Positions 1 to 64,000 of a DNA stretch of 64,000 bases are shown here, one piece after another. Position numbers and translations under genes: made by a program. The stretch comes from Rhizobium etli 8C-3. GTDB lineage: Bacteria; Pseudomonadota; Alphaproteobacteria; Rhizobiales; Rhizobiaceae. The DNA is taken from positions 1 through 64,000 of the forward strand of contig NZ_CP017242.1 of NCBI RefSeq assembly GCF_001908375.1. Direction: 5' to 3'. Numbering within the stretch: the first letter of the stretch is position 1; every line of letters starts with the position of its first letter. The notes under the pieces are model-generated. The model worked only from the letters and a program-made list of their open reading frames with translations, was not told where the DNA came from and did not search any database.

Positions 1-16
1 CCTGCTTCAGCCAACC

Positions 17-46
17 CCAAAACCCTGACAGCTGTCAGGGTTTTGG
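17..46. terminator. Perfect 30-bp palindrome, likely bidirectional terminator
   Basis: The arms are 15 bp each with no spacer (left arm CCAAAACCCTGACAG), so an RNA copy from either strand would fold into a long GC-rich hairpin flanked by A-rich and T-rich ends (AAAA on the left, TTTT on the right). This is the layout of an intrinsic terminator working in both directions. The gene it would serve lies left of the window. It could also be the end of a mobile element. Confidence 0.5.
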
Positions 47-383
47 TCCGAGTGCATTTGGCTTCGGCAAATAGCTAGACCTACTCGCCGCGAAAAGGCG
101 GAGACTACTCGCAGAGAAATGCATCTGGGAGGATCACGGGTTCCGCGTTGGGCAGTGACAAAGAGCAGCACCGCCAATGGGTTGGCCGACAGATGAGCGT
201 GGTCGAGGTAGAAGCGACGAGTGCTGAGGATAAAATCCCCTTCGACGGCCGGTTTGGCTTTAGCGTGTCCAAGTGACGGTTCCAGTTTCGGCTGTCGTTT
301 GAGCGCGGAACCGCGGCATCCGGTCGCCAGGGGTGCATGCGGGGGAACAAATCAGGTTCAAGACTGTCTTTTGGAGGGCAGCC

Positions 384-705
384 ATGGGTGTTTTGGATCG
401 TCTGATCCTTCGGGACGAGCAGTGGGAGCGGATACCTGCCGACTTCGTCATGGCCGACACTGCTTATGACAACGATCGCCTGTGCGGTGCCATTGCCGAC
501 AACGGCGCTGTGGCGGTGATCTCCAACAGTCCTTTCCTGCGCGCAAAAATTTCCGCTGGACAAGCATCTCTATGCCCAGAGCCACCTGCTCGAGTGCTGC
601 TAGTTCTCGAGACTCAAGTAGTTCCGCAAGGTCGCTACGCGAAAAACCGGCGAGGCCACCAATTCGCCGCTACACCGTGCGTGGGCTCCGGATTGTTATG
701 ATGGC
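384..705 (+). pseudogene. IS5-like transposase remnant
   Basis: The reading begins MGVLDRLILRDEQWERI, which resembles the N-terminus of IS5-family (IS427-like) transposases. It then jumps to a typical internal block (MADTAYDNDRLCGAIADNG), so the middle is deleted. Near 550 the frame shifts, and the C-terminal block (DKHLYAQSHLLECC) runs into stop codons. A family member would be about 250 residues, so this is a dead fragment. No clear terminal inverted repeats are visible. It marks the left part of the window as a site of past insertions. Confidence 0.6.
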
Positions 706-806
706 TGACGCCCGGGCGACGGATTTGGGCCGCGACTAGCTCCGTCACCGGAGGGAAGAAGATGCCCCGGTTTTCGGCCCAGGTCAGATGACGGCGCCGA
801 ACGCAG

Positions 807-1589
807 TCATGATAGTAGGCGCGCCGTTCTGCCGCTGCGCCTTGTGGTGTTGTTATAGCTCGACCCTTTGCACGGAGCGATGACGCGACTGCTCCATCGC
901 CTCGGGAAGAGGAATACCGCGGTTCGCTGCCTCGGTGAGATAGCCAGATCTCAGTCCATGGGCGGAAAACGCCCCAACCTCCATCCGGCCATCGCAACCC
1001 GCTGCTTGACGATATCGTTGACCCCCTTCGGATCGATCGCCCGGCGGCTGACTTTGCCCCCACGGTCGATCGCCCGAAACACACTGCCGCTGACGATCTT
1101 CGCGGCTGCCAGCCAGGCATTCAACGCATCCACCGGCCGGCCGGATAGAAAGACGATCTCATCTTCGCCGGCACCGCTGTTTTTGGTGCGGCCGAGATGG
1201 GATGGCGAATGAGGGAAGGGGACACCATCCTCGGCCGGGATCGGCGCCTCGACTGTCAGCTGCTCACGGCGCCGGCCGGCAATTTCGCTGCGCCGCCGAC
1301 TGCCGAGGCAAAGGTGACCATCGGGATGGCTTGGTTGCGGAGATCGCGCAGGCTTTCGCCGCCGCAGAGCGCCAGCAGTTTGGCCAGCACATCACCAGTG
1401 ACCGCCTTGGCGCTCTTGCGCTGGCGTTGTCGCGGCCCGCACCGCCAGCCGGATCGCCGATTTGAGGGCAGGGGAGGCGAAGGTCCCGTCAAGACCGCGC
1501 CATTTGGTCAGCGTCGACCAGTTCGCCAGCCGTCGGCGCACTGTCGCCGGCGCATGCGGGCCGACCGATCCGTCTCGAATGCTGCTCAC
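807..1589 (-). pseudogene. Frameshifted tyrosine integrase
   Basis: Three minus-strand frames have to be joined to read this gene. The N-terminal part (LANWSTLTKWRGLDG, then KSAKAVTGDVLAKLLALC) and the middle part (LNAWLAAAKIVSGSVFRAID) look like a site-specific integrase. The active-site region reads AHGLRSGYLTEAANRGIPL, with the His-x-x-Arg box of tyrosine recombinases. The last part (SSYNNTTRRSGRTARLL) contains the expected terminal Tyr but lies in another frame. At least two or three frameshifts separate the parts, so it is not expected to work. It is probably the relic integrase of an older element. Confidence 0.65.
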
Positions 1590-1604
1590 TGAACACTAAA
1601 CGGT

Positions 1605-2643
1605 CTAAAAAGGGCGAGACGCGTAGGCGGAAGTTGTATCCCGGTCGGAAAGTAACGCCAGCAGAGCGGGATTAATGTACAGGTTCTCGCGACCTGCTTT
1701 CGGCCAGCCGACACGAGATCGCCGATGCGGCAATAAGGATGGACGAAGATCACTTCTGCTAGTTCGCGCGAATAGATCTTCGGCGCGTCCCGCCGCAGAT
1801 GGTCTGCAGTTTCATCGAGAAGATCGCGGATTGCCCGAATTCTCGCCGTCGACCATTCTGCCGTGTCGCGGACCGCTTCGAGCATGAAAAGAATCCACGA
1901 CTCCCAGGCTGCGTCGGCGGTCACCGCGAGCAAAAGGTCGTAGTATTTTCGTTTGTTGCGGTGATGTGGCGGCTTAGATAGAGGACCGGGATTTCGAGTA
2001 GCCCCTTGTCGACAAGGTATAGTAGGTTCAGGACACGGCCAGTACCATCGACAAACGGATGAATGGCCTCAAATTGGTAGTGCATTACGGCCAGTCGGAT
2101 GAGGGGATCCAATTCCTCCGCCTCATGGATAAAGTGCTCCCAGTTGGAGAGTTTGTCCCGCAGTAACGCTTGGCCTTCGGGTGGCGTATAGATGACCGCA
2201 CCCGTTGCCTCGTTCATCAAAGCTGTCCCCGGCGTTACCCGGATGTCGAGATCGACGCCCTTGATCGTGCGGCAGACTTCTATTGCCGTAGCGGTGGAAA
2301 GGGGGCGTGTTGCCAAGGTATGGAAGCCGCGGTTAAGGGCTGTGCGGTACCGCAATGCTTCCTTCGTCGCTGGATCCGCTTGGTTACCTTCTTCATTGGC
2401 GAAGCGAAACAATCGATCAGTTGTGGTCACAATGTTCTCTATCTCGGAACTTGCTTGAGCCTCGAGGAGGGGGATCGAGTTGATCAGAACGGCTTGGTTT
2501 GGGATCAATTGACCCGCGATCTTCAGTTCGGCGATTGCGGCGCGGGCACTGATGCAGGCTCGCAAGACTGCCTTGGATTCGATATCTCTTGCGGGCGGGA
2601 GGGAAGGCAGGTCATTATAAGGGCGGTCCGGCCTGAATGACAT
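1605..2643 (-). pseudogene. Fic-domain protein, two frameshifts
   Basis: From ATG at 2643 the reading shows an N-terminal Fic_N-like helical region and then the Fic core HPFVDGTGR, close to the consensus HPFxxGNGR but with Thr for Asn. About 1945 the frame must shift to continue into the helical region [10 protein letters not shown], and again near 1700 to reach the C-terminal winged-helix end RENLYINPALLALLSD. An intact protein would be about 345 residues. Fic proteins transfer AMP or similar groups to target proteins and are often toxins. Both shifts could be real decay or sequence errors; two in one gene favours decay. The upstream res-like repeats overlap its start. Confidence 0.7.
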
Positions 2644-2739
2644 GTCGACATTCCGCAAGTTAGTCGACACATTTTCGCGACATGTCGATGGTGACGACAC
2701 GTGGATCAAACGTGTCGATGAAATCCGATTCTATCGACA
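2643..2739. other. Candidate res site of the serine recombinase (three subsites)
   Basis: Two 27-bp imperfect palindromes, 2643-2669 and 2713-2739, both begin TGTCGA and end TCGACA, with unrelated middles. Between them a shorter copy (2683-2699, TGTCGATGGTGACGACA) has the same ends. Inverted TGTC...GACA ends of about 27 bp are typical of resolvase-binding subsites in Tn3-family res sites. The array lies immediately downstream of the serine recombinase gene and upstream of the fic pseudogene. A Fic operator is an alternative reading. Confidence 0.5.
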
Positions 2740-2805
2740 TATAATTCATGCAAGATTAGGCATGGCCAGACTTTCCTATCATCGGCTGACCAAGCGACAG
2801 AGCCC

Positions 2806-3723
2806 TTATGAGCGAACGAGCCCGAAGCGGCGCGCTTCGTTCAACAGCGCGCTGACTGAAGACGGCTGCCATTTTCGACCGCCACGCGGCGGCCGTTCAT
2901 GCATCTGGTCCAGCTGGGCAGCAATATCGCGCAGCGTTAGATCAGGATCGGCGATCGCGATCGCGGCAACGAGCTTCATCAGATTGTCTTCCGGCGGGCG
3001 GCGCGGAGAGCGGGCGAGCAGTTCTGGCTCAGCGAGCTTTTCGCGCACCATCCGGTGGACGGCCCGGCGCAAGCGTTCGACCGTCCACTCGTGACCTCTG
3101 CGATTGAGGATCCGCACGACATTGTCCCAACTGTGTTGCGGTCGCAGTTGGCGTACCGTCGGCAGCCATGTCTGCGCCGATGAAATCAGCTCATCCAGAT
3201 AAGCCCGATTGCGGGCGGCTGAGACAGCGCGGAGCGCCTCCGGTCGGCGCTCTCGAAGTCCGGGATTACCGGCGAGCCGGCCCCGCGTCTTGGCTGCCGT
3301 CATGCCGGCTTTGGTACGCTCCGCGATCAGCGCCCGCTCAAGCTGGGCTACGGCACCTAGCACCTGAAGAGAAAACATGCCTTGCGGCGTCGACGTATCA
3401 ATTGGATCACGAAGGGATCGGAAGTGAACGCCCCTTTCCTCCAGGTCTTCGATGACGGCAAGCAAATGGCTAACGGAGCGCGCCAGCCGGTCCAGGCGGA
3501 CGACGACGAGCACGTCGCCCGCGACAAGCTCCCGCATAAGCTTCGTCAAGATTGGCCTGGCCCGTGACGCGCCGGATCCGTGCTCCTGATGGATGCGATA
3601 GCAACCAGCCGCTCGCAACTCGTCGACCTGAGCGTCGTTAACCTGTTCGTCCGTCGACACACGCGCATATCCGATGAGCCTTTGCGGCGGAGGACGGGGA
3701 TTGGGGATTTCGGGTTTCGCCAT
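2806..3723 (-). CDS. Small serine recombinase (resolvase/invertase family)
   Basis: A 305-residue protein. The N-terminal resolvase domain reads GYARVSTDEQ, with the nucleophilic Ser near residue 23, followed by VVVRLDRLARS and the long helix around GAVAQLERALIAERTKAG. The C-terminal half (residues about 150-305) is longer than in Tn3 resolvase, where only a short helix-turn-helix follows, and probably holds two DNA-binding segments. Family members cut and rejoin DNA at short inverted sites to resolve transposon cointegrates or invert segments. A three-part res-like array lies just past its stop codon, so the pair may be the remaining resolution module of a transposon. Confidence 0.85.
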   Translation of the reverse strand: MAKPEIPNPRPPPQRLIGYARVSTDEQVNDAQVDELRAAGCYRIHQEHGSGASRARPILTKLMRELVAGDVLVVVRLDRLARSVSHLLAVIEDLEERGVHFRSLRDPIDTSTPQGMFSLQVLGAVAQLERALIAERTKAGMTAAKTRGRLAGNPGLRERRPEALRAVSAARNRAYLDELISSAQTWLPTVRQLRPQHSWDNVVRILNRRGHEWTVERLRRAVHRMVREKLAEPELLARSPRRPPEDNLMKLVAAIAIADPDLTLRDIAAQLDQMHERPPRGGRKWQPSSVSALLNEARRFGLVRS

Positions 3724-4097
3724 GGAAATCTCGCGACCCTTTAAGAATGGGTTTTGTACAAATAATGAATGCGTGAGAAAACGTTCCTTTGCAAGCGTGT
3801 TTTATGATCGGAATAGCAGGCCGTACAGCGCGAAATTAAGGCTCGGACGAGCCGTCGACCGTCCGACAGTGAGAAAGCGCGCTAGCAGCCTTACATGGAC
3901 GAAATGGCGCAAAGCCAGGTTCTTTGAGGACGCCGACCCCGCTCCTCTCGGTCGACGATCCAGCAGCAGGGCATTCTACTCAATCTAGTAGAGAGTCGGT
4001 GAGGTTGTGCGCGAGAACGCGCAGAACGCCGTATTTCCGCGGAATCCGGCATTCTGCGGCAGGCTGGCATGGCGCGTTTGTAGGTTGAAAGCCATCA

Positions 4098-4122
4098 CCA
4101 TCGATAACCAACTTATCGATGG
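4098..4122. repeat. Perfect 10-bp inverted repeat in the 3724-4376 gap
   Basis: The arms CCATCGATAA and TTATCGATGG are separated by 5 bp. The repeat lies in a 650-bp gene-free stretch between the serine recombinase start and the tyrosine recombinase stop. Paired arms of about 10 bp around a short spacer are the usual form of a tyrosine recombinase core site, so this may be an att or crossover site for the enzyme encoded next door. No gene is convincing elsewhere in 3724-4376. Further TTATCG/GTTATC motifs follow on the right (to about 4200). Confidence 0.4.
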
Positions 4123-4376
4123 TTAGTCCGCGTAGTTCAGGCCGTTATCGCTGACAGAAGTTATGGGTTAGATGGCTTCTGCGACAGAAAATAACATCGT
4201 TAATTCACATGGTTAATGAGGCGCAAACGTCACCAGCTTGCGCCAAGTTGGCGATCACGGCCGCGCAGAATGAGACCACGTGCAATCGAGGCAGACCGAA
4301 CCTGCCCGCGCGTCGGCGGCAGGCTCGGCCGAGTCACTGAGCGGACCGGTACTCTAGGCAAACGCCCCGTTCCGGC

Positions 4377-6734
4377 CTATGCCGCCTCCCAAACCTGGTT
4401 CAGGATTTTTGCCGCGAGCGCCGCCTTGTCCTGCGGCAGGAACCGGCCGTAGTGCTGCTGCACCACGTCCGGCGTATCCTGGATCGCATAGCTCGCCTGC
4501 TCGTATGATCCTGTCTGCTTGAGGATATGGGTCGCGAGAATATCTCGCACATTGTGCGGCCCGTGCGGCAAAAGGCCCTTGATGGCGCCGCGACCGGTGT
4601 ACGGGTTGTAGATCCCATAGCGTTGAATGACGGTGCGCCAAGCCTCATAGAAGGTCGTTGAGTCGTAAGCGGCGTCGGTGCTAGTCGTCTTGACCGTCTT
4701 CACGAACAGGGTGCCGGGATCCTTCGCGCCGGCGAGCAACACATCGCGATGCCGGTCTATATAGGCGTCCAGGTAGTGGTAGAGGTCGAGCAGGTCGGGC
4801 AGGATCAGCCGGAACGGTTTTTGCCCGAAGAAGGACGAGCCGGAATTCTTGAAGGCGACCGAGGGGATGAGCACTTCCCAGCCACGCTCGCGCTCGCTCC
4901 AGCGCAGCTCCCCGCACTTCATGTCTTCCAGCCGCCGCTCCGCCGTCGGAAAATGACCACGCGGGCAGACCCGCAGCTGCCGAAGATTCTTCTGCCGCAG
5001 TCCCAGATGAAGTCCGAGCCGAAGCATAAGGAAGGAGCGGACGGCTTCGGCGGCCGGCCGCGGATAGAGATGTTCGTCCGGCATGCGCTTCAGGATCTCG
5101 TCGGTGATCTTGCGGTATTCGGCCAGCGGGCTATCCGCCTCCAGGATCACCATGATCGGTTCGAACGGATCGCGATGCACGCGCATGACCCGTTGAACTT
5201 CCTTGGAGCGATTGGCGGCATGCCGATGAAACGCGTCGCAGGCGCCGTGCCAGTCGCGTGAAGCGAATTCGATCTCCTCTGGCGCGATCAGCCCTTCGAT
5301 AGGGCGAACGTTCTTCAGAAGCTCCGGATGCTGCCGGATCCAGCCGACCTCGGCACGGGTGAGGGCCTGCGCCACCATCAGCATATCCTCTTCCCATTTG
5401 GTGTAGAAGCCGCGCCGCTGCTCGCGCCATTGCAGATACCAGTCCCAGACGCCCGGGAAGATCAGCAGACCGAAGGTTAGCTGGCTGAGTGGCACGCCGC
5501 GGCCTTTGACGATGCCGGCGGGTGAGGCGGCGAGAGCCCCGAACATCAGCCCGAGATGCTCGACCTTCTGCGATGCCGTTTCCACGCCCCAAACACCGTT
5601 GCGCTGAAAGCCGATCTCCGTCAGTGTCGAGGTCTTGAAGCGGATCAGGTCCGCCATCTCCATCACCAGCCGCGGCGGCGCGTCGACCACGCCGGAAAGA
5701 AGGTCCGGATCCTCGAAGGATTCTTCCGCTCTGCGGTTGGGGCCGCTGGTCAGCACGGGCGATCGCGGAGACAGGGATCCGCCGCCATAGGTGATGCCGG
5801 GAAAGCGGATGGCATAGCGCTGCTTGCTGGCCGCCGCCTGGTAGCGGCGATAATCGGTGGAGCCGGAGATGATGACACGGCGCACCCAGTCGATGATCTG
5901 CTCGCGCTTGGAGAACGGCAGGCTGCCAAAGTTATCCGGGAGATGCCAGGCCAGTCGCCGCCGCTCAGCGGAGCTGATATCGCCAAGGTCGTGACCATTG
6001 AGCGAGCGGGACTGATGCGGAAGCTTGGCCTTGAAATATCCCGGTGCCAGTCGGTAGCGCCGCTCGATGCGGGAGAGGATGTCGAAGCTGGCAATCGATC
6101 TCGGCGCGCGTTCGCCTTGGATCCATGACAACAGAGTCTTGTGGTCGAAAGTCTCGCCGAGACGAATGATCGCGCGATAGAGTTGCCAGTAACTGTCGCC
6201 GAAGCGGCGCATCTGATAGATGAGCGCATCCTGAAAGCTCTCGGGATCGTCTGCCGCTTCAAAGAGCGGTTCGGGAAATTCCTGGATCGGTTTCGGCTGT
6301 GGACCTGGCGATGCTGAGGCGGGTTGAGCCGCGGTGTTGTCGCTGCCCAGCCGTTGCGGCTTGCGGGTGGAGGATGCGGTCGGTGCTGGCGTCCGATGAT
6401 TGGGTTTGGTCGGTTTTGGTTTCGGCTTTGAATGCCGTATGTCTTCGGCCGCGGGCGGCAGGCGCAGCCATCGGAGGATGGCGTCGAGAGCAGGGCGCAG
6501 CTGGTTTTTCAGCTCCGGCGTCATCTCGTCCTCGATCCCGCACGCTTCACCGACCGCCTTCCAGTCGATGCGGCCGTTCAGCAACGGCGGTGATTTGCGG
6601 TAGATGATCAGGCTGATGAGATATGGCCGGATATTTTCCAGGACGTGTTTCGCTGCGATCGGCGCGATACGCACGTCGCAGAAGTCTGAGATTTTTCGTT
6701 CAAAATGACGTGAGGAAATATCTTCTTTTGGCAT
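4377..6734 (-). CDS. Large tyrosine recombinase (site-specific integrase)
   Basis: A 785-residue protein, much longer than phage integrases (about 350-450). Residues 1-160 look like an N-terminal DNA-binding part with a Pro/Lys/Thr-rich linker (about 100-150). The C-terminal third carries the catalytic pattern: LGLRQKNLRQL with the first Arg, HGPHNVRDI with the His-x-x-Arg box, and VVQQHYGRF with the nucleophile Tyr near residue 762. Such long recombinases are found in genomic islands. It is intact and sits at the left edge of the defence genes, so it is a candidate mobility enzyme for the island. I see no partner recombinase. Confidence 0.75.
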   Translation of the reverse strand: MPKEDISSRHFERKISDFCDVRIAPIAAKHVLENIRPYLISLIIYRKSPPLLNGRIDWKAVGEACGIEDEMTPELKNQLRPALDAILRWLRLPPAAEDIRHSKPKPKPTKPNHRTPAPTASSTRKPQRLGSDNTAAQPASASPGPQPKPIQEFPEPLFEAADDPESFQDALIYQMRRFGDSYWQLYRAIIRLGETFDHKTLLSWIQGERAPRSIASFDILSRIERRYRLAPGYFKAKLPHQSRSLNGHDLGDISSAERRRLAWHLPDNFGSLPFSKREQIIDWVRRVIISGSTDYRRYQAAASKQRYAIRFPGITYGGGSLSPRSPVLTSGPNRRAEESFEDPDLLSGVVDAPPRLVMEMADLIRFKTSTLTEIGFQRNGVWGVETASQKVEHLGLMFGALAASPAGIVKGRGVPLSQLTFGLLIFPGVWDWYLQWREQRRGFYTKWEEDMLMVAQALTRAEVGWIRQHPELLKNVRPIEGLIAPEEIEFASRDWHGACDAFHRHAANRSKEVQRVMRVHRDPFEPIMVILEADSPLAEYRKITDEILKRMPDEHLYPRPAAEAVRSFLMLRLGLHLGLRQKNLRQLRVCPRGHFPTAERRLEDMKCGELRWSERERGWEVLIPSVAFKNSGSSFFGQKPFRLILPDLLDLYHYLDAYIDRHRDVLLAGAKDPGTLFVKTVKTTSTDAAYDSTTFYEAWRTVIQRYGIYNPYTGRGAIKGLLPHGPHNVRDILATHILKQTGSYEQASYAIQDTPDVVQQHYGRFLPQDKAALAAKILNQVWEAA

Positions 6735-7148
6735 GCTCGCATCCCTCTCGGCCCCAATGCCGAGGGCGAGCGGAAATAGGAGTTGTCGTTTAACAAAACG
6801 TATATCGGAAGGAGCACAAGACGATCATCGCGAGTGGTGTTCTGAGCTACCCCAAACGATAGCTCATACGAGATTGCCCCGGCCGACGGGACCTGGACCA
6901 TCAGCCGGCCATGACGGCTGCAGCCCGGCGGGGAGCAAGAGCGTTGCGGTAGATGTGGATCAACCGTAAACCGCGCGCTATTTGCAAGTCCACGAACAAC
7001 TTTCTGACCCCTGAACCACGTCTTATCTCCTTCTGATGTCTCGAAAGTTGCCTTCCGAAAGAGCGAGCCCGTGGCCATTGGGCCGAACTCACCCAGCCAA
7101 TGAAACGTCTGAGAATGTTATCGGATGCGCGTTGACAAGTGTTGAGCT
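6735..7148. other. Gene-free stretch
   Basis: About 410 bp between the recombinase start and the rmuC stop. The open frames here lack recognisable protein features and overlap each other on both strands. The part just right of 6735 must hold the recombinase promoter and RBS, but I cannot assign boxes with confidence. Confidence 0.4.
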
Positions 7149-8798
7149 TCAAGCCGACAGTTTTCCGTCAGCCTCGGCATCACCATCGTCGAAACCAATG
7201 TCCTCTTCCAGCGTCTCGATCAAGACCTGCGCATCGTTTGCAGGCAGGATCTCGACATTGCGGAGCTTGCGGTTGATGGCGCGGCCGCGCACCTCGACGT
7301 TATCGATCTGGTTGGACGCTTCCTGCAGCTTCTTCTTGACCTTCTCCAGCACCGGCCCGAACTTGCCGAATTCCTCCTTGACCGCGGAAAGGACCTGCCA
7401 CACCTCGCTTGACCGCTCCTGGATTGCCAGCGTCCGGAAGCCCATCTGCAGACTGCTGAGGATGGCGGTGAGGGTTGTCGGTCCTGCCACTGTAACGCGA
7501 TAGGTTCGCTGGAGGTCGTCGCACAGCCCCGGGCGACGAATGATCTCGGCGTACAGCCCTTCCGTTGGCAGAAACAGGACTGCGAAATCTGTCGTCTTCG
7601 GTGGACGAATGTACTTGCTGGAGATGTCCTTGGCCGAATTCTTAATCCGGGTCTCAAGCGCCTTCGAGGCTTCCTCGACTGCGGCGGCGTCCCCGATCTC
7701 GGAGGCCGCCTGCAGCCGTTCGTAGTCCTCGATCGGGAATTTAGCGTCGATTGGCAGCAGGCATTCTTCGCTCTCGCCGGAGCCGGGAAGTCTGATTGCG
7801 TATTCGACCCGTTCGTTGCCGAATTCGGACGTGGTGGCATTGGCCACATATTGTGCAGGTGTCAATATTTGTTCAAGCAAAGCTCCCAGCTGCACCTCGC
7901 CCCACGACCCGCGTGATTTGACGTTCGTCAGCACGCGTTTCAAATCGCCGACGCCGGTCGCCAAGTTCTGCATTTCACCCAGGCCCTGATGAACCGCTTC
8001 GAGGCGTTCGCTGACGATCTTGAAGGAGTCTCCGAGCCGCTTGTCGAGCGTACCCTGCAACTTCTCATCGACGGTGACCCGCATCTGTTCGAGCTTCTCA
8101 CCATTCTCTTTGCGCAGTACGCCTAGCTGGTTTTCTACACTGAGCTTTAGTGCTTCGCCCGTCTGCGCGTTCTTCTCGCTCAACGCTTCCAGGCGGTTTC
8201 CAAAATCCTCGTGTTGGGCGCGCTGGATATCAAACATCTGCTGGTTCTGTTCGATCGAGTTCTTGGCAAAGCGGTCCAAGCTAGCTGTAACCGTTTCCGT
8301 CAGTGACTTTGTTCGCTCGCCGGCATCGGCTTTCATCGCATCGAGATTCTGGATGACCTGGTCACGAAGTTCGCGGAACGTGGTGAGGAGGGCTTCCTGG
8401 TTTTTGGAGAACTGCGTTGCGCTGTCGCTCGCCATCTGGCGAAGCGTCTGGGAAACCTGGTCCAAGTTCTCCTTCTGGTGTTTCGCCGCCTCGGCGGACT
8501 GCGTCCGCAAGGTTTCTGCGAGTGCCGCGATGCTCTTTGTGACCTCCTCACGCAAATTCTTGGCGGATGCCGTGCCTTCTTCGCGAGCAGCCCGAAGATC
8601 GTCGCGCACATTGCGCTCAATGCGCTCCTGGGCGATTTCCAGGGCGCTCAGCTTTGCCGCTGCGGGATCGGCATCAAGCTTTGCGGCCAACCGTGAAAAG
8701 CGGCTTATGATCACCAAAACAACGAGGAGCGATACGAAAGAGCTGAAGGCGGCCGCGCCCCACAAGCTCCACTGAATATATTCCTGATCCACGAGCAT
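7149..8798 (-). CDS. rmuC: DNA recombination protein RmuC family
   Basis: A 549-residue protein with one N-terminal membrane segment (about residues 10-33), a long coiled coil (about 45-290), and the conserved RmuC nuclease-like core (about 300-480) with RGSWGEVQLGALLEQIL, LLPIDAKFPIEDYERL and FLPTEGLYAEI. RmuC proteins limit inversions and recombination at repeats and are predicted to have a restriction-endonuclease fold; the Asp-Ala-Lys in the core fits that. It lies 152 bp downstream of the ubiquitin-like gene set on the same strand, so it may be a fifth gene of that unit or simply a neighbour with its own promoter. Confidence 0.85.
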   Translation of the reverse strand: MLVDQEYIQWSLWGAAAFSSFVSLLVVLVIISRFSRLAAKLDADPAAAKLSALEIAQERIERNVRDDLRAAREEGTASAKNLREEVTKSIAALAETLRTQSAEAAKHQKENLDQVSQTLRQMASDSATQFSKNQEALLTTFRELRDQVIQNLDAMKADAGERTKSLTETVTASLDRFAKNSIEQNQQMFDIQRAQHEDFGNRLEALSEKNAQTGEALKLSVENQLGVLRKENGEKLEQMRVTVDEKLQGTLDKRLGDSFKIVSERLEAVHQGLGEMQNLATGVGDLKRVLTNVKSRGSWGEVQLGALLEQILTPAQYVANATTSEFGNERVEYAIRLPGSGESEECLLPIDAKFPIEDYERLQAASEIGDAAAVEEASKALETRIKNSAKDISSKYIRPPKTTDFAVLFLPTEGLYAEIIRRPGLCDDLQRTYRVTVAGPTTLTAILSSLQMGFRTLAIQERSSEVWQVLSAVKEEFGKFGPVLEKVKKKLQEASNQIDNVEVRGRAINRKLRNVEILPANDAQVLIETLEEDIGFDDGDAEADGKLSA

Positions 8799-8950
8799 GG
8801 TCCTGCCTGTTTTCCAACCGGGCTACGAGAATCAGTAGCCGACATCTTTAAGAAGAAGGCGCGTTTTTTGGGCAACCCTCAAGTAGAGGTCCGCGCAATG
8901 CTGTGCCTTGTGGATAAATGTTTCTCTCAAGCATTCGACGCGATCCAATG

Positions 8951-9349
8951 CTAGCTGCTCATGATAGACTTAAGCCAACGCCAAACGCGTACCCACCACC
9001 CCTCAGCATACAGTTCGGCGTAGTAGTGTTCGCGCCGACGCTCCTCGGCCGCGCGGCCGGCGGCAATTTGCTCGGGTGTCCACTCGGTGGACCACTCGAT
9101 CTTGCCCCGATCGATCCAATAGTGCGACTTGCAAGGACGCTGCCAATTGCCGATCGACGGTCGAAGCGACGGTCCTTGGGGGTGATCCGTGAAACACCAT
9201 TCGGTCGGCCCCAGGGGTGTCCGGACCTTTGAACCGCAGCCGCATGCGCACAAGTGCGCGGCAGTCTCGAACTCCTTCGACACATAGAGAACGCCCGGCT
9301 CAAGCTGAGCCGGCATAGTGCGCACGCGTTCTAGCTTAATCCTTATCAT
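8951..9349 (-). CDS. Small Cys-rich protein, DUF6527-like, partner of the Ubl/E1 genes
   Basis: A 132-residue protein. A CACGCG cluster (Cys34, 36, 38) and a later RPCKSHYWI motif (Cys73, His76) could bind a metal such as zinc. The C-terminal third is charged and aromatic (WWVRVWRWL). I recognise the pattern as the family usually named DUF6527, small proteins seen beside ThiF-type genes; the biochemical role is unknown to me. The start overlaps the E1 stop by 14 bp, so the two are translationally linked. In this set it occupies the place where an E2 or a deconjugating enzyme might be expected. Confidence 0.65.
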   Translation of the reverse strand: MIRIKLERVRTMPAQLEPGVLYVSKEFETAAHLCACGCGSKVRTPLGPTEWCFTDHPQGPSLRPSIGNWQRPCKSHYWIDRGKIEWSTEWTPEQIAAGRAAEERRREHYYAELYAEGWWVRVWRWLKSIMSS

Positions 9350-10529
9350 AAGTATCCCCGGTGAGACTAAAGTCGTCGATCCCGAAGAGCACGTGTCGAT
9401 ACCCCTCGGTGTCTCGATAGAAGCCCCGAATCTGCTTGTAGCGGATCACGGCGAGGCAGGCATTAAGCGCGTTCAGCTCGCCGATCTGGATGTTTGAACG
9501 ATAGATATCGTCGACCGCGTCGGACAGGTCGGCGAGCTTCCGGTCGCGCATCGTTGCACCCTCATCAACGGGATAGTAGGTGGCGCGCAGCATGCCACCA
9601 ATCGCGCCATGCTTGCGATTGAGACCCATGCCAACGTCGATGAAGGGAATGTTGCGAGAGATGAGCGCGCCGAAGATTCCTGCGCGCGACGATCCTTTAT
9701 CAACACACACGAAGGCGAAGGTGACGCCGTCGAGGCGCTCGGCAGTGTCTTGGTCGATGTAGGTGGCTTCGACTGTCAGCCCGTGCCGAAAATTGTCATA
9801 GCGAGCGCCGTAGACGGTGGCTTTCGCCGTCCGCAGTTCCTCATTGGCGAAGCGACCCGGGGAGCGAAACGCCGTATGGACATGGTAGGTGTCGCCATCA
9901 AACGCGCGGATATCAGGCACCGGCGTCTTGACCAGAAGATCGAGTAGATAGGCGCCGGTGCCGCCAAGTCCGATGATGGCCACCGTCTCCCCGGCGAACT
10001 CGGTGTTCAAGTCGCCGATCTGCGCGCGCGACGTTAGCGTGTCCTGAAGCTTGAATATTGGGTCGGGCTCGAAGGTTTCGACCACCCGATAGGTGAGGGG
10101 TGTCGCGGTGGGATGCCGCTCGATCGCAGGTCCGGAGATAATTGATACGTAGCTTTCAATCTTGGCGTAAAAATCAAGGAAGCTACCTTGGGGCATCGGC
10201 TTGTTGGAGAACGACCGCTGGACGACAACATCGGCGCACACGCTACTCAGTTGGATTCTCGTCTCACCACCGCCGAGGTTGCGGATGGGTGAGCCGTCAA
10301 GCTGATGGGGATGGCCGCCGGCAAAGTAGATCTGGTGGTCATCTTGCTGAACGTGCTCCTGGTCAATGAATACGAGCTTGGCGACGATCGCGCCGCTCTG
10401 CAGTGCGCCTTGCCGATCGAGATAGGGGATGTCACGCACGACGAGGCAATTGCTGTCGAACGCGACCGCATAGCCGCGCTCGACGAGCCGAGCGAGGTCG
10501 GGGTTACGACTGACCAGTTTCCGAAACAC
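9336..10529 (-). CDS. ThiF/E1-like adenylyltransferase with N-terminal E2-like or DUF6791-type domain
   Basis: A 397-residue protein from a GTG start. Residues about 180-300 form a ThiF/MoeB/E1 Rossmann core: IIGLGGTGAYLLDLL (glycine loop 187-192) and AFDGDTYHVHTAFRSPGR, equivalent to the conserved acidic and Asn/Arg region. Cys275 in FVCVDKGSS is a candidate active cysteine. Residues 1-150 are a separate domain (IPYLDRQGALQSG, DHQIYFAGGHPHQLDG), a type found fused to bacterial E1-like proteins. E1 enzymes adenylate the C-terminus of ubiquitin-like proteins. The gene overlaps the Ubl gene by 26 bp and the DUF6527 gene by 14 bp, a tight cassette. Confidence 0.8.
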   Translation of the reverse strand: MFRKLVSRNPDLARLVERGYAVAFDSNCLVVRDIPYLDRQGALQSGAIVAKLVFIDQEHVQQDDHQIYFAGGHPHQLDGSPIRNLGGGETRIQLSSVCADVVVQRSFSNKPMPQGSFLDFYAKIESYVSIISGPAIERHPTATPLTYRVVETFEPDPIFKLQDTLTSRAQIGDLNTEFAGETVAIIGLGGTGAYLLDLLVKTPVPDIRAFDGDTYHVHTAFRSPGRFANEELRTAKATVYGARYDNFRHGLTVEATYIDQDTAERLDGVTFAFVCVDKGSSRAGIFGALISRNIPFIDVGMGLNRKHGAIGGMLRATYYPVDEGATMRDRKLADLSDAVDDIYRSNIQIGELNALNACLAVIRYKQIRGFYRDTEGYRHVLFGIDDFSLTGDTYDKD

Positions 10530-10761
10530 TGAAGATCATCCCTTCTTTGACTTTGACCGAGGCGCCCGGCGCCAGTGCACCTTCGGGCTTGTTACCCTGG
10601 CCGCGCTTGTAGCGTACCGAGTAGGTGATCTCAGGGTGCTGGGCGTAATCCGGCACCTCGAGCGTCACCACCTCCTCGTAGCTGATGTCGCCCTTGGGCC
10701 AATCGTGTTCGGTACCCTCGACGACGATAGTGACCGTCTTGTTCGGCTGTTCGTTAACCAT
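10504..10761 (-). CDS. Ubiquitin-like (multiubiquitin-type) domain protein
   Basis: An 85-residue protein from ATG at 10761; a longer frame to 10824 has no RBS and would add a hydrophobic tail. The segments VTIVVEGTEHDW, YSVRYKRGQGNKPEG and VKVKEGMIFSV fit the beta-grasp pattern of bacterial multiubiquitin domains, here as a single copy. It ends Gly-Gln-Ser, not Gly-Gly, so either the tail is processed or this class uses another C-terminus. It overlaps the E1 gene by 26 bp and is probably its substrate. Confidence 0.7.
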   Translation of the reverse strand: MVNEQPNKTVTIVVEGTEHDWPKGDISYEEVVTLEVPDYAQHPEITYSVRYKRGQGNKPEGALAPGASVKVKEGMIFSVSETGQS

Positions 10762-10810
10762 CCGTGCGAATCTCCATATTCCGATTAGGCAGTATCGCAC
10801 TGGGTAGATG

Positions 10811-13800
10811 TCAGAAGCTGTCACCCCCGTATTCGCGCAGAATGCAAAGGGCGTTTACCAGCGACATTTCTTCGATCGTTCGGCAGGATGTTTCAAGCAG
10901 CAGCGGGCTGGCGAACACCATCGCTGCGGCCTGAGCGCGCGAGACAGCGACGTTGATGCGGTTCAGCGAGAACAGAAAAGAGATGTCGCGCGGTAGTTCC
11001 TCGCCGCTCGATGTCGTCATAGACACGAGACAGATTGGCGCCTCCTGACCTTGGAACCGGTCGACAGTGCCGACCCGCACCGCGCCCGGAAGTGCAGCGC
11101 GGAGGGCGTTCACCTGCGCATTGTAAGGAGCAACGACAAGGATGTCGGCGTTTCCGATGATACGCTCGCGGCCATCGCGATCACGATAAGTCGCGCCCTC
11201 GACCTCCGCTATCCGGGCCACAATGGCTTGGATTTCCTCGGGGCTCACCTGAGACCGACCGGCATGTGTGACGGCGCGCATGCTGGCACCCAGGAGATCG
11301 ATACCAGTGCGCGAGACGAGCGTCTGACTGCGCGCCGCGTCGTCGCTGCGGAGCCGCCCCTCGTAGACGGCCGTCGAAATGAAACCGCAGACCCGTGGGT
11401 GCATTCGGCGGCTGACGGGAATGAAAATGCCGCGGTCAGTTGGTACTACTCGGTGCCCATCGATCAGATATTCGAGGCACGAACGTCCACTGTCGCCGGG
11501 ATGGCTACCTTGCAGGGGTTGGGGCAGTTGCATGGGATCGCCGACTAGCACGATGTTGCGGCTGGATCTTGCCATGGCGAGGATGTTGGCTAGGGAGACT
11601 TGGCCAGCCTCGTCGACTACCAAATAGTCAAATGCTGCGTCGCTGTATCGGGCGAAATGCCACGCAGTTGCGCCGACAACATGTGCGGATGCGATCTCAG
11701 GCGCGTCATTATCGCTCACAAAAACAATGCCAGGATAGGCCTCTTCTTCGTCGTCGTCAGACGTCTTCTGAACGAGTCGGCAGTTCATGCCCTCCACCCG
11801 TGCTCGGTCTGCCACCGCCTTCAGCAAATTGCTAATCGCCTTATGGCTGTTCGAGGACACGGCGACACGCTTGCCTGCCCGGACAAGGTCCACGATCGAG
11901 AGCGCACTAACATACGTCTTGCCGCTCCCCGGCGGTCCCTGGATTGCCAGCGTAGAATCGGCCATTGCAGCGATTGCGCGGCTTGTTTCGACGGACAGGT
12001 CGCCGTCCCCTGAAATCAGGCCGGTGGACCGCTGACCGTCCACGAACCGGGGCCGGGAGCGGGTGAGCATGTCCTCGATGGCAGGGACCTGCCCAGTGTT
12101 GGCAATGATTTCCTCGGTTACCGCCGCGATCGCGTTCTTCAGGACGCTATTGCGCAGAGGCCTCGGCGGCAAGAGGTCAAGGCGATCGGGTAGAGGGCCT
12201 TTCGCCGTCGAGCGACGCAATACCAGCGTGTTCGAATCGTGGTTGATCGACCGCAGGTTAACGTCTTCTGGCATTGCTGCCGGCTTCAAGCATGGACTCT
12301 TGCCAGCACGCAGCTTCGTCTCCTGCTGTGGGAACCGGTATGTCCGTTCGAAGGACTGCTTCGTGACCTGCACAGGCTCGCTTACGGCCTCCAGGCCCTG
12401 GATACATTCGAGGTCGTCGAGCAGTTCCTCGCTTTCCTGCGCGAGGCGGTCGAAGATCGCCCAATAAGCCGGCTTGTCCTCGCGCTTGTGGAATTGGCTG
12501 AGGTCAAGCAGCAAATCGGCCACTTGGTCGCCGAGACGCTCTCGCACTGGCTGCAGTTTGGCGCGTAGGACTCTGATCTCCTCATTCTCTGCCTCGATAT
12601 TTGAGAGTGATCCGCCTTCGGGCACCTCGCCAAGGACTGGCCAAGCCATTCCCGTCGGGCGGACATCGCGGACAAGCCAATCGCGAAGCAATTGTGTCGA
12701 GATGCAGTCTGTACGATTGTAGTCGTGGATTTCGTCGAGCAGGCGCTGCTCGCCTGTGTGGCGCCACTCCTCGTAGAAGACGACGCTGCTCCCGGCGGTC
12801 GCGACGTCACCCGAACGCTTCTTCATGTAGAAGGCCTCGAGATCTTTGATAGAGTAGCCCTTCTCCGATGCGATCATGGCGCCGGAAACGACCTTGAATA
12901 GATCGACAAAGCGACGCTCGCGCTGGAGTTGATCTATCGCGGCCTCGCAGGTACGATGCTGCGCAGTCAGTCGCCGGAGTGCAGCAATCTCGTAGTTGGC
13001 ATAGTGATATACGTGGGCGTTTGGGTGCCGCCGCATATGCTCGACGAGGAAAGTCAGCAGGTCGGCCACCGAACGGCCCTCGTCCTCGCGGCTATGAGCC
13101 CAAAATGCCCGAAACGCCCACTCATCCTTTTCGCGGCACCAGACGCCGTGAAGGTACTCAAGCCCGCCCGGGAAGTACGGATCGCCCTCGATATCATAGA
13201 ATACGTCTCCCCCATCAGGGGCCGGCAGCAGGCCGAACCCTTTTCCAGCCTCCGCATTTCGGAGCTCGAAGGCCGGCGGCCCACCAGCTCGGCGGGCCGA
13301 CTGCAGGTGAGCCTGGGATACCAACTTGCGTTGAGTTTCGGCCGCCATTTTCGGCACGCGATCTTTGCATACAGCAAGAGCGGCCATCGTGGTAATGCCG
13401 ACTGCCTCGAGCTTCTGACGCTGAGACCTGGCGATGCCTGCAACCAGCGCCAGACTGTCGTCGGCGTCCCACTGCTTGGCACAATGGCTACTCCAACGAC
13501 ACAGGGTGCACGCCGACACGGGTTCGGACCGGGTCTCGGGGCGCTCCATGAGAAACACCTCCAGCATCCGCCGAGCGTGGCGTGCATAGGCCGATACTTC
13601 CGAAAGCCGGACAGTGAAGCGGCTACCGTCGCCCAACTGGAGGTGGGCGGCCTCTGGCGCCACGCCCTGCACTTTTTCGATGAGATCACTGTACAAACAG
13701 AGTTGGAGGACATGCTTTGGATCAGGCTTCCGCTTCAGCTTGGTGTCGACAACCTCGTACGACCACGCGCCGAGGTCGGAGGGTCTTTCGACGCGTTCAA

Positions 13801-14146
13801 GGAAGTCGCTGTAACCGCCCCATGCGCCATCGAGCAACGCGCCCTGGTAAATGATGTCGGGGCCAGTCCTCATCGCCTCGAGCGTCTGGCGTACCGACTC
13901 TTCGAGTGAAATGTTGTCCTTCGGAATCTCGATGACACTATGGCCATCCGCCTTCAGCCTCTCCAGGAACGCAACTTCGTGATCATCGCCCTGCTTCTGG
14001 AGTAGCTCGGCTTCAGGGCCGTCTTCATCGGGCTTAAGGTCGCCAACTTCGATTAAACGCAAATCCAAAGCCGTCGCATGGCGGCAGCCCTTGAACCGCA
14101 TGAGATCCGACGCACTCAGTCGTAACAAGTCCCCAATCAATCGCAT
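10811..14146 (-). CDS. RecB-like nuclease, RNase H-like and SF1 helicase fusion
   Basis: A 1111-residue protein. I chose ATG 14146 over 14188 because AAGGAG lies 7 bp upstream. Order of parts: a RecB/TM0106-like PD-(D/E)XK nuclease (about 1-235, with GYSDFL and VVDTKLKRK as catalytic parts and CTLCRWSSHC plus an early Cys resembling the Fe-S cluster of Dna2/AddB), a YprB-like RNase H exonuclease domain (VFYDIEGDP, about 315-500), and a superfamily 1 helicase (Walker A GPPGSGKT about 737-744, DEAGQ, VGDPMQLPQP, VGTVDRFQGQE). It would unwind and degrade DNA or RNA. It is followed after 49 bp by the Ubl gene, so it heads the putative operon. Confidence 0.85.
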   Translation of the reverse strand: MRLIGDLLRLSASDLMRFKGCRHATALDLRLIEVGDLKPDEDGPEAELLQKQGDDHEVAFLERLKADGHSVIEIPKDNISLEESVRQTLEAMRTGPDIIYQGALLDGAWGGYSDFLERVERPSDLGAWSYEVVDTKLKRKPDPKHVLQLCLYSDLIEKVQGVAPEAAHLQLGDGSRFTVRLSEVSAYARHARRMLEVFLMERPETRSEPVSACTLCRWSSHCAKQWDADDSLALVAGIARSQRQKLEAVGITTMAALAVCKDRVPKMAAETQRKLVSQAHLQSARRAGGPPAFELRNAEAGKGFGLLPAPDGGDVFYDIEGDPYFPGGLEYLHGVWCREKDEWAFRAFWAHSREDEGRSVADLLTFLVEHMRRHPNAHVYHYANYEIAALRRLTAQHRTCEAAIDQLQRERRFVDLFKVVSGAMIASEKGYSIKDLEAFYMKKRSGDVATAGSSVVFYEEWRHTGEQRLLDEIHDYNRTDCISTQLLRDWLVRDVRPTGMAWPVLGEVPEGGSLSNIEAENEEIRVLRAKLQPVRERLGDQVADLLLDLSQFHKREDKPAYWAIFDRLAQESEELLDDLECIQGLEAVSEPVQVTKQSFERTYRFPQQETKLRAGKSPCLKPAAMPEDVNLRSINHDSNTLVLRRSTAKGPLPDRLDLLPPRPLRNSVLKNAIAAVTEEIIANTGQVPAIEDMLTRSRPRFVDGQRSTGLISGDGDLSVETSRAIAAMADSTLAIQGPPGSGKTYVSALSIVDLVRAGKRVAVSSNSHKAISNLLKAVADRARVEGMNCRLVQKTSDDDEEEAYPGIVFVSDNDAPEIASAHVVGATAWHFARYSDAAFDYLVVDEAGQVSLANILAMARSSRNIVLVGDPMQLPQPLQGSHPGDSGRSCLEYLIDGHRVVPTDRGIFIPVSRRMHPRVCGFISTAVYEGRLRSDDAARSQTLVSRTGIDLLGASMRAVTHAGRSQVSPEEIQAIVARIAEVEGATYRDRDGRERIIGNADILVVAPYNAQVNALRAALPGAVRVGTVDRFQGQEAPICLVSMTTSSGEELPRDISFLFSLNRINVAVSRAQAAAMVFASPLLLETSCRTIEEMSLVNALCILREYGGDSF

Positions 14147-14207
14147 GCGCAATCTCCTTTCTTCCGCTATAGCTGAAAAGGGCGACAAAAGCTGTCACGG
14201 TGATTCT
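14147..14207. promoter_or_regulatory. Divergent regulatory gap between nuclease-helicase and WYL genes
   Basis: Only 61 bp separate the two start codons, so both promoters must overlap here or extend into the genes. It contains an inverted GACA-N5-TGTC element (GACAAAAGCTGTC, about 14183-14195) directly upstream of the WYL start. Since WYL proteins commonly bind their own promoter region, this is the most likely operator controlling both directions. Confidence 0.4.
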
Positions 14208-15200
14208 ATGTCTTTCGCGAAGGCTCAGGAGCTTCTCAAGCTAGCGATGATGGCGACCCGCCGAGGGGGCGTGTCACTTGAGGAAATCATCGAAGAGTTC
14301 GGTTGCGTGCATCGGTCAGCGCAGCGCATGACGGTCGCATTGGAGGCTGCATTTCCCCAGACGCAGTCTGATGATGGCGACGATCGCAAGCGCCGTTGGA
14401 GAATCCCGGCACGGGCGATCGCACCTCTCTTGACCCCCTCGGCTGAGGAACTCGCTGCGTTAAGTACGGCAATCACCGAACTTGAAACGGCTGGAATGAA
14501 GCCTGAAGCTGGTACGGTTCGCGAACTCGAGCGAAAGATCCGGGCCCTTATTCCGCCGGAGGCCGGGACGAGGCTCGCGGTCGATGAAGAAGCGCTGCTC
14601 GAAGCCTTAGGACACGCGGCCCGACCGGGACCGCGCCCCGCTGTCAGCAGTGAGGTCGACGCGGCGATCTCTGAAGCGCTCAAGGGGCCGTTCCTGCTGC
14701 GGATATCTTACCGTAAGCGAAAGCAGGACAAGCCGACTGAACGGGTGATTGCGCCTCACGGCCTGCTTCTTGGAGTGCGTCGCTACTTGGTCGCGAGAGA
14801 CACGGCAAAGAAGCCCGGAGCACCGTTGCAGCACTACCGCGTCGAGGAAATCTACTCGGCCGAGGTACTCGATGAGAGCTTCGATCTCGATCCCGGTTTC
14901 AACATCCGCAGGCACGCGGAGAAGGGCTTCGGGTCGTACGAAAGCGCCGCAGAGCACGGCGATGTCGTATGGCGGTTCTCGCCGGACGCCGCGCCCCACG
15001 CGCGCCGATTCGTATTCCATCCGACACAGACCATAGAGGAGGAGCCTGACGGCTCGCTGCTTGTGCGCTTCAAGGCGTCCGGCCTCCTCGAGATGTGTTG
15101 GCATCTCTACTCTTGGGGAAACTCGGTGGAAGTGCTCCAGCCCGCACGGCTGCGCGAGATGGTGAACGGGCACCAGCGCAGATTCGACGCGCTGCCGTGA
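14208..15200 (+). CDS. WYL-domain transcriptional regulator
   Basis: A 330-residue protein starting at MSFAKAQELL; upstream codons of the open frame overlap the divergent gene's leader. It has an N-terminal winged helix (VSLEEIIEEFGCVHRSAQRMT), a WYL domain (about 170-250, with ISYRKRKQDKPTERVIAPHGLL and YLVARD), and a C-terminal WCX part ending LLEMCWHLYSWGNSVEVLQPARLREMV (in pieces). WYL regulators often repress phage-defence operons until a nucleic-acid signal arrives. Its position, divergent from the nuclease-Ubl-E1 genes, suggests it controls them. Confidence 0.85.
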   Translation: MSFAKAQELLKLAMMATRRGGVSLEEIIEEFGCVHRSAQRMTVALEAAFPQTQSDDGDDRKRRWRIPARAIAPLLTPSAEELAALSTAITELETAGMKPEAGTVRELERKIRALIPPEAGTRLAVDEEALLEALGHAARPGPRPAVSSEVDAAISEALKGPFLLRISYRKRKQDKPTERVIAPHGLLLGVRRYLVARDTAKKPGAPLQHYRVEEIYSAEVLDESFDLDPGFNIRRHAEKGFGSYESAAEHGDVVWRFSPDAAPHARRFVFHPTQTIEEEPDGSLLVRFKASGLLEMCWHLYSWGNSVEVLQPARLREMVNGHQRRFDALP

Positions 15201-15363
15201 GACGATATCGGGAAAAGAAATCGCGCCTGGCCGTTCTGCTGACGATGCGAACGGAAGCGGCATGTGAGAGGGCGCCCGCCCGTCAGTATGAATTTGGATA
15301 TCCAGCTTGGCGCCATTGCTGCGGAGGCTGTTGATCGGTATAGGAAATCGATAGAATTGGGGC

Positions 15364-16713
15364 ATGAGAATGGATTGGGAGAAACTGCTCTGCAGTGAAC
15401 GGCTTGGCGACAAGCATTATGAGCCTAGGCCGAACCGGTCGATCTTCGTTCAGGATCATGACCGCATTGTTTTCTCTGCGCCATTCCGGCGACTAGCCAA
15501 CAAGACCCAGGTCCAACCTCTCTACGAGCATGATCACGTCCACCACCGCCTAATCCATTCCGTCGAAGTCAGTAGCGTCGGACGATCGCTAGCCATGCGA
15601 ATTGGTAATTGGCTTGAGGAAACACATCGGATCGCCAGCGGCGAGTCCAACAGCTTGGCGAACATTGTTCAGGCAGCTTGCGTCGCCCACGATATCGGCA
15701 ATCCCCCCTTCGGCCATTCAGGCGAAGCGGCGATGGGCGACTGGTTCGCGGAGAAGTTCGATGATGCCAAAGGGATGATGGCGGAGGTCGAGGATCAACA
15801 CCGCTCAGAATTCGTGAGGTTTGAAGGCAACGCACAGGGATTTCGAATTATTTCGCGGCTTGAGATGTACCGCAATGATGGCGGCATGCGCCTGTCCAAG
15901 GCAACTTTGGGGGCGTTCACGAAATATCCGACCACTTCTGCCGTCCGCGAGAGTATTGTCGGCAGTGGAGATGTGACATATGTCGGCCTCAAGAAGTTCG
16001 GCATCTTCAGTTCCGAAATAGAGCTGTTCAAGGAAGCGGCCAATTCGTTGGGGCTTCCTGAAGAAGTGGACCGCATTGGGAATTGGTGGCGTCGGCATCC
16101 GCTGGTGTTCATTGTCGAAGCCGCAGACGATATCTGCTATAACATCGTCGATCTTGAGGACGCCTTCACGACTGGTGAGCTCCCATTTGATACGGTCAGA
16201 GGGCTCTTGCACGAGGCAGCGAACAACCCGAACCGCGATGTGAGTAGCCTCAGCCCCGCCGAACATATCGCGTTATTGCGGGCATTGAGCATTGGGGCCG
16301 CAGTCGAAAGTTGCGTGGAGGCCTTCAAGACCAACTACGATGCGATTATGGCTGGAACGTTCTCTCGTTCTTTGGCTGATGCAGGGCCGATGGCCTCTGT
16401 CTTCGCAAAAATGAAGGCCCTGTCTCGGGACCAGGTCTTCACGGCCCGAAGAAAGACTGAGTTGGAAGTGTCTGGGCGGCGTGTGATAGGCAACGTGATG
16501 TCAGGTGTACTTCCTGTCTTCGAAGATCTTTTTAGGGTCAATTGGGATCCGGATGGGCTTTCCGACCACACACGGCAGCTCGCTAGGGCGCTCGACTTGG
16601 ACTTGCGAGACGTTGCCGATGCAGAGCGTGCTCTGCATGCTCTTGCTGACTTCACGTCGGGCATGACTGATCGATATGCTGTGAGGATCGCGAGGATGCT
16701 CAGCGGTATCTAA
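15364..16713 (+). CDS. dgt: dGTP triphosphohydrolase (dGTPase)
   Basis: A 449-residue HD-domain enzyme. Motifs: RPNRSIFVQDHDRIVFS, FRRLANKTQV, HRLIHSVEVSSVGRS with the first metal His, CVAHDIGNPPFGHSGE with the His-Asp pair, and EAADDICYNIVDLED. These match dGTPases that split dGTP into deoxyguanosine and triphosphate. Housekeeping copies exist, but in defence islands such enzymes starve phages of dNTPs. It follows the WYL gene on the same strand after a 163-bp gap with no obvious terminator. An in-frame ATG at 15373 is an alternative start. Confidence 0.85.
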   Translation: MRMDWEKLLCSERLGDKHYEPRPNRSIFVQDHDRIVFSAPFRRLANKTQVQPLYEHDHVHHRLIHSVEVSSVGRSLAMRIGNWLEETHRIASGESNSLANIVQAACVAHDIGNPPFGHSGEAAMGDWFAEKFDDAKGMMAEVEDQHRSEFVRFEGNAQGFRIISRLEMYRNDGGMRLSKATLGAFTKYPTTSAVRESIVGSGDVTYVGLKKFGIFSSEIELFKEAANSLGLPEEVDRIGNWWRRHPLVFIVEAADDICYNIVDLEDAFTTGELPFDTVRGLLHEAANNPNRDVSSLSPAEHIALLRALSIGAAVESCVEAFKTNYDAIMAGTFSRSLADAGPMASVFAKMKALSRDQVFTARRKTELEVSGRRVIGNVMSGVLPVFEDLFRVNWDPDGLSDHTRQLARALDLDLRDVADAERALHALADFTSGMTDRYAVRIARMLSGI

Positions 16714-17074
16714 TGAACGGCGCGTCGGCTTCTTTAACGTGCTGCGTATGCAGATCTTCGATCTTGCTGCGAGCACCTTGGATAGGGAATGTGCGTTTTA
16801 GGTGAGCTGGCGTTTTACTACTACCAATAGCGCGGTCGTGCCAGACTCGAACAAGCGGTTGCTTCCGATCGCGATCTCCGTGCACCAGGCGCTTGGTTAA
16901 GAAGAATGTTTCACGTCTCTGTGCAGTCAGGCTCGAGATCTGCACCTGGGAACATTCTCTAGGGAGGAAATAATTTCTGTTTATGCCCCATGACAACTTT
17001 TTATCGTCGGGATTGCCGATGGCAGCAATGCGCTCCATCTCAGACACCTTGGCGCTGACCCCGAAACCGGACAT
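16700..17074 (-). CDS. Hypothetical protein, doubtful
   Basis: An open frame of 124 codons (or 111 from the second ATG), convergent with the dGTPase gene and overlapping its last 14 bp. The translation has a plausible composition (INRNYFLPRECSQVQISSL, ETFFLTKRLVHGDRDRKQ) and local AT content is higher than in the flanks, but I recognise no family. It fills the otherwise empty interval between dGTPase and the SIR2 fusion. It may be a small real gene, a fragment, or noise. Confidence 0.3.
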   Translation of the reverse strand: MSGFGVSAKVSEMERIAAIGNPDDKKLSWGINRNYFLPRECSQVQISSLTAQRRETFFLTKRLVHGDRDRKQPLVRVWHDRAIGSSKTPAHLKRTFPIQGARSKIEDLHTQHVKEADAPFIRYR

Positions 17075-17082
17075 TCATTGTC

Positions 17083-17112
17083 TTGACACGGCGCGCGGCG
17101 CGCGCATTCTAT
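17083..17112 (+). promoter_or_regulatory. Likely sigma70-type promoter of the DUF4062-SIR2 gene
   Basis: A perfect -35 TTGACA (17083-17088) is followed after 18 bp of pure GC repeat sequence (CGGCGCGCGGCGCGCGCA) by TTCTAT (17107-17112) as a weak -10. Transcription would then begin after the ATG at 17111, which supports the downstream TTG at 17132 as the start. Confidence 0.4.
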
Positions 17113-17131
17113 GCCGCACCGGAGGAAACGC

Positions 17132-18460
17132 TTGTCCAGCAAGTTGCGCGTGTTCGTGAGCAGCACGATGAAGGATCTCGGCGACGCTCGGCGAGCAGTG
17201 GTCGAGCGACTGCGATCGTTGAACCTTGAGCCGGTTAACGCCGAAGATATGAATCCGGATGGTCGCTCGAGTTGGGATGTTATCCGATCTGAGATTGATA
17301 CGTCTAATATTTTCATACTGTTGAGCGGCGAGAGCTATGGCTGGATCCCCACTTCTGGACCTGGCGCGGGAGAAGGGCGGTCGGTGACGCATATGGAGGC
17401 GCTTTACGCAAACGCCTTGGGGCTCCCGATCCTGCCGTTCTTCAAGCGCCTAGCCTACGATGCCCCTCGCGATACCGATGACGCAAATGCGCGAGATGCT
17501 TTCCGCCACGAGGTCGGCGATTGGGAGGCTGGCCGATTTCGGCAGGAGTTCGAGTGGATTGATGAACTCAGCAGAAAGGTCGGCAACACTCTGCTCGACC
17601 TCTTTCAGAGTTCTTTGCTCCGCGAGATGGCTGCTCGGCCGCGAACTGGGATTCGCTCCCTGACCGGAGGGTCTAGCACTGCATTCGATAGGGTGCCTCT
17701 ACCGGAAGGTTTCGTCGGCCGCGACCCTGTCCTCTTCGCAGGCGCCGGAGTGTCGGTTTCTGCGGGCCTGCCCACAGCGGCGGTCATGACTGAGTTGTTC
17801 GGATCTCGGCTGTCGCTGGGTGCGGATGGCGAGAGAATCCTCGCGCGTCATCGTTTCGCCGATGTTGCGTCGGTGCTCGAACGCCGCTTCGGCCGCGCCG
17901 AGCTGGAACGAGCGGTTGTCCAGGCGTTCGACACCGCGCAGGGGGTCGTGCCGACAGCGGGGCATCTTGCAGCAGTTTCTACGTTCCGCCACATCGTAAC
18001 TACCAACTACGACGACCTGTTCGAGCGAGCGTGCCTAGCCAGAGGCGTGACGTACACTGTCCGTTCCCCGAACGGCGAAACCAGAGGTGTCGGGTCACAG
18101 GTGACTATCTTTCAGGTGGATGGCTGGATTGGGCTCCCCTCGGCGTTGGTTATAACTGAGGAGGACGCTGCGCGCGCGCGCCAAGACGCTCAATATTGGG
18201 ACGATGTGGCTTCCGCGATCGGCGACCGTCCAGTGGTAGTTGTGGGCCACTCGCTTCGTGATGAAAATGCCCGCCGCGTGCTCACACGGCGCGGCGGCGG
18301 TCCTGCCCTGTATGTTTCGCTCATCGATGATCCAATGGATCAGATTGTGCGCGAACGGTTCGGCTTGGCGACGTGCATTGCCAGTGCGGACGACTTTCTC
18401 CAGTCCTTTGAAGCTGCTACCCATGCATCTGGCGGGCCGGCAACGAATCACCTCGCCTAG
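17132..18460 (+). CDS. DUF4062-SIR2 fusion protein
   Basis: A 442-residue protein from TTG 17132, which has GGAGGA 5 bp upstream; ATG 17111 overlaps the probable -10. The N-terminal part (about 1-150) is a DUF4062 domain (LRVFVSSTMKDLGDARRAV, IFILLSGESYGWIP), a TIR-like fold seen in STAND and defence proteins. The C-terminal part (about 190-430) is SIR2-like: VLFAGAGVSVSAGLP (NAD-binding loop), HIVTTNYDDLFE, and VVVGHSLRDENARR. SIR2 domains in defence proteins break down NAD+. The pairing of a possible sensor or second NAD-linked domain with SIR2 suggests a one-protein abortive-infection effector. Confidence 0.75.
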   Translation: MSSKLRVFVSSTMKDLGDARRAVVERLRSLNLEPVNAEDMNPDGRSSWDVIRSEIDTSNIFILLSGESYGWIPTSGPGAGEGRSVTHMEALYANALGLPILPFFKRLAYDAPRDTDDANARDAFRHEVGDWEAGRFRQEFEWIDELSRKVGNTLLDLFQSSLLREMAARPRTGIRSLTGGSSTAFDRVPLPEGFVGRDPVLFAGAGVSVSAGLPTAAVMTELFGSRLSLGADGERILARHRFADVASVLERRFGRAELERAVVQAFDTAQGVVPTAGHLAAVSTFRHIVTTNYDDLFERACLARGVTYTVRSPNGETRGVGSQVTIFQVDGWIGLPSALVITEEDAARARQDAQYWDDVASAIGDRPVVVVGHSLRDENARRVLTRRGGGPALYVSLIDDPMDQIVRERFGLATCIASADDFLQSFEAATHASGGPATNHLA

Positions 18461-18660
18461 CCTGTCTCCCCCAGAGTACCAGTCGGCTAACCACTTAAAA
18501 AGGGCCGCCGGTCAGTAGTAGCCACGCTGCCGCCATCGTCTCCAATGCGGTTGGAAGTGACAGCCTTCGCAGACGATCACAATAGACAGGCGAGATCGAG
18601 CGTGGAATGATGCGCTGGTAGCTCGAATCAAGGATGCGGAGCTAACGTCGGGGGCGTAAG

Positions 18661-19872
18661 TTGACTGTCAGTGTTCACAATCCTGATCAATATATGGCGG
18701 CGCTACGGACGATCATAGCGCAGGGCCGCAAGCGGATCGGGCTGTTGGTTGGCGCCGGAGCCTCTGCCGGCATGGCCAAGCCTGATGGTACTTATCCGCT
18801 TATCCCGGCGGTTGCGGGCCTCACCGATCAGGTTCTCACGACACTTGCGCCGACCTATCAACAACAGATCGACGGCCTGAAAGCCGAGCTCGCGCAGCAC
18901 GACATTGAGACGATCCTTTCTCGGATTCGCTCTCTGAGCAAAGTGATCGGATCGGCAAAAGTCCACGACCTCGATGGCCCCGGCTTTGCCACTTTCGGCG
19001 AAGCGATCTGCACCGAGATCGGCAAGATCGTGGACGTTCGATTGCCGGAGACCGGATCGGCTTATGCCGCTCTCGTGAACTGGATCACGGGCACAATGCG
19101 TGACTACCCGGTCGAGATTTTCACCACGAACTACGACCTGCTGTTCGAAGAAGCGTTGGAGTCCGTGCGCGCGCCGTATTTCGATGGCTTCACGGGCGGT
19201 CGCGAGCCGTTCTTCGACCCAGTGTCAGTGTCGCGCAGCGACCTTCCCGCGCGATGGACGCGGCTCTGGAAGCTCCATGGCTCACTCGGCTGGCGTGCGA
19301 GCTCGAAGGGAGAAGTGATCCGAACGGGCCAAAGCTCGGTAAGTCACCTCGTCTTCCCCGAACATCTGAAATACGATCAGACGCAGAAGGCCCCATACGC
19401 CGCGTTGCTCGATCGGCTTCGTGCGTTCTTGCTCACCCCCGACACGCTGCTGGTCTCTATCGGCTTCTCCTTTGCCGACGCACATATTGCAGCCCGGTTG
19501 GATGAAGCGCTGGCAGCGAATCCATCCTCCAGCGTTTTCGCGTTCCAGTACAAGGTCCTCGAGGAAGAGGGGCCAGCGTGCGATCTTGCGCGCCGCCTGC
19601 CAAACTTCAGCGTCTATGCGCGTGACCAGGCCAAGGTGAACGGCATTCGCGGCCCATGGAAGGCGCCGGCCGAACTTCCGAACAGGGATTGGGGGCCGAT
19701 AAGGTCGACCTATCTCGACAAGGACGGAAACTTCACGCTCGGAGCGATCGAACCCTTCGCCCGGTTCTTCGCAGCATCGCGCTCGGTTCAAGCATTTCCC
19801 ACACCATCGGCGCTGACAGCAACAGCGGCGGCAACGCCACCGCCGGCAGCCACCACCGCGTCGGTGGCCTGA
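18661..19872 (+). CDS. SIR2-family protein (SIR2-HerA system)
   Basis: A 403-residue protein from a TTG start; ATG 18694 is an alternative. SIR2 features: RIGLLVGAGASAGMAKP (nucleotide loop near residue 27), IFTTNYDLLFEEAL, LWKLHGSLGW and LLVSIGFSFADAHI. The C-terminus is low-complexity Ala/Thr/Pro. The stop codon overlaps the HerA start (ATGA), so both are made together. SIR2/HerA pairs are known antiphage systems in which the complex depletes NAD+ or attacks DNA after infection. Confidence 0.85.
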   Translation: MTVSVHNPDQYMAALRTIIAQGRKRIGLLVGAGASAGMAKPDGTYPLIPAVAGLTDQVLTTLAPTYQQQIDGLKAELAQHDIETILSRIRSLSKVIGSAKVHDLDGPGFATFGEAICTEIGKIVDVRLPETGSAYAALVNWITGTMRDYPVEIFTTNYDLLFEEALESVRAPYFDGFTGGREPFFDPVSVSRSDLPARWTRLWKLHGSLGWRASSKGEVIRTGQSSVSHLVFPEHLKYDQTQKAPYAALLDRLRAFLLTPDTLLVSIGFSFADAHIAARLDEALAANPSSSVFAFQYKVLEEEGPACDLARRLPNFSVYARDQAKVNGIRGPWKAPAELPNRDWGPIRSTYLDKDGNFTLGAIEPFARFFAASRSVQAFPTPSALTATAAATPPPAATTASVA

Positions 19873-21677
19873 TGAACGCTCCGACCCTTCTCGGTCATGT
19901 CGGCTCTGTCGCGGGTGCAACCGTCAGCGTGCGCCAGTTCGAGGGCGTGGCCTCGGGCATCGCAATCATCGGAGGACGGAGCTATCGGGTCGGTCAAGTC
20001 GGCAGCTTCGTGCGGATACCTCAAGGGTATCATGACCTCTACGCGATCATATCCGAGGTGGGGGCAAGTGCGACACCAGCGACGCTGACCGATACGCTCG
20101 ACCGCGGCGAACGATGGCTGACCGTTCAACTCGTCGGCGAGATTGTCGAGGTATCGTTCGAGCGGGGCATCAGCCAATATCCGAACGTGAACGATGAGGT
20201 GCATCTAGTCACCGAGGAGGATCTGGCCAAGATCTACGGCGCGGAGTTTGCCGGACAGGTGGTCGTGGGGCGACTTGCCAACGCCGAGAGCATCCCGGTC
20301 CGCCTGGACCTCGACAAGCTGGTCACCCGTCACAGCGCAGTGCTCGGCTCGACTGGGTCGGGCAAATCCACGACCGTCGCCAGCTTGTTGCGATCGATCT
20401 CGGCGCCGGGCGGAGCGGGCTTTCCGAGCGCGCGCATCCTCCTGCTCGATATCCACGGCGAATATGCCCGCGCGCTCGGCGACAACGCTGAGATTTTCCG
20501 GATCACGCCTGGAGACGGTGAGAAGCGGCTGGTCATTCCGTACTGGGCACTGCGGCCGACTGAAATCCTCAACTTCCTGTGTGGGAAGATGGACGATCGC
20601 GCGACGACCGCAATCCTCGAAAAGATCTTCGCGGCTAAAAGCACGATAGCCCAGGCAGACAATTTGCCGGGCGTCGACCTGAATTCGATGACCGTCGACA
20701 GCCCGATTCCTTACAGCTTGCGAAGCCTATGGCTCGAGTTGATCGATCCGGAGGTCAAAACCTGGCTCGATCAGGCAAAGACCCAGCCGGCGATCGTGCT
20801 CCCCGGAGACGCGGCTACGCTTCGCATGCCGACCTACCAGCCGCACACGACGACGAATACGGCGCCCTATCAGAACAACATCGGTGTACTCGGCATCCGC
20901 AAGCAGCTCGATCGCATGCGGTCACGTATGCTCGATCGTCAGTTCGAGTTCTTGCTCAAGCCCGGCGGCTGGGAACCTGACCTGACCGGTCATGTGGCGA
21001 ATGACCTTCCCGCCCTTCTTGAAAGCTGGATCGGCCACGAGAAGGCGATAACCGTCCTCGATCTGTCGGGTATCCCCAGTGCCGTTCTCCTGGATTTGAT
21101 CGGCGCAATTCTGTCGATTATCTATGAGGCACTTTTCTGGGGTCGCGAGCGCGACGGGGGTGGTCGCAAGCGGCCCCAACTCGTCGTTATGGAAGAAGCG
21201 CACCGGTATCTTGGTCGGGAAGCCGATAACCCTGCGCGCGAGATGGTCCAGCGAATCGCGAAAGAGGGGCGCAAGTTCGGCATCGGTGCGATGATCGTCA
21301 GCCAGCGTCCTTCCGAAATTGACGACACCATTCTCTCCCAGTGTGGCACCTTCATCGCGTTGCGCCTCACCAACTCCACTGACCGCAGCAAGGTACAAGC
21401 CGCTTTGCCCGATAATTTGAGCGGTATCGCTGACAGCCTTTCGGTTCTACGGACCGGAGAAGCCATCATAACCGGCGAAGCTGCGCGGCTGCCAGTGCGC
21501 TGCCGCATTACCCTGCCACCCAAAGACCGTCGCCCGGACAGCGAAGACCCGCTCGTCGCAGACAGTTGGAAGCGCGCTAGGGGCACTGAAGATTATGATC
21601 AGCTTGTCGCAGTATGGCGTGCACAGGATCCGAAGTGGGAGCCGCCAGAGTCGGACGAGGACGAGGGAGGCAATTGA
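19872..21677 (+). CDS. herA: HerA-type ATPase/translocase
   Basis: A 601-residue protein starting at ATG 19872 in the overlap with the SIR2 stop. N-terminal HAS-barrel region (about 1-140), then a FtsK/HerA ATPase: Walker A GSTGSGKST (159-167), ILLLDIHGEYA, Walker B LVVMEEAHRYL, and VSQRPSEIDDTILSQCGTF with the sensor and arginine-finger region. HerA forms hexameric DNA pumps; in archaea with NurA, and in bacterial defence with SIR2 or nuclease partners. Here SIR2 is upstream and a KTSC protein downstream. Confidence 0.88.
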   Translation: MNAPTLLGHVGSVAGATVSVRQFEGVASGIAIIGGRSYRVGQVGSFVRIPQGYHDLYAIISEVGASATPATLTDTLDRGERWLTVQLVGEIVEVSFERGISQYPNVNDEVHLVTEEDLAKIYGAEFAGQVVVGRLANAESIPVRLDLDKLVTRHSAVLGSTGSGKSTTVASLLRSISAPGGAGFPSARILLLDIHGEYARALGDNAEIFRITPGDGEKRLVIPYWALRPTEILNFLCGKMDDRATTAILEKIFAAKSTIAQADNLPGVDLNSMTVDSPIPYSLRSLWLELIDPEVKTWLDQAKTQPAIVLPGDAATLRMPTYQPHTTTNTAPYQNNIGVLGIRKQLDRMRSRMLDRQFEFLLKPGGWEPDLTGHVANDLPALLESWIGHEKAITVLDLSGIPSAVLLDLIGAILSIIYEALFWGRERDGGGRKRPQLVVMEEAHRYLGREADNPAREMVQRIAKEGRKFGIGAMIVSQRPSEIDDTILSQCGTFIALRLTNSTDRSKVQAALPDNLSGIADSLSVLRTGEAIITGEAARLPVRCRITLPPKDRRPDSEDPLVADSWKRARGTEDYDQLVAVWRAQDPKWEPPESDEDEGGN

Positions 21678-21886
21678 TGGAACGACAGCCCGTAACGTCA
21701 GGCAATTTGGCCGAGGTCGGATATGACCCCGAGCTGGAGACGCTCGAGGTCCAATTCAAGCACGGCGGCGTTTACCAATATTTCAACGTGCCTGCATTCA
21801 TGCACGAGCGTTTCATGACCGCGGACTCACAAGGTCGCTTTTTCAACGCGGAAATTAAAGGTCATTATCCCGAGGCCAAGCTCTAG
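21677..21886 (+). CDS. KTSC-domain small protein
   Basis: A 69-residue protein whose ATG overlaps the HerA stop (TGATG). The text LAEVGYDPELETLEVQF, VYQYFNVP and GRFFNAEIKGHYP matches the KTSC domain, a small beta-rich fold found alone or fused to lysyl-tRNA synthetase or helicase-like proteins; function unknown. Its coupling to HerA makes it a third component of the SIR2-HerA operon. Confidence 0.8.
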   Translation: MERQPVTSGNLAEVGYDPELETLEVQFKHGGVYQYFNVPAFMHERFMTADSQGRFFNAEIKGHYPEAKL

Positions 21887-22153
21887 CGCGCCGCATTGAA
21901 ATGGCCCTGAAATTCTCCAAGCGATGTCGGATTTGCTCAGATAAATTGCAAGAACGGTATGTCTGCAACCGGCCCCAAATCAGCCACCTTAAGCAGGCCA
22001 ACCACTTGGCTTGCCGAGCAATTCAGTTTCAAATGAAATCCGGAATAACTGGGTCGTCGGTTCCAATCACTTCAAGGCGACCGCTGAAGAAACAGGGTCT
22101 CCTGTTCGATTCTCATCAAAGAAACATTCTTTGAATGTCTCGCAGCCAATTCT

Positions 22154-23290
22154 TTATTGCGGCAGATAAGCCTCTCCACCCTGAGCAATTATCTCCTCTT
22201 CGCTGAGGGATTTATGCCAGTGCGAGTAAAGGACGAATCGGTCTCTCGGAAGACTTAGCTCCTTCTTCAGATACTGGTACAGGGCGCTGAATGCTTTGTG
22301 CTCGCATCCGCCCCAGAAAAATGAACGCTCGAGATTTTCCGGCCATCGCACCGACGTTATGGCGTCCATCAGCAACGTCGTCGTGCCCGATACGGCTCCA
22401 GCGCGATGAAGCCAATGAATCGTGACGCCCGAAGGATAACGAAGCGGCAATTCGTCGGCTTTCGAGTCGATCTCGATGAACGCATGGCCGGCAACGTTTG
22501 TGGGCAAGTTTTCAAGAATCCTGGCGATACCAGGCAATGCCGTCTCGTCACCGGCCAGGACGTAGAATTCCGCATGTTTCGGACCATTGGCAGCAGGACC
22601 GAGAATACCGACAAGATCGCCCGGTCGCGCATCCATGGCCCATCGCGTCGCGGGGCCGGGGTTGGCGTGAAGGGCAAAGTCGATTGCGATTTCCTGCCTT
22701 GCTGTATCAATGCGCCGAATCGTGTAGACGCGCGTCGGAACAGCGGCATTATCCGGCCAGACAACATGGCCGCGATGGTCGAGCATGGGCCATAGCGGCT
22801 CGGCTATGCCGCGCGGCTGAAAGATGAGCCGACAGTGAAGCTGGTCGTCCCGATCGTACCGTTCCAAGTTCTCCCCTCGAAAGGTTATCCGGCGGAAACG
22901 AGGAGCAATGTCTTCGATGGATCTCACATAGAGGATCCGCAGGTCATCAGGAAGAGCCGGCTCCGCACGGTCGCCCTCCCAGTGGATTTCCAGCTTTTCG
23001 CGAGCAGCGATGAAGCCGATCGGCCCGACGAGGGCGTGCTTCAAGCGATTGAGCCCCCCAGAATCAGAGGCTTCAACCGTCAGCCTAAAGCCGTCCCCGG
23101 TCGCTTCGAAGGTGGCGTCTCCGAACGGTGAGTGGATATAGTGGACGCCATCGGTCTCTTCGACTGCCATGTCGTGAGTCGCGATCGAATCGACGATCGG
23201 ATCGATGTATTCGTTGATTTTCGGAAATCGTACCACCGCTCTTGCGCGGTATGGGCTGCAGACAGTCGAAGACATGTGGACTGGTTCCAT
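22154..23290 (-). CDS. Siderophore-interacting protein with N-terminal DUF2218
   Basis: A 378-residue protein; I start at ATG 23290, 5 bp after the upstream stop (ATG 23275 is possible). Residues about 5-105 are a DUF2218 domain; residues about 115-370 are a SIP/ViuB FAD reductase (RFRRITFRGENLERY, TRVYTIRRID, GDLVGILGPAANGP, FYVLAGDETALPGIARIL, FFWGGCEHKAFSALY). It would reduce imported ferric-siderophore in the cytoplasm to free iron. It is the last gene of the receptor-binding protein-SIP operon. Confidence 0.88.
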   Translation of the reverse strand: MEPVHMSSTVCSPYRARAVVRFPKINEYIDPIVDSIATHDMAVEETDGVHYIHSPFGDATFEATGDGFRLTVEASDSGGLNRLKHALVGPIGFIAAREKLEIHWEGDRAEPALPDDLRILYVRSIEDIAPRFRRITFRGENLERYDRDDQLHCRLIFQPRGIAEPLWPMLDHRGHVVWPDNAAVPTRVYTIRRIDTARQEIAIDFALHANPGPATRWAMDARPGDLVGILGPAANGPKHAEFYVLAGDETALPGIARILENLPTNVAGHAFIEIDSKADELPLRYPSGVTIHWLHRAGAVSGTTTLLMDAITSVRWPENLERSFFWGGCEHKAFSALYQYLKKELSLPRDRFVLYSHWHKSLSEEEIIAQGGEAYLPQ

Positions 23291-23294
23291 GAAC

Positions 23295-24419
23295 TTAGAT
23301 CGAGGCCCACAACGGTCCCTCGATCGGGAACGCCGCGAAGTCGCGATTGATGATGTTGAGGATGGCGGCCGGATCGAGATCGGCGCATTGCTCGGGGTGG
23401 AGCCATTTGGCGGCTTGCGCGACGAACACGACATTGAGAGGCAGATTGGTGATCAGCCCCGTCCAGATCCCATAAACGCGCTTTTCTTGAACACTTGCCA
23501 GCTGATTGAAGACAGGCCTGCCGTCGATCAGGCGCCGCAATCCTTCCTGGCCCAGCTTCGGATCGATCCCGGGGCCGATTGCGGGCCGGCTGCCCGCCGC
23601 CCAACCACCGCCCGATGCGATGTAGACGTCATGCGGTGTGGACACGAGATATTCGAGGGAGAGCTTTTCGAACCAAGGCGCGGTCACGCCGGGCAGGGGC
23701 TGACCACCGGCCAGAGCCAGCAATTCGCCCCAAACCTTGCGACCCGCCGCCCAGCAGCAGTCGTCGGGTGTGGACTGGACCTCCAGATAGGTGGTGACGG
23801 GTTTCGTGCCTGAGACGCGCGCCGCGATTCCGGCCATTTCCCGGTCGAAGAAGGACGTAAACGCATCCGCCTTGTCGGTTGCACCGAGAAGTGCGCCCCA
23901 CATTTTCATGGAAGTCTTGAGTTCGCTGACGGGATCGGCAGCCTGTTCGCCCGCAGCTGCATTGCTCGACGCATCGCTGTAGACCACGGGAATGCCGAAC
24001 TGTTTGAGCCTCTCCACCATAGGATCGGCGTCGCCTTGCGGTGTCATGAAAGCTGTCGTGACGACAAGATCCGGCGAGAGACCGATCAACCCCTCAAGTG
24101 ATACCGTGTCGGGACTTTGCTTGCCGACCACTGCAACCGGGTGATGATTGAGCAGCCGCGTCTGCAAGACTTCGCTGTCTATGCGATCGACCGCCGCCCA
24201 CCCTACGACCAGCGAGGCCGGATCCGGATGCAGGAGCGACATCGTCAAAAGATCGTGTGCCTCTAGCAAAATTATCCGTTTGGGGAGCGCGGGGAGATGC
24301 ACCTCGCGCCCGGCCATATCGACGACCGTGATCTGTTGCTGTGCCGCGGCAGCCGGGATTCCCGAAAGGAGGCCAGTTGCCGCGAGGGAGGCGCAAAAGA
24401 GACGTCTTGTTATGGTCAA
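23295..24419 (-). CDS. Periplasmic siderophore-binding protein
   Basis: A 374-residue protein with a cleavable signal (MTITRRLFCASLAATGLL, Ala-rich end near residue 26). The mature part is a class III periplasmic binding protein (VVDMAGREVHLPALPKRII, LSPDLVVTT, GIPVVYSD). It would carry ferric-siderophore from the TonB receptor to an ABC importer. The start lies 7 bp from the receptor stop. No permease or ATPase gene is present in the window, so these must be elsewhere, or another importer is shared. Confidence 0.85.
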   Translation of the reverse strand: MTITRRLFCASLAATGLLSGIPAAAAQQQITVVDMAGREVHLPALPKRIILLEAHDLLTMSLLHPDPASLVVGWAAVDRIDSEVLQTRLLNHHPVAVVGKQSPDTVSLEGLIGLSPDLVVTTAFMTPQGDADPMVERLKQFGIPVVYSDASSNAAAGEQAADPVSELKTSMKMWGALLGATDKADAFTSFFDREMAGIAARVSGTKPVTTYLEVQSTPDDCCWAAGRKVWGELLALAGGQPLPGVTAPWFEKLSLEYLVSTPHDVYIASGGGWAAGSRPAIGPGIDPKLGQEGLRRLIDGRPVFNQLASVQEKRVYGIWTGLITNLPLNVVFVAQAAKWLHPEQCADLDPAAILNIINRDFAAFPIEGPLWASI

Positions 24420-24426
24420 AGCCGAC

Positions 24427-26577
24427 TCACCACTTGTATCTCAGACCAGCCAGAACCGTGCGGCCGTTTCCGTATTGGCAATAATATTCGGAGCTGCACG
24501 AGGAGTAGTATTCCTTGTCGAGCAGATTGGTGATGTTCAGCGTCGCCTGAAGCCCCTTCAGGTTCGGGTTCTTTGCCCCGAAATCGTAGCGCAGAGCCGC
24601 GTCCAGCAATGTGTACCCATCGGCCTTCACCGTATTGGCATCATTGCTGTAGCTCGACCCGACGAAGCGGACGCCGCCGCCAACGCTCAGCCCCTCCAGC
24701 GCGCCGGTATCGATGGTATAATTGGCCCAAAGCGAACCAAAGTAGCGCGGCACGGCCTGCGGACGATTGCCGATGATCGAGCTGTCGACAGATTCCGACA
24801 CCGTCGTATCGAGCAGGGAGAGCGCGGCGATCAACTCGACATTGTTCGCGACGCTGCCCCTCGCCTCGAATTCCACCCCGCGCGAATGAATCTCGCCCTG
24901 CTGCACGTTGAAACCGGTCGAGGCGTCGAACGAAACGACATTCTGCTGACGGATATCGAAGGCCGAGATCGTGAAGATGGCGTCGAGTCCTGCCGGCTGA
25001 TACTTGATGCCGATTTCGTATTGCTGCGCCTCCGTCGGCTTGAAGCCATCGCCATTGGCGTCCGTGCTGAGCGATGGTTCGAACGAAGTCGAGTAGCTTG
25101 CATAAGGCGCGATGCCATTGTCGAACAGGTAGAGAAGGCCGGCGCGGTAGCTCGTCGCCTCGCTCGACAGGTCGGACGATGTTCCGGCCAGCAAATTCTC
25201 GGTTTCCTGATCCGCCCAGTCGTGGCGGACGCCGAAAACGCCCCGCAGCCCGCCGAGTTCGATTTGATCCTGCAGATAGATGCCGGTCTGACGCAAGGAC
25301 TGGTCGCTGTCGACGGCGGTTACGAACGGGCCGACGGCTTGCCCGTAAACAGGGTTCGTGACGTCGAGCGACGTTGCCCCGCCAAGCTGATATTCCCAGC
25401 TGCTGTCGGAACTCTGAACATCTATGCCGGCAAGGAGTGTATGACTTACCGCACCTGTTTCTACCTTGAATTCAGCGTGGTTGTCGAAAGAGAAACCGCT
25501 GACATCCTCGATGGAATGAACAGCCCAGCGCGGAATGATGCCTGCGTCCGACATCTGGCCGTTCATCTGAAGCGAGCGCATATCGGTATCCACGCCGGAA
25601 TAGCGGAAGTTCGACCGGACGGTGACCCGCTCGTTGAAACTGTGCTCGAATTGATAGCCGATCCCGTACTGCGTGCGCTCGAAATTGTCATATGTCGGGT
25701 CTCCGACATTGAGATCGCGATCGAGGAAGCCGGCGATGCCCGCCGGCGCCAGGAATTTGGGATAAATTGAATTGAAGTAGCCGCCTTCGGGATCCCGCTG
25801 GTAGTATCCGGAGAGGGTGAGGGACGTGTCCGCGTCCGGCTGCCACTTGAGAGAAGGAGCGATACCGAGGCGCCTCTCGTCGACGTCGTCATAGCGCGTA
25901 CCGGAGGAGCGGCCGACCGCCGCAAACCCGTATTGCAAAGTCCCGTCGGCGGTGATGGGGCCAGTCGAGTACAGGCCGCTCTGCACGCGACCGTCGCTTC
26001 CGGCCTCAACCCTTACCTCGTTCGACTGCACGTCCGACGGCAACCGGCTGACCTGATTGACGAGACCGCCGGGGCTGACCTGGCCGTAAAGAAGGGCAGA
26101 CGGCCCCTTCAGCACATCCACATGATCGAGGAAGAAGGGATCGATGGATGGCGTGGCGAAAGCCTGACCGCGCTGGAGCTTGAGGCCGTCAAGGTAGCTG
26201 ACGTAGCTCGTCGACAGACCGAAGTTGCCGAACCCGCGAAGAAACAGCGAGTCGTAACGAGAATTCGTGTCCCTGTCGGAAAGGACGCCGGCAGTGTAGC
26301 GCAGCGCCTCGCTGACGGTTTGCGGGTTCTGATCGTCGATCTGCTTGCGGGTAACCGTCGTCACCGATTGCGGCGTCTCGACGACCGGCGTCGCAGTCTT
26401 GGTGGCGGACCGAGCCGATTTGGCCAGGACAGTATTCGACGTGTCGTCGTCGTTACTTGCATCCCGCACGACGATCGGCGCCAGCTGCGTACTCGTTTCT
26501 TGAGCCACTGCTTGAAGTGCCGGAACAAGGAAAGTAGATACCATCAAAATTTGCTTGAAAGAAATGCGGCAATTCAC
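24427..26577 (-). CDS. TonB-dependent siderophore receptor
   Basis: A 716-residue outer-membrane receptor. I choose GTG 26577, preceded by GGGGATC; the longer frame to 26775 would run through the promoter and operator. A signal peptide is visible (QILMVSTFLVPALQAVAQ), then the plug (TPQSVTTVTRKQIDDQNPQT, LKGPSALLYGQVSPGG) and the barrel ending TVLAGLRYKW. A Cys pair near the end (YSSCSSEYYCQYG) is typical of FhuA-like receptors. It is probably the receptor for the product of the adjacent NRPS cluster. Confidence 0.92.
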   Translation of the reverse strand: MNCRISFKQILMVSTFLVPALQAVAQETSTQLAPIVVRDASNDDDTSNTVLAKSARSATKTATPVVETPQSVTTVTRKQIDDQNPQTVSEALRYTAGVLSDRDTNSRYDSLFLRGFGNFGLSTSYVSYLDGLKLQRGQAFATPSIDPFFLDHVDVLKGPSALLYGQVSPGGLVNQVSRLPSDVQSNEVRVEAGSDGRVQSGLYSTGPITADGTLQYGFAAVGRSSGTRYDDVDERRLGIAPSLKWQPDADTSLTLSGYYQRDPEGGYFNSIYPKFLAPAGIAGFLDRDLNVGDPTYDNFERTQYGIGYQFEHSFNERVTVRSNFRYSGVDTDMRSLQMNGQMSDAGIIPRWAVHSIEDVSGFSFDNHAEFKVETGAVSHTLLAGIDVQSSDSSWEYQLGGATSLDVTNPVYGQAVGPFVTAVDSDQSLRQTGIYLQDQIELGGLRGVFGVRHDWADQETENLLAGTSSDLSSEATSYRAGLLYLFDNGIAPYASYSTSFEPSLSTDANGDGFKPTEAQQYEIGIKYQPAGLDAIFTISAFDIRQQNVVSFDASTGFNVQQGEIHSRGVEFEARGSVANNVELIAALSLLDTTVSESVDSSIIGNRPQAVPRYFGSLWANYTIDTGALEGLSVGGGVRFVGSSYSNDANTVKADGYTLLDAALRYDFGAKNPNLKGLQATLNITNLLDKEYYSSCSSEYYCQYGNGRTVLAGLRYKW

Positions 26578-26617
26578 GGATGATCCCCATGGTCCGAGCT
26601 GTCGAAATGCGGTAAGT

Positions 26618-26668
26618 CTATTAATCAAACGGGTACGTCCTGTCCAGTTAATATGAATGTGTCCGTCA
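26618..26668 (-). promoter_or_regulatory. Receptor promoter with TetR-type operator and iron box
   Basis: On the minus strand: -35 TGGACA (26641-26646) and -10 TAATAG (26618-26623) with 17 bp between. The spacer holds a degenerate copy (26629-26643) of the palindrome ACGGGACGGTCCCGT that is perfect at the two biosynthetic promoters. Upstream of -35 lies ATATGA-N9-TCAAC (core TGA-N9-TCA at 26654-26668), the form of the rhizobial iron-responsive (RirA-type) box. In this copy the asymmetric box is reversed relative to the other two. Confidence 0.6.
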
Positions 26669-26674
26669 ACTTTA

Positions 26675-26690
26675 AAGACGCGCACGTCTT
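26675..26690. repeat. Inverted repeat upstream of tetR
   Basis: A 16-bp element AAGACGCGCACGTCTT with 6-bp perfect arms, 37 bp before the tetR start. It is a candidate second operator, for autoregulation of the TetR gene. Confidence 0.35.
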
Positions 26691-26726
26691 GAAACTGGTC
26701 GGGATCTGGCGAGACGGAGAAAAAGT

Positions 26727-27380
26727 ATGGTCGCAAAAAGCATGAGCGCCGTGGCGAGAATAGGCCGACCTCCAAAGGCGAGCCAGGATATGGCTGCTGA
26801 GAGAATTATACTTGCCGCTACAGAGCTTTTTGCGGGCAGAGGGTTTGCCGGCACCTCGATGGAGCAGGTGGCCGCGCATTGCGGGGCGGGCAAGGACACC
26901 GTCTATCGCCGGTTCCCGTCGAAGGTCGTCCTGTTCGAAGCGGTGGTCGACCATGCGCACAAGAGCGCTGTCGCAAGACTTGACAAACTACCTGCGGTTT
27001 CCGGCGATCCGCTCGAACGTTTGAAATCCCTTTTGCTCGAGCTTCTATACGTCAACATGGAGCCGGAACTGATCGCACTGAAGCGCATCACCTTTAGTGA
27101 AGCGGTTGTTTTCGAAAAGAACGGGCCGATACCGCCGCAGCCCGACCCGATCATGGCGAAATTGATTGAAACCGTGGGCGAAGCGCAGGAGACAGGTGCG
27201 ATCTGCGCCGGCGACGCAACCGGGATTGCCTGCCATCTCATTCACTGTATGGTCGCGTTGCCGACGACCGCGGCGATGATGGGCAGCAATGAGTTCGATA
27301 GACGTCAGGATATCGAAGCGCATTTTCACAGGACATGGCACTGGCTTATCAATGGTGTGAGTTGCAACAGGATTTCGTAA
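26727..27380 (+). CDS. TetR-family regulator of the siderophore cluster
   Basis: A 217-residue protein. The N-terminal helix-turn-helix reads ILAATELFAGRGFAGTSMEQVAAHCGAGKDTVYRRFPSK (in pieces, about residues 28-66), with the classic TetR layout; the rest is a ligand-binding helical domain with a C-terminal TetR_C-like segment. It is divergent from the receptor gene and followed by the phosphopantetheinyl transferase 37 bp on. The palindromes at the receptor and biosynthetic promoters are the likely operators. The inducer may be the siderophore or an intermediate. Confidence 0.88.
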   Translation: MVAKSMSAVARIGRPPKASQDMAAERIILAATELFAGRGFAGTSMEQVAAHCGAGKDTVYRRFPSKVVLFEAVVDHAHKSAVARLDKLPAVSGDPLERLKSLLLELLYVNMEPELIALKRITFSEAVVFEKNGPIPPQPDPIMAKLIETVGEAQETGAICAGDATGIACHLIHCMVALPTTAAMMGSNEFDRRQDIEAHFHRTWHWLINGVSCNRIS

Positions 27381-27417
27381 CGGCATCGGTGCAGGGGAAC
27401 GATCTTAAACCGGAAGC

Positions 27418-28212
27418 GTGCGGGTGAAGCCGGCATCGGATTATCTTTCTTATCTGCAGGCACATGCGGGGCGGTTTCTGAGCGATGTAGCCGTCCTCAG
27501 CGAGCAGCCGAACGTGCTTATCGCTCTGCAAGCGCACTATACAGTTCCGGCCTATACTCGGTCTCTCTTCGAGACCTACGACATCGACTTTCCATCGACG
27601 TTGATCAACGCTGTTCCGAAACGCCAAAGCGAATTTCTCGCTGGACGCGCTCTTGCCCGCGCCGCGTTGGACAGATTGCTCGATACCGGTGTTTCCATCG
27701 CCATTGGAGAGCAGGGATCGCCGGTATGGCCGGGCGGAGTATCCGGTTCGATCAGTCACTCGCACGGGAAATGTCTCTGCCTCGTGCTTGCGGGCGAAGA
27801 GAGACTGATCGGCATCGATGTGGAAAAAGTTGCGACCGGCGCCTCTCTCGAGGCAATCCTGAAGGAAGCGCTGGCGCCGCAGGAGCGTGATCGGGTTTTT
27901 CAGCAGACCAGGTTCGATCCCGCCGTTCTTGCCACCCTGATTTTCTCCGCCAAGGAAACCATATTCAAAGCGCTGCATCCGGTGGTTCTGCAGTTTTTTG
28001 GCTTCGACGCGGCAGTCTTCAACAGCATTCACAGCGATCAAAAGCTGTCCCTGTCCATCGTGCATTCCCTGCATCCAGGCATTCCGCAGAACAAGGAGAT
28101 TTTGATCGATTTCGACATTGACGGCGAATTCGTCAGAACATGGACGATGCTCGACCGTCAGACGCTTGCCGTCCAGCGCTCTGCAAGGTCCCCTGCCGTC
28201 GGCCTTGGCTGA
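27418..28212 (+). CDS. 4'-phosphopantetheinyl transferase, EntD type
   Basis: A 264-residue protein from GTG 27418 (GTG 27424 possible). Motifs: GSISHSHG, IGIDVEK with the Mg-binding Asp, and FSAKETIFKAL with the catalytic Glu and Lys. It transfers phosphopantetheine from CoA to the carrier-domain serines of the NRPS proteins. Transcribed with tetR, opposite to the NRPS operon, and convergent with the last NRPS gene. Confidence 0.9.
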   Translation: MRVKPASDYLSYLQAHAGRFLSDVAVLSEQPNVLIALQAHYTVPAYTRSLFETYDIDFPSTLINAVPKRQSEFLAGRALARAALDRLLDTGVSIAIGEQGSPVWPGGVSGSISHSHGKCLCLVLAGEERLIGIDVEKVATGASLEAILKEALAPQERDRVFQQTRFDPAVLATLIFSAKETIFKALHPVVLQFFGFDAAVFNSIHSDQKLSLSIVHSLHPGIPQNKEILIDFDIDGEFVRTWTMLDRQTLAVQRSARSPAVGLG

Positions 28213-28220
28213 CGGCAGGG
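28191..28220. terminator. Hairpin between convergent genes
   Basis: Arms of 14 bp (CCCTGCCGTCGGCC and its partner, one G-T pair) around a TT loop. It overlaps the end of the phosphopantetheinyl transferase gene and lies 18 bp past the NRPS stop, so it can act on both transcripts. There is no T-run, so a Rho-independent role is not certain. Confidence 0.45.
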
Positions 28221-28237
28221 GGTCCGAATTTGACCGG

Positions 28238-31200
28238 CTAGATGCGGGCAGACGATTCGCGCCGATCGTCCGCTTCGGGGAAGAAGCCGACCTTGATGAA
28301 ATACTCGACATAGCGATCGAGCACCGCATCCGTTACCGGTGGCGGTGAAATGCCCGAGCCGGCCAGCGCCGTCTCCACCCTGTCCTGGCCGAGAGCCGAT
28401 TCCACCTCCAGGCCATCATACTTGTCGAGATGGTCTGCCAGGAGCAGGATGGAGGACAAGGAGTCGTCGCCCTGTCTGGCTCTTTCCTCCGCTGCCCTTG
28501 TCAGACGCTCGCGCCAGGCCTCGAACGGCATGACCTTCAGATGATGCCCGGCTCTTTGCGCCGCCTCCACGATCGCATGGATGCTCGTCTGCATCCGATT
28601 GGAGAGATGATAGGTCGCACCCGGTTCGCCGCGTTCTATCAGCGCGACCAGTGCTTGCGCTACATAGTCGACGGGCGCCAGGGTCAAGCGGTCCGACCGG
28701 AGGCTCGGTGCCGCCTGAAGCAGAAGCATCGACCGGATGAAATGCCAGAAGCCGATACTGGCGCTCCCGATTCCCGTCTGACTATGTCCGCTGACGCGGC
28801 CGGGACGATGGATCGTCACGGGCAGGCCCCTTGCCGCGGCCGCGTGCATCAGTTCCTCGGCCACCCATTTGCTTTGGACGTAGCCGGTATCTTCGACCTC
28901 GCGGATCGTCAGGCGGGTGTCCTCCTTGATGATGGAGGGATTGGAACCGCGCCGCGCGACCACCGATGCGGTCGACACGAAATGGACAGGCGTGACACGG
29001 TTGCCGCTCGCCGCCAGCCGCAATACTTCCTTCGCTCCCCCGACATTGATCGCCGCAAGGCGCGCATAGGTGTCGAATTCGTTCGTGGCGCCGCCGTTAT
29101 GGACGATGACGTCGACCTCGTCGGCAAGGGCGGCGAATTTTTCAGCGGTCAAACCGAGGCGGGGTTGCGAGAGATCGCCGGGAAGCCCGATAATCCGATG
29201 TTGGAAGGTATCCTCCCACAAACCATACGATGTCAGGGACTTGCGGACCCTCTCCGCCGCTGCGGTTTCGTCTTTCGCACGCACCAGGCAGTAGATGTCG
29301 GCCGCGCTGTTTTGCAGCAGCTCGGCCAGCGCAAAGGAACCGATGAAGCCGGCCGCGCCCGTCAGCAGAACGGAACGGATGGTGGCGAGAGCCGGTCGAG
29401 GCGGAACGGAAGCGTGATCCGGGAGCGCAATATCCGGCGGCAGAACCAGGTCTGCGAGCATGAGGTCCGTGTCGCGATCCCCGTCGGCGGAACCTGGCCG
29501 CGCATCGGCGGTCTCGTCGGCCTGCCCAAGTGATATCGCAAGGGCAGCCGGCGTCGGATGATCATAGATCTGCCGAACCTTGATGCCAGGGCTAATGGCC
29601 TCGCGAAGCAGGCTGACGAGCCTGACCGTGAGCAGGGAGTGGCCGCCGTTCTCGAAGAAGTCGTCGAACCGACCGATCGACGGGCGTTCAAGTACGGTGG
29701 CGAAGAGCTCGCAAATGATCCGCTCGGTCGCATTGATTGGCGCCACCGTCTTGATGTCCGCCGTCGCCGGGTCTGGAAGCGCGGCGATGTCGAGTTTGCC
29801 ATTGATGGTTCTCGGCAGGTCGTCGACAAATACGATGGCGGCTGGAATCATATAGGAGGGAAGTCGCAGCCGCAGCAGCTCCCGCAGCTTCTCCGCATCC
29901 GCCGATTGGTCGTCGCATACGACATAGGCCACGAGGCGGATGGAGCCGTCCTGGGCAGGCCTTCCGACGACTGCCGCGCGTTTCACGCCGGTCTGCTCGA
30001 CGAGCGCGTTCTCGATTTCGGCGGGCTCGATGCGATAGCCTCGAATTTTCAGCTGGTTGTCGGAGCGGCCGAGGTAGTCGATGCCTCCATCCGGCCGCCA
30101 GCGCGCCAGGTCTCCGGTTCGGTAGATCCGTTCGCCGGGCTTGCCGAAAGGATTGGCGACGAAGCGTTCCGCCGTGGTTGTCGGGCGTCCGACATAGCCG
30201 CGGGCCAATCCCACGCCGCCGAGATAGAGTTCGCCAGTGACCCCCACGGGCGATGGGTGCAGACCCGGTCCGAGGATATAGGCGTTCGTGTTGGCGATCG
30301 GCCGGCCGACCGTAGGCTCGGCGTTCTCGGAAAGGTCGGCGCCCAGGGCGTTGATCGTATATTCGGTCGGGCCGTAAAGGTTATAGCCGCCGACGCCGGG
30401 CGCTTCCCGCAGCCGTGTCCACAGATCCTGACCGACTGCTTCGCCGCCAAGCGATACGAAGACCACGCCGGTTCCGCCTCTTCCCTGCGGTCGATCTCGC
30501 TCGAGCAGTCCGTGTTCGACCAGATACCCGCCATAGGTCGGGGTAACGTCAAAGGCGTCGATTTCCTCCCGATCGAACAGCGGCAGCAGGCGATCGGGAT
30601 CCCGTCGGAGTTCATCGTCGATTACATACACCTCGTGTCCGGCCAGGAGCCACAGAAGTTGTTCCCAGGAGGCGTCGAAGGCGAATGAGGTCGTATGCGC
30701 GATCTTCAACCTGCGCCCGCCCTGGGAAGCCAAAACAGGCGCAAAAATGGCCTTCTTGTGATTGATGAACATGTTGGTGAGCCCGAGATAGGGTACGGCG
30801 ACGCCCTTCGGTTCTCCAGAAGATCCCGATGTGAAGATGATGTAGGCCAAATGGTTCAAGCCAGCTGGACGCTTGGTCTCCGGAAGGGTTTTCGGGTGTC
30901 GTGCAAGCTCGCTCTGCGTAGCAGGCTCGTCGAGCAGAACCACGCGCGGATCGGTCTTGTATTCGGGCGGTAGAAGTTCCTTCAGAGTGCCGGTGCTCAG
31001 GATGACCGTCGGCTGCGACTGATCCAGCATCGACCGAATTCGGTTGGCGGGCGTCTCCAGATCGATTGGAACATAAGCGGCATGCGCGGCAAAGACGCCG
31101 AACAGCGCCACGATCATCAGTTCCGAGCGGGGCAGGAGCAAGGCGACCCGATGCTCCGGTTCGACGCCGCGCGCGATGATGAGATGAGCGAGCCGATGCG

Positions 31201-34200
31201 CCGCCGTCGCCAGCTCGTCGAAGGTGAGCTTGGTTTCGCCGGCTGTGACGGCATTGTCATCCGGTGTGGCTCTCGCCTGTCTGACGAGCAGATCCGCAAC
31301 CGAGAGAGAGCCGATCTCCATGTCTTCGCCCGAGATGGGCTGCGGCAGCAGAAGGCTCGCCTGCGGCAGCGCATCCATGGCCATAAGGGGAAGATCCGCA
31401 TCTGCGGCAAAACTGTTCAATATGTACGCATAGGCCTGGATGAGCGCTTCGGCCTGTGCCGGTGCGATCACGTCGCTGCGAAACATCAGACGCAGGTCGA
31501 TGGCGTGACCTTTCGGCGTGACGGACATGCTGAGGGGATAGTGCGTCGCGTCGCGGACGCCGGCGTTGCCGATGCGGATCTCGCCCTGATCGGGGAAATC
31601 GAAGGCCGGCAGATTCTGGACCGAAAAGAGCGTGTCGAACAGGGGGCTGTGCCCCGCGATCTGCTGCAGGCGCGTGAGATTGACGTGGGAATGCCGAAGG
31701 GACACCGCCTTTTGTGCGTGGAGGGCGCCGAGAGCCGCCTTTATCGATTCCTCGCCGCGCGCTTGCACCCGGACCGGAACCGTATTGAACAACAGGCCGA
31801 TTATCTCGTTGACATCCTCGATTTCCGCCGGCCTGCCGGATACGACGTTTCCGAACACCACGTTCGAAGTACCGCTCAGCCGCATGAGAAGCGTGCCCCA
31901 GGCAAGTTCGAGAACCGTGCTCAACGTCGTCGAAGCCGAACGCGCAAGCCCGGCAAGTGCCGAAGTCGTTTCGGATCCGATCGACAGCATGTGTTCGTCG
32001 CTATGCTCCGTGCTTGCCTCGAGGCCGCGTGCTGTCGGATAGAGGATCGTCGATTCGCTGCCGGCGAGCACGTCACGCCATACCGCTTCGGCATCGGCCA
32101 TGTTTTGCTGCGTGAACCACCGCAGATAGCGGCTGAAGGGAGGCGGAGCCGCGGTGCCCGCAGGATCGAGATAGAGCTGGATCACGAGGCGGTAGAACAA
32201 GCGGATCGACCAGCCATCGAGCAGGATGTGGTGCGCCGTCAACAAAAGCCGATTGAGAACGCCGGCCCCGCTTTCCGGCAGGCGAATGAGTGCAAACCGT
32301 ATCAACGGCGGACGGCCGGCATCGAAGTGCGCTCCATATTCCTGATTGGCAATAAGCCTGGCCTCTTCCTCGCTCGCAGCCCTTTCCGACCGCCAGGGGA
32401 CATCGGCATAGGCGGGCACGACCTGCGCCGTCCTGCCGCCGATCTCGGCGAAACCAGCCGTGACGGTCGGTGTGAGTTCGATCGCTCTTTTCACCGCGCA
32501 ATGGAGACGCTCGGCGTCAATCTCGCCAAAGAGGTCCAGCGAGGTTTGGGATATATAGACCTCGTTCAAGCCCTCAGCTGCGCCGACGCTGTGAAAGTGC
32601 AAGCCTTCCTGGAGGGGCGAAAGCGGCAGCACCTCACGCACCGGGCCGAAGGTTTCCTCGAGACGCCGCTGATCCCAACGGGAAAGTTCGGCAAGCATGT
32701 CTTCTTCGCGCCGCTCGCCGTCATCGGCGGGAGCGACCGCGGCTGCGAATTCCGCAAAGACACCACTCCACGCCTCGATGAGGGCGTCTATTTCCGTTGC
32801 GCTGCGCGCAGCGCGAATGCCGAGGCATGCCTTGTTGCGCCGCAGATCTATTCGTACCGTCCAGTGCTCTCCGTCCACGTGCGCGGCCGGCGCCGGCGAC
32901 ATCGGACCGTCACCCTCATCCGTCATGACGATGGAGAGCGTCACATCAGGACGAGGCGTGTCGTCGAGTGCGCCTGCGACATCGGGGCTGACCTCCTGCG
33001 CCAGGAAATAGCTCGTGGCGAAGTCGCCAGCCACGCCTTCGGCATTGTCGATGCCAAGCACTTTATGGGCAGCGCTGGTAAAGCTCTCGACAAGCTGTGG
33101 CGTCGGCTGCGGCGCTGCCGCGCCCTCGGACGGCGCGGCCACGAGAATGGGAAAACTCCGTCTGCACCATCCGACCGTGGTCTCCAGCGCTCCTTTTGGG
33201 AAACGGTCCCGGTCGGCTTCGTCGATCGCGAGAAAAAGGGGCGACGGCGTGAGACGTTGCGTCCAGAGAATGGCGGCGACGGCGGCGGTGCGCAGCGCCA
33301 TCTGGTTTGGCCGGCCGCCGAGGTCGGGAAGCGCGAGGCTGCGCTCCGCCGAGGCGAACGGGGTTTCCGAACGGCCGTAGGCCGGCGCCCAATCCTCCGC
33401 TTTTTCCAGCATGTCCAGCCAGGATTCGGTATGGGCGACCATGTCCGCCTGTGCCGCGAATTCGGCGGTCCGCGTCAACCAGTTGGCATATGATCCGGCC
33501 GCAAGCGGCGCGGCACGTCCACCGTCCGACCGGACGGGAGAGAGTTCGGCGAGCAGCACGCCCCACGATTCGTCGTCGATCCAGCGACCCGGAGCCCGCA
33601 TCTCCAGAATGCGTCCAGATGCTTCTCCGCCCGAAAGCCATGCAGCGAAGCGCTCCGAATCCTCGGGGCCTGCGGGCTGTTCCCGCAAGATTGGTGCCTC
33701 CCATAGGTCTGCGGCGTCGGCGAGGCGCCACTGTCCGCCTTCCGGATCGCGCCGTAAACGCAGCGCATCGTGGCGATCCAGCAATCCGACCAGGGCGGCC
33801 ACGACATCGGCTTCGTGAACGCCGTCTGCCAGCCGGATGGCGCGCGCCGTCGCGGGCGATGCCGCGCGTCGCTCCGCCAGGATCGCGGCCAGCGACGAGG
33901 CGCCGTCGCTCAAACGGCTATGCCCGAATTCGGCCAGCTGAGACAATCGCAGTTGCGGATGATGAGCCGCCTGCCCGAGGATGCCGATCACCAATTCGAG
34001 CAGATACCGCGCCGTGGCTTCGTCGAAGAGGTCGCAGGCATACAGCAGAGATACGCCTATCCTGCCGCCGGTGCCCTCGTCATGAACGACGAAGGTCAGG
34101 TCGAACTTCGCCTGCGTCTGGCGCGGTTCCTCGAGAGTCATGGCGGCATCGCCGAACTGAAGCTCGGGCCATGGCCTCGTGGCCGTGACCATGACGCCGA

Positions 34201-35386
34201 AGAGCGGATTGCGCGCTGCCGCACGTGGCGGGTTGATGTGCTCGACGACGCTTTCAAACGGCACGTCCCGGTTGTCGAGAGCCTTCAGGCCCGTATCACG
34301 GACGCGCTGGAACAACGTGGAAAATTCCGGATCCTCGGAAATGTTGACACGCACGACCACGGTGTTGCTGAAGAAGCCCACGAGCTGGTCGAGCGTGGAG
34401 TCATGCCGAAGATCGACGGGAGTTCCGAGGGGGATGTCCTGTCCGGCGCCGACACGCCCGAGTGCGGCGGCGACGGCGGATTGCAGCGCCACGAGCGGCG
34501 TGCCGCCGTATTGCCTTGCCGTTTGCCGCAAGGCCGAGGACAGTCCTTCTCCGAGCCACTGCCTGATTTGGCTCCCCGAGAAGGTCGGCGCGGCCGGACG
34601 AGGCCGATCGAGCGGAAGAGCGATCTCCACAGGCAGGCCAGCCAGCTGGGTCTCCCAGAAACCTAGTTGTCGTGCATGCAGGCTCCCCGCAGCTTTGGGA
34701 TCGCCCAGATGCCGTCGTTCCCACAGGGCATAGTCCGTGTAGCGGATGCTGGATGCAGGCTGCAACGCATCCGGATTCGCGCCGTGACCATAGGCCCGTT
34801 CCAGATCTGCGAGAACGATTCCGAAAGATCCTCCATCGCCCGCGATATGGGGCAGGACGAGTATGACGGCGACCACCGCGGCTCCGCTTCGAACGACCAG
34901 CGCGCGCAGGGGCGTATCCGTCTCCAGGTCAAAAGGCGTATCGCGCGCCTGGCATGCAAGGTCATCCAACTTCTCTTCGAGAGTCTTTGATCGATGGTTC
35001 AAGGCCAGCGTCAGATCGATCTCCGTCACATGCGGAGCGAGATACGGCTCGACGATCTGCTCCGGTGTCCCGGCTGTTCCGGCCCGGTATCGCGTACGCA
35101 GTATCTCGTGCCTGCGCACGACCTGCTCCAGCGCTTCGGTCAGGGCTGCGACCGAAAAGGATGAGCCCTTGCTTGGCCGCAAGATCAGGCAGAAATTGTA
35201 GGCCGCGGATCCTTCGGCAAGCTGGGAATGATACCACATGCGCCGCTGCGCCGAGGAAAGGACCGTGGGCCCGTCGCGCTGTTCGCGCCGCGGGCGGTCG
35301 CTCGCAACGGATTGCTCTGACTGGAGGAGGCCGGCACCGGCGAGCCGTTGCAGCAAGAGCTGTTGCTTACGATCCGAAAACGTCAT
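28238..35386 (-). CDS. NRPS: C, dead E, C, A, PCP, reductase
   Basis: A 2382-residue protein with RBS AGGAGA before ATG 35386. Domains: C1 (about 41-480; active-site text PHIAGDG, first His replaced by Pro), a decayed epimerisation domain (about 495-890; TVGWCRRSFP remains but HHxxxDG is lost), C2 (about 918-1350; HHILLDG 1052-1058), adenylation (about 1360-1875; Lys1864), PCP (Ser1917), and a terminal NAD(P)H thioester reductase (GAAGFIGS 2010-2017; YVQSK 2169-2173). The ten-residue pocket code reads DAEDSGLINK, near codes reported for hydroxyornithine. It probably adds the last residue and releases it as aldehyde or alcohol. Confidence 0.88.
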   Translation of the reverse strand: MTFSDRKQQLLLQRLAGAGLLQSEQSVASDRPRREQRDGPTVLSSAQRRMWYHSQLAEGSAAYNFCLILRPSKGSSFSVAALTEALEQVVRRHEILRTRYRAGTAGTPEQIVEPYLAPHVTEIDLTLALNHRSKTLEEKLDDLACQARDTPFDLETDTPLRALVVRSGAAVVAVILVLPHIAGDGGSFGIVLADLERAYGHGANPDALQPASSIRYTDYALWERRHLGDPKAAGSLHARQLGFWETQLAGLPVEIALPLDRPRPAAPTFSGSQIRQWLGEGLSSALRQTARQYGGTPLVALQSAVAAALGRVGAGQDIPLGTPVDLRHDSTLDQLVGFFSNTVVVRVNISEDPEFSTLFQRVRDTGLKALDNRDVPFESVVEHINPPRAAARNPLFGVMVTATRPWPELQFGDAAMTLEEPRQTQAKFDLTFVVHDEGTGGRIGVSLLYACDLFDEATARYLLELVIGILGQAAHHPQLRLSQLAEFGHSRLSDGASSLAAILAERRAASPATARAIRLADGVHEADVVAALVGLLDRHDALRLRRDPEGGQWRLADAADLWEAPILREQPAGPEDSERFAAWLSGGEASGRILEMRAPGRWIDDESWGVLLAELSPVRSDGGRAAPLAAGSYANWLTRTAEFAAQADMVAHTESWLDMLEKAEDWAPAYGRSETPFASAERSLALPDLGGRPNQMALRTAAVAAILWTQRLTPSPLFLAIDEADRDRFPKGALETTVGWCRRSFPILVAAPSEGAAAPQPTPQLVESFTSAAHKVLGIDNAEGVAGDFATSYFLAQEVSPDVAGALDDTPRPDVTLSIVMTDEGDGPMSPAPAAHVDGEHWTVRIDLRRNKACLGIRAARSATEIDALIEAWSGVFAEFAAAVAPADDGERREEDMLAELSRWDQRRLEETFGPVREVLPLSPLQEGLHFHSVGAAEGLNEVYISQTSLDLFGEIDAERLHCAVKRAIELTPTVTAGFAEIGGRTAQVVPAYADVPWRSERAASEEEARLIANQEYGAHFDAGRPPLIRFALIRLPESGAGVLNRLLLTAHHILLDGWSIRLFYRLVIQLYLDPAGTAAPPPFSRYLRWFTQQNMADAEAVWRDVLAGSESTILYPTARGLEASTEHSDEHMLSIGSETTSALAGLARSASTTLSTVLELAWGTLLMRLSGTSNVVFGNVVSGRPAEIEDVNEIIGLLFNTVPVRVQARGEESIKAALGALHAQKAVSLRHSHVNLTRLQQIAGHSPLFDTLFSVQNLPAFDFPDQGEIRIGNAGVRDATHYPLSMSVTPKGHAIDLRLMFRSDVIAPAQAEALIQAYAYILNSFAADADLPLMAMDALPQASLLLPQPISGEDMEIGSLSVADLLVRQARATPDDNAVTAGETKLTFDELATAAHRLAHLIIARGVEPEHRVALLLPRSELMIVALFGVFAAHAAYVPIDLETPANRIRSMLDQSQPTVILSTGTLKELLPPEYKTDPRVVLLDEPATQSELARHPKTLPETKRPAGLNHLAYIIFTSGSSGEPKGVAVPYLGLTNMFINHKKAIFAPVLASQGGRRLKIAHTTSFAFDASWEQLLWLLAGHEVYVIDDELRRDPDRLLPLFDREEIDAFDVTPTYGGYLVEHGLLERDRPQGRGGTGVVFVSLGGEAVGQDLWTRLREAPGVGGYNLYGPTEYTINALGADLSENAEPTVGRPIANTNAYILGPGLHPSPVGVTGELYLGGVGLARGYVGRPTTTAERFVANPFGKPGERIYRTGDLARWRPDGGIDYLGRSDNQLKIRGYRIEPAEIENALVEQTGVKRAAVVGRPAQDGSIRLVAYVVCDDQSADAEKLRELLRLRLPSYMIPAAIVFVDDLPRTINGKLDIAALPDPATADIKTVAPINATERIICELFATVLERPSIGRFDDFFENGGHSLLTVRLVSLLREAISPGIKVRQIYDHPTPAALAISLGQADETADARPGSADGDRDTDLMLADLVLPPDIALPDHASVPPRPALATIRSVLLTGAAGFIGSFALAELLQNSAADIYCLVRAKDETAAAERVRKSLTSYGLWEDTFQHRIIGLPGDLSQPRLGLTAEKFAALADEVDVIVHNGGATNEFDTYARLAAINVGGAKEVLRLAASGNRVTPVHFVSTASVVARRGSNPSIIKEDTRLTIREVEDTGYVQSKWVAEELMHAAAARGLPVTIHRPGRVSGHSQTGIGSASIGFWHFIRSMLLLQAAPSLRSDRLTLAPVDYVAQALVALIERGEPGATYHLSNRMQTSIHAIVEAAQRAGHHLKVMPFEAWRERLTRAAEERARQGDDSLSSILLLADHLDKYDGLEVESALGQDRVETALAGSGISPPPVTDAVLDRYVEYFIKVGFFPEADDRRESSARI

Positions 35387-35528
35387 TTCTCTTCTCCTGT
35401 TTTATCCCGATGAACGCCGTCAACAGAGGCGCTCGAAATACGGCTGGTCGTCTTTGCGGGCGCGCATCGCATCGGTATGCGCGGACTGAAATCATCATTG
35501 CCGGCGAATTGTCGTTAAGGCCGCGCAT

Positions 35529-37010
35529 TCATATGGGCTCGACCTCCGCGCTGGGATTGAGGACGGGGCCGAGCGCTGCGCTGCCCGCACTCGTCGCGCG
35601 TCGCGTGCTGCCGCCTGCGGCGAGGCAGTAGATCTCCGCGCCCCGGGCTCTTTCCTGCGCCAGCGCCACGGCGTGCCGATCCGTCCAAAGTTCTCCCGGC
35701 ATGGCAAGCGGAACGCCGGGCGGATAGGGAATGATGTATTCGCGGCTATGCGAACCGATGACGGGCTCGAACTCTTGCGGACCGGCGGCCCTTGGGCCGG
35801 ACGCTGGCGGCCCCAAGCCCGATCCCAGCAGCGACAGGGCGTTCACCAGCGCATTCAGGTCATTTTCGGAAACGCCGAAGTGCAGACGCACGACGAGATG
35901 ATCGCCGGCGATCGTAACGAGCACATGATGTTCGCGAAGAAGCCAATCCCTGATGGCGCGCGAGCGCGGCCCGACATGGAGGCACAATACCAGCGGATCG
36001 ACATCGTAATAGGAACCGTGCGCCGGCGGCGCGAGCATGCCTGCGGTCTCCGGGTTTTCGCCAAGCATGGCGTCGAGCTTCCTCCTGAGGGCGCCAGCCC
36101 GCGCAAATTCCGCTGCCCCGAACCGCTCTGCATGCGCGCGCGCAAGATCGAGCGAGGTCAGGATCGGCCATGACGGAGAGGTGGTGTGAATGCGATACCG
36201 CGCCAGCCGTATTCTCTCGATGTCGGAGGAAGAGCCGAGGACGTGGAGATACGAACCCTGGCGGAGCGCGGCCATCGTCTTGTGCGCCGAATGCGTGACG
36301 AGAACGGGCGCGCGCAACGGCAGGCGGGAGGCCACGGCAAGGGCTGTCGAGCCGGCCAGCGAAGGGACGAATGCGTGCAGCGCCGACCAGGCTTCATCGA
36401 TAACCAGCGCTGTCGTCGGAGATGATCCGGCCAGAAGCGGCAGAGCGCGATCGAGGCGCAGCTTTCGGCCATCGTAGCCGGTCGCAGCGAGAACCAGGAT
36501 ATCGAACGGTCGCCCCTCGGCGGCCCGCTGTGCAAGCAGCTTTGCGGTCCCTTCGATGTCGATGCAGGGATTTTCCACCGTTCCGGCACGAGGTGTGGGC
36601 GTGACGCGCATCGCCTCGGCGGCAAACAGCAACGACTGGTGGGCTGTGCAGTCCATCAGCACGTCGGCGCCCGGAAAGCGGAGCGATTCCAGTGCGATCT
36701 GGTTGCTTGTCGTCGTACCGCTCGTGCCGAAGAACGTAGCGTCGGCGCCGAACGCATGGGCGGTCTTGCGCTGGGCGTCGGCAAGAGGTCCATGAGGCGT
36801 AAAAAATGAATCCACCGCGCTCCCCGACCAGCTCGCATCGATCCGCGAAAGGTCGGCCCCGAGTAGCGCGCGATAGAGCTGCGCAAGTTCCGACGATGTG
36901 GCCTCCAGGACGGACGGCCAAGGCACCGCGTGAAAATTGTGGCAACGCCCGTTGCGTGTGAATTGCGCGAGGTGCGTTGCAAGCGGGGTGTCGAATTCGC
37001 GACTATGCAT
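35529..37010 (-). CDS. PLP-dependent Orn/Lys/Arg decarboxylase-fold enzyme
   Basis: A 493-residue protein. The open frame extends to 37367, but the first 119 codons overlay the NRPS gene and are Arg/Ser-rich noise; ATG 37010 overlaps the NRPS stop by 8 bp. PLP features: FGTSGTTTSNQ, a stacking His (TAHQS, His124), VIDEAWSALH (Asp205), and Schiff-base Lys244 in THSAHKT. The family decarboxylates basic amino acids to polyamines. In the cluster it may make a diamine building block or act on the released peptide. Substrate unknown. Confidence 0.78.
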   Translation of the reverse strand: MHSREFDTPLATHLAQFTRNGRCHNFHAVPWPSVLEATSSELAQLYRALLGADLSRIDASWSGSAVDSFFTPHGPLADAQRKTAHAFGADATFFGTSGTTTSNQIALESLRFPGADVLMDCTAHQSLLFAAEAMRVTPTPRAGTVENPCIDIEGTAKLLAQRAAEGRPFDILVLAATGYDGRKLRLDRALPLLAGSSPTTALVIDEAWSALHAFVPSLAGSTALAVASRLPLRAPVLVTHSAHKTMAALRQGSYLHVLGSSSDIERIRLARYRIHTTSPSWPILTSLDLARAHAERFGAAEFARAGALRRKLDAMLGENPETAGMLAPPAHGSYYDVDPLVLCLHVGPRSRAIRDWLLREHHVLVTIAGDHLVVRLHFGVSENDLNALVNALSLLGSGLGPPASGPRAAGPQEFEPVIGSHSREYIIPYPPGVPLAMPGELWTDRHAVALAQERARGAEIYCLAAGGSTRRATSAGSAALGPVLNPSAEVEPI

Positions 37011-40000
37011 CAGTCGGATCCCGACGGGAGACCGCGGCCATCCACGCGTCCAGCAGTTCCCGCGCCACATCCGCTTCGCAGGCGGCGACCTCCAGTTCGG
37101 TTCGGTCCTCGAATTTCTGCCAGGAGGCGACAATTCGGTACAGGCGATCCGCACCCCGCACCAGCCCGCCGTCCGCCCAATGCCGCGGCGTGACGGTCCG
37201 CCGGACGAGAAGGCCCGGGCCCCCGGCTGTCGGACGGCGGAGATGGAGATAAGCAATATAGGACGCCGCATCGCCGATCGCGGCCTGCCCGCCGACTTGC
37301 GTAGAGACGGGCACAGCAAGAAGCGGACCGATCTCGGCGGGCTCGACTTCGACGTCCGCAACGACAAAGTCGCATTTGGAGACGGCGCGGGCGGCAGACA
37401 GCAGCGCCCTTGTGACGATCGCCTCGTCGGCGCCTGGTATGGCGGCTCTTACCCTGATATCCGGGCCTTTCGACAAGGTTTCCTCAGGTCCGATCCACCA
37501 TGGGGTTTTCGGTGCTGCGTCGAAAATCGACTGCCAATCGAACGGATCGGGCATCGAAGCTGCCGTCAAAGGATGGACCTTTGCCTGGTCGCGCCCTGCG
37601 AAGGCATCGACGCGCGGCGTCGGGACATCTCCCCTCGACAGAACCCTGTCGACGTCTTCGGCAATTTTCTCCAAAGACACGCCATCAATTACGGCGGCAT
37701 GCGCGACGAGCAGAGATGCATCCGGCGTGACGATGCCGGCGATCACATCGCCGAGAGCGATATCGATCGCCGATCGCGCAGTGCCCATGATCTCGGCCGC
37801 GTCTGAACTCGCTACCTCGATCACCTTGGCTTGACGCGCAGGCCCGGGCAGCTGCGCGGCGCGCCATAGCCGCCCTCTGACAGCAATCGTCTGCCTCAGC
37901 CCCGGATGCGTCGATATGGCTTCGGTGAGCGCTTCGCGCAACCACTCGGGTTTCGGGAGGCTCCGAAGCGCCTCACAGGCTATGAGTTCCTGTATCGGGA
38001 GACCCGAAAGACGGAGCCGATGAATCTGCACCGGGAGGGAGAGGGGCTTAGCCTGTTCCTCGGCCGGCGGCGGCAGCTGCTCGACCAGCTGTGCGACGGT
38101 CGGATACTGGAAGACCGCGGCGGCGGGAAAATCAAATCCTGCCGCATTGGCGCGTGCCGCGAAGGAAACCGCCGTCAGCGAATCTCCGCCGAGCGCAAAG
38201 AAATTATCGTCGATGCCGATGGGTTTGCCGCCAAGAAGATCCTGCAGCAGGCGGGTCAGGCGTTCTTCGCGGTCGTTGCGCGGCGATCTGGACGGCACGG
38301 CCGGCGCGGCCGCGCCTTGCGGTAGCGCCTGCCGATCGATTTTGCCCCCGCCGAGCCGCGGCAAAGATGGCAGCACGATCACCTCTGCCGGGACAAGCGG
38401 CCCCGGCAAACGATCCGCCAGCCGCGCGCGCAGGCGTGGCCCGTCCTCCGGCCGCAGGCCATCGCCGGAGACGTAAGCGACGAGTTCCATGGTGGATCCG
38501 ATGCGCCGCGGAAGCACGGCCGCCTCCTTGACGTCGGGAGCGGCGTACAGTTCTGCGACGGTTTCGTCCGGCTCCACCCTATGGCCGCGTATGTTCACCT
38601 GATCGTCGGCGCGTCCGGCAAGCTCAAGCCGCTCGTCTTCGCGCCAGCGGGCAAGATCTCCGGTGCGGTACAGCCGGCCGTTCTTGCGGAAGGGATTGGC
38701 GACGAACCGCGCCGCCGTCAATCCAGGCTGCGCAAGATAGCCGCGTGCGAGCTGCGCTCCCTCAACATAGAGTTCGCCGAGCGCGCCTGGGGGTGAAAGC
38801 GTGAGATCGGGGGCGAGCACATAGCAGCGAGATCCGGGGAGCGGCCGGCCAATCGGCATGCCCCCGCTTTCGGCATCCGCCATGCTCACTTTTCCGGCGG
38901 TAACATCTCCTGTTGTCTCGGTGCATCCATAGGAATTGTACAGCGGAACGCTTTTGGCCGTTCGATAAATCGATGCCGCGACGCCGGGAAGCAGAGGTTC
39001 GCCGGTGGAAAGAACACGGTCCCTGCCGGACAGAACGGCGGGTGCCGCGATCGTAACGGCCTCGATCACGCCAGGCACAGCCATGAAATGACCGATGCCG
39101 TGTGTCTGCAGAAGGCGGGCGAGCGCTGCCGCGTCCCTCGCTTCGCTATCCGTCGCCAGCACGAGATGTTCGCCGGTAACGAAGGCTTCGCAGATCTCGG
39201 CCGTTGCGTCGATCGCGGTGGGCGCACTCTTGGCAAGACGGGCGCCGCCGGAGCCTCCGGGCCAATGGTCCGAAACCCAGACCGTGCGGGCCGCCAGCGA
39301 GCCGTGCGTGGTGACGACGCCTTTCGGCTGGCCGGTCGATCCTGATGTGAAGCCGATATGGGCCGCTTCCAGAGGATGGGGACGATAGCCGGGGTCGACG
39401 GCATGACCGCGCCCTGTTTCCAAGAATTCTTGGACGGCGACAACGGGAACGTCGTCCGCGGCAAGGTCGAAATCGCAAATCACGAGCTTTGCATTTGCTG
39501 CCCGAACGAGCTTCTTCAGGCGCGCCTCGGGGTGGCGAGGATCGAGCGGAAGGTAAATCGCTCCGCATTTCCAGATCGCCAGGGGGGCGACAATGGTGAT
39601 CAACCCGCGGCTTGCGGCCACCGCAACGACCTTCTGCGCCTCGATGCCGCGCTCGATGAGATGCGCGGCCAGCCGATTGGCCTGTTCGTCTATCTCGATG
39701 ACGCTGAACCGATCCGGGCCATGGACGAGTGCAGTGCGCGACGGCCCGCTCTTCACCTGCCGGCGCCAATGATCGAGAACGGAACTCGTGCCTTGATCGA
39801 CCTCGGCCCCACGAGAAAGCTCGACAAGACGGTCATGCTGCCGCGCCGGCAAGCGGCTGACGGCCGAGCATGGCTTTTCCGGACTGGCGGTCGCGGCAAG
39901 CAATATCGTTTCGAGATGTTCGAGCATGTCGAGCACGGTGGCCGCCGCGAAAAGCTCGTTGCGGAATGTCGCTTCCACCTCCAGAACGTCGCCGGTGAGG

Positions 40001-41211
40001 AAGCCCTGGAAGGTCAATGCAAACGGCGACGAGCCGTTGAAAATATTGGTCCAGCGAACGTCGACATCAGGCAGGTCCGGTCCGCCGATATCGCGATCGA
40101 GAAATAGCCCGAGCGTGTCGGTAAAGAAGCCATGACCCGCTTCGCGCGGGGGAGCAAGGTCCGCCACCACGCGTTCGAAGGAGACATCGCCATTGCTGAC
40201 GGCCTCGGTAACGACCTGAGCCGTCTGCGCCACGAGCTCACGGAATGTCGAACCCTCGGACACGTTGAGGCGCAGCAATATCGTGTTTCCGAAATTGCCG
40301 ATGAGCTCGCGGCTTCCCGGCAGGTGCCGATTGGCAACCATGGTGCCGATCGCGATGTCAGATGCACCGGTCCAGCGATTCAGCAGCAGCGCGTATGCGG
40401 CGATGAACACTGCAAAAGGCGTTGTTCGCAAGGCGGCGGCGGTGGTTCGCAGGCCCGTGGCGCAGTCCGCCGGCATGATCCGATCCAGGCGCGTTGCCCG
40501 TTCGCTCATGCGGGGGCCTGGCGAACGCGTGGTCGGCAGCGGGATGGCCGGCGGCAACGGGGTGAGCGTCCGACGCCAATAATCCAGCTGCGCCTCGAGA
40601 TTTGCCGCGGACCTGGCGTCGGGCGGATTCTGGTGCGCCGCTATGTCGGCATATTGAAGCGACAGCGGCTCTGCGGCGCCGCCGCGATAGGCAACGCTGA
40701 GATCTCGGCTGAATACACCGAAGCATCCACCGTCCCATACGATATGATGAACGGTCAACACCAAGGACCATTGCGTCGCATTGACCTTGACCAGATGCGC
40801 GCGCAGCGGCCCCGAGGATGCAAGATCGAACGGCTCGCAAGCTGCCGCCTGCGCAACCTGCTCGGGATCGCGATCTTCGACGATCTGCACGAGAGGCTGC
40901 AACTGCGGGTGAATGTGCTGATATGGTTGGCCGTCTGCGCCGGTCGGATAGGTCGTGCGAAGGATCTCATGTCGATCCACGACCGCGGCCAGCGCTCCCA
41001 GCAGCCGCGACTCATCGAGGTCGCCTGCGAAATCGATGCGAATGCAGACATTGTAGGCGCCGCTGCCGGGATGCAGTTTCTGGTGCAGCCACATCCTGTT
41101 CTGCGCGTCCGACAGGGGCGCAGCCTCGATATTCGGACGCCTTTGAACGGCTGCTCGCGCCACACCGTTCTCACCAAGCCGTCGCCGCAAAAGTTCAACT
41201 CGCGAATTCAT
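37003..41211 (-). CDS. NRPS: C, A, PCP, truncated dead E
   Basis: A 1402-residue protein. C domain (about 32-450; HHIVWDG 155-161), A domain (about 475-960; FTSGSTGQPKG, Lys957), PCP (about 980-1045; LGGDSL, Ser1011), then about 340 residues of epimerisation-like sequence in which the catalytic second His of HHxxxDG is Ala (HAAVIDG 1171-1177) and later E motifs are missing. The A-domain code reads DAEMLTSGDK, which I cannot match to a known substrate. It starts 5 bp after the free C-domain gene and overlaps the decarboxylase gene by 8 bp. Confidence 0.87.
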   Translation of the reverse strand: MNSRVELLRRRLGENGVARAAVQRRPNIEAAPLSDAQNRMWLHQKLHPGSGAYNVCIRIDFAGDLDESRLLGALAAVVDRHEILRTTYPTGADGQPYQHIHPQLQPLVQIVEDRDPEQVAQAAACEPFDLASSGPLRAHLVKVNATQWSLVLTVHHIVWDGGCFGVFSRDLSVAYRGGAAEPLSLQYADIAAHQNPPDARSAANLEAQLDYWRRTLTPLPPAIPLPTTRSPGPRMSERATRLDRIMPADCATGLRTTAAALRTTPFAVFIAAYALLLNRWTGASDIAIGTMVANRHLPGSRELIGNFGNTILLRLNVSEGSTFRELVAQTAQVVTEAVSNGDVSFERVVADLAPPREAGHGFFTDTLGLFLDRDIGGPDLPDVDVRWTNIFNGSSPFALTFQGFLTGDVLEVEATFRNELFAAATVLDMLEHLETILLAATASPEKPCSAVSRLPARQHDRLVELSRGAEVDQGTSSVLDHWRRQVKSGPSRTALVHGPDRFSVIEIDEQANRLAAHLIERGIEAQKVVAVAASRGLITIVAPLAIWKCGAIYLPLDPRHPEARLKKLVRAANAKLVICDFDLAADDVPVVAVQEFLETGRGHAVDPGYRPHPLEAAHIGFTSGSTGQPKGVVTTHGSLAARTVWVSDHWPGGSGGARLAKSAPTAIDATAEICEAFVTGEHLVLATDSEARDAAALARLLQTHGIGHFMAVPGVIEAVTIAAPAVLSGRDRVLSTGEPLLPGVAASIYRTAKSVPLYNSYGCTETTGDVTAGKVSMADAESGGMPIGRPLPGSRCYVLAPDLTLSPPGALGELYVEGAQLARGYLAQPGLTAARFVANPFRKNGRLYRTGDLARWREDERLELAGRADDQVNIRGHRVEPDETVAELYAAPDVKEAAVLPRRIGSTMELVAYVSGDGLRPEDGPRLRARLADRLPGPLVPAEVIVLPSLPRLGGGKIDRQALPQGAAAPAVPSRSPRNDREERLTRLLQDLLGGKPIGIDDNFFALGGDSLTAVSFAARANAAGFDFPAAAVFQYPTVAQLVEQLPPPAEEQAKPLSLPVQIHRLRLSGLPIQELIACEALRSLPKPEWLREALTEAISTHPGLRQTIAVRGRLWRAAQLPGPARQAKVIEVASSDAAEIMGTARSAIDIALGDVIAGIVTPDASLLVAHAAVIDGVSLEKIAEDVDRVLSRGDVPTPRVDAFAGRDQAKVHPLTAASMPDPFDWQSIFDAAPKTPWWIGPEETLSKGPDIRVRAAIPGADEAIVTRALLSAARAVSKCDFVVADVEVEPAEIGPLLAVPVSTQVGGQAAIGDAASYIAYLHLRRPTAGGPGLLVRRTVTPRHWADGGLVRGADRLYRIVASWQKFEDRTELEVAACEADVARELLDAWMAAVSRRDPTDA

Positions 41212-41216
41212 GGATT

Positions 41217-42578
41217 TTACCAGACCTCGTGGACAGCATCGTGGATGGTATTGTCTAGACGCGAAAGCAGTTCGCTGATCGTTCCGCCGTCAAATGCGTT
41301 TCCGGCGTAGGTGGCTTCGATGTCGATCGTGGTTTCCGCGCCGCGGCCGCGTACGAATATTTCCAGTCCGAGGGGGACGAGGGGAAATTGTGTCGCCTCG
41401 TTGTGAAGGCGCTGCCATTTTGTCGTGGCGCCGGGGAGGCGAGGACCTTCCGTTCCGCTGGGAATGAAGACGACGAGCGAATCGAATAGTTCCGGCGGCG
41501 CCTTGATCTCGTGCCCGCCAAGCGCCTCGGCGAGGCTTTCGTAAGGCAGGTTTCGATGGGCGAAGCCTGCATCGAATTCTTCGGCGGCGACCGCGATCAG
41601 CGCTGCGGATGCGGGTGCTGCGCCGACGGGCAGGCGAAGCACGATGTGGTTGGCGAAATTGCCGATGAGGTTTTCCGTCTCGGGATGGTCTCGCGTCAAG
41701 ACCGTCGTCCCGATCGTCACCTCCTTAGCGCCGTTCTGCCCGAGCACCGCGGCCCAGCAGGCCAGGAAAGCCACGAACGGCGTCACCTTGTGCCTGGAGG
41801 CCAGCCGCGTCAGTTCAAGCGATGAGGTGAGCCGATAGTCCACGCGGCCAGCCGATTCCAGATCGACCGCAGCGAGCCCGGGATCAACCGCCAGCGTTTT
41901 CGCCGGGCGGGGAGCGGCCAGACGCCGCGTCCAGTATTCCATATCCTCGGCAAGGCTCTGCGTTTGCCGGTCCCGTTGCCATTCGGCGATGTCCGCATAC
42001 TGGACGCCGAGGTCCGGAAGGGCCGAGGCCTCGTAAGCTCTTTCCAGCTCTTTCGAGAGCACACCGAAGGTGGCCCCGTCCCAGATGATGTGATGCACGA
42101 TGAGCGCGCACATCACCTCATCTGCGCCGGTGCGAAAAAGCAGCAGCCTCAGCGGCGCCTCCGTTTCGAGATCGAACGGAATCCGCAACGAGGCCTTCGC
42201 CAGCTCGCTGGCCTCCCGGCTGGAAATGCTGGCAAGGGACTTCGGCACCGTCATGGATTGTCTTATGCGCTGAAAACCAGTGCCCTCCGGCCCTCGGTGA
42301 TAGGTGGTCCGAAGAATTTCGTGCCGTTCCACGATGCGGTCGACGGCCGAGGCTATCGCGTTCTCGTCCACCGTTCCGGTGAACGTTATGACGAGGCCGA
42401 GATTGTTGCTGACACTCTTGGGAAAAGCTTGCTGGTATAGCCAGCTATGCTGCTGGGCGAAGGAGAGGCGCGCCTTTTGAGCATCGGCACGGCTGGGAAT
42501 ACCTCCGGCTTTCGCCGCTCCTGCCAGCCCCGCCGATGCGAGCCGCTGCCGAAGCAGCGTTTGACGGTCTGCGATCAT
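41217..42578 (-). CDS. Stand-alone NRPS condensation domain
   Basis: A 453-residue protein that is a single C domain with intact HHIIWDG and the closing motifs (GTTVLTRDHPETENLIGNFAN in part, ENLIGNF). It begins with a short helix RQTLLRQRLASAGL like those opening the two other C-first proteins of the cluster, perhaps a docking segment. Its start overlaps the cyclisation-protein stop by 4 bp. It may join the oxazoline unit to the next residue in trans, or form an ester or amide with an amine. Free C domains are uncommon. Confidence 0.85.
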   Translation of the reverse strand: MIADRQTLLRQRLASAGLAGAAKAGGIPSRADAQKARLSFAQQHSWLYQQAFPKSVSNNLGLVITFTGTVDENAIASAVDRIVERHEILRTTYHRGPEGTGFQRIRQSMTVPKSLASISSREASELAKASLRIPFDLETEAPLRLLLFRTGADEVMCALIVHHIIWDGATFGVLSKELERAYEASALPDLGVQYADIAEWQRDRQTQSLAEDMEYWTRRLAAPRPAKTLAVDPGLAAVDLESAGRVDYRLTSSLELTRLASRHKVTPFVAFLACWAAVLGQNGAKEVTIGTTVLTRDHPETENLIGNFANHIVLRLPVGAAPASAALIAVAAEEFDAGFAHRNLPYESLAEALGGHEIKAPPELFDSLVVFIPSGTEGPRLPGATTKWQRLHNEATQFPLVPLGLEIFVRGRGAETTIDIEATYAGNAFDGGTISELLSRLDNTIHDAVHEVW

Positions 42579-45058
42579 GCCGCCGTTCCCGCCTGCGTCG
42601 AGGAAGCGACGGGCGGCGCCTCGCCGAGATAGGTTGCCACTTCCTCATCGGACATGGCGCGGATTTCAAGGACGATGGCCGCAACTTCGTTCAATCTGGC
42701 AGGGTCGTCATCTTTGCGGAGTTGTTCGGCAAGTTCGGCGATGGTGGGCGAGCGAAACAGCGCGCGCAGCGTGACTGCGTTCGTGTCGAGCTCTTCCTGC
42801 AATCTTGAGACCACCCTTGCCGCCAGCAGCGAGTCCCCGCCGAGCGCGATGAACTCCTCGTTCACGCCGACATCCTCAAGGCCGAGAATTTCCTCCCAGA
42901 CGCCTGCGATGACACGCTCGAGATCGGTGCGGGGGGCAACATAATCGGATCGCCCGGCATGGGCCGAGATCAGTTGGCTTATGGCGTCCGATTTCACTTT
43001 TCCGTCGGCATCCCGCGGCAGGTCGTCGAGAACGATGATCTGGCTCGGCAGCAGATGAGACGGTATTTGCCTGGCAAGCTGGGCACGGAATACCTTGCCG
43101 GTCGGCGCCCCGTCTGCTTCCCCAGATCGTTCGAATGCGACCGCTGCAACAAGGCTTTCGCCATGCCGCAGCACGACGACATCACGTATGCGCCGATCGG
43201 ACCGCACCGCTTCTTCTACCTCGACGGGCCATACAGGGACGCCATGGACATTTACGCGCTCGCTATCGTCGCCGAGCAGCTTGACTTGCCCATCTGCGTC
43301 GGCGCGACCCCATCGCCGGAGGTCTTGCGACTCTTCGTCAGCAAACAGCAATTGACCCGCAACGTGATCGGGGCGGTCCCTTCCGAGGTGATCGACAACG
43401 CGTACATCGCGATCGCCGAACCGGCGGCGGGGATGATTTGCACTTGCAACCTGCAACGGTCGATCCCAGGCTCCCGACTCGTCGATGACTTGGCGCAAGG
43501 CCCGTTCGAACAGCTTGAACATTTCGTCGACGACGCCGGGCGTCAGGGCTTCTTCACGGGTATCCCAGTTGACCAGAAGTCCGCCTTCGAACTCGGTAAC
43601 CTGTGCATCGAGAAGCACCTGAGGTCCTTGCGAAATGACCCATACCGGCCGGCCAACGACGGCAGTCACCGCCGGCGCGAAAAGCTCTCCAAGCCCCAAT
43701 GCGCTTGTGAACACGACGGGCGCCAGGACCGTCTCGCCGCGTTGCCGGGTGAGATCGCGCAGCACATCGAGGCCGGTGTAGGATGCATGGGCGGCATCGC
43801 TATGCATTCGGTTCTGCAGCGCCCGGACCCTGTCGATGAATGCAAGCGGCTTGCGCAAGTCGATCTCGAGCATCACCGAGCTCGAGAAATCGCCGACGAT
43901 GCGATCGAAGTCGGGATGATCGCCCGCGCGATTGAACATCGGGACGTTGAGCAGGAAATGATCGGTCGCGCTCCAGTGCCCGACGACTTCCGAAAGCACC
44001 GTCGCCACCGTCATGGCCACGGTCACGCCGTTCTGGCGGGCAATGTCGGTGAGCCGCTGCTTTTGCTCGGGAGGCAACCAGAGATGCCGGCGCGCGACTT
44101 TCGGGGTTGGATTGTCACGCAGCGCTTCGATCACTTCCGGCAGGGCCGGCGCGCCCGGCAATGCGTGTAGTCTCTGCTGCCAGGCTTGCGAGGCCAGGCG
44201 CGCGCTCTGCTGTCCGCCGGCTTTGGTCCCGGCAAGATAATCGCGATAATTCAGTCCGAGCGTCGGAAGGCTTTCCGACGGCGAGGCGTAGACCGTTGCG
44301 AAGTCCGCAAGCAAAATGCGATAGCTGACGGCGTCGGCGGCGATCATGTCGACATCGATATGCAGGCGCGTCGCGCCATCCGGCAGAAGCGTGAGCGCAA
44401 CCGACATCATTTCGCCATTGTCGATATCGAGAGCCTGATGCGAAAAGACCTCGCGTATGGTGGACAGGTGATCCTGCACGGCGGCGGCGGAATGCCCGCG
44501 CATGTCGTGCACGGTGAGCGGCGCGGAAACGGCCGGCAACACCTCCTGCTTGCCGTCGGAGGTGATGCGCGTCCGCAGCGTTTCATGACGCTCAATCAGC
44601 CGCTCGAGTGCAAACCTGAGCTTATCGGGATCGATCGCCGGATCCGCGCCGGTCGGCGCATGGTCGAACTCCGCATAGAGATGGGCCGCAACGCCGCCAA
44701 GCCTCTGGCCCGCACTTCGCCCGACCCAATAAGCGTGCTGCATCACGCCGAGCTGGGTCTGTTCGCTATCGGCTTGCCTTGCATCCCCCGCGTCCGCCGC
44801 TTGGGTTGCCTCGGGCTCGGCGTCGGCGGTTTTTCCCCCGCCGACCAATCTATCCCATGCCGCCAGCGTCGGTTCGCGCGCCAGATCCGCGAAGCTGACT
44901 TGCAGCCCGCCCCTTCGCAGGCGGTTGACGAGACGCAGCAGCCCTACGGAATCCAGCCCCGCTTCAAACAGGTTTTCCCGGTCGGAAATCGTTGCGGGTT
45001 CCTCGCCGAGAATTTCGACAACGGCATCACGTATCCACCGCTCGTTGCTAATGTTCAT
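42575..45058 (-). CDS. Aryl-carrier, cyclisation, A-domain remnant, PCP
   Basis: An 827-residue protein. Aryl carrier domain (about 5-75, GLDSVGL, Ser37); cyclisation domain (about 100-525) with DMIAADAVS (Asp237, Asp242, Ser245), the DxxxxDxxS that replaces HHxxxDG in oxazoline- and thiazoline-forming domains; a remnant adenylation C-terminal subdomain (about 545-695, ending at Lys687), without the large N-terminal subdomain (no TSGSTG, no pocket); and PCP (GGDSLL, Ser743). Mycobactin and vibriobactin proteins of this type carry a full A domain. The free Thr-specific A protein encoded just upstream probably loads this PCP. Confidence 0.87.
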   Translation of the reverse strand: MNISNERWIRDAVVEILGEEPATISDRENLFEAGLDSVGLLRLVNRLRRGGLQVSFADLAREPTLAAWDRLVGGGKTADAEPEATQAADAGDARQADSEQTQLGVMQHAYWVGRSAGQRLGGVAAHLYAEFDHAPTGADPAIDPDKLRFALERLIERHETLRTRITSDGKQEVLPAVSAPLTVHDMRGHSAAAVQDHLSTIREVFSHQALDIDNGEMMSVALTLLPDGATRLHIDVDMIAADAVSYRILLADFATVYASPSESLPTLGLNYRDYLAGTKAGGQQSARLASQAWQQRLHALPGAPALPEVIEALRDNPTPKVARRHLWLPPEQKQRLTDIARQNGVTVAMTVATVLSEVVGHWSATDHFLLNVPMFNRAGDHPDFDRIVGDFSSSVMLEIDLRKPLAFIDRVRALQNRMHSDAAHASYTGLDVLRDLTRQRGETVLAPVVFTSALGLGELFAPAVTAVVGRPVWVISQGPQVLLDAQVTEFEGGLLVNWDTREEALTPGVVDEMFKLFERALRQVIDESGAWDRPLQVASANHPRRRFGDRDVRVVDHLGRDRPDHVAGQLLFADEESQDLRRWGRADADGQVKLLGDDSERVNVHGVPVWPVEVEEAVRSDRRIRDVVVLRHGESLVAAVAFERSGEADGAPTGKVFRAQLARQIPSHLLPSQIIVLDDLPRDADGKVKSDAISQLISAHAGRSDYVAPRTDLERVIAGVWEEILGLEDVGVNEEFIALGGDSLLAARVVSRLQEELDTNAVTLRALFRSPTIAELAEQLRKDDDPARLNEVAAIVLEIRAMSDEEVATYLGEAPPVASSTQAGTAA

Positions 45059-45077
45059 CTGTCGTTTCCTCTGGTGT

Positions 45078-46670
45078 TCATTGGGGGCGATTGACGAGAC
45101 GCCGCCGTAGCAGCTCCTCGCGAAGGTTCGCTTTGGCAGTCTTTCGAGGGGAGGGCGGCGTCAGCGCCGCTCGGTCGAGCTTCCGATTGGGGGTCAGAGG
45201 AAGCGCTGACAGCAGCATGATGTGGCTGGGGACCAGATGCGCCGGCAGGAGGCGCGTCAAATGGGCGCGCAGGCCTCGCTCATCAAGCCTTCCGTCCGCA
45301 GCGACGACATAGGCAACCAGGCAATCGTCGCCATCGTTTCCATCCGGGTCAGGCTTGACGGCGACGGCGCTTGCCGTGATGCCCTGATATGCATCCAACG
45401 CCGCCTCGACCTCGTTGGGCTCGATGCGGAAACCCCTCAGGGAAAGCTGGGTATCGGCTCGGCCGATGAAGTTGAGATTGTCGCCGAGACGCCGCACGAG
45501 GTCTCCGGTCCGATAGAGCCGGCCGTCATGGCCATTCGGATCGGCCACAAACCGCGTGGCGGTCAGCCCGGGACGACCGAGATAGCCGCGAGAGACCTGT
45601 GCGCCGCCCAGATAGAGTTCTCCGACCTGGCCGTCGGCAACAGGCTGCAAGGCATCGTCGAAGACATAACTGCGGAACCCGGGCAGGGGCTGGCCGATCG
45701 GGCTTTCGCTGGAGGCCAAGCTCATTTCCGGCAAGATATCGATCGCCGTCACGTGCACGGTCGTCTCGGTGATCCCATACATGTTCACCATGCGCGGACG
45801 AGCCGGACGGCGAGCAAACCAGGCGGACAGCCGCGCCGGATCCAATGCCTCGCCGCCGAATATCACAAGCCTGAGATCGCTCAGCGCCTTCGCGCCGTTG
45901 GCGTCGGCACGCTCAAGCGATGCGAATGAGGAAGGAGTCTGGTTGAGAACCGTGACGCGCTCGGCTTCCAGAAGATGCAAAAGTTCCTCGCTCGACCATG
46001 TGGCCTCCGGAGGAACGACGACCGTTCTCCCGCCGGTCAGCAGCGGCGCCCAGATCTCCCATACCGAGAAGTCGAATGCATAGGAATGAAACGCGGTCCA
46101 TACGTCGCCGGCATCCAGATGGAAGATCGGTATCGTGGCATCGAGAAGGGTAAGGACGCATCGATGCGAAACGACGACTCCCTTCGGGCGTCCCGTGGAG
46201 CCGGAAGTGTAGATGACATAAGCCGGCTGATCGGGATGCAGGCTGGAGAGACGGTCGGTATCGTCAACCGCAGAAGCATCCCACGTCTCACCGCTTTCCT
46301 CGTCTGTCAGCTCGATGCGGGGCAGGCCGCAGTCGGGAATCTTTACGCCGGGGGCGCTGACGATCGTCACGGGCTTTGCGTCCGACAAAAGATATTCCAG
46401 ACGCGCGGCGGGGTATGTGGGATCGATGGGCAGATAGGCTGCGCCGGACTTCAGCACTGCCAGAAGCGCCACGATCAGATCGGCCGAACGCGGCAGGGAA
46501 ACGCCGACGATGCGATCCGGGCCGGCGCCGGCTGCGATGAGCCTTCGCGCCAACCGGTTCGCTCTTGCTTCGAGCTCGGAATAACTCAGGGATTGTTCGG
46601 CGGCCGTGACGGCAATTACTTCTGGCGAGAGGGCGGCGCAATGAGCGAAACGATCTGGAAGAGTGTTCAC
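45078..46670 (-). CDS. Stand-alone threonine adenylation domain
   Basis: A 530-residue protein from GTG 46670, which has GGGAGG 5 bp upstream (the TTG at 46685 has none). Full A domain: YTSGSTGRPKG, the YGITETT core, YRTGDL and LPLTPNRKLDR with the A10 Lys. The pocket residues read DFWNIGMVHK, the exact published code for L-threonine. It ends in LLRRRL, like the opening helices of the C-first proteins. It would activate Thr for the cyclisation protein, whose own A domain is broken; the next gene follows after 19 bp. Confidence 0.9.
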   Translation of the reverse strand: MNTLPDRFAHCAALSPEVIAVTAAEQSLSYSELEARANRLARRLIAAGAGPDRIVGVSLPRSADLIVALLAVLKSGAAYLPIDPTYPAARLEYLLSDAKPVTIVSAPGVKIPDCGLPRIELTDEESGETWDASAVDDTDRLSSLHPDQPAYVIYTSGSTGRPKGVVVSHRCVLTLLDATIPIFHLDAGDVWTAFHSYAFDFSVWEIWAPLLTGGRTVVVPPEATWSSEELLHLLEAERVTVLNQTPSSFASLERADANGAKALSDLRLVIFGGEALDPARLSAWFARRPARPRMVNMYGITETTVHVTAIDILPEMSLASSESPIGQPLPGFRSYVFDDALQPVADGQVGELYLGGAQVSRGYLGRPGLTATRFVADPNGHDGRLYRTGDLVRRLGDNLNFIGRADTQLSLRGFRIEPNEVEAALDAYQGITASAVAVKPDPDGNDGDDCLVAYVVAADGRLDERGLRAHLTRLLPAHLVPSHIMLLSALPLTPNRKLDRAALTPPSPRKTAKANLREELLRRRLVNRPQ

Positions 46671-46783
46671 ATCGACCTCCCGCAAACCTGATTGCGGCGT
46701 GACCTGGCATATTGGGCCTGCCTGCCGTGGCCGTTCGACCTCTGGAATTCTGCGAATGCAACGCGCTGCTGTATCGTCGGCAT
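46667..46783 (-). CDS. Leader peptide, 38 residues, coupled to the A-domain gene
   Basis: A short frame (MPTIQQRVAF...) with AGAGAGG upstream. Its TGA overlaps the GTG of the threonine A-domain gene. The first residues and the RBS match the start of the monooxygenase gene (MPTTQKRVE), so it looks like the 5-prime end of that gene copied together with its promoter and leader. It is too short for the usual cut-off. Translation could keep the A-domain start open. Coding status is inferred from RBS and overlap only. Confidence 0.45.
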   Translation of the reverse strand: MPTIQQRVAFAEFQRSNGHGRQAQYARSRRNQVCGRSM

Positions 46784-46961
46784 AGCTAGCCTCTCTGATG
46801 CCTTGGAATGACTGGTTGCAAATGCCGCGTCACCGACGCGACATTCGGAACGGCTCCCAGCTGCGGGGCGGGAGTCGGCAAAGCGAAATCACGTTTCGAG
46901 GCAGAAGGGCCGCTCGGCCCTCTGCTATCGACCGAATAGGCTGGCCCCCACCTTGGCCGTG
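46784..46961 (-). ncRNA. Structured 5-prime leader of the NRPS operon
   Basis: Between promoter and leader peptide lie about 180 nt with several hairpins: GCGTC-N3-GACGC (near 46827), CTCCC...GGGAG (46854-46874), CGAAA-N5-TTTCG (near 46884-46898), and a long stem GGGCCG-CT-CGGCCC extended by GCAGA/TCTGC (46901-46925). The leader of the monooxygenase operon has stems at the same places with different bases, so pairing has been kept. Function could be attenuation or RNA stability; no match to a known riboswitch. Confidence 0.45.
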
Positions 46962-47012
46962 GTTATATCAAACGGGACGGTCCCGTCTAGTAATTGTTGA
47001 CTATTAGTTTCA
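46962..47012 (-). promoter_or_regulatory. NRPS operon promoter with palindromic operator and iron box
   Basis: Minus strand: -35 TAGACG (46984-46989), -10 TATAAC (46962-46967), with a 16-bp spacer holding most of the palindrome ACGGGACGGTCCCGT (46972-46986). Upstream is ATATGA-N9-TCAAC, with core TGA-N9-TCA at 46998-47012. The same two elements and spacing are found at the receptor and monooxygenase promoters. Confidence 0.6.
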
Positions 47013-47089
47013 TATTTTAAGCCGCTATCGTCCATGTTGTCCGTGAAACATTTGCTTCCGGACCGCCCCGGAAGATCGGAAGCCTGCGC

Positions 47090-48208
47090 CTATCCCAATG
47101 CATTGATGAAGGTTTGCAGCTTCGTGCTCGTCTCCGTATGCTCTTTTTCAGGATCCGAGCCAGCAACGATACCAGCGCCTGCAAAGACTGTTGCCTTGCT
47201 TCCGTTTACGATGCCGCATCGCAAGGTGAGCACCCATTCGCCGTTTCCGTCCTCGTCCATCCAGCCGATGAGTCCGGCGTAGAACCCACGATCGAAGTCC
47301 TCCAGTTCCGCAATCGTCTTGCGTGCCGCGTCCTGCGGCCAGCCGCCGACGGCCGGTGTCGGATGAAGAGCATAGGCAAGAGCTATGGGCGATACATTCT
47401 CCCGCAGCATGCCGGTGATATAGGTTCCCAGATGCCAGATCACCGGCGTTTGAACGAGTTGAGGCGTGCTGGGGACGTCGACCTTGTCGGCGAATTGACG
47501 GAACGTCTCGCCAACGGCCTTGACGACCATCGAATGCTCCGCCAGGTCTTTCCTCGAATTCAAAAGAGCGCGGGCGACTTCCTCGTCCGCAAGCGCATTC
47601 GCCGCGCGCGGCGTCGAGCCGGCCAGGGGCGTGCTGCGAATCTTGCCCTTGTCGCTACTCAAGACCAGTTCCGGACTTGCACCGAGCAACACCGAGGATG
47701 TCTTCTGTTCGAGACTATCCGGCAAATCCACCCGGTAGACATAGGCGCTGCCGTTTCGAGCGCATAAGCGCGCATAAACCGCATCGATATCGATCGGAGA
47801 ATTGAAATCGACCGTCACGCTGCGGGCGAGCACGACCTTGTCCAAGGCGCCGGACTGGATGCGTTTGAGCGCTTCCGTAACATTTTCTCGATAGGAGGGC
47901 GAATCTGCGCCGTGGATTTCGAAGACATTGCGTCGTTCCTCGCGCGGAAGCGACGCCGCTGGATAATCCGTATGGAACTCAGCCTCCTCGGGGACGTAGA
48001 ATACCGCCTTCCTGCTCGTATCGAAGGGGACCAGGCCAACGACGATGCGCTTTGCGCCGTCGCTCGTCTTTCCATTCGCAGCAGCCAATGCCGCGTCCAC
48101 GGCATCCGCGACGGACGCGCCGTCCCAATGGTCGGGATCTATTCTCTGCGCCACACCTCGAGCACGTAGCCGATATCCAGGAGTCGTCAAATCAAACCGG
48201 GCATTCAT
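47090..48208 (-). CDS. Isochorismate synthase
   Basis: A 372-residue chorismate-utilising enzyme of the EntC/DhbC/PchA type. Motifs: GALDKVVLARS with the general-base Lys, GASPELVLS, TPLAGSTPR, HPTPAVGGWP, and FYAGLIGWMDEDGNGEW. RBS GGAG lies before ATG 48208. It would turn chorismate into isochorismate. No isochorismatase (EntB), EntA or isochorismate-pyruvate lyase (PchB) is present, and a complete salicylate synthase is encoded nearby, so its role is unclear: it may feed isochorismate to the latter or be a relic. Confidence 0.88.
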   Translation of the reverse strand: MNARFDLTTPGYRLRARGVAQRIDPDHWDGASVADAVDAALAAANGKTSDGAKRIVVGLVPFDTSRKAVFYVPEEAEFHTDYPAASLPREERRNVFEIHGADSPSYRENVTEALKRIQSGALDKVVLARSVTVDFNSPIDIDAVYARLCARNGSAYVYRVDLPDSLEQKTSSVLLGASPELVLSSDKGKIRSTPLAGSTPRAANALADEEVARALLNSRKDLAEHSMVVKAVGETFRQFADKVDVPSTPQLVQTPVIWHLGTYITGMLRENVSPIALAYALHPTPAVGGWPQDAARKTIAELEDFDRGFYAGLIGWMDEDGNGEWVLTLRCGIVNGSKATVFAGAGIVAGSDPEKEHTETSTKLQTFINALG

Positions 48209-48456
48209 ACAGCCATCTCCGTCTAGTCATCTGGTAGGCAGTCATCGTTGAAAAGCGTCTGGTATGGCGGCAGACATGCCGCAGCGGACCGGGCCAGCGC
48301 GAGACAATCGTCCTCCGTCGCCAAAGCCGCTCCGCTTTGGCGCACTGAGCCCTTGTCTCATCTGTCGAAACCTGGTTCGCGGCAGCGTCTTCGTGCCGGG
48401 TATGTCGCTGGCCTGCGGTGCGTGCGGCACCGCAGGCGCTTATTTTAGGCGCACTG
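48209..48456. other. Gap with 11-bp inverted repeat
   Basis: A 248-bp gap between the aryl-AMP ligase and isochorismate synthase genes. It contains a perfect repeat (arms GCCTGCGGTGC at 48411-48421 and its partner at 48427-48437) with a 5-nt loop, 20 bp beyond the ligase stop. There is no T-run in the direction of transcription. It may end or weaken the upstream operon. Near 48220 the stretch ACTAGACGG resembles the left part of the shared promoter element. Confidence 0.4.
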
Positions 48457-50106
48457 CTATTGCACGGCCACCGGCTCGGTTGCGGCCTCCTGACCGAACT
48501 GAGCCAAGAGACGCTTGCGGTCGATCTTGCCGAAGCGGGTGAGAGGTATTTCGTCGACGATGCGAATTCGATCGGGAAACTTGTAGGTCGCAACACCGCG
48601 GCTTCTCAGGAAATCCCTAAGATCGCGAAGGCTCGGCGGCGCTTCGACCGGCCGCACCACGGCGCATGACGCCTGGCCAAGGCTTGCATCGGGCACGCCG
48701 ATCACGGCAATTTCTCGCACGGCCGGATGATCGAGCAGATATTCCTCGATCTCAACCGATGAGAACTTTTCCGCGCCTCTGTTGATCTGGTCGCCGGCGC
48801 GGCCCTCGACGATCAGGTGACCCGTCGGAAGACGGCGCACGAGATCTCCGGTCCGATAGAAACCGTCGGCGGTGAAAGCCCGCTCATTGGCCTCGGGCGC
48901 CGCCACGTAGCCACGGATCGTGTAGGGACCACGTGTCCACAGCTCGCCGACTTCCCCGTCCGCCACGTCCTCCCCCATCTCGTCCACGAGCCTGATCTCG
49001 TCGTGCGGCGATAGCGGCCGGCCCTGCGTCGTCTCCACCAGGTCGGTCGGATCCTCGTCCCGTGTGAAGTTCAGCAGTCCTTCCGCCATTCCGAAGACTT
49101 GCTGAACGCGGACGCCCAAGAAGCCGTGGATCCGGACGGCGACGGATGGGGCAAGCTTTGCTCCCCCCACCTGAAGGTTACGCAAGCTGGAGAGATCGGC
49201 GTCGTCGAATTCGCGCGCTTCGAGCCAAAGCGCCGCCAAGGTCGGAACGGCAGCCGTCACGGTCACCCTATGCCTTGCGATCAAGGCGAATACGGATTCC
49301 GGACTGGGCTCCCGCGCGAGCACAACGGTGCCGCCGACGATGAAGGTTCCCAATATGCCCGGGCAGGCGAGGGGAAAGTTATGGGCGGCCGAGAGGCTCG
49401 CAAGATAGACGGTGGACTGGTCGAAACCACAAAGCTCGGCGCTTGCCCGCGCATTATATTCATAGTCGTTGTGGGTTCGGGGAATGAGCTTGGGAAGCCC
49501 TCCGGTTCCTCCGGAATGCAGGAAGAGCGCAACGGACGACGGATCCAGGTCGCCGATTTCGACGGAGCCGCCTCCCATGCCGACAAGCTCGCTATAGCTC
49601 GTCGCGCTGGGATCGTTGCCGGGACCGCCGACCACGACGACCTTGCGCAAGGTCGGCACGGCCTCGCGTACGCGGCGCGCAAGCGATCGGAAATCGTAGC
49701 TCGCTTCGACGTCCGTGATCGCGTAGGCGACGGCTCCGGAGCCCCTGGCGAGATGGCTGACCTCCTGTTCGCGGTGCGTCGGAAGGACCATGACGGGTAT
49801 GACACCTGCCCTGATCGATCCGAGCAGTAAGGTCACGAGCTCGATGACGTTGGGCAGTTGAAGAATAAAACGATCGCCGCGGCGCAAACCCCATTCGTGC
49901 AGTGCCGACGCCACGCGGTCCGCCATCCGGTCGAGTTCGGCATAGGTAAGCCGCTGCCCGGCGGAATCGATGAGCGCGACCTTGTCGGGATTGCTGCGCG
50001 CCTGCTCCCGCACGGGAGCCGTCAGTTCCTTCCCGCGCCAGTAACCAAGTTCGCTGTATCGTTCGGCCAGTTCGACTGGCCACGTCCGTAAATTCGTTTC
50101 AGACAT
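48457..50106 (-). CDS. Salicylate-AMP ligase (aryl carrier ligase)
   Basis: A 549-residue stand-alone adenylation enzyme; ATG 50106 overlaps the hydrolase stop by 8 bp. It reads like EntE/DhbE/MbtA throughout: HSGGTGGLPKLIPRTHNDY, GPYTIRGY, YRTGDLVR. At the two positions that differ between 2,3-dihydroxybenzoate and salicylate enzymes (DhbE Ser240 and Val337), it has Cys (HNFPLACPG) and Leu (GMAEGLLNFT), the salicylate pattern. It would load salicylate on the aryl carrier domain of the cyclisation protein. Confidence 0.9.
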   Translation of the reverse strand: MSETNLRTWPVELAERYSELGYWRGKELTAPVREQARSNPDKVALIDSAGQRLTYAELDRMADRVASALHEWGLRRGDRFILQLPNVIELVTLLLGSIRAGVIPVMVLPTHREQEVSHLARGSGAVAYAITDVEASYDFRSLARRVREAVPTLRKVVVVGGPGNDPSATSYSELVGMGGGSVEIGDLDPSSVALFLHSGGTGGLPKLIPRTHNDYEYNARASAELCGFDQSTVYLASLSAAHNFPLACPGILGTFIVGGTVVLAREPSPESVFALIARHRVTVTAAVPTLAALWLEAREFDDADLSSLRNLQVGGAKLAPSVAVRIHGFLGVRVQQVFGMAEGLLNFTRDEDPTDLVETTQGRPLSPHDEIRLVDEMGEDVADGEVGELWTRGPYTIRGYVAAPEANERAFTADGFYRTGDLVRRLPTGHLIVEGRAGDQINRGAEKFSSVEIEEYLLDHPAVREIAVIGVPDASLGQASCAVVRPVEAPPSLRDLRDFLRSRGVATYKFPDRIRIVDEIPLTRFGKIDRKRLLAQFGQEAATEPVAVQ

Positions 50107-50965
50107 GTCGCACCCTAATATCTTCTGGAACTTCGATCGCGCCTGTCGCAGCGAACGACCGTCGGAGGTAGTTGATGATAAGGCGATTGACCTCGGCCGG
50201 TTTCTCCAGGTAACCGAAATGGCCTGCATCGGCGATTTCCACGTACTCCGCACCCGGCACGACCTCCGCGACCTCGCGGCTCAATCGCGGCGGGATCGCC
50301 GCATCATCGGAAAAGCCGACGACCAACAGCGGAATGGAGATGTTCCGGTAGGCGGGGCGGCGGTCACCGAGGCTCTGCGATATTTGCAACTGAGCTTTGT
50401 GGCCGGCGCTGATGCGTCCGTCGTCGAATGCAAACATATCGAGCCAGTCCTGGGCCAGTCCTTCATCGCGGAGCGTGGCGGGCGACAGATACTGCAATGC
50501 CATGACGGCGGCGCGATAGTCGGCCGGCGGCGGGCAGGCTTGCTCGGCAAGCTCGATCTCGCCGCGCGTCATTGCCTGCTGCAATGGCTCCAAGCGGGCA
50601 TGGGCGGCAAGGGCGATGACTCGGGAAAGAAGATCGGGTCTTGCAAGCGCCGCCTCGACAACGATCCTGGCGCCGAGCGAGGTACCTACGAGAGAGACGT
50701 TGTCGCAACCGAGATGCTCGATCAGCCCGACGACATCGTTGACCATGTCGTCCATCGTAAATCCGTGCGGGCATTCATCGCTCGGCGGAATGCCCCGGTT
50801 GTTCATGGAAACGACCCGGAATCCTGCGGCCTTCAGTGCCGGCACCTGATGTACTTCCCAGACGCGAGCGGGGCTTCCCGTGCCCATCACCAGTAGGACC
50901 GTGTGGCCCGGACCGCCGGTGTCCTCGTAGGCGATGCGAATGCCGTTGATTTGAGCTGTAATCAC
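50099..50965 (-). CDS. Alpha/beta hydrolase
   Basis: A 288-residue protein from GTG 50965, overlapping the salicylate synthase stop (GTGA) with GGGAG upstream. Alpha/beta hydrolase fold: LLVMGTGSPA (oxyanion region), LVGTSLGARIV with nucleophilic Ser, and GHFGYLEKP with the His. It is not a typical type II thioesterase by sequence, but may clear mis-loaded carriers, hydrolyse the ferric siderophore, or edit an intermediate. Substrate unknown. Confidence 0.8.
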   Translation of the reverse strand: MITAQINGIRIAYEDTGGPGHTVLLVMGTGSPARVWEVHQVPALKAAGFRVVSMNNRGIPPSDECPHGFTMDDMVNDVVGLIEHLGCDNVSLVGTSLGARIVVEAALARPDLLSRVIALAAHARLEPLQQAMTRGEIELAEQACPPPADYRAAVMALQYLSPATLRDEGLAQDWLDMFAFDDGRISAGHKAQLQISQSLGDRRPAYRNISIPLLVVGFSDDAAIPPRLSREVAEVVPGAEYVEIADAGHFGYLEKPAEVNRLIINYLRRSFAATGAIEVPEDIRVRHV

Positions 50966-52365
50966 GCCGTGCTCCCTGATCTCGGCACGAGGAAGCGGCT
51001 GACGCTGCGCATTTTCTCGCGCGTTTCCTCCAGCTCGCGTTCGGCATTGGACTGCGAGATGAGACCCGCACCGGCACGAAGCCAGGTTGCCCCTTCTACC
51101 TGATAGACGGAGCGAAGAACGAGGGCGGCGTCGAATTGGCCGCTGCCGTCGATGGCCAGGACCGCCCCGCTGTAGAGGCCGCGGGCGGATTGCTCGCGAA
51201 GGCTGATCTCCCTGCATGCATCGCGCTTGGGAATCCCCGAAGCAGTGACAGCCGGAAAGACGCTGCCGAGCGCATCCCAGCAACTGGCGTCCGATCGAAG
51301 CTGACCGCGCACACGCGAGGCAAGATGCTGGACACTGCCTCTGGAAACGACATGCATAAAATCTTCGACGAATACGGTTCCCGGCTGGCTGACCGCGGCA
51401 ATTTCGTCCTGTGCCAGCTTTACGGACAAGGCGTGCTCATAGATCTCCTTCGGATCGCTGAGGAGTTCGTCGCGAAGCGAAGCGTCGAGTTCCGGCTGAC
51501 CCGTATAGGCTCGCGTACCGGCAAGCGGCTGGGTGACGACGGCGCCGGTCGCTGACACCTCGATTATCGCTCCCGGGCTCACGCCGGCGGCGGCAATCCC
51601 GCCAAGCCGCAACAGGAAGGACCGTACCGGCGTGTTATTGCGGCGGAGCGTCCGATAGCTCGCGACCAAATCGACCTCTTCAGCCAGGAAGACGGAGCGG
51701 GAAAGGATTATCTTGCGAAGCTTGCTGCCGTCGATCGCCTTGATGGCTTCACGGGCCGCATCGACATAGCCGGTGGCGTCGCTAACTTCATCGACATGGA
51801 TTCGCTCCGAGGGGTCATTTGGCTCGGCATTGCGCAGCGCCGTCAGCCAAAGTTCGGCGACCTGCGGATCAGAGACGCGGAGGTCCGCTTCACCGGACCG
51901 GATCCGCGCTTCGTGCTGCGGCACGAACAGGTACAGCAATGTTCCGACATCATCGGCGATCGGCAGCCCCTGCAGCAGGTAGGAGAGCTCGAATGCGGCC
52001 CATCCGAAGACACGCGGCTGCGAACCCTTTTGGATCGAAAGGACGCTTGCCAGCATCGCCTGAACCTGACGAAGCGGCCGATCGGTCAGTGGCTCGCGCC
52101 GCGAGCCTGTGGGCGTTGTCAGTTGCAGGCCGGCTCGATCGAGCCGGATCTCCATCATAGAGCCTGCCGCAAACGAGATTTCTCCGGCCTTTTCGTAGAG
52201 AATATAGGGCTCCGCGCCAGCACGATTTTTTGCCGGTTGCGGCGAAGTCAGAGCGTCCCCTTCCACCGCCGAAGCGAGCGAAGCGGCTGCCGTGACGGCG
52301 TCGACGGCCAGTGGCACTACATAAGCTGCGTTGGATTGGGCTATGCCAGAGGTGAACACGGTCAT
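50962..52365 (-). CDS. Salicylate synthase (MbtI/Irp9 type)
   Basis: A 467-residue protein related to TrpE/EntC, with the salicylate-synthase block TASGIPKRDACREI, GLYSGAVLAIDGSGQFDAAL, TWLRAGAGLI and SNAERELEETREKM, very close in form to mycobacterial MbtI and yersiniabactin Irp9. It converts chorismate to salicylate through isochorismate with loss of pyruvate. This agrees with the salicylate-type residues of the AMP ligase. It lies 15 bp after the MbtH gene. Confidence 0.9.
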   Translation of the reverse strand: MTVFTSGIAQSNAAYVVPLAVDAVTAAASLASAVEGDALTSPQPAKNRAGAEPYILYEKAGEISFAAGSMMEIRLDRAGLQLTTPTGSRREPLTDRPLRQVQAMLASVLSIQKGSQPRVFGWAAFELSYLLQGLPIADDVGTLLYLFVPQHEARIRSGEADLRVSDPQVAELWLTALRNAEPNDPSERIHVDEVSDATGYVDAAREAIKAIDGSKLRKIILSRSVFLAEEVDLVASYRTLRRNNTPVRSFLLRLGGIAAAGVSPGAIIEVSATGAVVTQPLAGTRAYTGQPELDASLRDELLSDPKEIYEHALSVKLAQDEIAAVSQPGTVFVEDFMHVVSRGSVQHLASRVRGQLRSDASCWDALGSVFPAVTASGIPKRDACREISLREQSARGLYSGAVLAIDGSGQFDAALVLRSVYQVEGATWLRAGAGLISQSNAERELEETREKMRSVSRFLVPRSGSTA

Positions 52366-52380
52366 ATCGACCTTTCCCTT

Positions 52381-52626
52381 CTATATATTGCTGGAACCCG
52401 ATGTGTGAGCGGTCGGCTGGCCGCGCAGGGATTTGGGCCTCATATCCGTCCACGTCCCGTCAATCCAGTCGAGCACCTGCTGGCGCGGCGCGCCGTCGGG
52501 CGCGCCATAGGCGACGCTCCAACCCTCGGGAACGCTCTTGAATGTCGGCCACAGCGAATATTCTTCCTCGTCATTGACCAGAGCATAGAAAACGCCGTTT
52601 ACGTCATCGAACGGATTTACAGTCAT
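52381..52626 (-). CDS. MbtH-like protein
   Basis: An 81-residue protein; its ATG overlaps the monooxygenase TAA by one base. It shows the MbtH signature: FYALVNDEEEYSLWP, VPEGWSVAYG, and LDWIDGTWTDMRPKSL. MbtH proteins bind A domains and are needed for folding or activity. Here it could help the free Thr A domain and the two NRPS A domains. Confidence 0.95.
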   Translation of the reverse strand: MTVNPFDDVNGVFYALVNDEEEYSLWPTFKSVPEGWSVAYGAPDGAPRQQVLDWIDGTWTDMRPKSLRGQPTAHTSGSSNI

Positions 52627-54008
52627 TAAAGCGCTCCTAGGTTGACGCGTTTGGCTTGCGATTGTTCGTAGGCGTCGCATTGGGCATCGGTGGTGATGGC
52701 CTCGAGAATATCGGCAGATCGGATCGCGACATTGGACAGCAACGACGAGGTCAATCCATGGCTGTGCTGCACGCCGCCATTCAGATAGATGCGGCCCGAT
52801 AGGCCCGGAAGATCCAACGAGTAGTTTCGATTGACGATGGGCAGGCATCCATCAAAGGCGTTTTCCGTATCAATACCCGATCCGAGCAGATTTCTTAGAT
52901 CAAAGGGTTGAAAGCCGGTGGCAAAGACGATCGCATCGACTTTCAATCGCCTGCTATGTCGGTCGCCGATGTCGCGAAGCGTGACGGCGACGCCGTCGCT
53001 GTCCTCGTCGATCTGTTCGACTTCGGTCGTGCGATGCACATGCAGGCGTCGCGCGCCGCCGATCGTTTCATCATACTCTCGGCGATAAAGATCATTGATC
53101 AGATCCGCATCGACAGCCGAGTAGTTGGTCGGCCAGTGGTACGTGAGCAGTTGTTTCTTGAGCGCGGGAGGCGCCGTATAAAACTCGTCCACGGATGCGG
53201 GGTCGAAGATGCGGTTGACATAGGGAGTATCGTCGGACGGCGAGTAGCCGAAACGTCTAAGAGATGCATGAACTTCAGCATCGCCGTAGGTCTCATGCAG
53301 GTATGCCACAACTTCAGCGGCGCTTTGTCCCGCTCCGACGACGAGAAACTGCATGTTCGGACGGGATGGCAGCGTCTTGAGGCTCGAAAGGAGATTGTGG
53401 TTATGGAATATGCGCGCGCTGGCCACCACGCCCTCGGGCATGACAGGCCGGTATCCCATGCCGAGCACGATATTGCGCGCAAAGACCGTCTCTATCGATG
53501 CATCCGCCCCAATGCTGCGGGCCGTCCTGACCGCGAAACGACCGGCGCGCCATTCGATGTGCTTGGCCGCAACGCCGTAAGAAACGGGTATCGATATGCG
53601 TTTGGCGGCCCAAAGGAGGTAATCGTGGAACTCCTTGCGCGACGGAAAAAAGGTCTTGAGATTGATGAAATCGGAAAGCCTCTGCTTTTCGTGGAGATAG
53701 TTCACGAACGTGTAGGGGCTTGTAGGGGTCCTCAGGGAAACGAGATCCTTGAGAAAACTGATCTGCATCGTCGAATTCGGCAGGAGCATTCCGCTATGCC
53801 AGCTAAACTCCTGCTTCGCTTCAAGGAATAGCGACGTCAGCTTCTGCTCTCGCGGCTGGATCTGGTTGCATTCTTCGACGGCGATCGCAAGGCTTAGGTT
53901 CGTAGGCCCGAAGCCGATTCCGAGAATGTCAACCTCATTCGGCATGGTCTCATGAGGTGCTCGACCCGTCAGATGATCGGTTTCGACGCGCTTCTGTGTC
54001 GTCGGCAT
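52626..54008 (-). CDS. L-ornithine N5-monooxygenase (PvdA/SidA type)
   Basis: A 460-residue flavoprotein. Start ATG 54008 has AGAGAGG upstream; the frame to 54197 reaches the -10 and is not used. FAD motif ILGIGFGPTNLSLAIA, NADPH motif VVGAGQSAAEV, and the substrate region MQISFLKDLVSLRTPTSPYT and FINLKTFFPSRKEFHDYL (in pieces) closely follow PvdA. It hydroxylates ornithine (lysine less likely) on the side-chain amine for a hydroxamate ligand. First gene of the operon carrying MbtH, salicylate synthase, hydrolase and AMP ligase. Confidence 0.9.
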   Translation of the reverse strand: MPTTQKRVETDHLTGRAPHETMPNEVDILGIGFGPTNLSLAIAVEECNQIQPREQKLTSLFLEAKQEFSWHSGMLLPNSTMQISFLKDLVSLRTPTSPYTFVNYLHEKQRLSDFINLKTFFPSRKEFHDYLLWAAKRISIPVSYGVAAKHIEWRAGRFAVRTARSIGADASIETVFARNIVLGMGYRPVMPEGVVASARIFHNHNLLSSLKTLPSRPNMQFLVVGAGQSAAEVVAYLHETYGDAEVHASLRRFGYSPSDDTPYVNRIFDPASVDEFYTAPPALKKQLLTYHWPTNYSAVDADLINDLYRREYDETIGGARRLHVHRTTEVEQIDEDSDGVAVTLRDIGDRHSRRLKVDAIVFATGFQPFDLRNLLGSGIDTENAFDGCLPIVNRNYSLDLPGLSGRIYLNGGVQHSHGLTSSLLSNVAIRSADILEAITTDAQCDAYEQSQAKRVNLGAL

Positions 54009-54186
54009 ATGTAGCCTCTCTGATGCCTCTGAAATAACTTTTTGGCCTGCGCCAGCGTTGCCGACGCAAAGTTCGGAGAAACTCCCAGCACGAGGATGGG
54101 AGGCGACGATGTCGTTGTGTAAAAGGCCTAGCGGCCTTCCGTCGTCGCGTTGACTGTCGATAGGCAATAATGAGATCTCGGCAGGC
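54009..54186 (-). ncRNA. Structured 5-prime leader of the monooxygenase operon
   Basis: This leader is a diverged copy of the one upstream of the A-domain gene. Shared: the last 25 nt before the start (GCATCAGAGAGGCTA), and hairpins at matching places: GCGTT-N3-GACGC (54055-54067), CTCCCA...TGGGAG (54082-54102), CGAC-N3-GTCG, and AAGGCC-TAGC-GGCCTT (54123-54138). Stems differ in sequence but still pair, for example GGGCCG/CGGCCC here becoming AAGGCC/GGCCTT. Confidence 0.45.
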
Positions 54187-54238
54187 CTTATAATCAAACG
54201 GGACGGTCCCGTCTAGTCTTTGTTGACTCTTTTAATCA
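54187..54238 (-). promoter_or_regulatory. Monooxygenase operon promoter with palindromic operator and iron box
   Basis: Minus strand: -35 TAGACG (54210-54215), -10 TATAAG (54187-54192), 17 bp apart, with the palindrome ACGGGACGGTCCCGT at 54198-54212. Upstream TGA-N9-TCA at 54224-54238 within ATATGA-N9-TCAAC. Layout matches the receptor promoter to the base. Confidence 0.65.
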
Positions 54239-54816
54239 TATTTTCTTGCTGACTGATCCCATCGCACATTCTTGGCGTATTGAGACCGAGAAGGTGGCGC
54301 AGCTATCGCGGCGGATTACGTTGAAATCGGCAAACCTTATCGGACTGAGGGTGCCCTTGAACTGGTTGTCGCGAGGACAGCTTATCTACCGACCTATCTA
54401 CGAGTGGGCGAGACCATCCGCATCCTGCGCGGATTATGTGGCGCGCATCGACGACCCGGAAAGATACCGAGCTAAGCCAGCGGGGAGAATGCCGCCTCTC
54501 TCATGTGATCAAATCAAAAACCTGGCACTCTTTCGGCTTAAACTGATCGAAGGGATAGATGTTCGATTCCCTCCAAGGCGCCAGGAAGGCGCCCGGCAAT
54601 TACCTGTCGCCCATTGAGCTCGGTGCCAGCAGCCGCGCAATGCGCGTCGCCAACGCGCCTGACTCAAAGCCTTCTGGACCACCAAAGTCGATCGCGTGCG
54701 GCGGCAGATATTGCGGTGGCCCTAGACCGCCAGCCCGTCAGCAGTTATCTGCAAGGTTTGTTGCGATGCTGAAAACGTCGCCGAAACATCACCGCAGACA
54801 CCCAAGGCCTCTCAAA
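54239..54816. other. Stretch without a convincing gene
   Basis: About 580 bp between the siderophore promoter and the SyrB-like gene. Open frames (for instance 54246-54617) have no recognisable family and no good RBS. The composition suggests old coding remnants; I see no clear repeats. Confidence 0.4.
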
Positions 54817-55470
54817 ATGAAAAAAGTCCAGCGCAGCTTTGCCGTCGAGTACAGATCGGGTCGGCGGAAACTCAATTCCAATCCGAATTCCATCTGGGGA
54901 GACATGGATCTCAAGTCCGTTGTGCAGGATCTGCAGGACGAGGCAATGCCATTCCTTCCGGAAACTTCCCAGCTTAGCAGCGCCGGAATGTCTTTCGCCG
55001 GAGAACAACAGGCGGCGGCGTTGTTGACACCGCCGATCGAGCAGGAGACAAATGCATCGGCTTTACAGGAGACCATAATGGCCGACGAAAACAATACGAT
55101 GACTGATGCTGACACGCCGGCCGTAGCGGTGCCCGCACCGGAGAAGGAGCGCAAACCTCGCGCCAGGAAGGCGGCGCCCGAGACGGCCTCAGCCGCAGTT
55201 TCGGCGCAGCCGGCAGCGGCTTCGAATGCCGCAGCTGGAAGGCCGAAGAGAGGACGCAAGGCAAAGGCTGACGCGCCAAGCGCCAAACGTGCGCCTGTCA
55301 AACGTGCTCCGAAGGCCGTGCAGGCAGCGACTGCACCGTCGGTGGCGGCAGTTGACGAGTTTGCAGATCTTCTGCAGCTGGAAGAGGAAAACCAAAGACT
55401 GCGCAAGCTGCTGGCCGAGAAGCTGCGTGCTGAAAATGCCGATCTGCGAAAGCGGCTCAACCTCGGTTGA
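54817..55470 (+). CDS. SyrB-like regulator
   Basis: A 217-residue reading from ATG 54817 (MKKVQRSFAVEYRSGRRK, SIWGDMDLKSV), a start shared by rhizobial SyrB-like proteins as I recall them. An internal ATG at 55078 with AGGAGA upstream would give a 130-residue protein beginning MADENN, the classical SyrB form. The middle is Ala/Lys/Pro-rich and DNA-binding-like (GRPKRGRKAKAD); the end is a short coiled coil (LLQLEEENQRLRKLLAEKL). SyrB in Sinorhizobium represses syrM. In this setting it is probably mobile-element cargo. Confidence 0.6.
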   Translation: MKKVQRSFAVEYRSGRRKLNSNPNSIWGDMDLKSVVQDLQDEAMPFLPETSQLSSAGMSFAGEQQAAALLTPPIEQETNASALQETIMADENNTMTDADTPAVAVPAPEKERKPRARKAAPETASAAVSAQPAAASNAAAGRPKRGRKAKADAPSAKRAPVKRAPKAVQAATAPSVAAVDEFADLLQLEEENQRLRKLLAEKLRAENADLRKRLNLG

Positions 55471-55602
55471 TCCACAGCCGTCGGCCAAGCGCTGGCCGCA
55501 TTCTCAAGGCTATATCGAGACGAATATCTTGGCGGCGGCTAGTCCCGTCGCCAACGCTTTTGCTCGCAGCCTGCATGCGGGTAGAATACGAGGTCGAATA
55601 AA

Positions 55603-56172
55603 ATGGCGTCTCCATGGAAACTTCTTGCCCGGCTTGTGTCACCGCGACGTCAGCAGCGCCAAGAACAGGGGCCGACCGATGACGTGAAGCCGGACGTATT
55701 GGCCATCGCCAAGCCGGTTGAAACGGCTGCCGACAACGGGCTCAACACCGCCGATCCCAAGGTCGACGAAAAACCGGTCGCTTACGAACAATCGGAGGGG
55801 GTGTCAGCGGACCCGGATCATTCCGAAGAAACGGCAAGCGGTGTTCACGGCACGGCAGCTATCGAAGGCGCCAGGCCCGTGGAGGCGGCTGATCCGGCCT
55901 TATCCGATGAGGCCGGTACGGCCGCGCGCCACGCATTGAAACCCTCCCAGACTGCAGAAGGTGCAACGCGAAAGCGCAGCACGCGGGGCAAGAAAGCGGC
56001 AGGGAGTAAAGCCGTTCCGCCACCCTCTCCGGGCGTTCCCGCCGTTTCTGACGATGCAATCCGCCTTGATGAGGAGATCAGGCTGCTGCGCGACCAGCTG
56101 GCACGTAAGCTTCAGCTGCAGAATGCACAACACCCGCACCGGAGTATCATTCGATTCAGCCGCGAAGCCTAA
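55603..56172 (+). CDS. Rhizobial hypothetical protein next to SyrB, altered C-terminus
   Basis: A 189-residue protein beginning MASPWKLLARLVSPRRQQ, acidic in the middle, with a basic Lys/Arg-rich segment (RKRSTRGKKAAG) and a final coiled coil (DEEIRLLRDQLARKLQLQNAQ). From memory, relatives paired with SyrB-like genes end in a different short helix after QNAQ; here the last residues (HPHRSIIRFSREA) look like read-through into flanking DNA, giving a breakpoint near 56133. It overlaps the end of the convergent AraC gene by 17 bp. Confidence 0.55.
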   Translation: MASPWKLLARLVSPRRQQRQEQGPTDDVKPDVLAIAKPVETAADNGLNTADPKVDEKPVAYEQSEGVSADPDHSEETASGVHGTAAIEGARPVEAADPALSDEAGTAARHALKPSQTAEGATRKRSTRGKKAAGSKAVPPPSPGVPAVSDDAIRLDEEIRLLRDQLARKLQLQNAQHPHRSIIRFSREA

Positions 56173-57121
56173 TGTGGGTATCGCGGCCGGTCTGAGCGGC
56201 CTGAAGCGGCAGCCTAGTCTTACTTTTGTTCAGATAGTCTCTTGGCGTGCAGCCCATCACGCGCTTGAACGCGCTGGTGAAGGCGCTCTCGGATGCATAG
56301 CCGAGCGAAGGGGCGATCGCCGAAACCGATCGTCCAACCTCCAGTTCCTCGCCGGCCAGAAGCATCCTCCAGCGGGTCAGGTATTCCAAAGGTGTTTCAC
56401 CGGCCGCTTCCCTGAACCGCTGCGCGAAGACCGATCGCGACATTCCGGCCTCTGCAGCAAGTTCCTGCAAGGTCCAGCGCACCGCAGGATTGGCATGCAT
56501 GGCCGATATCGCCGCGCACAGACGGGTGTCAGTCAGTGCTGCAAACCAGCCGGGCTCATGAACGCCTTCCAGCAGATGCAGGCGCAGCGCTTGAACCAGC
56601 ATCATGTGGGCCAGCTGTTGCGCAATCAACGCGCCGCCAGGCTGACCATCGCGAAGTTCCTCACGCATCCTCGCCACTGACCAGCGCAATGCCGCCTGAT
56701 CCACATCCTTTCGAATATGCACAATCGGTGGCATCATCTTCAGAAGCATGCCTGCGTGCCGTCCCGCCACAGTAAAGCGGCTCCCCACGAGGAGCAGGTC
56801 ACGGCCATCATTCAGCGTGACGGTGCCACCCGGCAGGGCGGGAGGGAATACGGCCTTCGAATCCATCGGCGAGAGCGTCAAATCGCTGGCAAGGCGAAAC
56901 GGACGTCCACTTGGAAGGACGAAGCAATCTCCAGCTTCGAGCCTGACCCGCTCACCGATCCCGTCCACCGCCAGCCAACATCCGCCGGTCTCAACGGCGT
57001 AGCATTTGATCACGTCCTCCCTGAGCGCAAAATGAAGCGACCAATCGCCACCGGCTCTGAAACCGGAAGACACATAGCTGCGCGTTCTGAGCAGCGACAA
57101 GACTTCAGAAAGTGGATCCAT
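56156..57121 (-). CDS. AraC-family regulator with cupin-like sensor
   Basis: A 321-residue protein. N-terminal sensor of the AraC-binding-like cupin type (about 1-190; LEAGDCFVLPSGRPFRL). C-terminal double helix-turn-helix (about 205-300): WTLQELAAEAGMSRSVFAQRF and ISAIAPSLGYASESAFTSAF in the usual positions, then GCTPRDYL. It is divergent from the DUF6152-SDR-oxidoreductase operon, with 117 bp between starts, and is likely its regulator. Confidence 0.88.
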   Translation of the reverse strand: MDPLSEVLSLLRTRSYVSSGFRAGGDWSLHFALREDVIKCYAVETGGCWLAVDGIGERVRLEAGDCFVLPSGRPFRLASDLTLSPMDSKAVFPPALPGGTVTLNDGRDLLLVGSRFTVAGRHAGMLLKMMPPIVHIRKDVDQAALRWSVARMREELRDGQPGGALIAQQLAHMMLVQALRLHLLEGVHEPGWFAALTDTRLCAAISAMHANPAVRWTLQELAAEAGMSRSVFAQRFREAAGETPLEYLTRWRMLLAGEELEVGRSVSAIAPSLGYASESAFTSAFKRVMGCTPRDYLNKSKTRLPLQAAQTGRDTHIRLRG

Positions 57122-57237
57122 ACGATTCCCGGACGATTGCGACGATATCGCGGACTGTAGGGCATGGATCGTGCTGCATCAAGCCTCTACGTTTGCATCG
57201 ACTTGGACAGAATCGTCTGTTGCCAAAGGAGGATAAC

Positions 57238-57705
57238 ATGTGTCCTGGAAGTGTTTCGCGGCACGCTGCAGCCGTCGTCCTTGCCTGTGGACTGGCAGGC
57301 AGTGCTGTCGCGCATCACGGGGTTACCGGCCGCTATGATGCCTCACGGCCCATACTCATCTCCGGCATCGTCACTGCCACGACCTTCTCTCCGCCGCACC
57401 CCGTCTTGTCCGTCCGTGTCGAGCGAGCAAACGTTGCTGACGGGTCTCTCGGGCGCCCAAGCGAATATTTTGGACCGGTATCAGCTCGTCCCGAGGACCT
57501 TGGACAGGTCCGTGAGATCGAACTTTCTCCGGTGCGGATGTTCTACGACCTCGAAGCTAAGGTAAAGCCTGGTGATCGCATCACACTGGTTGCGCTTCGC
57601 AACTGTCTGCCCCCGCATCAGTTGCGCAGCACCTGGATACGGCTGAGGGACGGCGAGACGCTCTCCTACTCCAGAGACTGGGCGCCGGGAGTGGACGGAT
57701 GCTAG
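57238..57705 (+). CDS. DUF6152-like exported protein
   Basis: A 155-residue protein; ATG 57238 follows AAGGAGG. The signal peptide ends near residue 24 (CGLAGSAVA), and the mature part opens HHGVTGRYD, with ILISGIVTATTFSPPHPVLSV as in the DUF6152 family of periplasmic proteins. Function unknown. It overlaps the following membrane-protein gene by 7 bp. Confidence 0.65.
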   Translation: MCPGSVSRHAAAVVLACGLAGSAVAHHGVTGRYDASRPILISGIVTATTFSPPHPVLSVRVERANVADGSLGRPSEYFGPVSARPEDLGQVREIELSPVRMFYDLEAKVKPGDRITLVALRNCLPPHQLRSTWIRLRDGETLSYSRDWAPGVDGC

Positions 57706-58169
57706 CCTTGATGTTTCAAGAAATCGAGGACCTTGGCGTTGTTCGGCTGATCGTTGCCGTGCCGTGGATCTATCCTGTCGTTTCGGCCTTGCACATCATC
57801 GGTATAGGAACGCTGCTCGGCTCGATCGTCGCGGTCGACCTGCGGCTGTTGCGCGTTCTTGGCCCGCAATTCGATGAGGCCTTGCCGGCGCTGGTGAGGA
57901 TGGCGCTCTGTGGCTTCGCTTTGGCAGCGACGACCGGGCTGTTGCTGCTATCGGTGCGGATTGGGAACTACGCAGAAAATCCGGTTTTTCTCATCAAGAT
58001 GATGATCGTTGCGGCAGCCGGCGGCAACGCGCTGCTTCTGCGGCAGGCGGGGGTGGGCGTTGATCTCGCGGTCCTGGCTGGAAGGCGAGCCGCGCGCTTC
58101 TCAGGTGCCGTATCGCTGTGTCTCTGGGTCAGCGCCGTCTTCGCTGGCCGCTGGATTGCCTTCATTTAA
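57699..58169 (+). CDS. DUF6644-like membrane protein
   Basis: A 156-residue protein with four membrane segments (about 22-45, 65-85, 92-110, 130-152). It resembles the DUF6644 family of small inner-membrane proteins, which often sit beside DUF6152 genes. A conserved His near residue 32 (SALHIIGIG) could bind haem or metal; that is a guess. Confidence 0.65.
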   Translation: MLALMFQEIEDLGVVRLIVAVPWIYPVVSALHIIGIGTLLGSIVAVDLRLLRVLGPQFDEALPALVRMALCGFALAATTGLLLLSVRIGNYAENPVFLIKMMIVAAAGGNALLLRQAGVGVDLAVLAGRRAARFSGAVSLCLWVSAVFAGRWIAFI

Positions 58170-58181
58170 AGGAAGATTGCT

Positions 58182-59114
58182 ATGCGTATCTTGGTAACCG
58201 GCGCAGCAGGTTTTGTCGGCTCGGCCGTGGTGAAGGATCTGGTCGATGCCGGACATCGGGTAATCGGACTGGTCCGTTCCGCCGCCGCGGCCGGAATGCT
58301 GGCGACACTCGGGGCGGAAGCCTATGCGGCCGATCTGCGCGAGCGAGACAGCCTGCGGGCGGCGCTGGCTCGGGCTGACGGCGTTATACATACCGCCTTC
58401 AATCACGACTTTTCGCAGTTCGGCGCAAACTGCGAAGCCGACCGCGATGTCATCGAATTTCTCGGCGGAGAACTTGCCGGCTCGGATCGGCCCCTCGTCG
58501 TCACTTCGGCAATCGGCGTCTTGCCCAAGCACGGGCTCGTTACCGAAGCCACGGACGCTGTTCCTCTGTCCGACGCAGCCGCCAATCCGCGCGCTGCTTC
58601 GGAAATTGCCGCCGATGCAGTGGCCGATCTGGGGGTGCCGGTCTCGATCGTCCGTCTGCCGCCGAGTGTTCATGGCGAAGGGGATCGTGCGTTCGTGCCA
58701 ACTCTCATCGATATCGCACGGGCAAAGGGCTTTTCGGCCTATGTCGGCAACGGCGAGAACCGGTGGCCCGCCGTCCATCGCCGCGACGCGGCCCGGCTCT
58801 ATCGATTGGCGGCCGAGAGGGCGTCGACCCATGCACGCTACCACGCAGTTGCCGAGGAAGGCATTCCCTTGCGGAATATCGCGACTGCAATCGGGACCGG
58901 TCTGGACCTTCCGGTCGCACCGATCGACGCAGAAGCCGCACTTAACCATTTCGGCTGGTTCAATCACTTCGCGGCGATGGACATCCGTGCATCCGGTGCC
59001 GAAACGCGCCGCAATCTGGGCTGGTCGCCAAGCGGCTCCACGCTTTTGGAAGATCTCGCTGGAGGAGTTTACTTTGGCGGGAGTTCGCCCGCTCCGATCG
59101 GTGCTGGCAAATGA
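58182..59114 (+). CDS. NAD-dependent epimerase/SDR (extended)
   Basis: A 310-residue protein with AGGAAG 7 bp before ATG. Rossmann start ILVTGAAGFVGSAVVKDL; Ser/Tyr catalytic region is atypical (VVTSAIGVL, without a clear YxxxK), as in the NmrA/extended SDR proteins. Expected to bind NAD(P)(H) and reduce or sense a carbonyl. It precedes the aldehyde oxidoreductase genes and may act on the same substrate. Confidence 0.8.
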   Translation: MRILVTGAAGFVGSAVVKDLVDAGHRVIGLVRSAAAAGMLATLGAEAYAADLRERDSLRAALARADGVIHTAFNHDFSQFGANCEADRDVIEFLGGELAGSDRPLVVTSAIGVLPKHGLVTEATDAVPLSDAAANPRAASEIAADAVADLGVPVSIVRLPPSVHGEGDRAFVPTLIDIARAKGFSAYVGNGENRWPAVHRRDAARLYRLAAERASTHARYHAVAEEGIPLRNIATAIGTGLDLPVAPIDAEAALNHFGWFNHFAAMDIRASGAETRRNLGWSPSGSTLLEDLAGGVYFGGSSPAPIGAGK

Positions 59115-59246
59115 GATAGCGCCGAAGGGTGGATCCAGACGGTTGTCCCAACAGGCTTCCTATCCCAACACGCCACCTGCTCAGAGGAAAGAACCGTCCG
59201 AGCAATGCAGATTCTGCCGCAACACTTCCAATCGAGAGGAGCAACA

Positions 59247-59888
59247 ATGTGCAATGATCCTGACGTCGCCCCAGAGATCCCGGACAACCAACTCCTCGTA
59301 TCACGGCGAGATGCGATGATCGCAAGCGTCGCGGTTGTCGCCGCCAGCCATTTCGCAGACTCCGCTCGCGCTCAAAGCGGGCCTCGCCAAGCTGTTTTGC
59401 CCGTCCCTGCGGATCAGGCGCTCGTAATTCGCACGTCGATTAACGGTCAAACGGTGGAGCTTACGGTTGATGCGAGGACCTCGCTTCTCGACTTGCTGCG
59501 CGAACGGCTTGCCCTGACGGGGGCAAAGAAGGGCTGCGACCACGGGCAGTGCGGTGCCTGCACTGTTCACATCGACGGCCGCCGTGTCGCCTCCTGCTTG
59601 ACGCTGGCAGGCAAAGTCGATGGCCGGGAAGTGCTCACAATCGAGGGCCTTGCCGAAGGTGACACGCTACACCCGATGCAGCAGGCGTTTATCGATCACG
59701 ATGCGCTGCAATGCGGCTACTGCACGCCTGGTCAGATCATGGCTGCGGTGGCGTGCGTCGCCGAGGGCAACGCTACGTCACGCGAACGAATCCGAGAATA
59801 TATGAGCGGCAACATTTGTCGCTGCGGCGCCTATGTCGGCATCGTCGCGGCCATTGAAGATGCGGCTGCCAAGATGGGGAGGGGCTGA
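59247..59888 (+). CDS. paoA: Aldehyde oxidoreductase 2Fe-2S subunit (PaoA-like)
   Basis: A 213-residue protein from ATG 59247 (RBS GAGAGGAG). A twin-arginine start (SRRDAMIAS) and a hydrophobic helix suggest export by Tat. Two 2Fe-2S clusters: GCDHGQCGACTVHIDG with CLT, and CGYCTPGQ with NICRCGAY. It passes electrons from the Mo site to FAD. Operon order A, B, C as in the E. coli periplasmic aldehyde oxidoreductase. Confidence 0.88.
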   Translation: MCNDPDVAPEIPDNQLLVSRRDAMIASVAVVAASHFADSARAQSGPRQAVLPVPADQALVIRTSINGQTVELTVDARTSLLDLLRERLALTGAKKGCDHGQCGACTVHIDGRRVASCLTLAGKVDGREVLTIEGLAEGDTLHPMQQAFIDHDALQCGYCTPGQIMAAVACVAEGNATSRERIREYMSGNICRCGAYVGIVAAIEDAAAKMGRG

Positions 59889-59890
59889 AA

Positions 59891-60895
59891 ATGCGCCCAT
59901 TCACCTACATCCGTCCGGCAACACCTCAAGAAGCAGTCGGCGCTTTCGCCGAAGCCGGCGAAGGCGCACGGTTCATTGCCGGCGGCACCACGCTTTACGA
60001 TCTCATGAAGCTCACGATCGAGCGGCCGAACCATCTGATCGACGTGACCGCTGTCCAGGGGTTGGACCGGATCGAAACGGACGGCGATAGGCTTCGCTTT
60101 GGGGCGAACGCAGCGATGAGTGCCGTCGCAGGCGACCCGACCGTCGCGCGCGACTATCCGGTGCTGTCGGAGGCCCTGTTGAAGGCGGCCTCCCAACAGC
60201 TTCGCAACATGGCGACCGTCGGCGGCAATCTCCTCCAGCGGACGCGCTGCATGTACTTCCGAAACGGTGGGGGTGTGATCTATCCCTGCAACAAGCGCGA
60301 ACCGGGCAGTGGTTGTGCTGCCATCGGCGGACTTGATCGCGGTCAGGCGGTTCTCGGGACCAGCGAGGCCTGCACCGCCGTCTCGCCGGGGGACTGGCCG
60401 GTGGCCCTTGTCGCGATGGACGCCTCCATCGAGGTTTTAGGACCGGCTGGTTCACGTTCGCTGCCCGTCGGCGATCTCTATCGATTGCCGGGCGACACGC
60501 CGCATCTTGAATTTACCCTCGGATCCGGCGAGATGATAACAGCAATCACGGTTTCGAAGACGCCGGCGGGCCGCCTGTCGACCTACCATAAGATCAGGGA
60601 TCGGGAATCCTACGCTTTCGCGCTCACTTCTGCTGCGGTAGCGCTGGAGATGAGCGGTGATCGGGTGGAGGGGGCGCGGATCGCGCTTGGCGGCGTGGCC
60701 ACGCGGCCGTGGCGCACATCCGAGGCCGAAGAGGTTCTGATCGGCCATCGGCTCACGCCGGAACTCGCGCTCGCTGCCGGCCAAGCCGCCTTCCGTGATG
60801 CGCGACCCGGGCGGCATAACAGCTTCAAGACAGAGCTCGGCGCCCGCACCATCGCTGATGCCCTTATCATTGCCGCCGAAAGAGGTCGCACATGA
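59891..60895 (+). CDS. paoB: Aldehyde oxidoreductase FAD subunit (PaoB-like)
   Basis: A 334-residue protein, 2 bp after the PaoA stop. FAD-binding FIAGGTTLYDLMK and TVGGNLLQRTRCMYF. The loop CMYFRNGGG...PCNKREPGSGCAA contains Cys residues like those that hold an extra 4Fe-4S cluster in PaoB. Its end overlaps the next start (ATGA). Confidence 0.88.
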   Translation: MRPFTYIRPATPQEAVGAFAEAGEGARFIAGGTTLYDLMKLTIERPNHLIDVTAVQGLDRIETDGDRLRFGANAAMSAVAGDPTVARDYPVLSEALLKAASQQLRNMATVGGNLLQRTRCMYFRNGGGVIYPCNKREPGSGCAAIGGLDRGQAVLGTSEACTAVSPGDWPVALVAMDASIEVLGPAGSRSLPVGDLYRLPGDTPHLEFTLGSGEMITAITVSKTPAGRLSTYHKIRDRESYAFALTSAAVALEMSGDRVEGARIALGGVATRPWRTSEAEEVLIGHRLTPELALAAGQAAFRDARPGRHNSFKTELGARTIADALIIAAERGRT

Positions 60896-63048
60896 GTACC
60901 ACCGCTTTTCCCGATCGTGCCCGCGTCGATGCTCTTGCCAAAGTGCGGGGAGAGGCAAGATTTGCTGGCGATTTGGTGCTTCCCCGAACGCTTTACGCGA
61001 TGACTGTCCCGGCCACCATCGCCAAAGGCAGCTTATCCTCGCTGCCCGTTGAAGCGGCGCTCCGCGTGCCGGGGGTCGTCCGTGTCCTAACCCCTGAAGA
61101 TTTTCCGGCACCTCCGCCGTTCAGCGAAGATGGTCCCCCGCCGCCGCCTCCGACCCTGGAAACAACCATCGCCTACCGCGGCCAGCCGGTCGCGTTGGTC
61201 ATCGCTGAAACGCTGGAAGCTGCGATTGAAGGCGCTGAGGTAATCCGCCCGACCTACGTGGCGGAGGCGTTTGCCTGCGTGATGGAAAGCGCCGGCGCGC
61301 AGCGTCAGCCTGCGGATGAAGTCGCATTCGGGGACGCTCCAGCAGCCCTTTCCGGTGCGGCGGCGACGGTAGAGTCGACTTACAATTCTCCCACGCAGCA
61401 TCACAACCCTCTTGAGCTCATCGCGACGGTTGCACTCTGGGAAGATGGCGCGTTGTTGATCCACGAATCGACCCAGGCCAGTTCACTCGTCAAAGGTGCC
61501 GTCGCAGGGGCATTGCGGCTGGATCCAACTCTCGTCCATGTGCGCGGCGCAACGATGGGCGGCAGTTTTGGGCAAAAGGCCGTGCAGCGCCAGACAGCGC
61601 TTGTTGCGCGTGCCGCGATTCTGACCGGCCGGCCGGTCAAACTCGTGCAGCCGCGAGGCCAGATTTTTCATACCGCCACCTACCGGGCTCGCACGCGGCA
61701 TCAGATCCGCATAGGCGCGGACGCGGACGGAACGATCGTCGGTGTGCAGCATCACGTCGAACAGGAGCAGTCGCCAAACGGATATTTCGCTGTCTCCGAA
61801 TATCACCGGGACGTAATCCGAATGTATGGCATTCGAAACTATCTGGGGACCGGCGCCGATATCCGGCTTGATCGCCAGGATTCAGGCTACATGCGCGGCA
61901 CGCATCCCCAGCCTGCATTCTTCGCGTTCGAAAGTGCAATCGACGAACTTGCCCATAAGACGAACCGCGACCCGGTCGAATTTCGGTTGGCGAATGACAC
62001 ACGCGTTGATCCGCAGAATGGCCATCCCCTATCCTCGAGGTTCTTGAACGAGTGCCTGAGGGAAGGCGCGCGGCGCTTCGGGTGGTCGAGCCGCTCGCCG
62101 GTGCCGGGCTCGATGACCGCGGCTGACGGCAGCCTGGTCGGATGGGGCATGGCCTGCGGTATCTACCAGTCGGCGACGACACCGGCGATCGCGACGCTCA
62201 GGATCGACGCGCGCGGCCATACCCGCTTTGCCATCTCCGGTCACGAAATGGGTCAGGGCATGCGGACGGCTATCGCGTCGGTGCTGCTTCAGGGCCTCGA
62301 TATTGACCCCGAAAGGCTGGAAATCGCTCTCGGTGACACGAGGGCAGCACCGCAGCACATGACCGCCGGATCCTGGGGCACCAATAGCGTCGTGCCGGCG
62401 GCCATGCAGGCGGCGCAGCGGATGCAGGCTGCCGTTGCGGACCTGCTGGACGGCCGACAGGTCTCGGGAAATCTTCACCGGAAGCTCGCAAGCATCCGCC
62501 GTCCCTTCCTGCAGGTTGAGGTGGCGACCGTGGGACCGGGACAGGATCAGGCCGCGCTAGAGGCCCTGCGTCAGGGCGGCTTTGCCGTCGCCGAATCCGT
62601 TTATCCGGAATTCTCGACCTTCAGCTACAGCGCCCACTTTCTGGAGGTGCGCATCGAGCCGCGCACCCGGCGCATTCGGGTGCCGCGGGTGGTAAGCATC
62701 GCCGACTGCGGCCGCGTGATAAGCCCGCGGACTGCACACAGCCAGGTGTACGGTGGGGTAATCTGGGGCCTGAGCCATGCCCTGCGCGAAGCGACTGAGA
62801 TCGACCCGCGCTACGGCGGTTACCTCAATGAAGACCTGGCCGATTATGTGGTGCCCGTGAATGCCGACATCGGCGAGATCGAGATCGGCCTGATCGACCA
62901 GCCGGACCCCCTCTCAAATCCTGCCGGGGTCAAGGGACTGGGCCAGGTCTCGATGGTGGGCATTTCGGCGGCCGTCGCCAACGCCGTCTTCCATGCGACG
63001 GGCAGACGAATACGCGAGTTGCCGATCCGCATCGAACATCTGCTTTAG
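60892..63048 (+). CDS. paoC: Aldehyde oxidoreductase Mo subunit (PaoC-like), Glu to Gln at active site
   Basis: A 718-residue molybdenum-binding subunit. Motifs: RGATMGGSFGQKAVQRQ, DSGYMRGTHPQPAFFAFESA, GHEMGQGMRTAIASVLLQG, and TAGSWGTNSVVPA. The segment near the C-terminus that in this family reads G-x-G-E and contains the catalytic Glu reads KGLGQVSM here, with Gln about residue 685 (codon CAG). The rest is well kept. Activity may be lost or altered. A second copy begins 10 bp further on. Confidence 0.85.
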   Translation: MSTTAFPDRARVDALAKVRGEARFAGDLVLPRTLYAMTVPATIAKGSLSSLPVEAALRVPGVVRVLTPEDFPAPPPFSEDGPPPPPPTLETTIAYRGQPVALVIAETLEAAIEGAEVIRPTYVAEAFACVMESAGAQRQPADEVAFGDAPAALSGAAATVESTYNSPTQHHNPLELIATVALWEDGALLIHESTQASSLVKGAVAGALRLDPTLVHVRGATMGGSFGQKAVQRQTALVARAAILTGRPVKLVQPRGQIFHTATYRARTRHQIRIGADADGTIVGVQHHVEQEQSPNGYFAVSEYHRDVIRMYGIRNYLGTGADIRLDRQDSGYMRGTHPQPAFFAFESAIDELAHKTNRDPVEFRLANDTRVDPQNGHPLSSRFLNECLREGARRFGWSSRSPVPGSMTAADGSLVGWGMACGIYQSATTPAIATLRIDARGHTRFAISGHEMGQGMRTAIASVLLQGLDIDPERLEIALGDTRAAPQHMTAGSWGTNSVVPAAMQAAQRMQAAVADLLDGRQVSGNLHRKLASIRRPFLQVEVATVGPGQDQAALEALRQGGFAVAESVYPEFSTFSYSAHFLEVRIEPRTRRIRVPRVVSIADCGRVISPRTAHSQVYGGVIWGLSHALREATEIDPRYGGYLNEDLADYVVPVNADIGEIEIGLIDQPDPLSNPAGVKGLGQVSMVGISAAVANAVFHATGRRIRELPIRIEHLL

Positions 63049-63058
63049 GGAGAACCTC

Positions 63059-64000
63059 ATGACCACCACACCGTTCAAGGACCGGCCGAGAATTGACGCT
63101 TTTGACAAGGTTCGGGGCGCAACGGCCTATGCCGCCGACATTCCCGTGCCGGGAATGCTATACGCAATGCTCGTACCATCGGTGGTGGCCAAAGGCCGTA
63201 TCGCGACCCTCCACGTCGAAGACGCCGTCAACGTGCCGGGCGTGGTGCGTATACTGACGCCAGACGATTTTCCGCCGCCACCGGAGCCGGTGCGCTTCCC
63301 CAACGCTGACGCGCCGCCGACCCTTCATCGAGACATCGCCTTCCGTGGCCAGCCGATCGCGCTGGTCGTCGCCGAGACGTTGGAGGCGGCGACGGAGGGA
63401 GCTGAGCGCGTGGCGGCGACATTCGAGACACAGCCGTTCGCGGCCACCAAGCGCAGCGCGCTCGCAGTCCGCGAGGAGGCGCGGCCAACCGCTTTCGGCG
63501 ATGCTGAAGCCGCTCTGGCGCAAGCTACCATGACGGTGGATGTCGAATATGAATCACCAGCCCAGCATCACAATCCGATCGAGCTGATTTCCACGACTGC
63601 TGTCTGGGCGGATGGCCGGTTGACCATTTATGAAGGGACCCAGTTCGCCAGTGGGATCAAGGAGGTTGTTGCGCGGATCCTGCGGATTGATCCGGGCATT
63701 GTCGACGTTAAAAGCCCGTCGGTCGGCGGAGCATTCGGTCAAAAGGGTTGGGTACAGCAGCAAACGGCCATCATCGCCCGGGCAGCTATGTTGCTCGGAC
63801 GGCCGGTCAAGCTGGTCACCCCGCGGGGGCAGATATTTCACCTTGCCAAGTTCCGGCCAAACAGCACGCACCGCATCAAGCTTGGAGCCGATGCTGCGGG
63901 AAAAATGACGGGCGTACATTATGTCGCCGATCAGCAGCAGTCCCGCCGAGGTACCTTTCCGCCCGATTATCATGCTGGCCCCACACGCTTGTACGGCATT
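63059..64000 (+). CDS. Second Mo subunit (PaoC-like), cut by window end
   Basis: Open from ATG 63059 (RBS AGGGAGAAC) to the window edge, 314 codons. It is clearly paralogous to the preceding gene (FDKVRGATAYAADIPVPG, GGAFGQKGWVQQQTAIIARA), with the same order of motifs. Two large subunits after one set of A and B subunits suggests either gene duplication with different substrates or a heteromer. The active-site Glu region lies outside the window. Confidence 0.85.
   Translation, partial: MTTTPFKDRPRIDAFDKVRGATAYAADIPVPGMLYAMLVPSVVAKGRIATLHVEDAVNVPGVVRILTPDDFPPPPEPVRFPNADAPPTLHRDIAFRGQPIALVVAETLEAATEGAERVAATFETQPFAATKRSALAVREEARPTAFGDAEAALAQATMTVDVEYESPAQHHNPIELISTTAVWADGRLTIYEGTQFASGIKEVVARILRIDPGIVDVKSPSVGGAFGQKGWVQQQTAIIARAAMLLGRPVKLVTPRGQIFHLAKFRPNSTHRIKLGADAAGKMTGVHYVADQQQSRRGTFPPDYHAGPTRLYGI

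Follow-up and report, generated by a model that had tools for sequence, protein, structure and literature searches.

Gene content of the locus

The window, that is the whole 64,000-nucleotide stretch analysed here, belongs to a Rhizobium plasmid and contains a nuclease-helicase gene that leads a set of minus-strand genes and faces a divergent regulator gene. The features are:

7149..8798, minus strand: RmuC gene, next gene downstream of DUF6527 (family search)
8951..9349, minus strand: DUF6527 protein, 132 aa (PF20137, 2e-23)
9336..10529, minus strand: E1-like enzyme, 397 aa, GTG start, DUF6791 (residues 10-164) plus ThiF adenylation domain
10504..10529, minus strand: 26-nt dual-coding overlap of the Ubl C-terminus and the E1 N-terminus
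10504..10761, minus strand: single-domain ubiquitin-like protein (Ubl), 85 aa, Multi_ubiq, tail TGQS (ORF and family search)
10811..14146, minus strand: Fe-S RecB/Cas4-like nuclease with RNase_H_2 and UPF1/DNA2-type SF1 helicase, 1111 aa
14166..14173, minus strand: predicted -10-like element GCTATAGC, with TATAGC beginning 12 nt past the dyad
14184..14196, minus strand: operator-like GAC-N7-GTC dyad between the WYL and nuclease genes
14208..15200, plus strand: WYL/WCX regulator, DriD-like, 330 aa, divergent, 61 nt from the nuclease start
15364..16713, plus strand: dGTP triphosphohydrolase (dGTPase) gene adjoining the WYL gene (family search)

An earlier note on this DNA had placed the nuclease-helicase, Ubl, E1 and DUF6527 genes correctly; all are minus-strand ORFs. 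The cassette is indeed co-directional with the nuclease-helicase gene, close on its 3' side and in defence-type surroundings. The overlap it reported exists between Ubl and E1 (26 nt) and between E1 and DUF6527 (14 nt), but the nuclease and Ubl genes are separate, with a gap of 49 nt. The divergent WYL gene, the dGTPase gene and rmuC were omitted from that reading. Among the plasmid neighbourhoods examined (10 of 114 E1 records plus a partial L008, and 8 more of 199 nuclease records), rmuC and the dGTPase gene accompany the block on two Rhizobium plasmids (L006 and L007); the dGTPase gene is also kept in L025, with a fragment in L011, while rmuC lies directly behind the nuclease in L157 and was not found in the L025 neighbourhood. 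Immediately beyond the locus edges come SIR2/DUF4062 and SIR2 plus HerA genes.

Translated from the ATG at 14146 the nuclease-helicase has 1111 residues, and from a TTG further upstream 1125. It matches RNase_H_2 (4e-28), AAA_12 (2e-22) and AAA_11 (3e-16) in Pfam and the TM0106 RecB-like nuclease in NCBIfam (5e-89). Domain order and catalytic sites are those of TM0106-family RecB-like nucleases fused to a UPF1/DNA2-type helicase, from which the window protein differs by its WYL partner and its changeable downstream cargo. The proposed Fe-S site fits, as C21, C213, C216 and C222 are identical in 37 of 37 aligned nucleases (window included). In the same alignment the residues of the Cas4-like four-Cys cluster, DxK, RNase H DxE...D and Walker A/B motifs, which presumably have the functional roles usual for these motifs, are each conserved to at least 97%.

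Homology of the HTH-WYL-WCX type to DriD-type regulators extends along the whole WYL protein (Pfam: WCX 1e-15, WYL 2e-6), and the best solved chains, 9pfq (1.5e-49) and 8tp8 (1.7e-49), match over residues 3-320. According to the available text of PMC12340889, 9PFQ is a DriD complex; by sequence, then, the WYL protein is DriD-like. The same text gives a DriD consensus, ATACGAC(X)7GTCGTAT, that overlaps the -35 element, and quotes the Caulobacter -10 consensus that served as our reference for the putative -10. The candidate dyad shares the N7 spacing of the DriD site but not its outer bases, and its position 12 nt ahead of TATAGC yields a predicted promoter consistent with DriD-type -35 overlap. 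A strict GAC/GTC N7 dyad in either order occurs in 20 of 26 intergenic regions against 1.43 expected on shuffling, a count in which many rows are relatives and for which the pattern was defined after inspecting 13 sequences. It is absent from 6 of the 26, and the more distant loci mostly show it reversed (GTC-N7-GAC); of the 20 loci with the dyad, 18 have TA exactly at +12 from it. A looser dyad count covers 26 rows, L165 included. A divergent WYL gene and a promoter dyad are common to CapW/BrxR/DriD-type control, whereas here the nuclease-helicase intervenes between regulator and defence operon and the spacing is that of DriD. DriD activates and CapW represses, and either sign is conceivable for the window protein.

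The WYL-nuclease head and its cargo

The WYL regulator is present in 17 of 394 family genomes, with the nuclease in 14 of those 17. In 22 of 26 heads whose 3' flank could be read, a same-strand ORF begins no more than 200 nt behind the nuclease (in L011 only an unannotated 85-aa ORF), at gaps of -4 to 3 nt in 12 of these 22; once the annotated small genes of L013 and L014 are included, 24 of 26 have a same-strand follower. The cargo comprises the Ubl trio (4 heads), McrBC (6), TmtA (6, L172 being scored from ORF length and neighbour only) and, once each, CBASS Trip13/CD-NTase, Mza, Mre11/Rad50-like, methyltransferase and RmuC genes; the genes in this place in L014 and L168 are of no known kind. 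In L175 and L176 the first 1.1 kb past the nuclease is free of co-directional ORFs, so that the nuclease may work alone. The head counts, from which L165 (same genome as L025) was left out, as it was from the tree, are not independent, because the heads fall into groups of common descent and a hand-picked plasmid list supplied 10 of the 27.

How readily the cargo changes is evident from close relatives. Homology to the window DNA ends at 10788-10811, next to the nuclease stop at 10811, in L011, L012, L013, L014 and L157. L011 is 96% identical to the window over WYL and nuclease, yet has a methyltransferase in the cargo position, and on the nuclease tree it groups with the Ubl-bearing L007 (support 99/98); that tree requires 13 cargo changes for 26 tips. 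In L157, homology resumes inside rmuC. Since other antiviral systems stand behind the same head in related bacteria, the nuclease and Ubl genes look like separable plug-in parts, and the close same-strand ORFs, together with homology that is lost where the nuclease reading frame ends, point to a cargo slot in use.

Could the two halves instead be chance neighbours in a defence island, with the WYL-nuclease pair complete alone and the Ubl cassette working apart? Each half does occur without the other, two heads lack near co-directional cargo, and the SIR2 genes lie immediately outside, but the tight same-strand spacing behind most heads and the breaks at the stop codon make this explanation unlikely.

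For the distribution of the cassette we scanned the best 80 of 549 related E1 loci, so that E1 counts describe the closest relatives. DUF6527 is present in 79 of these 80 and the window-type nuclease-helicase in one, a locus of the same rhizobial lineage (upstream sequence in L036 and L084 was too short to score the nuclease). With Ubl, moreover, behind 2 of the 17 WYL-nuclease heads from genome searches, the nuclease-helicase does not emerge as a conserved Ubl/E1 partner. The nuclease-Ubl linkage is nonetheless kept in four loci (the window, Pop5, NZLR1 and AFS078673), with order and spacing maintained across about 13% protein divergence, and is thus not a one-off; the neighbourhood check proposed earlier therefore has a divided outcome, as this linkage is confined to one lineage within which the cargo has also been replaced. 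Elsewhere the cassette often stands behind HTH and M78-peptidase genes, M78 occurring in 40 of 147 upstream ORFs (a census with an ORF from 75 of 77 loci, near-duplicates L087, L090 and L097 left out). Among the relatives listed, L026 is the closest outside the lineage (Ubl 89%, E1 72%), and has HTH and M78-peptidase genes. A UvrD helicase protein heads the cassette in Agrobacterium, Leptolyngbya, Acinetobacter, Stenotrophomonas, Kluyvera, Massilia and a Gemmataceae MAG, and behind a second cassette in the window's own genome lie ORFs of 895 and 1053 aa, of which the 1053-aa one is UvrD-like. The E1 was found in viral contigs (7 loci) and was absent from the phage records searched.

A dedicated nuclease-Ubl conjugation system, in which the nuclease would be controlled through modification, by Ubl, of either the nuclease-helicase itself or a phage protein, would account for the constant arrangement of the four loci and for the UvrD-type helicase-nucleases adjoining the cassette elsewhere. 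It sits poorly with the near absence of the nuclease from the scanned E1 loci, with its retention of WYL while the cargo changes and with the UvrD proteins belonging to a different helicase family. With four loci from one lineage it is weakly supported, and we regard it as rather improbable.

The Ubl cassette

The Ubl consists of one Multi_ubiq domain (PF14452, 4e-15). Profile searches retrieve the solved chain 9cd2 (8.5e-52), which shares its TxxS-type tail, and weakly Citrobacter BubA (9ea8, 0.004). The window's Ubl ends in TxxS, and a GG tail is found in none of 89 Ubls. In 83 of 90 loci the Ubl stop lies 26 nt past the aligned E1 Met1; this use of one stretch of DNA for both the end of the Ubl and the beginning of the E1 is unusual and is maintained in many phyla. 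The tail as a mere by-product of dual coding was considered and rejected: HTGQS is still the ending in six Bacteroidota loci that lack the overlap, so that the tail seems to be kept for itself.

The E1 matches DUF6791 (PF20590, 1e-42) and, at 26.8 bits just below the cut-off of 28.1, ThiF (PF00899, 4e-6), as well as PRK06153 in NCBIfam (9e-177). BubCD is the best hit both in the profile search (7.9e-9, followed by the tRNA dehydratase 4d7a at 8.6e-9) and for the E1 model in Foldseek (8.8e-12, followed by ThiF at 6.3e-11); most of the 50 fold matches listed cover some 225-275 of the 397 residues, a length in keeping with the ThiF half. In an alignment of 72 of the 80 loci (without L044, which has an in-frame stop, L053, L079, L084, L086, L087, L090 and L097), Cys275, put forward earlier as the catalytic residue, is kept in 66 of 73 E1s and is Ser or Ala in the other 7. 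As there is no universal E1 cysteine, a catalytic role for Cys275 is unlikely.

DUF6527 residues H32, C34, C36, C38, C73 and H76 are identical in 73 of 73 sequences (72 of 80 loci, without L053, L056, L079, L081, L086, L087, L090 and L097). Its motif C34-x3-C38-x34-C73-x2-H76, likewise in 73 of 73, resembles the C-x3-C-x(35-38)-H-x2-C motif of the group 6e metal-binding protein in the consulted portion of Iyer, Burroughs and Aravind 2006 (PMC1779556), with the last two ligands swapped and the spacing one short. In the fold search with the predicted DUF6527 model, the best match had E 0.67, with nothing below 0.6.

As a set these genes are not novel: they match row 6e of the same paper, in the version where an uncharacterised domain replaces JAB, and what stands is a cassette that lacks a canonical E2 and JAB. 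As far as that portion describes it, the non-JAB version shares with the window a Ubl (one to three repeats in 6e, single here), a small metal-binding protein, an E1 whose N-terminal domain is other than JAB and keeps conserved charged residues, and a sporadic distribution; the locus here, by contrast, has no RWD/E2-like gene, a single Ubl domain and a WYL-nuclease-helicase at its head. From its position, we infer that DUF6791 is the JAB-replacing domain. Ubl, DUF6791-ThiF E1 and DUF6527 are, by family assignment, a self-contained cassette of this version. The absence of E2 and JAB claimed earlier is borne out by Pfam, with no Prok-E2 match in nine window proteins scanned and no JAB on the E1 at E up to 0.1, while the full set in L013 scores 2.3e-35 for Prok-E2_E and 1e-5 for Prok-JAB on its E1.

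Bub operons (Citrobacter BubA/BubB/BubCD) share with the window a Multi_ubiq-type Ubl, the closest E1 adenylation domain and upstream regulators of DNA-damage type, but the cassette here lacks a BubB-type E2 and JAB (BubD), DUF6791 occupying the JAB position. Full Bub membership was rejected; as E1 and Ubl fit but E2 and JAB fail, we file the cassette only as Bub-like. Bil systems contain an E2 and a JAB-type deubiquitinase. The window shares Ubl plus E1 logic with BilA-D, which are not known to include a nuclease-helicase, and Bil membership was likewise rejected, with neither E2 nor deubiquitinase/JAB in the operon and PADLOC E1-E2 matches that are weak and cover the ThiF part only. CapW or CapH+CapP occurs in 219 of 544 Bub operons in the available text of PMC13373217. 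Neither the WYL-nuclease pair nor the cassette appears in the literature consulted on DUF6527, DUF6791, TM0106 in defence, TmtA and WYL/CBASS/nuclease-helicase, nor in the accessible parts of PMC13373217, PMC12687455 and PMC11354881, although other Bub reports may describe the non-JAB variant; the parts available of the CoCoNuT paper (PMC11090510) and a WYL survey (PMC9122601) hold no such pair.

That the cassette is a ThiS/MoaD-like carrier or a self-assembling Ubl merely activated by the E1, rather than a protein conjugator, would suit the lack of a GG tail, a universal E1 cysteine and an E2, but seems improbable given that the closest solved E1, BubCD, has BubB and BubA as partners in its complexes according to the PDB titles, that the TxxS tail is shared with 9cd2 and that no biosynthetic family is prominent among the first 25 of 68 upstream families listed.

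A probable damage-inducible head with an exchangeable slot

What, then, would the locus do? On balance we favor a DNA-damage-inducible head, comprising the DriD-like WYL regulator and the divergent Fe-S nuclease/RNase H/SF1 helicase, with an exchangeable defence slot occupied here by the Bub-like cassette of Ubl, DUF6791-ThiF E1 and DUF6527; head and cargo are two modules, probably in one transcription unit. Single-stranded DNA arising from phage attack or other damage would be bound by the WYL protein, which could then act at GAC-N7-GTC at the -35 position to turn on the nuclease gene and the genes behind it. The nuclease-helicase may unwind and cut damaged or invading nucleic acid, while in the co-induced cassette the ThiF domain would adenylate the TxxS tail of the Ubl, which would then be joined to its target proteins with no thioester intermediate on a conserved E1 cysteine. 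The transfer and targeting steps handled elsewhere by E2 and JAB may fall to DUF6791 together with the metal-site protein DUF6527. The nuclease and Ubl arms would have the switch in common, not necessarily the substrate.

More tentatively, WYL and nuclease-helicase might form a general-purpose immune head with a defined 3' slot for unrelated effectors, the nuclease making or trimming the ssDNA that sustains the ssDNA-sensing switch. One DNA-damage sensor would then serve a range of interchangeable effectors (CBASS, McrBC, Mza, TmtA, Ubl conjugation), the Ubl pathway among them.

The favored reading, a damage-inducible head with an exchangeable slot, puts a reusable head, rather than a presumed nuclease-Ubl machine, at the centre of interest. 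If true, it would explain how rare conjugation cassettes come under DNA-damage control, and inspecting the genes behind WYL-nuclease pairs would be a fast way of finding defence systems not yet known. The cassette is also a clean test case for ubiquitin-like chemistry that dispenses with a diglycine tail, a canonical E2, JAB and a conserved E1 cysteine.

Finally, the UvrD helicase protein of L021, the one such protein scanned with Pfam, is an M78-UvrD-PDDEXK protein; such proteins adjoining the cassette in other phyla favor a tighter tie between helicase-nuclease and Ubl than our preferred reading gives.

Gene content of the locus

The earlier note had joined a nuclease-helicase and a ubiquitin-like (Ubl)/E1 cassette into one system. 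ORF calls recover all four of its genes where it had placed them, in the 64-kb window at the start of a 431-kb contig (genome 7.3 Mb, four contigs), together with a divergent regulator.

Genes and sites of the locus
Plus strand, after WYL: dGTPase gene (dgt)
Plus strand, starting 61 nt from the nuclease start: WYL regulator
14184-14196, minus strand, in the 61-nt WYL/nuclease intergenic region: operator-like dyad GACAGCTTTTGTC
14166-14173, minus strand, same intergenic region: -10-like GCTATAGC
Minus strand, first gene of the set at the 5' end: nuclease-helicase, 1111 aa, TM0106 RecB-like nuclease (NCBIfam, 5e-89), RNase_H_2 and UPF1/DNA2-type SF1 helicase
Minus strand, second: Ubl, 85 aa, Multi_ubiq protein
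Minus strand, third: E1, 397 aa, DUF6791-ThiF (NCBIfam PRK06153, 9e-177)
Minus strand, fourth: DUF6527 protein, 132 aa

In the neighbourhoods opened, the order dgt-WYL-nuclease-Ubl-E1-DUF6527-rmuC is identical on plasmids of Rhizobium sp. Pop5 and NZLR1, and Rhizobiales bacterium AFS078673 (L025) carries the same block without rmuC (protein identity 79–92%). Just beyond the block, a DUF4062-SIR2 gene is followed by SIR2 and HerA-type ATPase genes whose ORFs overlap (17111-21677), likely further defence genes. A 785-aa ORF (4377-6734), whose DNA also lies beside the block in the Rhizobium plasmid loci L006 and L007, had no match above cut-off in a Pfam search; its C-terminus, by motif, is presumably akin to a tyrosine recombinase. 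Judged by eye, 24427-41211 is perhaps a siderophore cluster: its large ORFs are NRPS-like, one ORF resembles a phosphopantetheinyl transferase (27418-28212), and TonB-receptor-like and binding-protein-like ORFs lie alongside.

The WYL-nuclease head and its cargo

The nuclease belongs with the WYL gene. Among 394 genomes of the family the nuclease occurs in 21, WYL in 17 and both in 14. In all 27 heads analysed (10 plasmid loci, L025, the window and 15 further loci) WYL is divergent from and upstream of the nuclease (in L013 by annotation), within about 120 nt in 24 and farther off in L170, L172 and L174. Beside nuclease relatives of lower identity (mostly 35–49%; L159-L164, L178-L183, L186) no divergent WYL was found with this WYL query.

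Cargo behind the nuclease stop, by head
McrBC: L016, L158, L166, L169, L170, L173
TmtA, usually after an intervening small gene: L015, L018, L167, L171, L184, and L172 (by ORF length, 1512, and neighbour gene alone)
Ubl trio: window, L006, L007, L025
CBASS Trip13 and cyclase: L012
Mza: L174
Metallophosphoesterase and SMC-like pair: L017
Cytosine methyltransferase and unknowns: L011
RmuC: L157
No assigned family: L014, L168
No close same-strand cargo identified: L175, L176, L013 (a small annotated gene alone)
Contig end: L185

In 22 of 26 heads a same-strand ORF begins within 200 nt of where the nuclease gene ends, at -4 to 3 nt in 12 of them, and in L011, L012, L013, L014 and L157 homology to the window breaks off within about 25 nt of the nuclease stop. 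L011 is 96% identical to the window across 4.7 kb of WYL-nuclease and keeps a piece of dgt, yet carries different cargo; as it joins L007 (99/98) inside the Ubl group of the nuclease tree, cargo was replaced within that group. Over this tree, which drew long-branch warnings, above all for L015, 26 tips need 13 cargo changes, between the least possible 11 and a shuffled mean of 17.8, so cargo has in part been passed down by descent and has been exchanged repeatedly.

What switches the head? Over its whole length the WYL protein aligns with DriD (1.5e-49 to 9pfq, which according to PMC12340889 is a DriD-ssDNA-polymerase complex). The same paper has the DriD site, ATACGAC(X)7GTCGTAT, overlap the -35, with constant spacing to the -10. 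The window dyad has the same GAC-N7-GTC core and would overlap the -35, but the outer bases of the DriD site are not matched. Of 26 intergenic regions, 20 contain the strict dyad in one order or the other, where shuffling predicts 1.43; that expectation serves as a guide only, since the sequences are related and the pattern was defined after 13 of them had been viewed. A TA follows exactly 12 nt after the dyad in 18 of the 20. A looser pattern fits 24 of 26 rows, a set that includes a duplicate. The DriD-like protein would probably switch head and cargo through the GAC-N7-GTC site.

The Ubl cassette across genomes

The cassette is of a known kind and stands alone without the nuclease-helicase: it is row 6e of Iyer 2006 in the version without JAB, one in which an uncharacterised E1 amino-terminal domain takes the place of JAB (PMC1779556, section 14). 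Scanning with nine E1 sequences gave 549 relatives, whose hosts, going by record titles, come from about a dozen phyla among the matches listed, and a cyanobacterial plasmid also carries the cassette. Within the best 80 of the 549, DUF6527 is present at 79 E1 loci, a short way behind E1 in 78 (2.6 kb beyond in L053), and was not found in L086; the window Ubl as query detected Ubl in 74, and ten Ubl queries in all except L084, whose contig is cut inside E1. The nuclease-helicase occurs in one of these 80, L025 (L036 and L084 have too little upstream sequence to tell), and Ubl is the cargo in 2 of 17 heads from class and family genome searches. What the earlier note observed at this locus is confirmed, and Ubl, E1 and DUF6527 do keep together; the nuclease keeps WYL and swaps its cargo. 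On these sequences a joined nuclease-Ubl machine is a weak proposal, and the locus is better described as a predicted DNA-damage head whose exchangeable slot here holds a Bub-like cassette.

Full Bub-like sets, by contrast, have E2 and JAB. One lies in L013 (R. leguminosarum TpK pRL1, 13432-16948), 1–5 kb behind the WYL-nuclease head, on the opposite strand and convergent with it: Multi_ubiq, Prok-E2_E, JAB-ThiF and DUF6527, then a ClpP-like serine protease gene that adjoins this Ubl pathway. Because this set matched Prok-E2_E and Prok-JAB, the Pfam search was able to detect such parts. According to PMC13373217, 219 of 544 Bub operons are tied to the DNA-damage regulators CapW or CapH+CapP, and Bub is not known to protect against phage.

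Other helicases also neighbour the cassette. A UvrD-type protein heads it in three opened plasmids (L019-L021; the one scanned, from L021, is M78-UvrD-PDDEXK by Pfam) and lies upstream at ≥90% length in 5 of the best 80 E1 loci (L095, L097-L100), such neighbours spanning Alpha-, Beta- and Gammaproteobacteria, Cyanobacteria and Planctomycetes. The three plasmids (L019:1365-8616, L020:1451-8658, L021:1445-8652) share the order regulator, 190-aa protein, UvrD-type helicase, triple-domain Ubl, E1, DUF6527, common to Alpha- and Gammaproteobacteria and Cyanobacteria. The genome's own contig C3 (L177:7923-15730) has a second DUF6791-ThiF/DUF6527 pair (E1 identity 36%), then an 895-aa ORF and a UvrD-like 1053-aa ORF; no Ubl was found there with the window Ubl as query. 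Among 147 ORFs upstream of the cassette (77 loci from the best 80, at most two per locus), M78 peptidase matches 40 and WYL 7. Cassettes of this type thus accompany DNA-processing enzymes and damage-type regulators from several unrelated families, and a helicase-cassette link is possible in this weaker sense. The pattern would fit a pathway that DNA damage switches on, or one that works at damaged DNA, and does not single out the window's nuclease-helicase. A plasmid E1 copy in M. huakuii p_3 (L008:9971-11102; 85% identity), matching only residues 160-397, lacks the DUF6791 half, has RES and Xre-type genes nearby and looks like a remnant.

Conserved residues and the Ubl tail

E1 Cys275, singled out in the earlier note, is Ser or Ala in 7 of 73 aligned E1s (the window and loci from the best 80 of 549) and Cys in 66; no cysteine is universal among them. 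Residues present in all 73 are H65, S108, K110, Y127 and D163 in DUF6791 and D211, K236 and D277 in ThiF. DUF6527, likewise in 73 of 73 aligned sequences, has H32, C34, C36, C38, C73 and H76, which would offer two possible ligands beyond what one zinc requires. Model pLDDT is 90.7 for E1 and 91.6 for DUF6527, and a fold search matched the DUF6527 model to no known fold. Among solved proteins, Citrobacter BubCD comes nearest to the adenylation domain of E1, and tRNA dehydratase and ThiF score almost as well; nearest to Ubl is the multi-ubiquitin protein 9cd2, which ends in TDKS.

Of 90 loci (79 genome loci from the best 80 of 549, 10 plasmid loci and the window), 83 have the Ubl stop 26 nt past the codon that aligns with the first of E1, so that the same bases encode the end of Ubl and the beginning of E1. 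This codon is ATG, GTG or TTG in 76 of the 83; the remaining 7 have their next start codon 15 nt upstream of it. Seven loci depart from the pattern: L079, a disrupted locus, and six from Bacteroidota, with values of -6 or -7. Common ancestry accounts for so constant an overlap; it is notable that it was hardly ever lost across such evolutionary distance. In the 89 Ubls counted (genome loci again from the best 80), none ends in GG, and the tail reads T-x-x-S, with T and S each present in 88. Because the six loci without the overlap end alike, this tail seems to be under selection for its own sake.
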